A stretch of DNA of 48,171 nucleotides from Coemansia sp. RSA 922 (Eukaryota > Kickxellomycota > Kickxellomycetes > Kickxellales > Kickxellaceae). Each line of letters begins with the position of its first letter. Position 1 is the first letter of the stretch. A program made the position numbers and the translations under genes. Shown here one piece after another: positions 1 to 48,171 of the stretch. The stretch spans positions 1 through 48,171 of the forward strand of contig JANBQS010000040.1 in assembly GCA_027577415.1 (NCBI GenBank), read 5' to 3'. A model generated the notes under the pieces. It made no database searches. It worked only from the letters and a program-made list of their open reading frames with translations, and was not told the origin of the DNA.

Positions 1-1080
1 CATAGACACATAGGACGGCTTACTGTACCTTGTATAGCGCAGAGAACAGAGCAGACAGGCTAGCACACAGGCAAAAGAAATAATAATAATAGACAGTGGA
101 CAAAATACTTCAACAAGAGGAAGAAGCCAGATGATAAGGAGTTGGACGCGCAAGGACCCGCCCACCCCGCCTGACGCAGGGATCAATTTTGGAAGGCTGT
201 CATTCAAGGCAGATTGCAATCTGCAGACAAGGCAGGAGAGACGCATCATCGCCGCGAGTTTGGGGCAAGGGAGGAGAACATCCTAGCACCAGTATCTACG
301 AGAGGGAGACATATGCTGGTTTATGCTCGATGCTGCAACATGTACGTGCGAATCTCCTTCGACATATGCCCTCCCTGCTCGCCATCATTTGGATGGTGCG
401 CAAATACCATGCACCTCCCTGCCGCCAAACGAGCCCTTGCTATGCGCAATCCATGTATGCCATATTAATGCGTACTCCCCCTTGCGCTTGGACGCAGCTG
501 ACAGTGTCTGTGCAACAGGCGTTGGGGGGAGAGAGGGAGCGCAACTGCCGCCACCCCTACTGATAAACGATACTGGGGCCTATTGTCTATTATGCGCGGC
601 GCAACGCCAGCCGTACTAAGCGCCTCAAGTTTAGTTGGCCTCGTCATATCTACATGGTATCAGCCCCAAGGTGTCGAGCTAGCAATACATGCCAAATGGC
701 CCTGATGCAAAGTCGGCTCATCACGGCACTTTTCGCACATATCCAGAATCGATGCAGGTGTGCTTGAGCGCCTTGCATACATGCGCTGCACTTGTCGGGG
801 ATGCTGCACTTGCTTTGGAAAGCGCAGAGCGAGTGAACCAATAGCAGCAACCACCATTACTACGCGCACTTCTTTGGCACACCAAGGGCCCTTTGGCATG
901 TCCTCACATGCGCAGTCCTAGCATGACGTGATGCAGGCCGATATGCTCGCTACACGCTTTCTCTGCTAACAGTGCCTATATTTGCTGCGCCAGGCTCTCT
1001 GTGCAAAAAAAATGTCACAGTAAACGTTCTCTTTGGATATTATATATCTAGACGTTGTTCTGCCTCTTTGCTAAAGAAAA
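1..1080. other. Intergenic lead-in, no gene recognised
   Basis: About 1.1 kb upstream of the glycogenin-like gene. Several short ORFs exist on both strands, but they overlap each other, are rich in Cys, His, Arg and Met, and resemble no family I know. No tRNA or rRNA and no clear repeat was seen. The last 100 bases are AT-rich and carry the promoter of the next gene. Confidence 0.6.
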
Positions 1081-1088
1081 TATAAAAA
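1081..1088 (+). promoter_or_regulatory. TATA box of the glycogenin-like gene
   Basis: TATAAAAA lies 93 bases before the ATG at 1174 in an AT-rich stretch, a fitting core promoter distance with a short 5' UTR. Confidence 0.5.
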
Positions 1089-1173
1089 GAAAATATTAGC
1101 GATATACATTTCTCGCCGTCACTTTAATTCTCCGCGTATCTTTTCTGTTTTCATATTTTGCGACTTGTAAACA

Positions 1174-2553
1174 ATGTCAGATACTAATTCCGCTATAAAG
1201 CGTGTATGCTTTGCCACTTTGCTCACAACCGACTCGTATGTGCATGGCGCTCTGGTGTTGGCTGCCTCGCTACGCGCCACCGGAACTCGGCACGAGATTA
1301 TATGTCTAGTAGCCGACGGCCAGCTATCGCGCCCAGCGCTCGAGCGTCTGGCTCCGGCATTTGACCGCATAGTCAGCGTGCCTATTCTGGATACAAACGA
1401 CGCCAACAACTTGGCGCTGCTGGGCCGCCCCGACTTGGGCTCGACAGTGACCAAGATCGGCATATGGGGGCTGACAGAGTACGAGCGCGTCGCCTTTCTC
1501 GATGCTGACACGCTTGTACTCGACCAAATTGACTCGCTACTCTGCTTGGACTCATCCGTCGAACTGTTGCCAGGCGATGCGGCTGTTGGCCGCGACTATC
1601 GTCCCAACGGCGGTATGGCTAACGAGGGTCTACTGGCAGCTGCGCCTGACTTGGGTTGGCCGGACTGCTTCAACTCGGGCGTTTTTGTCGCAAAACCCTC
1701 CACCACGACGCACACACGCTTGCTTGCCTTGCTCGCCAGCCAAGGCTCATTTGATGGTAAAGTATCCATGATGAAAATGCGGACCAATCTCATCCAATCC
1801 GCAGAGGCAGTCGCATACCCTCCTCACCCCCAACCATATGCAACATGTGCTTGGACAATCATCCTCTCATCCAGTATCATTATCGATTTGCATGCAATCT
1901 CCACTATCGATGTGCATAATGTAGGCGGAGATCAGGGACTACTCAATGCCTATTTCGACGACTGGAGCCGCGCCGACCATACCCGCCGCCTGCCATTTGC
2001 CTATAATACGACATCAACGAGCTTTTACACTTATGCGCCGGCGTTTGCCCATTTCGCGGATTCTATCAAGGTCGTGCACTTTATCGGCGCACAGAAGCCT
2101 TGGAAATGGCGTCGCGCTCACGATGGCTCCTTACTATTAGGCGCCACAGCCGCTACTCCCTATGACTCTAACGCATCGCCATTTGCCGTGTTTATCGAAA
2201 AGTGGTGGAATGTCCATGACACCCACGTATCTTTGTGGTCGCCCGCCAAGGGTCATTTCAGCCAGGAAGTGGCGTTGTCGCTCTCCGAGCACTATGGCCC
2301 TGGCTCTGCTTTAGGCTGTGTTGCGCGCGAGCAGCCTTCTCTGAGTGTAGCCTCGCTGTCGCTTTCGTCGCACCAGTTGGATGATGCGTGGAAGAGAGAA
2401 GGAAACAACTATGCCTCTATCGAAAGCCGCGGTACTAGTGAAAATGGTTGGAGTGAGTTCATGCCCGCTCACGACTTTGCTCTTAGCCCATTGAGTTCAG
2501 GGGCTTCTTCTAGCCACTCTAGCGGTATCAATTTAAACCGCCAATCTGACTAG
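1174..2553 (+). CDS. Glycogenin-like GT8 glycosyltransferase (exons 1174-1756 and 1925-2553)
   Basis: Family 8 glycosyltransferase of the glycogenin type, which in other organisms starts glycogen by self-glucosylation from UDP-glucose. Visible hallmarks are an N-terminal Rossmann-like start (CFATLLTTDSYVHGALVLAASL), the DADTLVLD motif carrying the metal-binding DxD, the CFNSGVFV segment, and GDQGLLN followed by VVHFIGAQKPWKW. The open frame runs through 459 codons, but 1757-1924 is best read as a 168-base GT-AG intron: it starts GTAAAGTA, ends ATGTAG, and removing it joins SFDG directly to GDQGLLN as in the family. The spliced product is 403 residues. The C-terminal third is Ser-rich and low complexity, as in fungal glycogenins where it holds glucosylated Tyr and the glycogen synthase contact. 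Plant and fungal GT8 galactinol-synthase-like enzymes are the alternative. Confidence 0.85.
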   Translation: MSDTNSAIKRVCFATLLTTDSYVHGALVLAASLRATGTRHEIICLVADGQLSRPALERLAPAFDRIVSVPILDTNDANNLALLGRPDLGSTVTKIGIWGLTEYERVAFLDADTLVLDQIDSLLCLDSSVELLPGDAAVGRDYRPNGGMANEGLLAAAPDLGWPDCFNSGVFVAKPSTTTHTRLLALLASQGSFDGKVSMMKMRTNLIQSAEAVAYPPHPQPYATCAWTIILSSSIIIDLHAISTIDVHNVGGDQGLLNAYFDDWSRADHTRRLPFAYNTTSTSFYTYAPAFAHFADSIKVVHFIGAQKPWKWRRAHDGSLLLGATAATPYDSNASPFAVFIEKWWNVHDTHVSLWSPAKGHFSQEVALSLSEHYGPGSALGCVAREQPSLSVASLSLSSHQLDDAWKREGNNYASIESRGTSENGWSEFMPAHDFALSPLSSGASSSHSSGINLNRQSD

Positions 2554-2754
2554 TTTTCCTTAGGGGCGCAACTTTTTATTATCGTCACTAGCGATGACAT
2601 GAAACATGTTGCTTGACTTTGGTACCACTTTTCTGACGAATGAAGAAATTACACAGACAGTTCTTTCTAATGTAAACCAATGATAATTTAAGTATCTGAA
2701 TAGGAAAGTAGGCATAGGTGATACGTCCAGCGTACCAAATTTATTAACATTTAA

Positions 2755-3300
2755 TTATAAGACACGACCATTGACGTGACCGTTATCGATATGAGCATTA
2801 TCGTCTCGATCGTCATAATCTTGATCGTCATAGACTTCATCACTATCGACCTCATCGCTGTCGACTTGGTCGCTATAGTCTTCGTCGCTATCGTCTTGGT
2901 CGCTATAGTCTTGGCCACTATCAACTTGCTCGCTATCGTCTGGAGAGCTATCGATTAGAGGGTCACTGACCAAATCGTTACGTATACCCTCAACCCTATC
3001 ATCCACATCTTCTTCGTAACCGTAAATGATATATTTACAATCATCGTCGATATCAGGCTCCGCGTCGTTTAAATGTCTTAGCCACCCGTAGTTAACATTG
3101 TACATATCATAAATTCGACCATCAGTACCATTAAGCAAATAACGAATGTTAATCCTGTATCTTTGGACTCGTAAGGCGTCTAAGTTAGTAATAGCACGAC
3201 GACTGAATGTACGATAGGTGGGCCTACCCATATTATCTCTCAAGTACGCGATAATAATTCTGTTGGGATTGGTATAATCTTCAGGTCTAACGCGTCGCAT
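2755..3300 (-). CDS. Unknown protein with acidic pentapeptide-repeat tail
   Basis: A 181-residue ORF I do not recognise. Residues 1-95 are mixed and Arg/Tyr-rich (starts MRRVRPEDYTNPNRIIIAYL) and could fold. From about residue 95 the protein becomes extremely acidic, and residues 120-155 are degenerate five-residue units of the form DSDE(V/D) or YSDQ(D/V). There is no signal peptide or membrane segment. A clean TATATAAA on the minus strand at 3401-3408, 101 bases before the ATG, and an AT-rich leader support a real promoter. The tail could bind basic partners such as histones or ribosomal proteins, but that is a guess. It sits in a block of lineage-specific genes. Confidence 0.55.
   Translation of the reverse strand: MRRVRPEDYTNPNRIIIAYLRDNMGRPTYRTFSRRAITNLDALRVQRYRINIRYLLNGTDGRIYDMYNVNYGWLRHLNDAEPDIDDDCKYIIYGYEEDVDDRVEGIRNDLVSDPLIDSSPDDSEQVDSGQDYSDQDDSDEDYSDQVDSDEVDSDEVYDDQDYDDRDDNAHIDNGHVNGRVL
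2839..2943. repeat. 15-bp coding minisatellite, about 7 units
   Basis: Seven imperfect head-to-tail 15-base units of the type GTCGCTATAGTCTTG keep the reading frame and encode, on the minus strand, the acidic five-residue repeats of the 2755-3300 protein. The length divisible by three suggests expansion under coding constraint. Confidence 0.75.
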
Positions 3301-3400
3301 TGTGATAATATACTTTTAGTAGTGTGACGGTGATGGAGTAAAGAGAAGATAGAATGGCACTTTGTTTTATTTGATTGAAAAATGCTGGCGCAGGGTGGGC

Positions 3401-3408
3401 TTTATATA
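3401..3408 (-). promoter_or_regulatory. TATA box for the acidic repeat protein gene
   Basis: Reads TATATAAA on the minus strand, 101 bases upstream of the ATG at 3300. It lies inside a plus-strand ORF (3382-3714), which argues against that ORF being a gene. Confidence 0.55.
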
Positions 3409-3790
3409 CCTGCCATGAGAAGGCAAAAAAAGGAGCGCAGTCCAATTCTCCCCAAAGGTGGCGCAGTCTTCTCCCAGCCAGTGCAAAACAAAACTAAAAA
3501 TAAGTCTCGCCTTAAAGAAGGTGAAAGAAGCTGTGGTTTGGGCACCCCCAAAAAACTAAGGGCCAATTCCAAAATTATCTATGCCATTGACACGCTCAAA
3601 AAAAACGAGGCTGTGTTAATTTTGATATTAAAGATTATCGAGTCCTCTACCAATGGCGTGGACAAAGTAGCTCCTATATTGACGGGTTATTGGCACTTGT
3701 TTCTCAGAAAGTAAAGAATATATGCTTGGTAAAGGAAATATATTCATCTATATGAATGTCCTTCGTTAAAGGTACTTTGGGCGAAATGAA

Positions 3791-4271
3791 TTAACGCCCA
3801 GCTCTCGTGGTCTTATGAAATGAAAATCTCATCCGTGGTTTCCCTATGAGGCAGACACCCGATTGGGTATTTGGCAAGCAGGGCATGTGTGTGTATAATC
3901 CATCCCAACTTTGAGCTGTGATCGCCATCGCGCAACATAATTTATAGAGCGGTGTGTTGTCATGCAATGCAGCCTTTATTAGCCCCTTAAACATCGGAAG
4001 TTTAGCAAATACAAAGCACACTGGATCGTCAATGGTGTCCTTACTAAACGTAGACTTGTGATCATTAGACTCAACCCTACCATTGCTGCTTACAATGTGA
4101 AGAGATGTTTGATCCATGTATTTATTATTTCCCCCTTAAATATTGCTTCAATCAAATTGTTTCCAGCTTGCTTATACGTTTTCCTGTACAATTCTGATTA
4201 TTCGCATCAGTCGAATGAACTTTCCATCCAACTACATGAATTACAGGACACTGAGTGATATCGTTGACCAT
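3791..4271 (-). CDS. Duplicated unknown gene, copy A (predicted exons 4178-4271 and 3791-4134)
   Basis: Homologue of the gene at 5139-5504. The shared start is MVNDITQC against MVNNITNC, then NQNCTG in both, then TSLHIVSSNG against TSLYIVSKNG and similar hydrophobic segments. Read straight through, copy A hits a stop after about 40 codons. A 43-base segment, 4177 down to 4135 on the minus strand, starts GTATAAGC and ends TTTAAG, and removing it restores one frame of about 145 residues. Copy B has no matching intron, so the segment could be a real tiny intron or copy A could be a decaying pseudogene. No signal peptide and no known domain. The TATA box, 5' leader and start context are strongly conserved with copy B. 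Confidence 0.45.
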
Positions 4272-4377
4272 TGTTAGTCGAGGTGATGAGAATAAAACTA
4301 GTTAAGGGCAGATACTTGAAAATAATAGTGTTGTGAAGAGAGGAGAGGGGAAAGAAGTAATGGCATCCACGGGTGAT

Positions 4378-4386
4378 CTTTTTATA
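4378..4386 (-). promoter_or_regulatory. TATA box of copy A
   Basis: Reads TATAAAAAG on the minus strand, about 107 bases upstream of the copy A ATG (4271). The same element and surrounding leader are conserved at 5612-5620 before copy B. Confidence 0.6.
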
Positions 4387-4420
4387 CCATGCTTGGAGTG
4401 GCCGCCGACGCAACAAAAGT

Positions 4421-4447
4421 GAGAGAGAGAGAGAGAGAGAGAGAGAG
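4421..4447. repeat. (GA)n microsatellite
   Basis: Thirteen uninterrupted GA dinucleotides just upstream of the copy A core promoter. Copy B keeps an interrupted version near 5656-5673. Confidence 0.9.
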
Positions 4448-4803
4448 CTGCGGCAGAAGTATTTCCCCAACATTTTTACCGTCGTCATTGTCATTGACGT
4501 CATTGTCGTCATAGCAGTGTTTTTAAAAAAGGAGTGTAAGAACTATAAAACGAGAATGGACAAACGAAAATCGAAAGGGGCACAAAAAAACCTCTGGCAA
4601 TAGGAAATGAGGCTGTGCGAAAAAAAAAAAAAGAAAAAAGATTTGGATACGACTAAAAGCAGACAAAAAATTCGGAAACAGAACGAAAACTGACGTCACA
4701 GCTATCGGTGAACACTGGCCATGGATTTCCTCTCAAGGAGCAGCGTCTATTATTACCAACATTCAAAAATCTGGATTAAGTAGACCCAGAATACATAATC
4801 ACT

Positions 4804-4990
4804 TTATTGCTTTCCGGTACGGGGGCGGTTGGCGCCTGCACCTGCACCTGGAGCCTGGTTGGCAGCGTTGCTGCTGCCACTGTTGGTGGTGCGGCTGCAC
4901 AATCCACGGGTGGACCAAACGCCTTTAAACTCGCTCGACCCGCTGAGGAGTAGAGCCGGCTCCTTCTGCTTGGCAGAAAGTAAATGTCTT
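4804..4990 (-). pseudogene. Coding-like C-terminal fragment ending in RTGKQ
   Basis: The minus strand reads an open frame ending SNAANQAPGAGAGANR then PRTGKQ and stop. The same terminal peptide (NQAPGAGAG, two or three residues, RTGKQ, stop) is in frame in the duplicated block, ending at 5955, where the frame is closed by a stop only about 30 codons upstream. The higher GC of 4801-4980 and preservation of the peptide suggest a former coding 3' end. I do not recognise the parent protein, and no promoter or clear start is visible, so it looks like a relic. Confidence 0.3.
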
Positions 4991-5138
4991 GAATCAAAAT
5001 GACAATATTCTAAGGAACTCAAATATATTTATTGTTGTAAGTGAAGGAGGGTATTGCTTTAAAAGTATTATACTAGAAGCATACACGTACGTCACTCTCT
5101 ACAAAACTGTCTATACTTTGAAAAAACCCTATCACCAA

Positions 5139-5504
5139 TCATCTTTTTTGATGACTATGGCATCCATATGAAATCCTACAAAAGTAATCATAGACTGACT
5201 CCTTAGAGTCTTCACAACATTTCACTATGCCAGCGTAAGTTAAATGGTGACAAAACACAAAAACTACATGATCTGGGATTTTGTTTTCGCTAAATCCGTC
5301 AGCCTGAGAATTACACTCCACGTCGCCATTTTTAGAAACAATATATAGCGAGGTGTGGCCAGAAATTTGCGTACATTTCTTATATACCTTGTCGGCAGCA
5401 GATGAAAAGGTATCACCAGTACAATTTTGGTTATTATTAGGCGAAGATTCAAAAGCATCCTTTGAAATTTGCAGAAGAAAACAGTTGGTAATATTATTGA
5501 CCAT
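5139..5504 (-). CDS. Duplicated unknown gene, copy B
   Basis: A 121-residue intact ORF starting MVNNITNCFLLQIS, with eight cysteines and segments NQNCTG, TSLYIVSKNG and VVFVFC shared with copy A. No signal peptide, membrane span or family I know. The TATA box (5612-5620) and leader are conserved with copy A. The C-termini differ: copy A continues with a Cys-containing tail where copy B ends in HSHQKR. It is probably the functional member of a lineage-specific pair. Confidence 0.55.
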   Translation of the reverse strand: MVNNITNCFLLQISKDAFESSPNNNQNCTGDTFSSAADKVYKKCTQISGHTSLYIVSKNGDVECNSQADGFSENKIPDHVVFVFCHHLTYAGIVKCCEDSKESVYDYFCRISYGCHSHQKR

Positions 5505-5611
5505 TGCTAATCGAGGTGATGAGAATAAAACTAAATACTAAGAGCAGATACTTGAAGATAATAGTGTTGTGAAGAGAGGAGAGAGAACGAGGAATGAAAT
5601 CCACAGGTGAG

Positions 5612-5620
5612 CTTTTTATA
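5612..5620 (-). promoter_or_regulatory. TATA box of copy B
   Basis: Reads TATAAAAAG on the minus strand, about 108 bases upstream of the ATG at 5504 and conserved with copy A. Confidence 0.6.
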
Positions 5621-6225
5621 CCATGCTTGGGGTGACCGCTGAGGCAGCAAAAAAGAGCGAGAGTGAGAGAGAGATCGGTGACAAAAGGCATTACCCAACA
5701 TTTTTTTCATCGTCAATGCCATCGAAATCATTGTCACTGGCATCAACGTCATTGTCGCCGTCATCATAGTCGTCATAGTAGAGTTGTGATAAGGGGGAAA
5801 TGGTAATGAACACTACATGATGAGGCTGCATGATCGAAAGTGGGTGTCATAGCTATCTGTGAACACTGGCCATGGATGTCCCCACAAAGAGCAGCGTCTA
5901 TTATTGCTAATGATTAAAAATCTGGATTAAGTAGACCCAGAATACATAATCACTTTATTGCTTTCCGGTGCGAGAGCAGTTGGTGCCTGCACCTGCACCT
6001 GGAGCCTGGTTTCCAGCGCTGCTGTTGTCACTGTCGGATGGTCGCTAGATGCTGCAAATCCACAAATATCGATCCAGACATTAGTGCTGGGAATCCGCAG
6101 CAATCGTAAGTGGTAATCAACTACAAAAATGAGGAGGAAAGAGGGGAGCAGCCATCTCTCCTCTCTTTCTCTTCTCTCTTGTTCATTCTACCCATTTCTT
6201 TTATTCGTTTGGTACTAACGTTAAT

Positions 6226-7938
6226 ATGAGAAAGTGTCTCACCGCTATTGGCATCCCACCTTCGGCCACATTGGATGAACGCATCAGAGGCCTCTTTCCG
6301 CCTGGAGCCATGTATGACTGCGATCCCGAGCCAATGGGTACCCTTGCTGAAAGGCGGATGCGTCAGATTAGTAGCGATATTCGTTCTAAGCCCGACTGGA
6401 TGGAGACGATTGGTAACGCAGACGCTCGTGCTGGCTGGGCCGCCGAAGCCAAAGCAAGGTGGCTGACTGGCGTTGAGTTTGCATACGTACTGGATGAACT
6501 GGAATATTACGCGTCTCTACATCCACCAGGCAGCAACATCAAACTTAGTGCAGCAGATGGCGTGTGGTTCTCTGATACGCTTGTTGACGACAAGACCACA
6601 AATGAGCTCAGGGACTATGCAGCCATTCTTGAGAGCGTGCCAGATCGTCAAAAAGACTGGCACCCAAATGACCGCTCTCGCGTACTCAATTTGATAGACC
6701 CGTCACTGTTTCCATTGATATATAGCCACTCAAAGCTGTATCGTCAGATCAGTACGTCCCCACAGGCAGCGCTTAAGCTTGGAGTGGTCGGGGAGTTTCC
6801 TGGGTCCATTGACGAGTGGCACAAGACTTTAAACGCCAATGAAGGCGGGGAGTCTGAATACCACCTCCCGACGGGGCATGGGCGGTATTGGTCTTATATT
6901 TCTAACAAATTTAGCTGGTTACCGTCCGAGTTTCGCGTTGACGGCAATGGTGCTGTCACTATAGAGTCATACATCAACAACTTGCACCCCGTCAAGCATG
7001 CAGCGCTGTACCCGATTATTGCCGGTGTTTTTTCCTATTTTCTTCCACTTTTGGAACAAGTGGTGACCGATCTAGTGCATCCGCGTCAGCCACGAGTGAA
7101 ACCAGATTCGTCAAAATACTACAAGAGTGATGAGCCTCTACCCGACCGTAACGACGATTACTACGAGGAGGATCTTATTCTCTGGAAGGACCGCGCAACA
7201 TTTGTCCACCCGCAACCTGAGCCGTTTGTTGCGCCCGCACGCCCTATAAATCCATACAAGCTCTGTGGTCGGCGACTACAGGCCATTGTCAAAATGTCCA
7301 ACGTTGAGCTGACGTCAAAGAGGCCAATATACGGCGGCAAGGACTGGAGCATAGCGGGCTTGGCTAATGAACGCATTATTGCCACCGGGGTATTCTTTTA
7401 TGACATGGCAAACATAGCTCCTGTCAGTCTGGGATTCCGCGAGGCAATTTGTCCTTGGGGCTTTGAGGCTGAACAATTTGACACTGAATCGGTTGTTAAG
7501 GCGTACGGTATAGAGCCAAGCCAACTGTGCAGCGATGACTCCATATCGCAGGAGCTAGGAGGTGTTGGCATTAAAGATGGACGATGCGTGGTGTTTCCCA
7601 ACATACACCAGTACAAGTTTCCCAAGCTCAAGCTAGCTAACAAGACCAAGCTTGGCCACTGCAAGATGCTTACGTTTTACTTTGTGGATCCTACTACGCG
7701 CATTCCGTCGACAGAGATTGTGCCACCCCAGCAGCAAGACTGGTATTTTGATGATGTCTTTGGATATGAACCGTTCCGCAGTTTGCCGCAGCTGATAGTG
7801 GACGGCATATTGGCCAAGGTCAATTTTCCAATTTCACTCAAGGAGGCCAAGAAGCTTCGTCTACAGGTGCGCCAGGACGACGTTTGTGAGCATATTTCAT
7901 ATGAGCTATTTTCTCCAAGATATTATTTTAGCTCCTAG
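6226..7938 (+). CDS. DUF4246-family protein, predicted metal and 2OG ligands lost
   Basis: A 570-residue cytosolic protein of the fungal DUF4246 family, thought to have a jelly-roll 2-oxoglutarate oxygenase-like fold. The C-terminal half carries the family signatures: LQAIVKMSNVELT, YGGKDW followed by ANERIIATGVFFYD, CVVFPN, and DPTTRIPSTEIVPPQQQDWY. From memory the family reads WHVEG, QHR and GHRK at the positions expected to hold the HxE...H metal triad and the 2OG-binding Arg. Here they are WSIAG (Ser375, Ala377), QYK (Tyr463) and GHCK (Cys479), so all four predicted ligands are replaced. The frame is intact and start and length fit the family, so this looks like a non-catalytic member rather than a broken gene. 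Pyrimidine-rich sequence at 6155-6205 precedes the ATG. Confidence 0.8.
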   Translation: MRKCLTAIGIPPSATLDERIRGLFPPGAMYDCDPEPMGTLAERRMRQISSDIRSKPDWMETIGNADARAGWAAEAKARWLTGVEFAYVLDELEYYASLHPPGSNIKLSAADGVWFSDTLVDDKTTNELRDYAAILESVPDRQKDWHPNDRSRVLNLIDPSLFPLIYSHSKLYRQISTSPQAALKLGVVGEFPGSIDEWHKTLNANEGGESEYHLPTGHGRYWSYISNKFSWLPSEFRVDGNGAVTIESYINNLHPVKHAALYPIIAGVFSYFLPLLEQVVTDLVHPRQPRVKPDSSKYYKSDEPLPDRNDDYYEEDLILWKDRATFVHPQPEPFVAPARPINPYKLCGRRLQAIVKMSNVELTSKRPIYGGKDWSIAGLANERIIATGVFFYDMANIAPVSLGFREAICPWGFEAEQFDTESVVKAYGIEPSQLCSDDSISQELGGVGIKDGRCVVFPNIHQYKFPKLKLANKTKLGHCKMLTFYFVDPTTRIPSTEIVPPQQQDWYFDDVFGYEPFRSLPQLIVDGILAKVNFPISLKEAKKLRLQVRQDDVCEHISYELFSPRYYFSS

Positions 7939-8249
7939 TTGCGCTTCATTTAGTGTGGTTTAAGTATCGAGTGCTGTTAAAATGTTGTTGTTGCACAGTG
8001 TTATTTTCCGCGCTTGGTTACTATGACACATGTATCGGCTGGGCACTTAATATAGCTACATTGTAATGGATTATTGGCGCTGAAATTAGTGTGGTCTAGC
8101 CAAAACATCTCACAATGTAAGGTGTAGCGGAGCGGAGTAAGAATATAAAATAGAATATCATAGCATAGCGAATATGTACCAATAAAGAGTAAAGTGTAAG
8201 CAATAATCATATCCTGATTAGCCGCGCGCCTGTTGTTTATATGACCTCA
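7939..8249. other. Intergenic, no gene recognised
   Basis: AT-rich 3' flank of the DUF4246 gene. A TATAAAA (8143) and AATAAAG (8181) are present on the plus strand without a convincing ORF between them. The 69-residue minus ORF at 8001-8210 is Leu/Tyr/Cys-rich and resembles nothing. Confidence 0.5.
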
Positions 8250-8452
8250 ATGCAGCTCTCTTCCATAGCCACTGTCGTTTGGCATACAAAGGGGGTTATC
8301 TTTGCTCGTCTTCGCAGAGCTCCTCCCAGTCTGCTACCGACTCTGGAAGCCAAACTAGTACCGAGTCGAGCCGCCCGAACTCTGCAGCTGGCCTCTCAGC
8401 CGTTGGATCGCTGGCCGTGTTTGCGTCGGTGCTTGTCGTAAGCATGTTCTAA
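8250..8452 (+). pseudogene. Relic of a GPI-anchored, Ser/Thr-rich surface protein
   Basis: The frame ending at TAA 8450-8452 encodes 44 residues of classical GPI-protein C-terminus: SSSQSATDSGSQTSTESSRP, then a small-residue omega region (NSAAG), then a hydrophobic tail (VGSLAVFASVLVVSMF). Upstream of 8318 this frame has no start, but another frame offers ATG at 8250 with a signal-peptide-like start (MQLSSIATVV). The body expected between the two is missing. This fits a gene that lost its middle by internal deletion, or a last exon behind the TTCGCAG at 8311-8317 whose upstream exons I cannot find. Confidence 0.45.
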
Positions 8453-8688
8453 TTACGTTCAATATAGGCGCATATGACGCCAATCTCGCTATCCGTCTCC
8501 TCTTCTTTTGGGCTGGATTGACATAATCCAGATATTACAAAGAAGGCTTTGCACCAATTTTCTACTCCAGACAACTAAATGCTGATCCTATAGACGCTGT
8601 TGCGAACCTGAGGAGAGGTTCTTGTCCTCTTGCTCCCTTTTATTATTTTGTTGCCAAATATCTCTTACACTAGCAAACCATTACTCAA

Positions 8689-10941
8689 ATGCAGGCTGAT
8701 ACAGGAGCAAAGGGAGCTTCCATGCTGTTACGCGCTGCAGGACTGCCCTTTAGACTCATTAAGAGCACTGCCTTGGGCACAGCGTATCTACGCCTTGCTG
8801 GTCTGGCGAAGAGTAGGATGAAGACTGCCCGGCAACTAGTGCACCCCCAGACTAGGCTCACATGGAAAATCAACGTAGACTCGATTGTCGAAACTGAACT
8901 GCCATCGTCAGGGAGGTTTGGCCTGAGATCGCTTCTCACTCGAGCAATAACGAAACCCGACGACGATTCGCCAAAAATCACCATGCTCAATGCCTTGACA
9001 GCGCTGCATATGGCTGCCGACGATCCACGAGTCACGCATCTGGATGTATGCGTTGTACCGGCTGCTGGAACCAGGAACCGCCCAGTATCTCTTGGCTTGG
9101 GGTTTGCGCAGACTGATGAGCTCCTCGAAGCAGTTTTGAAATTCAACCAAAAGAAGGCCGAGCAGTATGAGTCCGGCAACTGGGGTTCGTCTTTTACTAT
9201 TGATTCGTTTGATGACCAGCTGACGTACTACTTTGCCTCGGCGTTCAACAAAATCGTGGTCCAGCCTACTGGACAGCTGCCTCTCACGGGGATCTCGTGG
9301 ATTCTACCCTACTACAAGAAGCTGCTTGACAACGTGGGCATTGAAGTCCAGACCGGATCTTGTATGGAGTACAACAGCGCGTCCGCGCCGTTTACGGAGT
9401 CTGATATACCGGATAAGCACAAGGACAATGGTATGAGTATTCTCTTTCATCTAAACGAAGTATTTCTACACGCCATTACTCTTTCGCGCGCCAGCAGTAT
9501 CGCCGCCTTACGTACAGAAATAACCGACGAAAACAAAGACCCCTATCGGTTTGCACAGGATTTTATGCATACGGCTATGACACAGCATGGCCCGTATATC
9601 GACGCTCAGATGGCTAAACGTATTGGCCTTATAACCGATGTCGGCGGCACCTTTTTTGACGACGAGGGCTATAAGGTCGGAGAGTGTACAGAGATAGGTG
9701 CGTATGTCAAGGCACGTCGTCAGGAGATTGAGCGAGAGAGCCATGGTACGCCCGTACTAGACGCGATGTTGGTCAAGCTCGCTCAACTCCAACGGCGTCA
9801 ATGGACTGCTAACATGACCAAGCTTTTACGCACATACCAGTCACAGGACCGAGTGACCGTGGGCGTTGTGTACCTGCATGGAAGCATTGAGCGCGGCGGT
9901 GCGAATGGAGGTAGCCTTGTCTGCAAGGCTCTTATTGACGCAGCAGAAGATCCCGAGGTCGAAAGCATCGTTTTACGCGTCGACTCTGCCGGTGGCGACT
10001 TTGTTGCTAGCGATGCTATTGCGTCGGCAGTTAAAATGGTGCAGTTCAAGTACGGAAAACTTGTAGTCGCTAGTTATGGCAACACAGCGGCGTCAGGAGC
10101 ATACCTTGCTACGACTCATTGCGATTGCATCTTTGCCAGTCCTGCCACTCTAACTGGTGGCATCGGGGTATCTTCAACGCGCCCGGTAGTTACCAAGCGG
10201 TTTACGGATTTATTTGAACTTGGCACTCGGCTTTTCACTCTCACCGGCCCAAATACTAATTGGCACAAGCTGGAGAGTGAGAAACTCGAAGCGTTTAAGA
10301 GTTTTGTCGGCAAAACTAATGACTCGTTTATTGCTCAGGTGGTCAGTGGGCGAAATATATCCGAAGAGGAAGCTGAGAGTGTTGCGCAAGGCCAAGTGTT
10401 TACTGGACTCCAGGCCAAGGGAAACAAGTTAATCGACGTTATAGGCGGGTTTGTTTATTCTGTTGAAGCTGCCGCACAGTGTGGTTATGAAAACCGAGCA
10501 CATAGTCTACGCTCTATGACAGGACACTACCTTCAATCGGCAATTGCGTCAGCTCAATGCGAGTGTGCGGCTGATTATGATCCAATCTTGAAGGATAGAA
10601 AGTACCAGGTGCCAAGCGAGTTGGATCCGCGGGTCGAGCGTAAGGTGGGATTTCCAGGCAAGATTGTTAAAGCCATACTTGACAAGAGTTATTTGGACAA
10701 GTTCAATGATCCTACATATAAGTACGACGCCGACATTACCAAGAACATCCGGATCAAGGAGTTTTCGACGTCCGATACCAGCACAAGCGGCCTTCTCTCG
10801 CTAATTGCCAAACTTGTAGGTGGCGACTTGGTCAGAGAGGCGGTTGCTAGTGCACTGCGCCAAGAACGCGATAGCATTGCCTCCTCGTTATCAGCAGTAG
10901 AGCAGCCTCGCGCCGAAGCAGATATCATGAACATCAAGTAA
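8689..10941 (+). CDS. SppA/protease IV-like S49 protein, catalytic Lys replaced by Asn
   Basis: A 750-residue two-domain S49 family protein. In bacteria and chloroplasts SppA degrades cleaved signal peptides using a Ser/Lys dyad. The C-terminal domain has GVVYLHGSI, VLRVDSAGGD and AASGAYLA, with the nucleophile at Ser469, then a GGIGV segment. The N-terminal domain follows bacterial SppA closely (YYFASAFNKI, LPYYKKLLDNVGIEV), but where E. coli has TYKSAVEPF with catalytic Lys209, this protein has EYNSASAPF, so Asn229 replaces the general base. The residues from Met12 (MLLRAAGLPFRLIKS, Arg/Lys/Ala/Leu-rich with no acids) resemble a mitochondrial presequence. Bacterial or organellar ancestry is likely. 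It may be inactive or act as a scaffold. Confidence 0.85.
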   Translation: MQADTGAKGASMLLRAAGLPFRLIKSTALGTAYLRLAGLAKSRMKTARQLVHPQTRLTWKINVDSIVETELPSSGRFGLRSLLTRAITKPDDDSPKITMLNALTALHMAADDPRVTHLDVCVVPAAGTRNRPVSLGLGFAQTDELLEAVLKFNQKKAEQYESGNWGSSFTIDSFDDQLTYYFASAFNKIVVQPTGQLPLTGISWILPYYKKLLDNVGIEVQTGSCMEYNSASAPFTESDIPDKHKDNGMSILFHLNEVFLHAITLSRASSIAALRTEITDENKDPYRFAQDFMHTAMTQHGPYIDAQMAKRIGLITDVGGTFFDDEGYKVGECTEIGAYVKARRQEIERESHGTPVLDAMLVKLAQLQRRQWTANMTKLLRTYQSQDRVTVGVVYLHGSIERGGANGGSLVCKALIDAAEDPEVESIVLRVDSAGGDFVASDAIASAVKMVQFKYGKLVVASYGNTAASGAYLATTHCDCIFASPATLTGGIGVSSTRPVVTKRFTDLFELGTRLFTLTGPNTNWHKLESEKLEAFKSFVGKTNDSFIAQVVSGRNISEEEAESVAQGQVFTGLQAKGNKLIDVIGGFVYSVEAAAQCGYENRAHSLRSMTGHYLQSAIASAQCECAADYDPILKDRKYQVPSELDPRVERKVGFPGKIVKAILDKSYLDKFNDPTYKYDADITKNIRIKEFSTSDTSTSGLLSLIAKLVGGDLVREAVASALRQERDSIASSLSAVEQPRAEADIMNIK

Positions 10942-11031
10942 TGTGTTACCATTTCTTTTATAGAACAATAAGAGAATTTTAGATTTACTCTATCTCATGT
11001 GACATATTGAGCCATTTGCAATGTTGGTCTA
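10942..11031. other. 3' flank of the SppA-like gene
   Basis: Contains AACAATAAGA just after the stop, a likely 3'-end signal. Confidence 0.4.
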
Positions 11032-11289
11032 ATTGTAACGAATCTGCATTGTAGAATATGCATTCGCACAATGAAGTGGGATATGTGCATGCTAATTGGT
11101 ACAATAGGGAAGCTTTAAGATTTGTTCATTCATTGCCATCACCTGCAGTTTGGTACAATTGATATACATGTAGCGATGGGCAAAAAAGAAACAACGGTAC
11201 CATTGACAAACAATATATTGGCATTCATAACAATGCAATTGTAAACGTATGCTATTCAATCACCGATGGAGAAGCAGCCAATACACAAT
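11032..11289. promoter_or_regulatory. Cluster of nine ACAAT/ATTGT motifs upstream of the micropeptide gene
   Basis: ACAAT or its complement starts at 11032, 11048, 11068, 11101, 11155, 11210, 11230, 11238 and 11285, nine copies in 258 bases on both strands. I estimate roughly one by chance at this base composition. ACAAT (best form AACAATR, seen at 11209 and 11229) is the core bound by HMG-box factors of the SOX/fungal mating-type class. That this is their target is inference; the clustering is directly visible. Confidence 0.5.
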
Positions 11290-11358
11290 GGCATATAGTT
11301 TAGGGCATATGTTTTGCAAAATGTAAAATAAGAGCAAGAGACCTAACCTCCAAACGTG

Positions 11359-11366
11359 TATAAAAA
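11359..11366 (+). promoter_or_regulatory. TATA box of the micropeptide gene
   Basis: TATAAAAA sits 77 bases before the ATG, followed by a C/A/T-rich leader (CTCACCAACCAACTATCTCA) typical of a strongly expressed fungal gene. Confidence 0.7.
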
Positions 11367-11435
11367 GGGAGTAATGTCCCCACCTCTTCATCTCACAAAA
11401 CCATCAGCAACACTCACCAACCAACTATCTCAACC

Positions 11436-11525
11436 ATGAACGCCTACGCTACTCTCTTTGCCATTGTCGCTATTGCCGCCGCAACTGCCAACGCCCAGGT
11501 CGTCTGGCTCGGTCCCTGGCCCTAG
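11436..11525 (+). CDS. 29-residue secreted micropeptide (mature form probably QVVWLGPWP)
   Basis: A complete small ORF, ATG to TAG. Residues 1-20 (MNAYATLFAIVAIAAATANA) are a textbook signal peptide with an Ala-x-Ala cleavage site, leaving nine residues, QVVWLGPWP, with two Trp and two Pro. Support comes from the canonical TATA box, the CAACC-ATG start context, coding-type GC-rich third positions (GCC, CTC, GTC) against an AT-rich background, and AT-rich 3' sequence with ATAAA-type signals from 11553. No consensus 5' splice site (GTAAGT or GTATGT) lies in the ORF, so it is probably not the first exon of a larger protein, though CAG|GTCGTC cannot be fully excluded. Size and makeup suggest an extracellular signal such as a pheromone or hormone peptide. 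I know no family for it. Confidence 0.6.
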   Translation: MNAYATLFAIVAIAAATANAQVVWLGPWP

Positions 11526-11690
11526 ATTTCCTCCACTTGTTATACACATAAACAAATACACATAACTATATCATCATAAAAGTGACTTTCCAAGACTGAA
11601 TAGCTTTGCTGTTTGTAATTACAGTTAATATATCTAATAGCGTTATCTGACAACATGTGCCTCTACAAAAAAATATATTCACAAACCACT

Positions 11691-14600
11691 CTAATCTTGT
11701 TGATGCTCGTCAGGGTCCTCAGAGGAGCCAGAACCATTGGCATTGGTCGCGCTAGTCGATTCTAGCGTCCTTCTATTAGAAGAGTATTCCCTGATATTGT
11801 CCATCAGCTGGGCATCTATGCTTGCACCAGCCTTGACCATTTCCCGCAGCGTGTCCACAACGACTTCATGCCTGCCGCTCTGGGCGAGTCGACGAAGAAC
11901 CTCGGCATAAAGCTTTGTGCTCGTTACAAGCCCACTCTTGTGCATGGCGCTCATTATCGCCGCCGCCTTGGCGACCTCGCCTCGAGAAAGGTAGTACCGG
12001 ATTATGACCGAGAACTGACGCGGCGTTCGCTGCACCTTGTCCAAAGTGTTAAAGCACCAGTTGTTTTGAGCGAGGGCTGCACATCGTGTCGAGTTCCCAA
12101 TGGCGCTAAATATCCCCAGTGCCCCGCTGATATCATCCTGCATCAACCGGCTCTGAATCCACAAGGCCGCCGTGATCTCGCTGTGAGGAATGCCTCGGTC
12201 GACCATTTCCACAAAGAATGCCTCGGCCGCCCCGTACTTTCCGGCGTTGATGTGCGCGCGAGCCACTACTGCATATCCAGACCCACTGACAGGAAGATCC
12301 AAGTACTCAAACTCCTTCCAGATCGACATGATTTTTGCCAGGTTCGTCGAGTAGAACCCAGTAACCCTACACGCTTCGGAGTGTCCCAGCCACATTTGAT
12401 CGTCCTCGACAGCGCCTACAGTTGACACCAAGTCAACTGTCGCCTCTATATCAGCTGCAAAGTCGGCGGCACTTGGCAGAGCAATGTCAGGAGGTGGCCC
12501 GGATATCTGAGTGTCCAATCGCAAGTCTTGAATGGTGGGCGGCGGTACTGACTGCGCAAACTGGAGTTCGCGTGGCGGCTTGAGGTTGGCATAGCAATGC
12601 AAGAGAGACGAGAGAGCGCTGGCAGAAAGTGCAATACCGCGCTGGCGCATCGCCTCAAACACGCTATCCACGCCCTCGACTGAGCCGTAGTGCGAGCAGC
12701 TCCCAGCGATGGCGCAATAGAACCGCGCATCCAAGAGCTCGGGAGATATGGTGGACAAAAAGTCCAAGCACTCCACGTAAGCAGTCCGTGAGGTCGAAGA
12801 CAGCGCTTGCATGGTGATAGTCAAAAGCGATGCTGGAGCCCCTGCCTTGACAGCCGAGGCGATATGTCGCCTCAAAGCCTTTATGACAAACTCCTCAGAG
12901 GCGTTCACGTTGGTGGCCTTTCTCGGAGAGCTAAAGTTTGTCAACCACGACTGGGTAAATGCGGTGAGCGCCTTTTCGTACGCATATCGTGGAGGCATCG
13001 TGCCATGGGCCTCTAACGTAGTAAGCACCAAATCTGCGACAACTTCGCGAAACGGAGACTTTGCTGTGCCGTCCAGCAGATCCACCGCAGTGCGGCCCTG
13101 ATCCTGGCTCACGTTAATAGCCGTGTGAACGACAAACGGCAGCAAGTGTGAGTCGACTGTGGCCAGCTGATCAACAGCTGCCGACCAGGCTTCCAGGCAT
13201 CCTCGCATTGACGACATAACGCCAATGATCCACTCCAGGTCTGCCACTTTGTGCTCCACGGCGCACAAGGCAAAGAACGCTCCGAAGCTGTCGTCAGACA
13301 CCACGCGTAGCGATTGCGTGCGTTGTACGTAGCGCAAAAAGTTTGCCAGGTCCGTAGTAGATGAGCGACTGGCCAGGTATCGGCAGTAGAGGTTAATTGT
13401 GCGCGGCTTCAGAGAAATGTCGTGCTGGACGACGTAGCCCGCGAGACCGTGAGACTCGTCGAGCATCTTGTGGTTGACATAGTACTCGATCAGCGGCGAG
13501 TATGGCAAATAATGTCGGTTGACTGGCAGCCCAGACAGAAAGTCGAGTGCCTGTCGCGCCTCAACAACACCGCGATTCTCAATCAACACTAGGACAAGCT
13601 TCTCCATGGTCGGCCCGTAAATACGAAGCCTTGTAAAATCCGAATCACGCAGCCGCTCGTGTAGCTCCTCGTACGTGGCAATAGCGGCCACTGAATTATT
13701 CGCCTCGAGATGCATTTGAAGGACAAAGAACAACAGTTCAATGCCCGTTGGCACACCCGCCGCTGCCAGCGTAGTGTACGTCTGAATGGCCAGCTGTAGG
13801 CCGCTATGTAAGCGAATGTGGCGAATAGTACGGAAGAACAGCCGAAATGAAGGTGTGAATCCGCGCTCAATCATACGAGTAACCTCGGCTGCCAGCGCCT
13901 GCGGATCGGCGGCTATTTCTGAGCAGCCCAGCAACACGCTAAGCCGAGCATTCGCTGTCAGGTTGTTGTCTGGGTACTGAGCAAGATCTACACACGCCGA
14001 CAACTCGCTCGCCAACCCCATTTGCGAGAGAACCTGAACGACCGTGGGTATATTCTCTGGCATCTGGAGAGCTATACGGGCCATCGCGATAGCCAGGTCG
14101 GGATTCAAGCGCTCGGACGCATTCTCCATGACAACTTTGCCCAGCATGGCGTCAGAGCCAAGACCGTGCGCCCTTAAGCGCTGAACCAATCCGTCAAACA
14201 TGCTGTGCTGGCCCGACCAGTGGTAGCCCTTCAAAATGGCGACAAAAAACCGCTTGTCCGGAGCACACCCCCAGCTCTTCATACACGCTATAAGGTCGCC
14301 TAACCGCTTGCTTCCGCGGTCGCCGTCTGGGTCTAGCGAGCAAGCGGTGGCGAGCAGGCAGAAGCAGTTGAGAGTGGGCTCTATATCGCGACGGCGCATG
14401 TCCCCAAGGAGCGCGAATGCCATTTCCGTGTTCCAAGTAAGCACGTACTCCCTGATCATCATGTCGTACATGAATGACCTCGCCTGGCCAGTCCGAGTCA
14501 GCTTATCAAACAGAGCTCGACCCTCCTTATGCCGCGAGGAGCGAAGGAGGGCCTGGCACATGCTAAACTCCTCAAAGCTCGTAAGGGGAATAAATTCGCT

Positions 14601-15605
14601 CCGGAGTGCGTCTTTGTAGCACCGCCGAGCATCGTCCAACAATCCCAGCTTGGCGTATGTTGTTAGCAAAACTCGGAAGCGGGTAGGGTAGAGTAGTGGG
14701 TCTGTCGTTGCATCCGTTTCGATCTGGGCCAGAAATCGCCGACCAGCGATGCTGCCTAGACTGCCACAGTAGACGATCAGATCTCGCATATCCTCCCTAG
14801 TCAGCCTTTTACACCCATCTGCTAAATTCGCGTCAATGGATGTGCGATATAGCTGCCACACTTGCGTCGGATCAACTGTGATCGGCGGGCTGGACAGCAA
14901 CTGGCGTAACTGTGCGACTTCAGAACCTGCGCCATCAAGTTGTGTCGCCAGTTCTGAACTTGGAAATGGTGACAGCGTCGTAAAGTCTCCACTACGAGAG
15001 GATCCGCTGGTCGGTCGATCCAAGGAAAGGCGCTCGACATTTCCAACTAGAGAACGACTAATGCTGGACAGACGACCCTCGTCAATGTCGCCACATATCT
15101 GCTGTACCCAGTGTACCTCCTGTTCTGTAAGCTGGCGTCTGCCGGAGATATCCTTGACAACCGCTGATATTCGTGCCAGCGCCCGAAGTTCATCGTTATC
15201 GCCAGCGAGAAGCTCCAACAAGTGCAATATTGTACTTGGTGCAAACGTGTGAATGCCAGCGTGCTCTTTGTCCAGTCGTTGATACAGCCCCCAGACAGCC
15301 TCGCGCTGCGCTTGGGCTCCTGTTCGGGATAGCTGGTGTAGCTGAGCTAGCAATCGCTCCTCGGGGCTCCAGTCACTATATATCAAGCGTGTGTTCTGGC
15401 GCGGAGTGCTGTTGGTGCAAACACCACGAAATGGCTGTCGCCGACGTGCTGAGGCTAGTAGCGCACCGACCTTTGGGTTTGCCAGATCGCTGACAAGCAC
15501 GGCGCACGGCGCATAGCGCACGGCTTGGCCAGACTGCACCGAGGCTTTGGGAATGAGATTCGAGGCACACCTCTGTACATGTTGCCATGTCGTCAAGTGC
15601 GGCAT
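11691..15605 (-). CDS. Large pentatricopeptide repeat (PPR) protein, likely mitochondrial
   Basis: A helical-repeat protein of 1304 residues. The open frame continues to 15680, but the first ATG is at 15605 (MPHLTTWQHVQR). The N-terminus is Arg/Ser/Ala/Gln-rich with few acids over about 60 residues, fitting mitochondrial import. PPR-type helix pairs of about 35 residues recur throughout, for example MYDMMIREYVLTWNTEMAFA with LLGDMRRRDIEPT, LWIQSRLMQDDISGALGIF, and IIRYYLSRGEVAKAAAIMSA with MHKSGLVTSTKLYAEVLRRL. Fungal PPR proteins of this size bind organellar mRNAs and control their stability or translation. The exact orthologue (Pet309, Rmd9 or other) cannot be set by eye. The last 30 residues are a polar tail ending DPDEHQQD. 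Confidence 0.85.
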   Translation of the reverse strand: MPHLTTWQHVQRCASNLIPKASVQSGQAVRYAPCAVLVSDLANPKVGALLASARRRQPFRGVCTNSTPRQNTRLIYSDWSPEERLLAQLHQLSRTGAQAQREAVWGLYQRLDKEHAGIHTFAPSTILHLLELLAGDNDELRALARISAVVKDISGRRQLTEQEVHWVQQICGDIDEGRLSSISRSLVGNVERLSLDRPTSGSSRSGDFTTLSPFPSSELATQLDGAGSEVAQLRQLLSSPPITVDPTQVWQLYRTSIDANLADGCKRLTREDMRDLIVYCGSLGSIAGRRFLAQIETDATTDPLLYPTRFRVLLTTYAKLGLLDDARRCYKDALRSEFIPLTSFEEFSMCQALLRSSRHKEGRALFDKLTRTGQARSFMYDMMIREYVLTWNTEMAFALLGDMRRRDIEPTLNCFCLLATACSLDPDGDRGSKRLGDLIACMKSWGCAPDKRFFVAILKGYHWSGQHSMFDGLVQRLRAHGLGSDAMLGKVVMENASERLNPDLAIAMARIALQMPENIPTVVQVLSQMGLASELSACVDLAQYPDNNLTANARLSVLLGCSEIAADPQALAAEVTRMIERGFTPSFRLFFRTIRHIRLHSGLQLAIQTYTTLAAAGVPTGIELLFFVLQMHLEANNSVAAIATYEELHERLRDSDFTRLRIYGPTMEKLVLVLIENRGVVEARQALDFLSGLPVNRHYLPYSPLIEYYVNHKMLDESHGLAGYVVQHDISLKPRTINLYCRYLASRSSTTDLANFLRYVQRTQSLRVVSDDSFGAFFALCAVEHKVADLEWIIGVMSSMRGCLEAWSAAVDQLATVDSHLLPFVVHTAINVSQDQGRTAVDLLDGTAKSPFREVVADLVLTTLEAHGTMPPRYAYEKALTAFTQSWLTNFSSPRKATNVNASEEFVIKALRRHIASAVKAGAPASLLTITMQALSSTSRTAYVECLDFLSTISPELLDARFYCAIAGSCSHYGSVEGVDSVFEAMRQRGIALSASALSSLLHCYANLKPPRELQFAQSVPPPTIQDLRLDTQISGPPPDIALPSAADFAADIEATVDLVSTVGAVEDDQMWLGHSEACRVTGFYSTNLAKIMSIWKEFEYLDLPVSGSGYAVVARAHINAGKYGAAEAFFVEMVDRGIPHSEITAALWIQSRLMQDDISGALGIFSAIGNSTRCAALAQNNWCFNTLDKVQRTPRQFSVIIRYYLSRGEVAKAAAIMSAMHKSGLVTSTKLYAEVLRRLAQSGRHEVVVDTLREMVKAGASIDAQLMDNIREYSSNRRTLESTSATNANGSGSSEDPDEHQQD

Positions 15606-16235
15606 GGCAATTCTATAAGGGAGAGTGCAGAGCCGCTTGTTGGCTTGAGTAGCCACACTAGGAATTCGCAAAATGCCCAATCGTTAAACGAGAAATATAT
15701 ACGAAGAGAAAAAATGTACAGAAGAGAGATAAGTGCAAGGAACCTTGCTGAAAATCACACTTTGGGTTTGATTTGATCAAGTCTGTTTGTTAAGAAGAGG
15801 TGTCGGAGGCAAATGGAGGCCCAAGAGCGACAGCGTTCAAAGTCGCAGCCCCAGTGGGACTGCCAGCAAGTGGGTACTATGTCCGTCCGTAGTATCGATC
15901 TAGCCCGCCCCGTGCACTGGTTGCAGCGCAAAAGAGCGCCGCTAGACTACCTCGCAGATACAGCATACCGCAGCATGCCCTCGCAAAACGCAAGAGCACA
16001 GCGCGGCTATAGATCCCACCAAGTACAGGGGATGCTGGGTTGCCAGGAGCCAAAGATGAGCCAGGCACGGGTCCACAGCGATGTGAGGGCCCGCTTTGCT
16101 TTGGCACCAATTCGCAACACGGACCGCCACCTGATTATGATCATGTTGCTGTCAGCTTTTGCTGCCCCTCAGATTATGGCTGGGAGGCTAATCACGACTC
16201 GCTAATCACGGATTCGCAATCCAGTGGCGCTACAT
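15606..16235. other. Divergent intergenic region between PPR and HSP90
   Basis: Holds the PPR promoter (15606-15780, AT-rich) and upstream HSP90 sequence. A 130-codon ATG ORF at 15813-16205 is Gln/Arg-rich, overlaps an equally open minus frame (15877-16110) and has no recognisable domain, so I do not call it a gene. Confidence 0.5.
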
Positions 16236-16270
16236 AGAATCCCATCGAACCCCAGCGAATTTTATAGAAC
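16236..16270 (+). promoter_or_regulatory. Step-type heat shock element (four GAA units, 10-bp spacing)
   Basis: GAA triplets at 16237, 16247, 16257 and 16267 are exactly 10 bases apart and in the same orientation. This is the step-type arrangement (nGAAn, five-base gap, repeated) recognised by fungal Hsf1. It lies about 140 bases upstream of the TATA box of HSP90, a classic Hsf1 target. Confidence 0.75.
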
Positions 16271-16405
16271 CATTGCATGGCACTTTGCTAGAAAGCACAA
16301 AAAAAAGCTTCGTTCATTTTACTAAGCTCCGTGCCAAAAAGCGCCTTTCACTCAAAGGTGATGTGCTGCGCATGGGTATGATGGTCTCCTCGTCGCTCGA
16401 CAAAG

Positions 16406-16413
16406 TATATAAA
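16406..16413 (+). promoter_or_regulatory. TATA box of HSP90
   Basis: TATATAAA downstream of the heat shock element. The 5' leader to the ATG is about 280 bases and pyrimidine-rich. Confidence 0.7.
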
Positions 16414-16720
16414 CCGAGGTCATCCGCCGCCAACAGCGAGTTTGCCCACTTCACTTTTCTCTTCGTTTCATTTTGCACACAACTTTCTCAACAGTTCTCT
16501 TTTTTTTTTATCGGCTCGCTTTGATTGATCCGCTGTCGTCTTTTTTCTGAACTTCCACAAACAACAACAGCAGCACCAGTAGCTACGGATTGCCCTTCTC
16601 CCCTTTCTCTTCTGCTCTCTTCTCTATTGCTTTTTTAGCTTTATCCATCCACCCTCCTTTTTTACTCTCTCTTTTGCTCTTTATCCAAGTCGGTTGTAAC
16701 AACGCCTGCCTGTATTGAAA

Positions 16721-18844
16721 ATGAGCGGCCCTACTGAGACCTTCAACTTCCAGGCTGAGATCTCTCAGCTGATGAGCCTCATCGTCAACGCTGTTTACCA
16801 GAACAAGGAAATCTTCCTGCGTGAACTTATCTCGAACGCTAGCGATGCCCTCGACAAGATTCGCTACCAGTCGCTGACTGACCCCTCCGTCCTCGACTCT
16901 GGCAAGGACCTCAAGATCACCATCATCCCTGACCTTGCCAACAAGGTTCTGATCATCCGCGATTCTGGTATCGGTATGACCAAGGCCGACCTGATCAACA
17001 ACCTCGGTACCATCGCCAAGTCGGGCACCAAGGCCTTCATGGAGATGGTGCAGGAGACCAAGGACGCCTCGATGATTGGTCAGTTTGGTGTCGGTTTCTA
17101 CTCGGCCTACCTTGTTGCCGACGAGGTTGAGGTTATCTCCAAGCACAACGACGACGAGCAGTACATCTGGCGCTCGAGCGCTGGTCAGAACTTCACTGTT
17201 ACCCGCGACACCGTCAACGAGCCCCTGGTCCGCGGTTCCGAGATCCGTCTGCACTTGAAGGAGGACCAGCTTGACTACCTTGAGGAGCGCCGCATCAAGG
17301 AGGTCGTCAAGAAGCACTCCGAGTTCATCTCTTACCCCATCCACCTCATCTACCAGAAGGAGGTTGAGAAGGAGGTCCCCGCCGACGATGAGGAGGCCGC
17401 CGACGATGAGGAGAAGGACGAGAACAAGCCCAAGATTGAGGAGATCGAGGATGAGGATGACGAGGGTGAGAAGAAGTCGTCCAAGACCAAGAAGGTCAAG
17501 CAGAACGAGACCGTCGATGAGGAACTCAACCAGACCAAGCCCATCTGGACCCGCAACCCCGACACCATCCAGCAGGACGAGTACAACGCCTTCTACAAGT
17601 CGCTCACCAACGACTGGGAGGAGCCCCTGGCCTCCAAGCACTTTTCGGTCGAGGGCCAGCTCGAGTTCCGCTCGATCCTCTTCACGCCTCGCCGCGCTCC
17701 CTTCGACCTGTTCGAGGGCAAGAAGAAGCGCAACAACATCAAGCTCTACGTGCGCCGTGTGTTCATCATGGACGACTGCGAGGAGCTGATCCCCGAGTGG
17801 CTCAACTTTGTCAAGGGTATTGTCGACTCTGAGGACCTTCCCCTCAACCTGTCACGCGAGGTTCTCCAGCAGAACAAGATCCTCAAGGTCATACGCAAGA
17901 ACCTCGTCAAGAAGTGCATTGAGATGTTCTCTGAGATCGCCGAGGACAAGGACAACTTTAACAAGTTCTACGAGGCCTTTGGCAAGAACATCAAGCTCGG
18001 TGTCCACGAGGACTCGCAGAACCGCGGCAAGCTGTCCGAGTTCCTGCGCTACAACTCGACCAAGTCGACTGACGAGACCACCTCGCTCAAGGACTACGTC
18101 ACTCGCATGCCCGAGAAGCAAAAGTTCATCTACTACATCACCGGTGAGTCGCGCCAGGCTGTCGAGTCGTCGCCCTTCCTCGAGGTGCTGAAGCGCAAGG
18201 GCTACGAGGTCCTGTTCCTGGTTGACCCCATCGACGAGTACGCCGTGCAGCAGCTCAAGGAGTTTGAGGGCAAGGAGCTCAAGTCGGTCACCAAGGAGGG
18301 TCTCGAACTTGACAACGACGAGGAGGACAAGGAGAAGTTCGAGGCTCAGAAGAAGGAGCTCGAGCCCCTGTGCGCCACCGTCAAGGAGATCCTTGGCGAC
18401 AAGGTCGAGAAGGTCGAGGTCTCGGATCTCATCTCGGAGTCGCCTTGCGTCATCCTCACCGGTCAGTTCGGCTGGTCCGCCAACATGGAGCGCATCATGC
18501 GTTCGCAGGCGTTGCGCGACTCGGGCGGCATGTCGTCATACATGGCCTCCAAGCGCACTCTGGGTCTGCAGCCCACTCACCCCATCATCCGCGAGCTCAA
18601 GGAGAAAGTTGCCGCTGACAAGAACGACAAGACCGTCCGCGACCTGGTCAACCTCATGTACGACACCTCGCTGCTGGCCTCGGGCTTCACTCTTGAGGAG
18701 CCATCGATCTTCGCCAACCGCATCTACCGCATGATCAAGCTCGGCCTCAGCCTTGACGACGACGAGGTCGCTGCCGCCCCCGCTGACTCTGATGCCCCTG
18801 CTCTGGAGGAGGTCACCGAGTCGAACATGGAGGAGATTGACTAA
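16721..18844 (+). CDS. HSP90: Hsp90 cytosolic chaperone
   Basis: An intronless 707-residue cytosolic Hsp90, an ATP-driven chaperone for kinases, receptors and many other clients. The N-terminal GHKL ATPase has the conserved [36 protein letters not shown] and [11 protein letters not shown] segments. A charged linker of EED/KK runs from about residue 215 to 265. The middle domain has [11 protein letters not shown] and [16 protein letters not shown], and the dimerisation domain ends in MEEID instead of the usual MEEVD TPR-docking tail. The ATG at 16721 gives [14 protein letters not shown], matching family starts. Strong codon bias (AAG, CTC, GTC, ATC) fits high expression. A step-type heat shock element and TATA box precede it. 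Confidence 0.98.
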
Positions 18845-19136
18845 ATTTGTCTCTAGCTTTTGCTGTTTGAGTTACTATTTAAAAAAAGCGAGTCTTTAAG
18901 GATTCATTTGTCATTTTTCATAAATAAGGCCTAGAACTTGTCGGCCGCCTACGTCACTCACCCGCGAGCGAGACCTCTTGTACTGCTTATGTGGCGTGTG
19001 CACCCATGCGCCTCTTTTCCTTTGCTTAACCATTTCTTGAAATTTTTTTGTGCTCAGTAATATTCATACTTATTATCGCACTTGCGTGAATGTGCGCTTG
19101 TACCAGATATCTACACCACTTTTTTGTACCGTTGAC

Positions 19137-22100
19137 ATGGATGCAGTGATCAGTGCTGCACCGGTGTTGGGAGTTGTAAAGGCAAGTTGGCATCGCTGCT
19201 GTTGATAGTGGTGCAAACAGGCAAGTGAAGGCTGTCGGCTAACTTTGTAGCAATTTTGGCTGACTGGTGCTGTAGGGCCGACTCGTCGACCCAGGAGGGG
19301 GAGCTACGGCGGTGGGATCTGACCCGACTCAGGGCGTGCTGGCAGTTGGCTACGACAGCGGACGCATTGACTTGTACTCTCCTAAGCACCCAACCTGCGC
19401 TCGCTTGCACATAGGGACGCCGGGCGCGATAGCGCATCTGAAGCTAGTCCCTGGCCAACCGTCTTTGGCTGCCATCGACAGCCATGGTGTGTTGCGCGTA
19501 TTTGACACCGATACGCTTCAGCTGTGCTTCTCTTACAACGTGCCTAGTCCGCCGACGTGTATGTCGCTGTTGCCAGGTACGCGCTGGCTGTTGATCGGAA
19601 CCGAGATGGGCCGGGTCTACTTTGTCAACAGCGGTGAGGGACTAAAGTCAGACTTTTCAATTGGGTCTCAGGTGCAGCCGCCCTCGCGCGTCGTGTCTGT
19701 CGAGTCTCATCCAGTCGAAACCGAAAAGGTCCTAATTGCCTACGCGGAGGGAACATGTGTTGTGTGCGACTTGGGCAAGAGCTCGCTGTCGGAGAAGCAC
19801 ATGGTGGTAAGCAAGCACCGGTATGAACACCCGGATGCGCTAAAGCAGAGCATGCGCAGCGACCCGACTAGCGATGAGCGGTTTGGTGCCTCTGCTCAGT
19901 ACGTCGACTTGGTGGAACCGCGGCTGACTGGCGCGAGCTGGTCGCCCAGTGGCGATCAGATGGCTACAGCGTATACCAATGGCGTGTTCTGCATCTTTGG
20001 TGCTGGTCCCGAGCCTATTGTGGCCCGAACTATCGTCAGCGAGGATGCGTGTCGCTTGAGCGCTGCGGATCTGGAGCGCAACACGAGGTGTCTCAAGTAC
20101 GTGCGCTGGTGTACGCACGCTAGCTCGGACCAGTCGTTCTTGGCTATCACTTCGGGTCCGGCTGCGTCGTACCAGCAAGTTGTTCATGTGTTTGGTACCG
20201 GCAGCCAAGGCAGCATGGTCAAGAGCAGCAGCGATATTGTCACTTGTGAGCGCTACTCGCTGGATGCGTCGATTGGCTCTTTGGTCACTATCCCGAGACT
20301 GTCGCCGTGGAGAAACGAGTGCGAGGGAGTGGGTGGGCTAGCAGTTCTGGTGGGCAAACCAGCTGTGGTGCAAATGCTTGAGCTGGGACCAAAGCTGCGC
20401 CTGATGCCTGTTGCTGAGCAGCTTCCAGGTGAGCTGGTATGGAGTACGGCGCCAGCGACTCTTGTGCGCTTGGCTCAAGGCGATTTGGATCCAGCGCTAA
20501 GATCGCAGTTGGCCCCCATTCACCAGTCGCATCTACACCAGTATGCCGTGGTTCCGGACCGCTTTGCTGCTGGGCCGGATCACGATGACATGCAACTATT
20601 TGGCAGCATCGACAGCAAGGACACGCTGTCTCTGTGGTGCATCTACAAGGGCTTGTTGAGGCCATGTGTGGGTGTCGAGTTTGACGTTCGGTATGCTTCG
20701 TGGATCCTAGGCATTGAGGGCCACGTCTCGGCTCTCGATATCTGCGCTCATAGCGGCTTGGTGGTCCTTGGCATGAACAGTGGCGAGGCGCTGATCAGCG
20801 TTCTTCATAATGGTGCACACCCGCTGCCTCTTGCTCGGCACTGTGTACCATCAAGCGAGCTTCGCGAGCAGGCAGCAGAGTATTACCTCGATGATCCAGG
20901 AACCAGCGAGTTGAGTGTTGGCGCTGATGAGGCGAGTGATGCGGCACTCGCTGCGCAAGACTTTGAGGAACATCCAGGGAAGATCGGTACGGGACTAGAG
21001 CCCGCTACTCTTGGCGACTTGCCACCGAGTGCACCTCTTGGGGGTTTGGCGGCAACTCAGCGCAGTCGTGCGGTATCGGTTAGCGAAAGGGGCTTTATTC
21101 GTCGTAGCTCTAAGCGGCTGTCAAGCTCGATCGGTACTCTGTTCCGTCGTGGTGCACGCCCGAGAAGCACGGGTGGCTCGTTTGCTAGACCCAGCTCTGG
21201 TCGTATCCAAGACCATGAAGATACTTTGGAGGCTGGCATGCTGGGATTGGGGGTGTCCACTGTCGACCGCTCTTCTGGTAGCGGGCTGACTCGGCCGATG
21301 CCTATTGACCATGAGGCGTGGAGGTCGCAGCAGACGGCGGTAAGCACGGAGCTGTCTCAGATGCTCTATGGGCTACAACTTGATGCTGCTGAACAACACC
21401 GAATGGGTGGGGCGAGCTCGCGCACTAAGCCTGTTTCGAGGCCTAGGATTGACTCTGGGGCGCCAGCGCTTGTCGACAACGGGAAGGTTAGGCCGCAGCG
21501 GCCAGGTATGTCGCCGCTTATGCTGGCACGGTTTTTCCGTCGCAAGGTCGTCAACGTTGCTGCGGGTCAAGACGGTATTATAGCACTGGTGTACGCGGGA
21601 GGCGTGCTTGTGGTTATTGACAGCCCAAGACAGCGAGTGTTGCTAGCTGACAACATCAACCAGGCGCCGAGCTCTGGGCACACAGCCAGAGATGTCTTTT
21701 TCGGCACTGGCACTGCCAGTCAGACTACAGAGTGGCCAGAGAAAGGTGCTGCAATTACCGCAGTGAGTGTCGTGCGGCTCGGTAGGGATATTGTGCACGG
21801 ATCTTTGGGCGACACTGGGTTTGGCAACCAAGTAAGCTTGCTAATCGGCACTTCGCAGGGATGTGTACTGGCGTATGCGATTGCGGATATGGTGGCGCCT
21901 CCGGTGGTTGTGGAGAGATCGAGAACTGGCGCGATCTTGTACATGGGCGCTTATCCTTGTCGGCCAGGCCATGGAGAGATTTCCGACTGTGCGCAGGCAC
22001 TGGTTGTTGGATCGCAGAGAGCAGTGACTGTGCATTCGGCAAAGACTCTTGAGCCTATCGCTAGCTACGTCTTGCCGACAAGAGCCAGTTCATTTGTGGC

Positions 22101-22791
22101 GGTGCGTCTTGTGGAGCTGTCGTCCGGGTGGCGCGGAGTGGTTGCCGTCGATAGCCAAGCCAATGTCGCGCTATTAGCTCTCCCGCGGCTGGAGCGGGTG
22201 CAGGCGGTGGCGATTCCCGAAGCGAGCGGTCTAATTTCCTCTGCAGTAGTGCAGATTAGCGACCACGGTCTCATCATGCTGCTGGGACCTGGCGGCGTAT
22301 TGCTACAAGCCAAAGTAACAGACTCGATGTCGGACGGACTCTCCCAGCAATCAATGTTTGACGTGAATGTCAGGGTGCCGCCACTGCCTGTGCGCAAGGG
22401 AATCACATCATGGCTGCTGGGGAAATCATCTAATGCCTCACAGGATATTGATGCGTTTTTGGGCAGCCACTGTCGAGACTTGCTGGCTAAGGGCGGGACT
22501 AAGCCTGGGATGCGGCTACATAAGGGTTTGGCACCAAAGACCAGCCGCTCAGCACGCTCTACCGATATGGCAACTGAGACGGATCGCGCGGTGGATGAAG
22601 TCGGTAAAGCGGTGGATCTGGAAGGAGTATCAGAGTCCAAGAACATGCTTGATAAGCGTGGGCAGCAGCTGGAGATGATCGATGAGAGGATGCAACAGGC
22701 GAGCATGCAGGCGAGAGGCTTCTTGGACGATATCCGGGCCTACAATGCCAAGCAAGAAAGCAGCTCTAAAAAGAGATTTGGACTATTCTAA
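19137..22791 (+). CDS. Tomosyn/Sro7/Lgl-family WD40 exocytosis regulator (predicted exons 19137-19175 and 19276-22791)
   Basis: Lethal(2) giant larvae/Sro7/tomosyn family protein, which binds t-SNAREs and Sec4-type Rabs and controls vesicle fusion and polarity at the plasma membrane. The WD40 start is typical (VLAVGYDSGRIDLY, then LLIGTEMGRVYFV), followed by a long double-propeller region with a disordered Ser/Arg-rich insert at about residues 560-740. The C-terminus is an R-SNARE-like coiled coil (LDKRGQQLEMIDERMQQ) ending KKRFGLF, as in tomosyn. The frame is closed at 19273 and has no ATG near its start. A 100-base phase-0 intron (GTAAAGGC at 19176, TGCTGTAG ending 19275) joins it to ATG 19137 (MDAVISAAPVLGV), giving 1184 residues. 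The first exon is a prediction; the rest is firm. Confidence 0.85.
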
Positions 22792-23104
22792 ACAAATAAA
22801 ATATTTACGTCTTGTGCCTGACGACGACCCCGTGTCCAAAAAAATTATTTTCAATTTTGCCGCGGTGCCAGTGTGTTGGGAAACAGACTGGTCAGTGCGT
22901 CACAGTCAAAAATAAAAAATAAATTTTCCCACCTCATATCTGTGTGTGTACGAAGGCAGTCGATCCGAAGAGGGCGCACAAGCAAATTGGGGAGAGGCGG
23001 TCCTCGCTGCTTTTCTTCTTTTCTTTTTCTGACTAGTGTTCTCATCTCTATTTTCTATCTACCTTGTCCCTATCAATACTGCCGGCTCTCGTAGTGTCTA
23101 CCAA

Positions 23105-25705
23105 ATGGCTGATAGCTGTGCCAGCTCTCCAGAGCTTTCTTCGAAAAGCACACTCCATGCTGACAATGCCGCCGATATAGCCGCGCACCACTACAGCGAG
23201 ACAGCCGATTTTCAGCGCTTGCGAGCATCGCTCGACGAGGCGATCACTCAGGGCGTGTCCAAAGTTCTAGTGATCTATACTGGCGGAACCATTGGAATGA
23301 AGCACGACAAGATCAACGGCTACTCGCCAGTCAAAGGGTACTTGCCTGAGAAGCTGCGCTCTATCGGGCGCTTCCACGATGCTGAGGGGTTCAATGACTT
23401 TGATATCGAGTTCCAGCGCTCCAGCGCCATCAATAATCCGTCGCACCAGCCAAAGGACGCCTCGATTGGTATGCCCAGAGTGCGTCAGATGCCAGGCAAC
23501 ACCAGCACGCTGATCGAGATGGCTAAGCGGCGCTTAAAGGACATGTCGCGCGGTCAACAGAGAAGCCCGTGGACTGCAGCGGATCCAGCTAGCCCAAAGC
23601 CTGACCTGACAAGGAGCCCTGACATGGAGCCAAGCTCAAAGGCTGCAGTATCGTCCAGTAGCGATGTTACAGGCGAGCACGCGCTGGCTTCAGACTCTGC
23701 GATCGTTACCGAGAATCAGTCCGGAAGCCAAACTCCCGCTGCGCTAGGTGCATGTTCCGACCAATGCACATCGAGCTCGATCGAGCGTTCGGACATAACT
23801 GCTGCAGGCTCTGACGTAGCGCCAGCACATGATGCAGCAAGCCATACATGTGGCATCGGCCAGGGTGCTGATACACCGTCGCGGCTGTCCGAGTGGCTGA
23901 TCACGCCAAAGTCGATGTATGGACGACGGGTGCAGTACTGCTTCCTCGAGTATGACCCGCTTCTGGACTCGTGCAATATGGATATGACGGACTGGGTGCG
24001 CATAGTCACGGACATTGAGCAGTTTTACTATGCATTCGATGCATTCATAATCTTGCATGGCACCGACACGATGTCCTACACAGCCAGCGCTCTGAGCTTC
24101 ATGTTGCAGAACCTGGGCAAGTCGGTGATCGTCACTGGATCGCAAGTCCCTATTGCTGAGGTGCGCAACGACGGCATTGAGAACTTTTTGGGCGCGCTGA
24201 CAATCGCCGGACACTTTGTCATACCAGAGGTGGCACTGTACTTTAACAATAAGCTGTTTCGTGGCAACCGCTGTGTAAAGATAGACGCCATGGACTTTGA
24301 GGCCTTCTCGTCGCCCAATTTGGCTCCCTTGGTCAAAGTCGGCGTGCACATCGAAGTCAACTGGCCCGAGGTTCTGCGACCTAACGCTATCGAGCCGTTT
24401 TGTGCGCACAAGCAAATGGACGCCAACGTCGCCACGTTGCGCTTGTTTCCTGGAATATCTGCGAGCGCTGTGCGCGCGTTCCTGGCTCCGCCTATCCGTG
24501 GTATCGTGCTAGAAACATTCGGTGCTGGCAATGCCCCGGATGCTCGTCCTGCTATCTTAGAGGCACTGACGGAGGCCAGCGAGCGTGGTGTGGCCATTGT
24601 CAATGTCACTCAGTGTCAGCGGGGTAATGTGTCTGACTTGTACGCCACGGCACGCGGACTGACCAAGGCAAAAGTGGTACCTGGTCGAGACATGACTTCC
24701 GAGTGTGCGCTTACAAAACTCAGTTACTTGTTAGGCCGAGGATTCTCGCCAGAAAAGTGTCGCGACTTGCTCGGCCGTAGTCTTCGCGGCGAGCTGACTA
24801 TCGTCCAATCTCATTCGCGACCAATATTCTACTCGGGCCAAGGACGCTCTCACACGTTTACTCAATTTGTTTCGCGACAAATCTTGAACGACACGAGAGC
24901 AAATGAGGAAGATATTGAGCCCACTCCGCGCAGTCTGCCACTAGCAAGTAAAAGCAATCCGTTGACCCCCGAAGATGGCGAGCAAAGTTTGGTTGCCGAT
25001 GGTGGTGGCCCGCAAGCGCGCGATACGGTTACTGAGCGTGCGTCAATTTATCGCTCATTCTTCCCAGTGCTTCTTTGTGCTGCGGCGGCGACCGGTGATT
25101 TGCAGGGTATGTATCTGCTGGAAGCGGCGTCTAACAATGCGCTGGACGTTACTTGTTACGACTACACTGGACAGACACCACTTCATAGCGCAGTGCGGGC
25201 TGGGCAGCTTCCATGCACTCGATTTTTGCTCAAGCGCGGCGCCAGCGTACATGTTCTGAGTCGGCAAGGGCACACGCCACTATTTGTAGCTATTAGCTCT
25301 AGACATCCGGAGATGGTCAGTCTACTGTTGCAAGCTGGCGCTCATTTTAGCGATGCTGAGACTCGCGACCTCATGCTTAGCATGCAAAATGCCATATCGC
25401 GAGGCGACATTGAATTTGTCAAGCTTGCAGTACGAGCTGGGTTTGACGTCAGCGCTAGCGACCACGAGGGTAGAACTGTTCTCTACTTTGCCGTTATCTC
25501 TAGTCAAGTGGAGATTGTGCAATACTTGCTCGCACTGCCGCGAGTCTCGGTGGAGCTTTGGGATCACTGGGGCTGTAGTCCGATGGACTATGTGTTACGT
25601 AAACTAGATCTCTGGAGCGAGGTGGGCGCACCGCACGAGGACAGCATAAATGACATGCAGCGCATATGTACACTATTTGCTGACAAAATGTCTAGCAAGT
25701 TGTAG
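23105..25705 (+). CDS. ASPG: Cytosolic L-asparaginase with C-terminal ankyrin repeats (ASPG type)
   Basis: Bacterial type I-like asparaginase fused to ankyrin repeats, the architecture of animal ASPG (60-kDa lysophospholipase). It hydrolyses asparagine to aspartate and ammonia. Catalytic motifs are present: YTGGTIGM (Thr59), HGTDTMSYTAS (Thr320, Asp321) and RGNRCVKI (Lys392). Ankyrin repeats fill about residues 680-870 (GQTPLHSAVRAGQLPCTRFL, GHTPLFVAISSRHPEMVSLL, GRTVLYFAVISSQVEIVQYL). The start is the ATG at 23105 (MADSCASSPELSS); no ATG lies earlier in the frame. A Ser/Ala/Pro-rich, low-complexity insert of about 140 residues separates the first catalytic Thr from the main body, longer than in relatives I recall. 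The product is 866 residues. Confidence 0.92.
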   Translation: MADSCASSPELSSKSTLHADNAADIAAHHYSETADFQRLRASLDEAITQGVSKVLVIYTGGTIGMKHDKINGYSPVKGYLPEKLRSIGRFHDAEGFNDFDIEFQRSSAINNPSHQPKDASIGMPRVRQMPGNTSTLIEMAKRRLKDMSRGQQRSPWTAADPASPKPDLTRSPDMEPSSKAAVSSSSDVTGEHALASDSAIVTENQSGSQTPAALGACSDQCTSSSIERSDITAAGSDVAPAHDAASHTCGIGQGADTPSRLSEWLITPKSMYGRRVQYCFLEYDPLLDSCNMDMTDWVRIVTDIEQFYYAFDAFIILHGTDTMSYTASALSFMLQNLGKSVIVTGSQVPIAEVRNDGIENFLGALTIAGHFVIPEVALYFNNKLFRGNRCVKIDAMDFEAFSSPNLAPLVKVGVHIEVNWPEVLRPNAIEPFCAHKQMDANVATLRLFPGISASAVRAFLAPPIRGIVLETFGAGNAPDARPAILEALTEASERGVAIVNVTQCQRGNVSDLYATARGLTKAKVVPGRDMTSECALTKLSYLLGRGFSPEKCRDLLGRSLRGELTIVQSHSRPIFYSGQGRSHTFTQFVSRQILNDTRANEEDIEPTPRSLPLASKSNPLTPEDGEQSLVADGGGPQARDTVTERASIYRSFFPVLLCAAAATGDLQGMYLLEAASNNALDVTCYDYTGQTPLHSAVRAGQLPCTRFLLKRGASVHVLSRQGHTPLFVAISSRHPEMVSLLLQAGAHFSDAETRDLMLSMQNAISRGDIEFVKLAVRAGFDVSASDHEGRTVLYFAVISSQVEIVQYLLALPRVSVELWDHWGCSPMDYVLRKLDLWSEVGAPHEDSINDMQRICTLFADKMSSKL

Positions 25706-26458
25706 TCGATATTATTTTTCTTCAAGTTGATCCAGGCATAGAGTGGCCAAAGTTTGTATAAATACGATACTTGCTATATGTTATATTGATGGTATGTATC
25801 CAAGTATATAGCTCGGGTGCTGTGTGTGTGTCAATATATCTGGCGACACCGAGTGCCCATTTATCCCCAGGTCACAGGCAAGAAACATGCCAACACTGGT
25901 CAATGCATTCATGACTGGCAATAGTGCCAATGTATATTGTGGCAACTTCTAGAAGTTGGCAAACAACTCTCACTTGAGAGCAGCGCCCACTTGTGCATTC
26001 ACAGTATTTATTGATGCTCAGCCTCGTGTAAATTACAAGTCCGAATATTCTTGATATGGCACAGTAGCCAAGAATTATGTAGCGGCACCTAATGTGAACG
26101 AGAAGCACGGCAGGAGGTGATATAAGATAGGTGGCTTTATTGATAGACTAAAGGCCTGAGTAGCCCAGTGATCCTCCGAGCCGATATACTGAACGTGTAT
26201 AAATTTCTATTACATTCTGAGCCTTCTTTATATACCTTGCCAGTAGCGCCATCAAAGTGGAAACGAACGTGTAACGCATACGAGGGGAGTTGCCACCATG
26301 CTTGCCAAGCGAGCAACTCATGTCAACTATAGTATTTTTTGAGTATATCGAAACTTGGCAGCATGAATGGCACGTGTGGTCTATTCAAAATCCTGGCTTT
26401 TACTCTATCCCCTCTCTTGTCCATTCACGCTCATATTATTTCACTTTCTGTTTAGACA
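25706..26458. other. Intergenic region, no coding gene seen
   Basis: About 750 bases between the asparaginase and a small secreted protein. A TATAAATA lies at 25757 (plus) and a TATATAAA at 26227-26234 (minus), but no ATG-started ORF of note follows either. The 78-codon minus frame (25872-26108) has no ATG at all. Confidence 0.5.
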
Positions 26459-26465
26459 TATAAAG
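26459..26465 (+). promoter_or_regulatory. Candidate TATA box of the small secreted protein gene
   Basis: TATAAAG, 140 bases upstream of the ATG at 26599. Confidence 0.4.
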
Positions 26466-26598
26466 TCTACAAAAAAATATTCGTAGGCATGGTATATCTG
26501 GTAGAAATACATTAAAGCAACTAACATCCACTAATTTTTTTTACAATTTTTGAAGTTTATTATAATAATTGTCTGTTATATTTTATCTTGGAAATTTA

Positions 26599-27045
26599 AT
26601 GCATATTTTAAAGACCACTACAATCCTGGGCCTGCCGCTACTGGCTTGTGCGTCGTCTGCCACACAGCATCCACGTACATCACAAGTGTTGCAGGCTAGA
26701 GCATTGCCAGCTCCTACCACCACTACGCCTATTAGCAGCAGCGCTCAGGGACCACCGCCACAGCCCACGTCTAGCAGTAGCACTACGTACGACTATAGCT
26801 TTGCAGTCGGGCTGTCTGGCTTTGACGGGTCTATTACTCACTACTCTGTGAGCTACTCTGACCCTTTTGTCTCGGGTGTCATTGGCTCTGGCCATGTAGA
26901 GCCAACACCCGGGCCAATTACTGTTGTCAATAACGGAGTTGTCTGCAATAAGGATTTCCCTGGCTTGCTCTCTTTTCTTGGCCTAGATCTGGGAATTCGT
27001 CTGAACCTCTTGCTTCTTGGCATTGACGCTTGCGTTGCTCTCTAA
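26599..27045 (+). CDS. Small secreted Ser/Thr/Pro-rich protein
   Basis: A 148-residue protein. The frame extends upstream to 26569 without ATG; the first ATG at 26599 gives a signal peptide (MHILKTTTILGLPLLACASS). A Pro/Ser/Thr-rich stretch follows (PAPTTTTPISSSAQGPPPQP), likely O-mannosylated, then a Tyr/Ser/Gly-rich central part (YSFAVGLSGFDGSITHYSVS) and a hydrophobic C-terminus with two cysteines (CNKDFPGLLSFLGLDL, ending GIDACVAL). No N-glycan-rich or enzyme domain was recognised. It could be a wall-associated or effector-like protein. The C-terminal hydrophobicity might suggest a GPI signal, but the terminus is not typical. Confidence 0.6.
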   Translation: MHILKTTTILGLPLLACASSATQHPRTSQVLQARALPAPTTTTPISSSAQGPPPQPTSSSSTTYDYSFAVGLSGFDGSITHYSVSYSDPFVSGVIGSGHVEPTPGPITVVNNGVVCNKDFPGLLSFLGLDLGIRLNLLLLGIDACVAL

Positions 27046-27234
27046 CCAACACAGGTACCCCATTTTTATGTCATTATTACTTTCTCACTTGGTCTAAAGT
27101 AGCAATATTCGATAATAATAATAATAAAACACGCAGCTAAGCCTGAAAACTGTAGAGGTTTAAACTCAAAGCTTTTGAGAAATGTAGAAAAAAAACAGCT
27201 TAGAAAAAACGACATCTCAAAAGTCGTAGCATGG

Positions 27235-27900
27235 TCACATAGCCGTCTGGGCCTCATCAACAGTCTTGCGGAACAGAGAAATAACCTCGCCTGGCGACTT
27301 TGCCTTGAAAATGGACGACCCGGCAACAATAACGTTAGCGCCAGCTTTAGCAGCAACAGCGATATTCTCAGTATCAAGTCCGCCATCAACTTGGATATCA
27401 AGTTCAGGGAATTTGCTTCTCAGGTCGCTGACCTTTTGCATACACTCTGGCATAAACGCCTGTCCGCCAAACCCAGGCTCCACCGTCATAACAAGCACCT
27501 GGTCGAGATTAGAAGCAAACGGGTATACGACGTCAATCGGCGTCTTTGGCTTAACCGCCATACCAGCCTTCATGCCCTTGGCATGGATGCGGTCAATAAG
27601 CGTGGCCGCGTCTTCGGTAGCTTCAATGTGGAAACAAAACAGGTCGGCGCCAGCGCTGGCAAAGTCGTCCACCCACTGCTCTGGATGGCTCACCATCAGG
27701 TGACAGTCAAGAAAGCCCTTGGTGTGTGGGCGCAGGCACTTGATAATTGGTGCACCAAGCGTAAGGTTGGGCACAAAGTGGCCGTCCATAACGTCCATGT
27801 GCAAGTAATCCGCTCCCAGTTCTAGCATTCGCTCACATTCCTGAGCGAGACAGGCAAAGTCGCTGGAAAGCAGCGACGGCGCGATCTTTGCGACAACCAT
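27235..27900 (-). CDS. RPE1: Ribulose-phosphate 3-epimerase
   Basis: Interconverts ribulose-5-phosphate and xylulose-5-phosphate in the pentose phosphate pathway, cytosolic. The 221-residue TIM barrel has every family signature: KIAPSLLSSDF, YLHMDVMDGHFVPNLT (metal-ligand His and catalytic Asp), DCHLMVSHPEQW, VEPGFGGQAFM and QVDGGLDTENI. The frame extends upstream to 27948, but MVVAKIAPSLLSSD at 27900 is the conserved start. The next gene on the same strand, SF1, ends 270 bases upstream. Confidence 0.97.
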   Translation of the reverse strand: MVVAKIAPSLLSSDFACLAQECERMLELGADYLHMDVMDGHFVPNLTLGAPIIKCLRPHTKGFLDCHLMVSHPEQWVDDFASAGADLFCFHIEATEDAATLIDRIHAKGMKAGMAVKPKTPIDVVYPFASNLDQVLVMTVEPGFGGQAFMPECMQKVSDLRSKFPELDIQVDGGLDTENIAVAAKAGANVIVAGSSIFKAKSPGEVISLFRKTVDEAQTAM

Positions 27901-28172
27901 TTTTGCGTAGATAAGAGTAGCAGGTAGTAAGAAGTGTAAATAGTACAAATGACAGGATCAGGGTTTGAGAACAGGAGAAGAGAAGAAAGAGATGAGCACG
28001 ATGGGAACAGAAAGGGTACACATGGACTGTATTAATAATCTTAGATAAGCGCAGTAGGTCTCACGGAACACAGACTGAAGTGGGAGGGGGGAAGCCTACT
28101 CAACTTTCAGAATTCCATGAAGTTTATTGGGCGATGAAAAGCCAAAGCGCAGCAACAACGGTAGCACCGGCT

Positions 28173-30128
28173 CTAGTCTAGTGGCGGTGGAGGCGGTGGC
28201 GAGGCAGGGGGCGGCGGAGGCGGCGACGATGGCGGAGGAGGAGGAGGCATCTCATACGAAGGTGGTGGCGGCACAGGCATACCGACTGACTGGGGCATAG
28301 GCGGTGGATTTTGGTACGAACTGTCAGGATATCCATTGGCCTGGTACGACGAATAGCCATAGTCCTGGCGCCCACCACCATTTTGATAGTCATATGCTCT
28401 GCCTCCACTAGAGTGATTTGTATGCGACGAAGCTCGGCTGTAGTCCGGTCTCCCAGCCCAGACATCGGGCAATGGAGGAGGCGCATACTCCGTACTCCCC
28501 TCATGCCTAGGCTGCTGTCGTGATGCTGGCAGAGGCTGCATTACCGAGCCATTGAACGGGTGAGGTGGTCCGCGGTTGTAGTACTGGCTGGGCGGTTTGC
28601 GACGTAGCCAGGGCGGCGTTGTCGGAGGAGCCAGAGGGCGCGGTGAGCGCGAGCGCGGAGCACGCGACCTTGACCTACGCTCATCACGCTCGCTGACAGG
28701 CGACCTGTTTTCACGCAGCCATGGTGCTGGACCCGGCGAGCGCTGTGAGGGTACTGAAGCAGATATAGACGCAGAGGGCAGCTGAGGCGGCGCACCATTC
28801 TGCTGGTCCAAGCTTGGCGGCTGGTATTCGCCATCGCCAGATCCGACATTGGTGCTGCCATTAGCTCCAGCCGACACAGTTTCGCCCAACTCAGCCATCA
28901 GGCTAAGATACTCAGTATTGAGCTGTTGGTCGCGCTCGCGTGCCTTTTGCAGGGCCTCAGGATCATGTCGCTGGTTACAGTCCCGCGCAACATGCCCCTT
29001 GCCGCCACACACACGGCACACCAGGCTCAATGTGACGTTGGCTTGCTCCGGACACTCCCATCGGCGATGGCCCAGCGCACCGCAGTTCGTACATGCCTGG
29101 CCCTCGTCATCGCGCAAAGTGCCATTGAGTGCAGCCAACTCTCGCAGCTGGTTGCGCTTCAGGTCGTTGTGGCCCTCAGGCGTCACGCAGGCCTTTTGAA
29201 TAATCTCTCGCACAATACGTACGCCGCGCTTGACCTTCTCCTCGGTATCCGCCAAAATATGACAATGCAACTCCTCGTCGGCACCAGGTATCTGGGCGTC
29301 ATCGCGGCGCTTTCCCTCTTTAATCGACCCCTTGCCTCGGATAGAGATCTTTGAGCCAGACTCGGATTCGATTTTCTTCAGCGTGTTGCCACGTGGACCG
29401 ATAAGCAACCCAATAAAATTCAGTCCTGGGTTGTCGTCAACGGGGATAAAGACCTTTTCAGAAAACTTTGATCTCCGTTTGTAGTCGGCAGGCGGGCGGT
29501 AGTCTGGGTCTAGCTTGAGCCGTTCCTCAACCAGCCGCATGCGCTCCTCCTCTAGCTTGCGGCGATAGCGGTGCTCGCGTGTATTCGTGCGCTTGCCCTC
29601 GCTATTGTACACGGGCGCTGGCGACGGCGAGCGCTGGCCGTCTGGAGGCACGACATCACCGCTTTTGAGCTTGCGTGTGATCTCATCAATTCGTAGGTTT
29701 GATACATAGCTCTCAAGCTGCTCCTTCGACATAGAGCTAGCTAGTGCAGGCGGTACAGCGGCGGCAGCAGTTGGCTCTTTGTCTCCCCAGCGGTTCTTAC
29801 GCCGACGCTTGCGCTCACCGCCATCGTCCACCGCAGGAGATGCTCCGTTGGGAGACTGTGGTGTTAGTGGTGGCTGCAACGTCGATGGCAAAGGTGAAAC
29901 TGCTGGGCCTCCCATTAGCGAATTTGCAATTGCGCGTGCGCGCTCTAGCGCGTTTTGCGGATTGAATCCAAGGGCTGCTGGCAAGGGTTGCGGTGGAGGC
30001 ATGGCGTCGTTACTGCCGCTACCGTAGTTGGACGGTAATTGCGTAGACTGAACGACGTCTGTGTCGTCTGGCATGCGGCTGCGTCGACCGAGTGGCACAT
30101 TGTTGGTGCCCGATGGAGCCCAGCTCAT
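28173..30128 (-). CDS. MSL5: Branchpoint-binding protein SF1/BBP
   Basis: Splicing factor that recognises the intron branch point and recruits U2AF, nuclear. Order in the 651 residues: an N-terminal UHM-ligand motif (KRRRKNRWGD, the Trp that docks into U2AF65), a helical hairpin (RLKLDPDYRPPADYKRRSKF), a KH-QUA2 domain (FIGLLIGPRGNTLKKIESES, then GSKISIRGKGSIKEGK), two CCHC zinc knuckles (CTNCGALGHRRWEC and CRVCGGKGHVARDC), then an Arg/Ser/Pro-rich region and a C-terminal polyproline tail. The ATG at 30128 (MSWAPSGTNN) is the only good start. The TACTAAC and CTAAC branch points in this window's introns fit its known binding preference. Confidence 0.96.
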   Translation of the reverse strand: MSWAPSGTNNVPLGRRSRMPDDTDVVQSTQLPSNYGSGSNDAMPPPQPLPAALGFNPQNALERARAIANSLMGGPAVSPLPSTLQPPLTPQSPNGASPAVDDGGERKRRRKNRWGDKEPTAAAAVPPALASSMSKEQLESYVSNLRIDEITRKLKSGDVVPPDGQRSPSPAPVYNSEGKRTNTREHRYRRKLEEERMRLVEERLKLDPDYRPPADYKRRSKFSEKVFIPVDDNPGLNFIGLLIGPRGNTLKKIESESGSKISIRGKGSIKEGKRRDDAQIPGADEELHCHILADTEEKVKRGVRIVREIIQKACVTPEGHNDLKRNQLRELAALNGTLRDDEGQACTNCGALGHRRWECPEQANVTLSLVCRVCGGKGHVARDCNQRHDPEALQKARERDQQLNTEYLSLMAELGETVSAGANGSTNVGSGDGEYQPPSLDQQNGAPPQLPSASISASVPSQRSPGPAPWLRENRSPVSERDERRSRSRAPRSRSPRPLAPPTTPPWLRRKPPSQYYNRGPPHPFNGSVMQPLPASRQQPRHEGSTEYAPPPLPDVWAGRPDYSRASSHTNHSSGGRAYDYQNGGGRQDYGYSSYQANGYPDSSYQNPPPMPQSVGMPVPPPPSYEMPPPPPPSSPPPPPPASPPPPPPLD

Positions 30129-30412
30129 TGCGCCGATTTAGAAGGCTCTTCTGTGAACGACGAAAGGTGTGTCGTCTCTATATACGCTGAGTATAGAGTA
30201 GGTGTCGAAACGCGCAACGACAGTAGTAAAAAAAGAACAAACTTGCTTCCGTAAAGGTGAATCACCAAAGCAAGCGTTATAAAAAAATATGAAATGTGAA
30301 TTTATGCGAAGGAAAAAAGAACACTACTTCCGAAAAAAAAAAAAAAAATATTGCGACGACTTTTTCTTTTTAGAACTTTCCATAGTGCAATGTAGTAAAA
30401 ATTTACTTGGCT

Positions 30413-30790
30413 CTAGTCCTCAATGTCGACGTTATAGTCCTTGTAGATTTCCTTGACAGTTTTGCCCTTGAGTTCAGCGAGCTTTCCGAACAGCATCTGT
30501 CCTGCGTCTTTAATGTCGTTGTAGCGATGTAGGCGGTCGATGTGCTCGTCAGTCACCTGCCGTGCCTGCTCCATTGTCAAGCTGCTTTTGGCTAAGAGTG
30601 CATCGCGTGTCTTTGTCTGTGCCTCCAGGTCACCCTTGAGTGTGGCTACTGCAGTTGCCAGCTCGGCTCTCTGCTCCTTTTCCGGCGAATCGTCAAACAA
30701 AAGGGCTTCATCAGACACCACTGTACTCACTTGTTCCGCAGTCGTTTCTACGACTGGTTTGGATTGAGGAGTTTCGCTATCGTTATTCAT
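30413..30790 (-). CDS. SWI5: Swi5 recombination mediator
   Basis: A 125-residue protein with the C-terminal Swi5 signature (HIDRLHRYNDIKDAGQMLFG, then KLAELKGKTVKEIYKDYNVD). With its partner Sfr1/Mei5, Swi5 stabilises Rad51 and Dmc1 filaments in homologous recombination, nuclear. The N-terminal half is acidic and unstructured, followed by a coiled coil (ATAVATLKGDLEAQTKTRDA). The frame continues upstream to 31123 with Cys/Trp-rich noncoding-looking sequence. The ATG at 30790 (MNNDSETPQ) starts the plausible protein and fits the family size. Confidence 0.88.
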   Translation of the reverse strand: MNNDSETPQSKPVVETTAEQVSTVVSDEALLFDDSPEKEQRAELATAVATLKGDLEAQTKTRDALLAKSSLTMEQARQVTDEHIDRLHRYNDIKDAGQMLFGKLAELKGKTVKEIYKDYNVDIED

Positions 30791-31529
30791 GATCTGAAAG
30801 TAAAATAAACTATTTTTCTGCTCAATAAATAAATACCAAACAGGCTCCCTCTGATAGTAAGCAGACTCTTTTTTTGCTGATAATAATAAAGTCGTTGTAT
30901 TGGAGCCCTGTATGGGCTCTAGCAGAGGTCCTTGACTGTGAGATCGTCTCAGAGCCTGGACTAATTCTAAAAAGGAGATAGCTCCTGATGAACAATAAAC
31001 ATCATCATGTCCCTGATATAGTATGTGTGAAGGCCACATTGCTTGTGTTCCAATGTTGCACGTTCCAGCCAAATTCCTATGTGCCCACACATAAATATAC
31101 CCCACTTTCCACTTCAGTTTCATATATATAATTCAATTACTTCCAACTTTTTTTGATACTATGTGGCTATTTTTTTTACTGCTCGGTGCTTGCTTGTCGG
31201 CTATTAAGATAGCGTTTGGGCAAGATGCATTCGCGCAGCATCAATACTCACCTAGTGTAAAAAGATGATTGGGAAATCAACCAATCTGGTAGGGTCGTAA
31301 TGAACCGCCCGATCATCCGGTGATTTGATCCATAAAAGCAATGAGCTGAAAAATTTTTCCACCTGGATCGCAGTACAAAAAGGAGCGATTGTTGGCGACA
31401 GACGTTTATCTCAGCTTATCTCCGCACTAGTTTTCTTGTTTATACTTTATTGAAAAGGTACGTTGTCTTTTTTATTATGCTGAATGACCATCTTTGTACA
31501 AAATGGGCGCCTTCCCCTACCAACACCTT

Positions 31530-31657
31530 GGAGTTGATGAAATAGTACCTATGCCTGAATTAGACGCGGGATATTATAATCATCATATCCCTCGCTTGTC
31601 TGCTCTGTTGAGGCGAAATACAAAACGTTACAAATGAAATTCCTCGTTTCTGATCCA
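31530..31657 (+). ncRNA. snR57: C/D box snoRNA, snR57-like (18S Gm1572 guide)
   Basis: In intron 1. Box C-like TTGATGA (31534-31540), D' CTGA (31555), C'-like AATGA (31633), box D CTGA (31650-31653), and closing stem TGGA/TCCA. The 11 bases AATTCCTCGTT (31638-31648) before box D pair perfectly with 18S AACGAGGAATT. The fifth base before box D faces the G I recall as yeast G1572, the snR57 site. The box C first base (U) is non-consensus, and the spacing is longer than in yeast. Confidence 0.65.
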
Positions 31658-31863
31658 CACACCCTCAAACAAGTTATCCTTATTGGATTTCAAAATAAAA
31701 GATACAAGAGCTAATATTTTTCATACTGCTTTGTGTGTATAGACAAATGCATTTATTATAGCTCATCCGATCCTTGAAGAGTCTTTCTCTCGGATTCTCT
31801 CTCTCTCTGTATATACATTAGCAAGAAATGGTACGTTGTTGCAATGCTTTCCTTGTCAATGGC

Positions 31864-31943
31864 GGTGGCGCTGATGATACTCAACACACCAAATTTTGTA
31901 TGAACTCATGATTAAACAAAACATGCATCACCATCTGAGCACC
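31864..31943 (+). ncRNA. snR55: C/D box snoRNA, snR55/U33-like (18S Um1269 guide)
   Basis: In intron 2. Box C CTGATGA (31871-31877), a C'-like CATGATT (31907), box D CTGA (31935-31938), and complementary flanks GGTG and CACC. The 13 bases CATGCATCACCAT (31922-31934) pair with 18S GTGGTGGTGCATG with two G-U pairs. The fifth base before box D (A) faces the U I recall as the snR55/U33 target (yeast U1269). The size of about 80 bases is typical. Confidence 0.72.
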
Positions 31944-32119
31944 ATCCTACTACTTTGCCCATTGCATATGCCGCTTTAGAACATATTACTAACTAGTCGC
32001 CATGTTCTACTTGCGTTTTTGTAACGATATAGATTTATTCACATTTGGCGTCATCGCTTCTTGTGTCGTGTATGTCTCTGTGATCAGCTTGTAAGTATCC
32101 AACTGTGATCTTGGTCCTT

Positions 32120-32211
32120 GCTGGAAATGATGAACAAAATACATGTCAGTTCTGCGACTGATGCAAGCTTGATGATAAACCCAATTCTTACCAAACTATT
32201 TCTGAGCCAGC
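32120..32211 (+). ncRNA. snR61: C/D box snoRNA, snR61/U38-like (25S Am1133 guide)
   Basis: In intron 3 and the clearest of the three. Perfect closing stem GCTGG (32120-32124)/CCAGC (32207-32211), box C ATGATGA (32127-32133), D' CTGA (32158-32161), C' TGATGA (32170-32175), box D CTGA (32202-32205). CAGTTCTGC before D' pairs with 25S GCAGAACTG. The fifth base before D' (T) faces the A methylated by snR61/U38, and the same guide core occurs in human U38 as I recall it. A second 9-base match (CTTACCAAA, 32187) pairs with the rRNA just 5' of the target. Confidence 0.85.
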
Positions 32212-32570
32212 ATATGGAAACACCCTTCCCAACTTTACCGTGTGTGACCTTTTTTATATTTATTGTTTGCATTTGTGCTAACTATATCGCTCTTATCTTT
32301 TTTTGTGACGATGGCTTATAGTAGACACGACAACACCAAGCATACTCATGTACATATAACATACAATAAACCATTTTTACACTTACAAAATATAAGCATT
32401 CACTTTCACAATTTATTTAAATTACGCCAGCCCTATCCACAGTTAATGGAACCTAGCTGTTTTTTTTACTTGTCATTATTCACGACTATAGTCTTAATAC
32501 AAATTCAGCTCAATAAATGTATTCAAAACAAAAGCGAAAAAAGGACAGCTTCGTTTAATAAACAAAGTAT

Positions 32571-33138
32571 TTATGCCTCAGCGGTGACAGGGGCAGTGGC
32601 GCGAGTGTAGATAAGCTGAGAGTTGTGGAGCGACACCAGGCGGATCGAGCCACGGGCCTCAAGCTCACGCAGAGCACGGCGGGCCAGAGAAGCGTTAATG
32701 CGCAGACGGTCAACCAGAACCGAGGGAGTGATCAGCTTGTAGGTAGGCACCTCCTTCTCGAGCTTAGCCAGAGTATCGGCGTTGAAGATAACAGAGTTAT
32801 TGGCCTTGTCCTGGACCTTTCCCTTCGACCACTTCTTCTTTCCCTTCGATCCAGCAGAGCTTTTACCAGCAGCCTACACAAAATAAATAAATAATAGACA
32901 AAACGATAATGTTTTTTTGTTAGTTTGGAGAGTCAGAGGTTCCACTGACAAACGACAAATTGTCACGTAAAGTGCAAATGTCAAATTCCAGATTGAGTAG
33001 ATTCGAAAATGTGAAATTCCGATTCTTCGATAGTGGAAATATAATAATAGGGGCTGGTACGCGAATCCATTGCGCTTTGTCGCATCCATCCCATGGCGTG
33101 CGTGTATCGACTGTCGTATCCATCGTAAAACGTACCAT
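32571..33138 (-). CDS. RPS25: 40S ribosomal protein eS25 (exons 33136-33138 and 32571-32873)
   Basis: Ribosomal protein of the small-subunit head, 101 residues. Exon 2 encodes the whole recognisable protein: [56 protein letters not shown] and [17 protein letters not shown]. Exon 2 has no ATG. The 262-base intron (ATG|GTACGT at 33135 down to TGTGTAG ending at 32874, with a CTAAC branch) leaves the start codon alone as the coding part of exon 1, giving [18 protein letters not shown] in phase 0. An isolated start-codon exon is common in fungal ribosomal protein genes. Only about 140 bases separate it from the upstream AFG1 stop, so its promoter is compact. It is convergent with the snoRNA host gene. 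Confidence 0.93.
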
Positions 33139-33276
33139 TTTTATAATGTTTCAAACAAAAAGGAAATATTTGTATTTGATGGTTTAAGGAGGTGAAACTT
33201 AAGAATTGGCTCGCAAGCCAACACATAAGGCAAGTTCACAAAAATACTTGGCTCGAGCCGAGCCGAGTCATCTACT

Positions 33277-35054
33277 CTAAGCGGCTGAACGCATCTGGCT
33301 GTCATCCGCAACAGATTGTTCTTGGCGCATCGCGTTCTCGGCCAAAATACGGTTCCTGCCAGTGATAATCCAGTGACGTGACGACATTTCAACCAAGCGA
33401 CTGACAGCGCGCTGGAAGGCAAACACCTCTTCCTCGCCAGCATAGGCCAGAGCATTGAACTTGTCCTCCGTAACAACCTCAGACAAGTGCGCTGATTCCA
33501 CGGTGCCGGTGAGCTGGGCAGTTTCAGCGCGGAAGCTATCGACCTCGCATTTTCCCGTGAACAGGTTATAAATATCGTCTTCAGAGCTCATGATAAGCAC
33601 GGCGTGGGACTCGTAGAGGGCATCGATGAGCGTGATAAAGCGCCGAGCTTCGTTTCGATTAGACATACTCATCACCGGCACGTCGGTGAGTATCAGCGTG
33701 TGGTAGTGCTTGGCCAATTCGATGTAGTCGGCAGCGCTATGTGCGTCCTTACAGAGCTGAGCGAACGAGAACCGAGCCACGCCGTTAGCCGCCACGGGTA
33801 CACAGAGCGCGCGACCAAGGAACCGCAGCTCGACGTTATTCTCCACCGGCGCATTGCCCGACGCCAAGCCCACCAGGGCATGCAGCACCTTGTTGGTATC
33901 GGCCGTGATAGGCGAGAAATAGACAGTCTCCGTTTCTCTCGCAATCTTGCGATAGTCCGTGCCAGAGTCCAACGACACGACCTCGCAGCGCTGTTTCAGC
34001 AGTTCGATGCACGGCATAAAGCTCTCGCGCTGAATGCCGTTCTTATACAGCTCGTCCGGATGTCTATTGGACGTAGTAACGACAACCACGCCGTTGCGGA
34101 ACAGCTCGGTGACCAGTCGCCGTAGAACCATGGCATCGGCTATGTCTGTGACTTGGAACTCGTCAAAGCACAGGACGTAGGCCTGGGCAGCCAACTCGCG
34201 CGCTATGGTGGGGACTGGGTCGTCTGCGGCCCGATGCGTGCGCTTGAACGTGTTTATGCGCGAGTGGACATCAAGCATAAATGCGTGAAAGTGGATGCGT
34301 CGCTTATGTGTTGTTGGTATCGTGTCGTAGAACAGATCCATCGTAGTGGTTTTGCCAGTGCCAACGTCGCCGTATATGTACAGTCCTCGCGGCGTGTCCT
34401 CGGGCATCTTTTCCTGATCTCCGTTGCCTCGGCCAAACAACTACAATTATAGAATACGCACCATTGTACGGAGTGGTTGCTGGCACGTGGTACCTATTTA
34501 GCAAAAAAAAATTACGCAGTATGCGCAGCTGCACGCACGAACTTGAGCACGCAGAAGCGTGCGTGACCAAGCTACAGTAATAGGCTGGATATGGCTCTTG
34601 AAGAGAATAGAGGAAAACAAAAACCTTGCCAAGTGCTTACCTTTCTTAAGTATCCCACACCGCCTAGAGCCTTGGAGGCATCCATGGGAGAGCTGGCTGG
34701 TGTGTAGTCCAGTAGCTCACGATACAGCCGGTCAAGCCGAGAGACTATGAGGCGTTGGAAGCTATCGTCAATGAACTGACCTGCCTGTACCAAGCGCTTG
34801 TACTCGCCAATCGGTCCATCTTCCACAGACACGGGTGTTGGTTCCTTTTCCTCCACGGCGTCTAGTCTGTGTATCGCGGGAGAAGCTGTGAGCTTGATAG
34901 GTGATGTGTGGATAAGCTGGCGTTGCAGTTGCGGTTTGTGGTGGCAAGGATGTGCTACTATCGCAAGGCGTCGACCTCTGCTAGCAACGGCCCTCGCGCT
35001 GCGAATATAACATCCAGTGTGTCGTGAATACGATACAATCGTCTGACGGAACAT
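33277..35054 (-). CDS. AFG1: AFG1-like mitochondrial AAA ATPase (exons 34641-35054 and 33277-34440)
   Basis: AFG1/LACE1 family ATPase of the mitochondrial inner membrane, linked to turnover of cytochrome oxidase subunits and protein quality control. Exon 1 starts [20 protein letters not shown], an Arg/Ser/His-rich presequence, and ends GGVGYLRK. A 200-base phase-0 intron (GTAAGCAC at 34640 down to AATTGTAG ending at 34441) leads to [11 protein letters not shown]. Walker A is YGDVGTGKT, Walker [16 protein letters not shown], and [20 protein letters not shown] is the family box. The total is 525 residues, normal for the family. Exon 2 has no ATG at its start, which supports the splice. Confidence 0.94.
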
Positions 35055-35577
35055 TATAATTACTAAAAAAAAGAAGCAATAAAAAAATTGAAATGCCAAG
35101 TGCGGAGGCAAAGAAAAGAGGCGCCCGATCACAATTAGATAGGGCGCTTGGTCATGAATCAAAAGGGACTAGGGGATATGGATTCCCGCACCCCCCCCAC
35201 ACCAGCAGATAAACTCGACAAATTTTGACATTGCTGACGGTGTGGATACGGCTCTTATAATTGGGCAAGCGAGTTCACTTATTGTACGGCAAGTCTACAG
35301 CATATTGAGGGCAACAACGATACACTACTATCTGCAGGACAGTACTGACGATGAACATATGTTCAAGGCTACAAATGCTGCGCCTAGCACCACAGTTTTC
35401 CAGGGATTGATACTTTACAAATTTCTGCTCGATGCTGGTAAAATATTCTCGACTATTTCAACGTTTTCAAGTCTGGTTACACTTGCTTGCAAGATACTGA
35501 GGCGATGTAAGCGAACAAGAACCCGACTACACTCTGCGAAAAGGGTCGCTCCTTGAACAGTAGCTTTAGGTGACTAT
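35055..35577. other. Intergenic, one ORF without a start codon
   Basis: Contains the AFG1 promoter, a C-run at 35191-35199, and an open plus frame (35242-35556, about 104 codons, no ATG at its beginning; an internal ATG is at 35359). I do not recognise it. It may be transposon-derived, given what follows. Confidence 0.4.
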
Positions 35578-35925
35578 ACTACTCGTTAAAGACACTGAGT
35601 AGCATGAGCAATGCCTACTCTTTATCTCTCGAATCTGGCTCGCCAATCCTTTTGCGTGGATATCATTATGTAAGGTGATATGTCTGTCCGATTCATTCCG
35701 ATAACTCTAAATTGCGTCTCTATCGACATTTATTTTATCAACTAGTGATATGTTAGCTAAATGTAAATAAAACAAACCATTGAAATCTTTTTGGCGAAAA
35801 ATAACAATTATTTAGTGAGAAAAAGAAGCATGCATACTTACTACCTACGGGCATCGAACCCCAGCCAGTTGGATAAGTGATAGTGACCTCGGCCAAGCTC
35901 GCTGAATCAACTATGTGCATCTTGG
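35578..35925 (-). repeat. tRNA-derived SINE-like repeat, copy 1
   Basis: The minus strand carries an RNA polymerase III B box, GGTTCGATGCC (35850-35860), matching GGTTCGANNCC exactly, and an A-box-like TTGGCCGAGG (35887-35896) 26 bases upstream. A 280-base body follows and ends with the block shared with copy 2 (AAAGACACT...GCATG, forward 35588-35606). It is too diverged from a tRNA cloverleaf to be a functional tRNA. Confidence 0.6.
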
Positions 35926-36009
35926 TTATGACCCTGCTACCCTGGTACACCCTCTCGGCAGTTTTTGGTTCCTTTGGTTCCCAGAAATTTGTCTATTTAT
36001 TCCACAACC

Positions 36010-36767
36010 CCACAAATCGGCTTACGTCACCAGCCAATTGAAAAAAAAAAAATCGCACCCTTCTCCGAATCTTTCTACGCCCAGGTGACAGCTTGTCTAC
36101 GCAAATTCATATGGAGCGGGCGCCAATCAAAGGTCGCGTGGGACGTCGTCATCCCGTCTAAAAAAGTAGGACGGCCTCAGGCTCCTTGGATTCCTACTCT
36201 TTGAAAAGCAAACAAAAGCTACCTTCACTCAGTTCACGGCAAACATGTTCCGCAGGAAGGATTCTCACTGGTGGAAGGCCGCAGCTCAATGGGTCTTTGA
36301 CCAAGGGCAAAGCCAAAAACACATTAACTCTTCTGATTTTCTCGCACTCGCACAACCCAAGCGAATCCCGAAAGGGCTACCTGCGTATAGGGATCAGGTT
36401 CTACGCGGCCAGTTTGCCTTCAAGGGCAAGGGACCTGACGAGGCCTTTAACGGCCCTATCAAATGTCTACTTGGCTTACCTTTTGACCATCTGGTGGTGT
36501 ATCTCCTACGTCGAGATATCTGCGGCTACTCAGAAGAAGTATCTGGCGAACAAACTCTTCGCTCTGGGCGATATCTTTAAGCTATACAGGCCGACTGGCA
36601 CAGCAATATCGCGTGATGATCCTATTCTGCAGCCGTACGTTCTGTCTTTTGGTCAGCGCCGGGTCAACTTACACCCTCACGTCATTAGCAAACTCCTTAA
36701 CTATCCGCTCGACTCGGACAGATGCGCTGTGTGGGCGCACGCTCAACTAGGTGGCATTCCTCTATAA
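36010..36767 (+). mobile_element. Decayed non-LTR (LINE) retrotransposon fragment, reverse transcriptase C-terminal region
   Basis: The reading FYAQVTACLRKFIWSGRQSK then VAWDVVIPSKKVG is the conserved segment following LINE reverse transcriptase domains (F-x-W-G ... K-x-x-W ... P-x-x-x-GG). The frame then shifts near 36172 and continues as GLRLLGFLLFEKQTKATFTQ and HWWKAAAQWVFDQ (frame of 36245-36580), and shifts again to the frame ending at 36767 (KLYRPTGTAISRDD ... CAVWAHAQLGGIPL). At least two frameshifts and the absence of the RT core and endonuclease show a dead 5'-truncated copy. Confidence 0.6.
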
Positions 36768-37542
36768 GTGTATACACGCCCCTATCATGGCAACTAACAG
36801 CATCTTATACAGATGTTGCGCCAATAAGACCGGATGGGTAGTAATAAATAAAACTTAAAAATCAAGTAGCGAGAACAGGAGCGGGTATCACGAGGCTATC
36901 CAAGGCGCGCTGGATTCAACTGACAAAAATCCAAACACCTCTTTCTCGCCATTATGGCTAATGGGTCAAGCCGCAGTTCAAATTACCGCAAAACTGTCAC
37001 ACTTCATTCCCGACCTCAAGCCTGTCTGCAAGTGCTGTAGTGTTATTACTCAATTTAACAACGCAAGAGATGAAGCCGAGGAGATAGAGCGCGAGAATAT
37101 TGCTCACTACACTGCAAGAGCGAGTTCCCCAAAACGCTTGCATACTCTAGTGGTTGGCAGAGAATGCCCAGCATGTCTTGCAGTTGAAGTGGGATGTACA
37201 TTTGCGGTAGTAATGCAGATAACTTTAACCCAAGTTTGTTTATTATTTAAGCTGGATTATACATAGTCACACATTTCCCCCATATATATTAGATTCAAAG
37301 GTTTGCTAACATGTTTCACACTTGTGTTGGCGACAATTTACGATGACACTACCTTTGATGTGACTTGTTATTTTGGCTTTTGTCTGGTGACTTGGCATAC
37401 CTGGACGGGGCAGTTCAGCTTATGCAACTTCTTGGCGTACCGAACAGAAGCCAAAACAGCGATTATTCGTCTCGTTACTCTCACTTGTCAGAGTAATGGG
37501 TCGGTGTCAAGAATTGGGGATGAAAAGTATCGGCAGTTGATG
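36768..37542. other. Unassigned, probably transposon-derived
   Basis: Short open frames only. The one at 36961-37266 has a CKCCS-type pair of cysteines and Ala/Glu-rich sequence that could be the far end of the LINE, but I cannot show it. No promoter is recognised. Confidence 0.35.
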
Positions 37543-37903
37543 CTACTCGATAAAGACACTTGCTAGCATGGGAACCTATGGTCGGAGTATAAATACATAT
37601 CGCCCGAGTTGGGGTTTGCCAATCCTTTTGTAGGGAAATCCCTATACATACGATGTAAGATTTATCCAATTGACTTCTATAACTATATATGGCCTCTCTA
37701 TCGATATTTATTATATCAACAGCTGATAAATTTGCTAGAGAAAAGTAAAAAAAAAAAAAAACCTATTAGAAATGAAGTAAAATTTCAACAAAAAAATTAA
37801 TATTAAACTCGAACACCTGAGGTGTCAAACCCCAGCCGGCATAGTATGGAGTGGTGGCCCTCCAAGCTCGTTGAGGCCAGCCTCTAACTATGTGCGACTT
37901 GGG
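37543..37903 (-). repeat. tRNA-derived SINE-like repeat, copy 2
   Basis: Same orientation and order of blocks as copy 1: ACTCGATAAAGACACTTGCT (37545), CCAATCCTTTTG (37619), TATCGATATTTATTATATCA (37700), AACCCCAGCC (37829) and ACTATGTGCGACTTGG at the end. The B box is one base off consensus (minus GGTTTGACACC at 37821-37831), and an extra poly-A run lies at 37746-37760. Confidence 0.6.
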
Positions 37904-39294
37904 ATACACATATATTACTCTTATATATCAGGAAGCTCATTCAATTTAGAACTGTTTCCTTTTATGTCACTACCCCAACAAGTTGACTCATTGCATAGAG
38001 CTTGCAAAAAAGCGCTTAAAGGTTGCGCTAAACAATGAGATTGTAATAATGCTGCAAACCACAGTGGTTCAGCAATCGGCTCCCTAAGCATAGACTACAA
38101 GTGAGGAGGAGAGCGCAGCAAAAATATTACATTTTGAAGCGATTCCCGTATAGTAGGCGGCCACCATCTTTTTAAGCAACATTGACAGTCAGCTCCGTTC
38201 AGTAATCTACCAACCAGGACGCTACTATGTGTCACAATATAAATGAGTAGTCACTTGCTAGAGACTTTAAAGCGGGCGTCCATTTCTAAGCGTCCCGACA
38301 TACACATACCCTCTCTCTTGGCATTCCTTATGTAAATTAAATAAGGTTATGCTCTATTATACCCCTTCATTGTTCGCTTCCCAATCTCGGCAAGTTGACC
38401 GGAGTGATACTACTAACACCGACCAGGCCGTGCAGTCGGTATCACAACAGCTGAGTGAGTTGCCACAAGTCCCAGAACGACGCGGCTGCATTCTTATCTA
38501 CCATAGAGGCCAGTCGATAATGCAGCTTCAAGGCTTGGACCCACAGGCGGTGTTACACAAGTAGATTTTGTAATGTTAAAATAACAAATTCGTAAAAACA
38601 AGAGTAAAACTCCCCGATTCCTCAGCCTAGTGCTGAGCGGGATAAACATATAAATACTGTTGAGACATACTCTGATCATCTCAGTCAATCAGTGCCATGT
38701 CACATACGATGGCTATGTGACAGGCTTGAATAAAATTTTTGCCGCTCTTCAGGCATTAGTTGTTTACGAAAATACCATGAAACGTTTTTGCTCTATTGCT
38801 CGAGTTAAAATAATAACCTCTGCGTTTGATTTGGACTATTCCAAAAATAAAACAACTACGACACTCGAATACCTCACTAGATGCTAGTTATGTGAGCTGT
38901 GGCGATAGAAATACATTGTTAGAGTATGACGAGCCCTAAGAAATTAGTTCATAAAATATCCACAGCCAAATAAACTTTGTCGTTTTTGCGTGTTTGAAAA
39001 AACGCATTCTTTTCGAGTGACACTCTAGGATAGGTTTTATTTTTATCGGCGCCAAGCACAGAGGCTCGATCGCAGTAAAAATAGGGGGGCATCCACTCAG
39101 GAACCAAAAAGGGGATTAGGGTCGTGAACCATCTTTCTTCTCTCCATTTTTTTTTTTAACTTTTCCACCTCATCTAACCTTTTAAACAGTTTTTAAATTT
39201 GACAAATGTCGTTTGTTCAGAGCAAGTATCTACAATAGCGACACCTCAGACCAGTGAATATTCTCAAAACACCATGTACTAAACCGTTTATATT
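37904..39294. other. Intergenic region before AIP1
   Basis: About 1.4 kb. An ATG ORF of 71 codons (38349-38564) resembles nothing and has no clear promoter. TATAAATA at 38651 is followed only by a 6-codon ORF. The last 250 bases hold the AIP1 promoter, with a GATCGCAGTA motif (39068), a TAGGGTCGT motif (39116) and TTTTCCACCT (39161). A TACTAAA/TTATGTTAG pair at 39276-39299 looks like the end of a 5' UTR intron. Confidence 0.5.
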
Positions 39295-41085
39295 ATGTTA
39301 GAGAGCTACTTTGCGCCCAACCCAGCTACGACTCGTGGGCAGCCCGTGCGGTTGTCGGCAGACCCGTCTGGCAAGCAGTTCGTCTATGCTAGCGGGCGTT
39401 CAATAGTGATTCGCAGTCTCCAGGACCCGTCCAAAAGCCGCGAGTACACAGGACACACTCAACCAACCAGCGTAGCAACGTTCTCTCCATCCGGGTACTA
39501 CATAGCGTCTGGCGACATTGCCGGCAATGTACGTATCTGGGACTCGATCAACGACGAGCACATATTGAAGAGCGAATTCCGACCAATCTCGGGGCGTATC
39601 AACGATATTGCATGGGACATGGACAGCCAGCGAGTAATGGCGGTGGGCGAGGGAAAGGAAAAGTTCGGACACGTATTTGCGTACGACTCGGGCAACTCGC
39701 TGGGTACAGTTGAGGGGCATAGCAAGGTTATCAATGCGTGCTCGATGCGGCAGCAGAGGCCGTTCCGCGCGGTTACTTGCTCGGATGACGGGACGTGCGT
39801 GTTTTACCATGGCCCACCTTACAAGTTCAATAGCACACTGAAGGAGCACTCGGGATTCGTCATGGATGCCAAGTATGCGCCCTCGAATGAGTACTTTGTG
39901 ACGGCGGGTGCCGACAAGAAACTCTTCTTGTATGATGGCAAGACAGGCGACCTTGTGCGCCAAGTGGCAGCCAATACAGAGTCGCCGCATATGGGGTCGA
40001 TTTACGCTGTGGCTTGGAGCCCAGATAGCAAGTTTATCGTGACGTCGTCGGGCGACCGCACTTGCAAGTTCTGGGACATTGCTCAAGACAAACTTGTGAG
40101 TACCGTGCAGATCTCCAGTACCTCGGCGCCCGAGTACCAGCAGGTGGGGAACCTGTGGGCAGGCGAGCACATCATCTCGCTCTCGCTGTCGGGCGATATC
40201 AACGTGCTCGAGATGGGCAATGAGCGGCCAGTGAGGGTCATCACGGGCCACCAAAAGGCTATCACGGCAGCGGCACTTACTCCCAGCGGCACACTGTACA
40301 CGGGCAGCTATGACGGAAAGCTGTGTACCTGGGATTTTACGGGACACGCTCAAACAGTCGAAGGGCCCAAGAACGAGGCCAAGCCCGAGGACATGGTAGC
40401 CTGCGGTGATGCAGTGGCAATGGGGTTCATTGACGATGTGGTGCGTTTTGCCGAAGGATCCAAGATTACTGGAGCTAGTTCCGGGCTCAGCGCAGCGCCC
40501 GTGTCTGTAGCCATTGAAAAGAACGGGACCACCGTAGCAGCGCTGGCCAACGGCGAGCTGGTGGTAGTGTCGCGTGCCAAGGTAACCAAAGTGACCACCA
40601 AGAGTGAGGCTCGCGCAGTCGCCGTCTCGGGCTCTACGGTGGCAGTTGGTTATGCCGACCACTCGGTGCACCTGTACCATCTCCAAAGCGACACGCTTGT
40701 TGCTGCCGGAGTTTCGATGACAGCCAATACGCGCGAGATCACGCGATTGGCATTCACACACAATGGGCAACTCTTGGCGGCGGGCGATGCTGGCGGCAAG
40801 ATCGTCGTAGCCAGAGCGGATACTGGCGAGACAGTGACTGCGCGGTGGGGAGCACACACAGCGCGTATCTACGGACTGGCCTGGTCCTCGGACAACCAGC
40901 ATGCCGCGTCATCGGCACTGGATGGGCACGTAATAGTCTGGGACGTTGCCAACCCACTGCGCAAAACATTGATCAAGAACGCGCATCTCGGCGGAGCATC
41001 CTCCGTCGCATTCGTCGACCCCCAGACTATCGTCAGTACTGGTGCTGATGGTGGTGTCAAGGTATGGACTATCCAGTGTATTTGA
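39295..41085 (+). CDS. AIP1: Actin-interacting protein 1 (AIP1/WDR1)
   Basis: A 596-residue twin seven-bladed WD40 propeller that works with cofilin to disassemble actin filaments. It follows the family closely: PSGYYIASGDIAGNVRIWDS, INDIAWDMDSQRVMAVGEG, GTVEGHSKVINACSMR, PFRAVTCSDDGTCVFYHGPP, FNSTLKEHSGFV, YAVAWSPDSKFIVTSSGDRT, and the C-terminal VAFVDPQTIVSTGADGGVKV. ATG 39295 gives MLESYFAPNPATTRGQPV. A 5' intron is suspected; an upstream ATG at 39206 (MSFVQS) followed by GTATCT would join out of frame, so I keep 39295. Its 3' end overlaps the convergent TMEM243 gene by 17 bases. Confidence 0.95.
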   Translation: MLESYFAPNPATTRGQPVRLSADPSGKQFVYASGRSIVIRSLQDPSKSREYTGHTQPTSVATFSPSGYYIASGDIAGNVRIWDSINDEHILKSEFRPISGRINDIAWDMDSQRVMAVGEGKEKFGHVFAYDSGNSLGTVEGHSKVINACSMRQQRPFRAVTCSDDGTCVFYHGPPYKFNSTLKEHSGFVMDAKYAPSNEYFVTAGADKKLFLYDGKTGDLVRQVAANTESPHMGSIYAVAWSPDSKFIVTSSGDRTCKFWDIAQDKLVSTVQISSTSAPEYQQVGNLWAGEHIISLSLSGDINVLEMGNERPVRVITGHQKAITAAALTPSGTLYTGSYDGKLCTWDFTGHAQTVEGPKNEAKPEDMVACGDAVAMGFIDDVVRFAEGSKITGASSGLSAAPVSVAIEKNGTTVAALANGELVVVSRAKVTKVTTKSEARAVAVSGSTVAVGYADHSVHLYHLQSDTLVAAGVSMTANTREITRLAFTHNGQLLAAGDAGGKIVVARADTGETVTARWGAHTARIYGLAWSSDNQHAASSALDGHVIVWDVANPLRKTLIKNAHLGGASSVAFVDPQTIVSTGADGGVKVWTIQCI

Positions 41086-41383
41086 GGAAATACAAGTTTG
41101 CGCAAATGCATAATAAAGTTATCGCGAACCCTAGCGAGAATATCATGTACTTGAAATGCGGTTCCAAGTCTCCCAGTCGATACCAATTCACTAGCCGAAC
41201 TTCAATAGCTGCGAATAGCGAAATACAAAAGCCTAAAAGTAGGTGTATAAAGATCCCTGTGTGAACGCTGCGTATTACCGAGGCTACTACGGTTACTAGC
41301 GATATAGTTATTATGTACGCGTTGGCGAAGCGTTCAACGAATATCTCGCGACGACTAATGCCGCCAAACAACGGCTCATCCAT
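41069..41383 (-). CDS. TMEM243: TMEM243-like small membrane protein
   Basis: A 104-residue protein with three predicted membrane helices (about residues 22-40, 43-62 and 80-100). The C-terminus, NWYRLGDLEPHFKYMIF then LLCICANLYFL, matches the signature of animal TMEM243 (WYRQGDLEPKF and LCICANLYF as I recall). Its function is unknown in any organism. The ATG at 41383 (MDEPLFGGIS) also mirrors the PLFG motif of the animal N-terminus. It is convergent with and overlaps AIP1 by 17 bases. Confidence 0.85.
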   Translation of the reverse strand: MDEPLFGGISRREIFVERFANAYIITISLVTVVASVIRSVHTGIFIHLLLGFCISLFAAIEVRLVNWYRLGDLEPHFKYMIFSLGFAITLLCICANLYFLKYTG

Positions 41384-41535
41384 GAAAGTGAATTAAGAAA
41401 AAAAAATACAAATTATTAAAGGTGCTAGTTTAAAGAAAGAAATTTATTTGTGCTTGGCATAAAAACACGCGACATTGGATTTCTTGCACTATACTGGAAG
41501 GGTAAATCAGGTAATACCCTCCCCAAAGTTTACAT

Positions 41536-42837
41536 CTATTCTTTCAAGTAACCAACCAAGAACAAGCCCTTTGTCATAACAGCCAGACAGTCTCCATTCG
41601 GGTTCCAAGCCAATCCGCTAACCATCACATTAGCCGACACGAACTCGTTAACAGTCAGGCCTTCACCCAACTTCCACATATAAACTGTCGGAGTTCCTGT
41701 AGCAAACGTCAAAATCATCTCCACGGGACTCCATTTACAAGCCCTGATGGGGCGCAGAGTCTGTGCCACAAACAATAGTTTCATATCGTCGACCTTCCAG
41801 ATCCACACCGCATTAGGCATGCCCTCGCAGACGCTAGCTAGGTACTCGCCGTCCGCTGAAAACTCCAAGATAGAGACTCCCATTTTGGGATCCGCGCGAT
41901 GCACGTCGACTGTGTGCATGACTCGGATTTCGGCTGGCGACTGGGCCAAGTCAAAGCGCGTGCGGATACGCGCCTCGCTCCGCGACTCTTGCCTAATCTC
42001 CACCTCGTTGAACACGTCAGCCTTCTCAGGGATCGCCTGCCTGTGCACGAGCACAGAGAGCGGTCGCCAGGTAAGATGGTTCAAGATCCGGATCTTCTGG
42101 TCATATCCGCCCAGCGCCAATAGCTGGCCACTAGGCGCCCATTCACACGATTTGACACCCAGTGTGTCTTCCGTGTAAACGCGCTTGACGATGCCGCCGA
42201 CGTTAACTATGACAGCACTGAAATTGCCCGCCAAATCCCATGCTACCAAATGCAGGCCATCGGGACTCCACTTGAGTCCAGCCAGATCAATAGTATCCAC
42301 AGCAATCTCCTTAACCATCGACCACGAACTAGTGTTATATATCCCGATATAATCATGGTAGTCGTGCCTCTGCGCTACCGCCATATAATCGCCATCTGGA
42401 TGGAATACTGGTGGTACCCGAGACTTTGGAAACTGTATAAACCGCCGGTCATCAGCGTTCTCAATAGACCAAATGGAGAGTCGGAGATCTAGCTCGCTAA
42501 ACGTCAGTATATGCCGTCCTGCCCACATTGCCTTTTCTATACAAGATACTTCGTCAACAATTGAGCATCGCCAGGTCTCGTCGGCTAGACACCATACGTC
42601 TACGCGGTTCATGGCGTAGGACGCGGAAAGTATAAACTGACTGTCGGAGGACCATCCTAGCTCTTCGATATATGGCAATGTGTCATACGTGCAACTGAAT
42701 ACCCGGTGAATGGTCTTGGGACTATCGGTGTTACGAATTATTAAACGGTGGTCAACAGCTACAGCCAAATATTTTCCGTCTGGCGAGAACGATACCAAAT
42801 TACTGTTGGTCTGCTTGTACAAATCAGAAAACTCCAT
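41536..42837 (-). CDS. WRAP73: WRAP73 (WDR8) WD40 protein
   Basis: A 433-residue WD-repeat protein of the WRAP73/WDR8 family, which acts at centrosomes or spindle pole bodies with SSX2IP/Msd1-type partners and helps anchor minus-end motors and microtubules. Motifs: MEFSDLYKQTNSNLVSFSPD at the N-terminus, YIEELGWSSDSQFILSASY, FHPDGDYMAVAQRHDYHDYI, LKWSPDGLHLVAWD, GYDQKIRILNHLTW, and CKWSPVEMILTFATGTPTVY near the end. The first ATG is at 42837; the frame begins one codon earlier without ATG. It is tandem with POL5, about 100 bases downstream of that gene's stop. Confidence 0.92.
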   Translation of the reverse strand: MEFSDLYKQTNSNLVSFSPDGKYLAVAVDHRLIIRNTDSPKTIHRVFSCTYDTLPYIEELGWSSDSQFILSASYAMNRVDVWCLADETWRCSIVDEVSCIEKAMWAGRHILTFSELDLRLSIWSIENADDRRFIQFPKSRVPPVFHPDGDYMAVAQRHDYHDYIGIYNTSSWSMVKEIAVDTIDLAGLKWSPDGLHLVAWDLAGNFSAVIVNVGGIVKRVYTEDTLGVKSCEWAPSGQLLALGGYDQKIRILNHLTWRPLSVLVHRQAIPEKADVFNEVEIRQESRSEARIRTRFDLAQSPAEIRVMHTVDVHRADPKMGVSILEFSADGEYLASVCEGMPNAVWIWKVDDMKLLFVAQTLRPIRACKWSPVEMILTFATGTPTVYMWKLGEGLTVNEFVSANVMVSGLAWNPNGDCLAVMTKGLFLVGYLKE

Positions 42838-42940
42838 CAAAAGAAAAAAGAATAAAGAAATAAAAAAGAAATATTTTTTTTAAAGAATTGAAAGAAAGGA
42901 AAAAATAATAGAAAGATAAAATTTTTTAAATGTAAACAGA

Positions 42941-45900
42941 TCAAAGGTCCTCATCATCCTCTTCTTTTGGCTCTGGCTTCCGCTTATTGGCATTATTGGG
43001 CTTACTGCTGATTGATGCCAAAGTAGTGCATAGGCGGGTGATGATCGGCGACTTGAAGTTATCCGAAGCAGCCAGCGCATTAAGAGCCGCCATCCACTGC
43101 GCGTCCTCCTTATTAGGCAATGCGTCCTGAGCCGCCAGGACATCGTGTCTGAGACACCTACGAGCCACAGACATAGTAATCTCGATAATCTCACGCAACT
43201 TGGTCTTATCCAAGATGAGCTTAGCAGGAGCCGCCTCAGTAGCCGCCACCTGGTTCTCGGCCGACGCCGCCAGCACCATAGTATCCAGCAACGCATCACG
43301 CAGGGCCTTTAGCAGATCCGCAGCCAAACTCTGAGCCTCCTTAGCATCGACCTCGGCAACCAAAAGCGGCGCTGAGTTGGCCACAACCTCAGCCAGCGCA
43401 TATGCCTGGACCTGTCGGAACACGTTGAGGGCCTGCCGCGGGTGGGCAAACTCTCTGACAGCCTTCGCAGCAACACGCCACAAAAGTGGGAGCTGTGCGG
43501 GGCGGAGCTTGGAGGAAGCGACACGGAAAAAGTCCGCGTGGATCTGAGAGGCCTGACGCGTCATAAAGTCAGACACTGTGGCCGCGTACTGCGCCTCGAC
43601 CTTGGCCTCGACTCCTCCGACATCGAGCAACGAGCGTGTGACGAGAGCAGACGCAGCAGACAATGCGCGTAGCTCAGCCTTGTCAGCCGCCCGACGCGCA
43701 CAGTCGTGGACATGGGCCAGCAGCTGAAGACCCTCCACAGACTCAATAGCAACGGGCACTTTGGCACGGCGAGCAGTCAGCAAGGACATCGCGCGGTCGT
43801 GGATGGGCTTGGACCTGGCGTCGCGGCGGGTAGCCCGGGACAAGTCAATAAGCGCATGCAACAGCCTCAACACCAGTGGGCTCTCCGGCACACGGGACCA
43901 AAACACATCGGCCAAGTCCAGTACGCGCAGCTTAAAGTTGACAAACGAAATACGCAAGTCGCGCTCCACCGTCTTTTGCTGCTTCTTCTGCGCAAATATC
44001 TCAGCCAGCTTGTCGTCAAACACCGTCATCTGCTCGTCATCGAATACTTCCTCCTCTCCCTCAACCTCCACGGCAGAGCCCAGGGCTTCGTGGATCTTGC
44101 GTCTCAGTTCCTCATCCACGTCCCCGCCCAGCTCCTCCATATCCTCGTCTTCCTCCATGTCCTCGTCTTCATCGACGTCCATCTCCATCTGCGCGTCAAT
44201 GCCACCGCCCTCCTCGCCAGCCACGCCCTCCTTCGCCTGCAGAACGCCGATAATTGCGTCAATGGCCGCCGGTGTAGCAAGGTCAGCAAAGGGTGCAAAC
44301 ACGTGTTCGCACAACTTGCGCAGCGCATGCGAGTCCCTAGTCAGGAATCCAATAAGCACGTCGGTAAGAACCTCGACAGGGCGGGGCTCATCGACGGCAG
44401 CAGAGCTGCGCGTAGTGCGCTTGCGTGGAGTAGCCGCGGGCGCATCGAGCTGGGCAACCATTTTCTCGCAGCACTCGATCAGCTCAGGCACAGCCTCGCC
44501 GTACTCGGCGCGGGCCTGCGGGTTACTCGAGAAGGCAGCAAGCACCGCCACATTGCCCACAAGCTGGGCCAATGCGCGAGCACGCGCAGCGTTTGGAGTG
44601 CCGGTCCACGCCTTGGTCTTGGTCTCGAGCATACGCAGAGTGCGCAGCGCGTCGGTTAGCACGGCCCGCGACTCGCGGAATCCCGGCAACACTACCACAC
44701 AGCGACGGCGAGCAGCGCCATCAAGCACGGCAGCCACGACCTGTGTAGCCCACGCGTCGGCTTGTCCTCCACGGCCCACGTCGCCGACAACGCCAACAAC
44801 AGCCACAGCGCAGTAGTCGCGCGTAGTGGCGCTTAGCTGCGGAACAGCCATAACCACCTTGGTGTTGCTTCCGTCGTCGCCGCTCTGGAACGCAGCCTGC
44901 GCTACGACAAAGGCTACAACACTGCGCGACACGTCCTCACTGACCGACACCTGGTCGAACCGCGCCACGCGGATCATCTGGTCTATTGCCCACGCGCGCT
45001 GCCGTTCAATCGACTTGTCCGACACGTTGATGGCTGCCACTGGGTCGGCCACACCATCGCGGCCATGTGCGCGACTCGGCTGCAAAAAGATCTCTTGCAA
45101 GTAGTTGACATACCCGACTATCGCCTCGCCGTCGAGCTTGGCTACAATGCGGCTGGCCATCATCGTCCGGAGACTGGTCTGCTTGCCGCCCGCTGCTTGG
45201 ATCGTGCTCTTTTGGTTCAGCAGATGAGTGAGCACCGCCAGGCCTACCTTGGAGTTGTGCTCGCAGATCTCTACTAGTCGCTCGGCAGCACGCATGCTGA
45301 CCTTGGCCAAAGGCGACTTTTGTGCCAGGGAGATGTTGTCCGAGAGTGCGCGCACAATGTTGGGCGACATCATCGCTGGAACCGTAGACTCGCTGAGGTA
45401 CGGCAATAGACGCTCAACCAAGAGGAATCCCCAGTAGCGCCGGAACTGCGACGCACCAGCAGCAAACAACCCGCGCTCAACCACGGTATCCCACAGCGTC
45501 TCAAACTCCATCACTTTGCCCTCGACAACCTCTGCGGCTCTTTCTTTGTTGTAGTACAGGTCGAAAACCTCGTCCCACACAATATGCAGCTGAGGATGCC
45601 AGCTCGAGAACAGTGCCGTGTTTTCCTCCGAAGTCTCGCACAAAATGCTCACGAGCTTGCCCACGTTCTTCTCTGCAAACATGTGCTTGCCCTGCCACTG
45701 CGGGAACGCGCTATGCCAGTCGTACTCCGGGTACTGACGCCGCAACTTCATTGCCAGGTACAGCTCATCCGGCGTCTCAATAACACCCTTATCAAGGGCC
45801 ACTGCCACAAACATAGTGATCAGCTCATCGCGGAACCCAAACCCACTGAGCATCGGTACCATCGAGGCCAAAGTCACATAGGCGATTTCTCGTAAGTAAG

Positions 45901-46387
45901 ATTTCTTGGCTCCAATAGCAGACAACTCGCCGACGATCTTGCGGATCTCCACAGAGGTAGTACCAGGTCTTGCCACGATTCCCGACTGCAACAAAGCCAT
46001 GAGTCCAAAGATCCGTCCGAATCGCATGTCACGCTGCTCCTGTCCCTTCATGCTCTTTGTTGCCATAGTGTACTTCCACAAAAGGTCCAAAATTACCTTG
46101 ACGGAGATACAGTTGATACGGGATAAGAGTTCGGATAGTGCGATCGAGTATCCTTGCCGCGCTCCGTCGCGTGGACTGGCTAGCCCCTTGACCAGACGTT
46201 TGACCGCGTACGTTACATCGCTTGCGCATATCCGATCCAAGTCCTCTTCAGTCTGCGCTTGCTCCTGGCTAGCTGGTCGCTCGGCTTGGAACTTGCATAG
46301 CACACTTATTAGTCCTGTAGCTGCGTCTAGTCGCTTGTCCTCGTCGAGCGACGCGAGACCCCAGTAAAAGTCAAGTGTAGTCGACAT
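42941..46387 (-). CDS. POL5: POL5/MYBBP1A-like ribosome biogenesis protein
   Basis: A 1148-residue nucleolar HEAT-like repeat protein of the Pol5/MYBBP1A (pol phi) family, needed for rRNA production and large-subunit assembly and not a true polymerase. The start MSTTLDFYWGLASLDEDKRL is the family N-terminus (FYW.LAS.D...R..AA), then YAVKRLVKGLASPRDGARQG and GYSIALSELLSRI. A very acidic central segment lies at about residues 745-800 (MEMDVDEDEDMEEDED), followed by VFDDEQMTVFDDKLAEIF, and a basic-acidic tail (NKRKPEPKEEDDEDL). The frame extends to 46498 upstream, but ATG 46387 gives the conserved start. Confidence 0.93.
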   Translation of the reverse strand: MSTTLDFYWGLASLDEDKRLDAATGLISVLCKFQAERPASQEQAQTEEDLDRICASDVTYAVKRLVKGLASPRDGARQGYSIALSELLSRINCISVKVILDLLWKYTMATKSMKGQEQRDMRFGRIFGLMALLQSGIVARPGTTSVEIRKIVGELSAIGAKKSYLREIAYVTLASMVPMLSGFGFRDELITMFVAVALDKGVIETPDELYLAMKLRRQYPEYDWHSAFPQWQGKHMFAEKNVGKLVSILCETSEENTALFSSWHPQLHIVWDEVFDLYYNKERAAEVVEGKVMEFETLWDTVVERGLFAAGASQFRRYWGFLLVERLLPYLSESTVPAMMSPNIVRALSDNISLAQKSPLAKVSMRAAERLVEICEHNSKVGLAVLTHLLNQKSTIQAAGGKQTSLRTMMASRIVAKLDGEAIVGYVNYLQEIFLQPSRAHGRDGVADPVAAINVSDKSIERQRAWAIDQMIRVARFDQVSVSEDVSRSVVAFVVAQAAFQSGDDGSNTKVVMAVPQLSATTRDYCAVAVVGVVGDVGRGGQADAWATQVVAAVLDGAARRRCVVVLPGFRESRAVLTDALRTLRMLETKTKAWTGTPNAARARALAQLVGNVAVLAAFSSNPQARAEYGEAVPELIECCEKMVAQLDAPAATPRKRTTRSSAAVDEPRPVEVLTDVLIGFLTRDSHALRKLCEHVFAPFADLATPAAIDAIIGVLQAKEGVAGEEGGGIDAQMEMDVDEDEDMEEDEDMEELGGDVDEELRRKIHEALGSAVEVEGEEEVFDDEQMTVFDDKLAEIFAQKKQQKTVERDLRISFVNFKLRVLDLADVFWSRVPESPLVLRLLHALIDLSRATRRDARSKPIHDRAMSLLTARRAKVPVAIESVEGLQLLAHVHDCARRAADKAELRALSAASALVTRSLLDVGGVEAKVEAQYAATVSDFMTRQASQIHADFFRVASSKLRPAQLPLLWRVAAKAVREFAHPRQALNVFRQVQAYALAEVVANSAPLLVAEVDAKEAQSLAADLLKALRDALLDTMVLAASAENQVAATEAAPAKLILDKTKLREIIEITMSVARRCLRHDVLAAQDALPNKEDAQWMAALNALAASDNFKSPIITRLCTTLASISSKPNNANKRKPEPKEEDDEDL

Positions 46388-46683
46388 AATTCCAAAAACA
46401 AAATTGTAAACTAAATATCGCTCTAATAACTTTACGAAGAATAGACAGAAAAGGGATACATGCCAGAGCTTAACACTAAGAGAAAAAAAAGAAAGCAAGC
46501 TGTATAAAAAAACTTTATAGAAAATACAAAAAAAAAATATTTTGATCTAATTGGGAATATCTTTAATCACGTCCGCATTCGTGGATCAAATAGCCCGGCA
46601 TTAGAATGGTCCCCAAGCATGCGTTATCTTTTTTTTTTTTTTTGCTTACAGAATTTCAATACTCTTAAATATACATATATAAA

Positions 46684-47092
46684 ATGTCGTCTGCACCCGT
46701 GCGCCAAGTTTCGTCGTTGTTCAAGGTACGGCCATTAGTATTTTGCATTCGTTGGAGCTGCTCCCAGAAGAAGAAAAAAAATGTAACGAAACTCTCAGGT
46801 ACTAAAGAATAAGAATGCATGAATTCTCTCTTTCCTCTAGATTGGTCGTTGGTCCGCTTTGGCTGTCGGTCTCTCCTATGGCTTTTTCCACGCACGTACT
46901 CTACGCAACGAGGCCTCGGCCAGACACATTGAGAGCGAGTATTCTCGCAAGGTCGCCTTGATCGAGGAAGCCAAAAAGAAGTACGCAGAGAGCAAGTCCT
47001 CCAACACCGGCTCTTCGGAAAAGTTCAACTTTGACGATCCCAACTTTGACGCTGACAAGTGGGCCAAGCACCTAGAGTCCAAGTTCAAGTAG
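46684..47092 (+). CDS. ATP21: ATP synthase subunit e (exons 46684-46725 and 46841-47092)
   Basis: Subunit e of mitochondrial F1Fo ATP synthase, which supports dimerisation of the enzyme and cristae shape. It has 97 residues. Exon 1 encodes MSSAPVRQVSSLFK. A 115-base phase-0 intron (GTACGGCC, TACTAAA branch at 46800, CTCTAG end) leads to IGRWSALAVGLSYGFFHART, a single membrane helix with the dimerisation motif GLSYG (GxxxG), followed by a coiled-coil charged tail (RKVALIEEAKKKYAES). It is divergent from POL5 and convergent with the next gene. Confidence 0.93.
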
Positions 47093-47133
47093 AAAAATAT
47101 CAATTAAATGTACGTGACCAAAAAAAATAATTA

Positions 47134-48081
47134 TTAATAGTCTACTGGCTCCTCATCGAGTCCCAGCCATTCGTATAACTCGTCCGCCTCATTGGCTTTG
47201 AACGCATCGTCGTAGAACCCGCGGAGCTCTCCATCCACGTACACCTGTGGAATCGTCATATTGCCCAGCGCCTTTCGCCGCAAATACTTTTTCGCTACCT
47301 CGTCGGCTGCAATGCAAATAAACTCAAAATCCACCTCCTGCGCCTCCAGCATCGTAAACAGCTCCTTTGCCTGGCGCTTGTATATGCGGTTCCCTGATAC
47401 TGTTGACCCGTATACCTGCACCCTGGGTCTTTCAATCTGTACTTCTTTGTCCTCTTCTTCGTTCAGTTTATCACCGTCGTCTCCTTTGCCATCGCTCTCG
47501 TTCGCTGAGTCGCCTTCTTCTTTGCCATCTCTCTGGCTTGTCGAATCGTCCTCTCCACTCGGCTTGGTATTGTCGGGAGGTGGTTGCTCAGCGTCGCTGT
47601 CCGGCTGATCATCCTGGGACTCGACAGCGTCAGCCGCCTCTGCACTCTCGTTCTGAGCACCAGTGTCGACTGGCTCGGGAGCAGAGACATCGCCAGCGTC
47701 GGTATCAACGTCGGCCACTTGCTGTTCTGTCTCAGACTCAGACTCTGAATGCTGGGCCTCCTCAGTTACAACGACATCCACAGTGGCCTCAGCGGCAATG
47801 ACTGGCGCCACTGCGTCAATGATTTCCTCTATCGCTTCAGTAGCAACCGCGACAAGGCCTGCTTCCTCCTCGACAGGGTCTGCTTCCTCCTCGGTCTCAG
47901 GGCGCTCGTCAGCAACCTCAGCAACAGCTTCAGCGACGTCTTTTTCCTTGGTAACAGAACTAACGACCTTGGTAGTTTCTACGCTGGTACTTGTCTCTTT
48001 TGCCTCTGTCGAATGCATTACAACTGCCTCATCTACAACCACTGCCGTAGCTGCCAACGAATTCTCTGCGATTGCGGTCAT
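47134..48081 (-). CDS. SH3BGR/glutaredoxin-like domain protein with acidic N-terminal region
   Basis: A 315-residue protein. The C-terminal 100 residues form a thioredoxin-fold SH3BGR-type domain: VQVYGSTVSGNRIYKRQAKE, LFTMLEAQEVDFEFICIAAD, and TIPQVYVDGELRGFYDDAF with the cis-Pro (IPQV), then ANEADELYEWLGL. There is no CxxC, as in SH3BGRL proteins, so redox catalysis is unlikely. Residues 1-210 are low complexity and strongly acidic (Glu/Asp/Val/Ala/Ser), probably disordered. ATG 48081 (MTAIAENSLAATAVV) is the frame's start. Binding or regulatory function is inferred only. Confidence 0.8.
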   Translation of the reverse strand: MTAIAENSLAATAVVVDEAVVMHSTEAKETSTSVETTKVVSSVTKEKDVAEAVAEVADERPETEEEADPVEEEAGLVAVATEAIEEIIDAVAPVIAAEATVDVVVTEEAQHSESESETEQQVADVDTDAGDVSAPEPVDTGAQNESAEAADAVESQDDQPDSDAEQPPPDNTKPSGEDDSTSQRDGKEEGDSANESDGKGDDGDKLNEEEDKEVQIERPRVQVYGSTVSGNRIYKRQAKELFTMLEAQEVDFEFICIAADEVAKKYLRRKALGNMTIPQVYVDGELRGFYDDAFKANEADELYEWLGLDEEPVDY

Positions 48082-48171
48082 GCTAAATACGAATAAAAAT
48101 ATATAGTAGATTATGTGAACAAGGGGATTTGAGAAGAAAGAAAGGGATCAGGGGCGAGTTTTTAACTTTCA

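Follow-up and report, generated by a model that had tools for sequence, protein, structure and literature searches.

Coemansia sp. RSA 922 carries a dispersed family of very short genes, present as 14 copies in the genome assembly, each of which encodes a 29-residue precursor made up of a signal-peptide-like segment and a near-fixed tail and follows a shared set of promoter elements. The gene family is real and conserved, and its upstream sequences suggest that it is probably co-regulated. The original prediction had described one gene for a secreted 29-residue micropeptide; the gene itself, its signal-like N-terminus and its short tail with Trp and Pro all stand, while secretion of that tail as a nonapeptide is, judging from the precursor, likely, and the single-gene picture had missed a multi-locus family with a common promoter. 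Our preferred reading, to which we give a probability of roughly 0.48, is that this Coemansia family supplies a secreted nonapeptide that would serve as a density- or development-dependent self-signal, working like Qsp1 of Cryptococcus neoformans; the signalling role is plausible but unproven. A conserved, secreted-looking nonapeptide with a promoter module of its own is a candidate signal that is cheap to test. For Zoopagomycota, mating genetics are described as “still not well understood” (PMC10386755). A search of the open-licence literature on peptides and pheromones of Coemansia and Kickxellomycotina returned no publication on this micropeptide family.

In the window, the whole stretch of 48,171 nucleotides that was analysed, the micropeptide gene is flanked by the ends of two genes, one for an S49 peptidase (8689–10941, + strand) and a convergent one for a PPR protein (11691–15605, − strand). 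The ORF of 29 codons and a TAG stop occupies 11436–11525 on the + strand, with the ATG at 11436 and the stop at 11523–11525, and is supported by family conservation and codon-shaped variation. Its translation is MNAYATLFAIVAIAAATANAQVVWLGPWP, in which A18-N19-A20 precede Q21. The signal-peptide-like segment, MNAYATLFAIVAIAAATANA (11436–11495, +), is recognised by its hydropathy, by the A-x-A motif before Q21 and by its match to the Coemansia reversa protein P0077 at 17 of 20 residues. The predicted released nonapeptide, QVVWLGPWP (11496–11522, +), has Q21 and V23–P29 invariant in the 14 copies, with Val or Ala at position 22. Counted from the codons, third positions are G or C in 20 of 29 cases, and the tail is written mostly in the favourite codons of the hsp90 gene of the window (GTC, CTC, CCC, CAG), so that, judged from its codons, the micropeptide gene is probably strongly expressed. 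The complete ORF, the TATA box, the C/A-rich leader and the G/C-rich third positions had all been part of the original prediction and were confirmed in the sequence; the span then proposed, 11359–11525, holds from TATA box to stop, but conserved promoter elements extend upstream to about 11030. Taken alone, the ORF at 11436 is a weak case, because it is one of 8 among 293 ATG ORFs of 20–60 codons in the window (∼3%) that pass a crude signal-peptide filter.

The family makes the stronger case. A six-frame search of the genome (20.4 Mb, 960 contigs) with the window peptide found 14 places that match over all 29 residues, at 79–100% identity and with no stops. Queries with a second family member and with the C. 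reversa protein gave the same 14 places, and no divergent paralogue with another tail was found by them. At the DNA level, a pattern for WLGPWP had 14 exact matches, all in the family, and 20 further matches with one mismatch in the genome, while a search of viral contigs with the tail pattern gave no match. All 14 ORFs are 90 bases long, and their flanks align with many gaps. Variable sites in the 14 copies are distributed 5/5/20 over first, second and third codon positions (of 29 each), and pN/pS, taken over every pair of copies, comes to 0.19 for the whole ORF, 0.199 for the signal part and 0.179 for the tail, although these constraint statistics pool related copies and so overstate independence. 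Conservation with synonymous drift, which had been named beforehand as a test, is thus found among the paralogues. Nine representative loci show 26 variable nucleotide columns (4/5/17 by codon position) that translate into 9 variable residues and no stop, whereas 5,000 shuffled placements of the 26 columns gave a mean of 15.3 variable residues and, in 3,618 cases, a stop in some copy; only one of the 5,000 was as conserved and stop-free as the observed ORF. Mean identity among these loci is 0.87 in the signal part and 0.95 in the mature part with the stop, and falls to 0.51, 0.27 and 0.24 in successive stretches past the stop. The motif A-N-A stands before the Gln in 13 of 14 copies, the exception being C285b, with Val at −1 (A20V). 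Lys and Arg are absent from all 14 copies, including the N-region of the signal segment, and Lys, Arg, Asp and Glu number zero in the three precursors counted. Cys is likewise absent from every copy, and the C-terminus is WP, or YY in C. reversa.

The 14 copies correspond to about nine loci, because the assembly contains two haplotypes. Contig C435 is colinear with window positions 1–15931 at 90–95%, and the contig pairs C170/C293, C874/C209, C88/C3 and C20/C44 align at about 88–98% over segments that measure hundreds to thousands of bases; haplotype partner contigs were not seen for C11, C617 and C285. Contig C285 carries two copies 5.4 kb apart, and since its upstream part is 92% like that of C20, the number of loci may be eight. 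Both haplotypes hold a copy in 5 of the roughly nine loci. These copy numbers are lower bounds, because contigs seem to be numbered by length and C874 still has 10,972 bases, so that short contigs are probably missing from the assembly. With two diverged haplotypes in its assembly, the strain looks diploid, hybrid or heterokaryotic. Further haplotype pairs were noted between C447 and window positions 28200–38144 (93%) and between the end of C555 and positions 47551–48171 (96%).

Among the matches listed, distant loci resemble each other mainly over about 100–290 bases that include the ORF, and some weaker or less extended similarity lies elsewhere. Neighbouring genes are mostly unlike from locus to locus (S49/PPR, RasGEF, DUF4246/FUSC, RING, Arb2, WD40/kinase), in a scan that covered 17 of 36 listed neighbouring ORFs together with the window's own, 5 of the 17 being without a Pfam match. 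Some neighbours recur: a “fungal protein kinase” lies near the copies of C293 and C44, and F-box-like sequences lie near those of C170, C88/C3 and C285. A link between the micropeptide and the S49 peptidase upstream of it was considered and rejected, as an S49 gene flanks the copies of C40/C435 and C209/C874, where a segment is duplicated between the two pairs, and the neighbours scanned at other loci are not S49. The S49 gene of the window (8689–10941), of the bacterial, SppA-like type, has been duplicated along with the micropeptide on C209/C874; its protein is 100% identical to one of Coemansia sp. S155-1 over 750 residues, and the best 26 of its 75 matches come from Coemansia, Linderina, Kickxella, Dipsacomyces and Martensiomyces, which identifies the window as DNA of a Coemansia (Kickxellomycotina). 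The DUF4246 gene at 6226–7938 of the window has more than 20 related stretches in the genome at 67–86%, one of them near the C88/C3 micropeptide pair.

Upstream of the ORF, alignment of the nine loci gives a module with the order (A)ATTGTAA, TTGTARAATA, AATT...ACAAT, TACAATT, CAATT and a TATA-like box. On the + strand of the window, the distal elements TAATTGTAA and then ATTGTAGAATA (with GTAGAATA at 11051–11058) lie at 11030–11058, where TTGTARAATA is aligned in 9 of 9 loci. The second element, AATTGGTACAATAGG (11094–11108, +), reads AATT and then ACAAT in 8 of 9 loci, with GTAAT in C11. A third, TACAATTG (11154–11161, +), corresponds to TACAATT in 7 of 9 loci, being absent from C293 and altered in C285b, and a fourth, CAATTGTA (11236–11243, +), to CAATT in 8 of 9 loci and to CAATTG in 6 of 9. 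The TATA box TATAAAAA (11359–11366, +) is placed 77 bases before the ATG and fits TAT[A/T][A/T]AAA in 14 of 14 copies. It is followed by the C/A-rich 5′ leader (11380–11435, +), whose last 30 bases show an identity of 0.71. On the 3′ side, CAAATACA (11553–11560, +) contributes an AAATA that is aligned in 12 of 14 copies, for which a role in 3′-end processing is a guess. A hairpin in the 3′ UTR (TTTGTT...AACAAA) was tried and rejected: five folded copies gave z values of −0.29 to −1.71, and the inverted repeat is not in every copy.

Between −600 and −76, the nine loci together contain 31 occurrences of the hexamer CAATTG, where first-order shuffles predict 3.1. Its density there is 6.56 per kb, 20-fold above the 0.32 per kb of control noncoding DNA (10 in 31,038 bp), a control that combines noncoding DNA of the window and of ten fetched stretches, promoters and other noncoding DNA alike, and in which some DNA is counted twice, one stretch (L044) being the other haplotype of window positions 1–7345. 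Each locus has 2 to 6 such hexamers, while control stretches of 525 bp never have more than 2. A strict pattern of two elements (GTAGAATA and the AATTGGTACAATAGG element) matches 8 places in the 20.4 Mb, all upstream of family copies, and its reversed control has 0 matches. The strict pattern misses 6 of the 14 copies by their letters; its matches in the family arise by construction, and its absence elsewhere is the finding. A looser cluster pattern returned 5 rows at 4 places (C54, C165, C329 and C952), with no family promoter among them. Together with the lack of some elements at some loci, these non-family matches count against the preferred reading. Moreover, the nine promoter stretches amount to about six independent groups, because the upstream stretches of C40/C209 and of C20/C285a/C285b are related. 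The ACAAT core of the family promoters presumably resembles HMG-box binding sites. At C54:25722–25758, away from any family copy, ACAATTG sites form a dense palindromic cluster that may mark a co-regulated gene.

Two relatives beyond this strain were found. A protein-database search with a 45-codon query found nothing, whereas joining three family variants into one query, so as to reach longer entries, brought up two proteins at E values up to 10, P0077 (E 4.0e-5) and P0078 (E 6.6e-4). P0077, from C. reversa NRRL 1564, is a “partial” entry of 64 residues without a proper start that ends in MNTYATLIAIVAVAAATANAQVYWLGPYY. Its tail, QVYWLGPYY, follows A-N-A and ends at the same length as the window precursor, with which P0077 shares 17 of 20 residues in the signal segment and 6 of 9 in the tail; for the C20/C44 variant, the corresponding figures are 18 of 20 and 5 of 9. 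P0078, from Coemansia sp. RSA 2337, has 132 residues, in which residues 1–25 of the C170/C293 variant are followed by other sequence, a second part that we take to be F-box-like. When P0078 was searched against the genome, 145 matches up to an E of 10 were obtained, of which 14 are the micropeptide copies and 52 others reach an E of 5e-9 or better. Of its two best counterparts, one lies on C199, a contig without a micropeptide copy, and the other on C170, on the same strand as the copy there and about 2.5 kb downstream of it. P0078 is apparently a misfused gene model that skips the real stop. Annotation thus handles such genes badly, leaving one relative “partial” without a proper start and fusing the other to a seemingly unrelated gene. 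Members of the F-box-like family (P0078 residues 25–132) were also noted near the copies of C170, C88 and C3 and, weakly, of C285.

The P0078 annotation argues for reading the ORF as an initial exon that is spliced into a longer protein, an outcome that had been named beforehand as refuting and that is unsupported by the comparison of loci. The C170 counterpart of P0078 does follow the micropeptide copy in the same orientation, but it is about 2.5 kb off and belongs to a large family, the other sits on a contig without a copy, distant loci have unrelated 3′ flanks, the C. reversa protein stops at the same length, and by eye the ORF contains no GTRNGT donor; we regard this alternative as very improbable. 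We think it equally improbable that the ORF arose by chance within a repeated noncoding element. Distant copies share a short unit that is scattered through the genome, and about 3% of short window ORFs pass the crude signal filter, yet variation is codon-shaped, with one shuffle in 5,000 as conserved, and a same-length relative exists in C. reversa. Of the alternatives that accept a peptide, a bulk surface-active, protective or antagonistic product, secreted without being a signal and located, for example, on aerial or spore-bearing structures, is unlikely but deserves weight. Mass production would fit the number of loci, the TATA promoter and the favoured codons, and the tail is hydrophobic, aromatic and uncharged, a character that QVYWLGPYY of C. 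reversa keeps while changing letters. Against this, none of the 14 copies departs from the Gln or from VWLGPWP, a precision beyond what a coat requires, and an antagonistic peptide without positive charge would be unlike a classical cationic antimicrobial peptide. Somewhat less probable still, though a serious rival, is an uncleaved 29-residue membrane micropeptide, its hydrophobic stretch spanning or embedded in a membrane with the Trp pair at the interface, or a signal segment that is itself active. Trp residues are common at membrane interfaces, strong conservation of the signal segment extends from the family loci to C. reversa, and hydropathy over 19 residues is 1.68–1.89 in the precursors scored, values compatible with a membrane anchor; but C. 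reversa and 13 of 14 copies have A-N-A and then Gln where they would be expected, and the strongly hydrophobic core looks short for a membrane span.

A mating pheromone of the alpha-factor type, made by one mating type and perceived by a Ste2-like receptor, would agree with a short, secreted-looking peptide that contains Trp and Pro and with promoter clusters of the ACAAT type, which we take to resemble HMG-box sites, HMG-box proteins being sex determinants in other zygomycetes. The alpha-type pheromones of Ascomycota are likewise short secreted peptides with Trp and Pro, but they are cut from long precursors with repeats and Kex2/Ste13 sites, whereas the Coemansia precursors have no Lys or Arg in 14 copies, no repeats and one peptide each. 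As copies are also found on both haplotypes at 5 of about nine loci, the kinship to alpha-type pheromones that had been suggested is not supported, and we consider such a pheromone decidedly unlikely. The STE2 profile PF02116 matched 0 of 1 genomes and was also silent in 14 of 14 control genomes, the assembly seeming incomplete, and STE3 had no genome match, with its controls likewise silent. Mimicry of an arthropod neuropeptide is hardly credible. Adipokinetic hormones of arthropods are made with a signal peptide directly before an 8–10-mer that starts with pGlu and has Trp at position 8, and a pGlu1, an aliphatic residue 2, an aromatic residue 4 and Trp 8 recall this pattern; the likeness is position-wise only, since the other core residues differ, C. 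reversa has Tyr at 8, and the Coemansia precursor has neither a C-terminal Gly for amidation nor an associated peptide. Kickxellomycotina do include arthropod gut fungi (PMC10386755), which favours mimicry, but Coemansia itself is recorded from soil and dung (PMC10386755).

For the preferred self-signal reading, we propose that each gene yields a minimal secretory precursor, in which a 20-residue signal peptide is followed by one nonapeptide, Q-[V/A]-V-W-L-G-P-W-P. Cleavage by signal peptidase, predicted behind Ala-Asn-Ala, would leave an N-terminal Gln that may form pyroglutamate, and the Pro at the other end would impede carboxypeptidases. N-terminal pyroglutamate and C-terminal Pro protect short peptides, so that a single cut could release a stable, uncharged extracellular peptide, with Kex2 unnecessary. 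A high dose would be reached through transcription from many loci with a TATA promoter and favoured codons, not through repeats within the precursor, and uptake may proceed through oligopeptide transporters encoded in the genome, where OPT-family matches occur at 4 places, as Opt1 imports Qsp1. That many loci have one kind of promoter and keep the peptide nearly fixed suggests that the product acts outside the cell and depends on its exact shape. Counting against the self-signal reading, the signal segment is constrained like the tail (pN/pS 0.199 and 0.179) and is better kept than the tail in C. reversa, which is unusual for a throw-away signal peptide and argues against a pure nonapeptide hormone. 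The missing Lys or Arg in the N-region, the anchor-compatible hydropathy and A20V in C285b also speak against it.

Among known systems, the Cqs1/Qsp1 system of C. neoformans is closest in its way of working. Cqs1 is a single gene whose very short precursor holds one peptide, and the Coemansia precursors resemble it in being short, at 29 residues in 14 of 14 copies, with a signal segment and one C-terminal peptide. The short one-peptide precursor, which had been taken for a new arrangement, therefore has a partial precedent. Qsp1 itself is a secreted fungal peptide of 11 residues, NFGAPGGAYPW, with aromatic and Pro residues (PMC5959073), and is released from a secreted pro-peptide, matured extracellularly by the protease Pqp1 and imported by Opt1 (PMC7537855). 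For the Coemansia peptide, in contrast, one cut by signal peptidase would suffice, as the sequence needs no further step; its genes are dispersed over about nine loci, the two fungi belong to different phyla, and by eye QVVWLGPWP and NFGAPGGAYPW have no sequence kinship. Other classes fit less well. Lipid (a-type) pheromones differ by their C-terminal CaaX box, which is absent here along with any Cys, and cationic antimicrobial peptides by a net positive charge that is lacking in the three precursors counted. The MSDIN/cycloamanide precursors of Amanita are likewise encoded by gene families, measure about 30 residues and carry a short peptide with Pro as its last residue, but they lack a signal peptide and combine a hypervariable core with a conserved follower, whereas the Coemansia precursor has a signal-like segment, a conserved core and no follower. 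Each of the alpha-type, lipid-type, MSDIN and cationic antimicrobial classes thus has at least one defining feature that the family fails to share. We would tentatively extend the self-signal reading to Coemansia as a whole, and perhaps to Kickxellomycotina generally, as a peptide communication system of their own, in which a ready-made nonapeptide would be released by one signal-peptidase cut and its dose set by about nine one-peptide genes under a dedicated promoter module. If true, this broader proposal, the more doubtful of the two, would give a peptide pheromone or autoinducer to a fungal phylum in which the genetics of mating are not understood.

Several other features of the window were noted. 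A stretch at about 35621–37902 is repeated at about 67–82% on many contigs and is perhaps a mobile element or part of a large gene family, and a dispersed repeat of about 170 bases, at about 38551–38722, recurs with 86–89% identity on at least 12 contigs. A short ORF that begins at 31161 (+) has a signal-like start, MWLFFLLLGACLSA..., and is perhaps the first exon of a secreted protein. Finally, positions 23105–25705 encode an asparaginase fused to ankyrin repeats.
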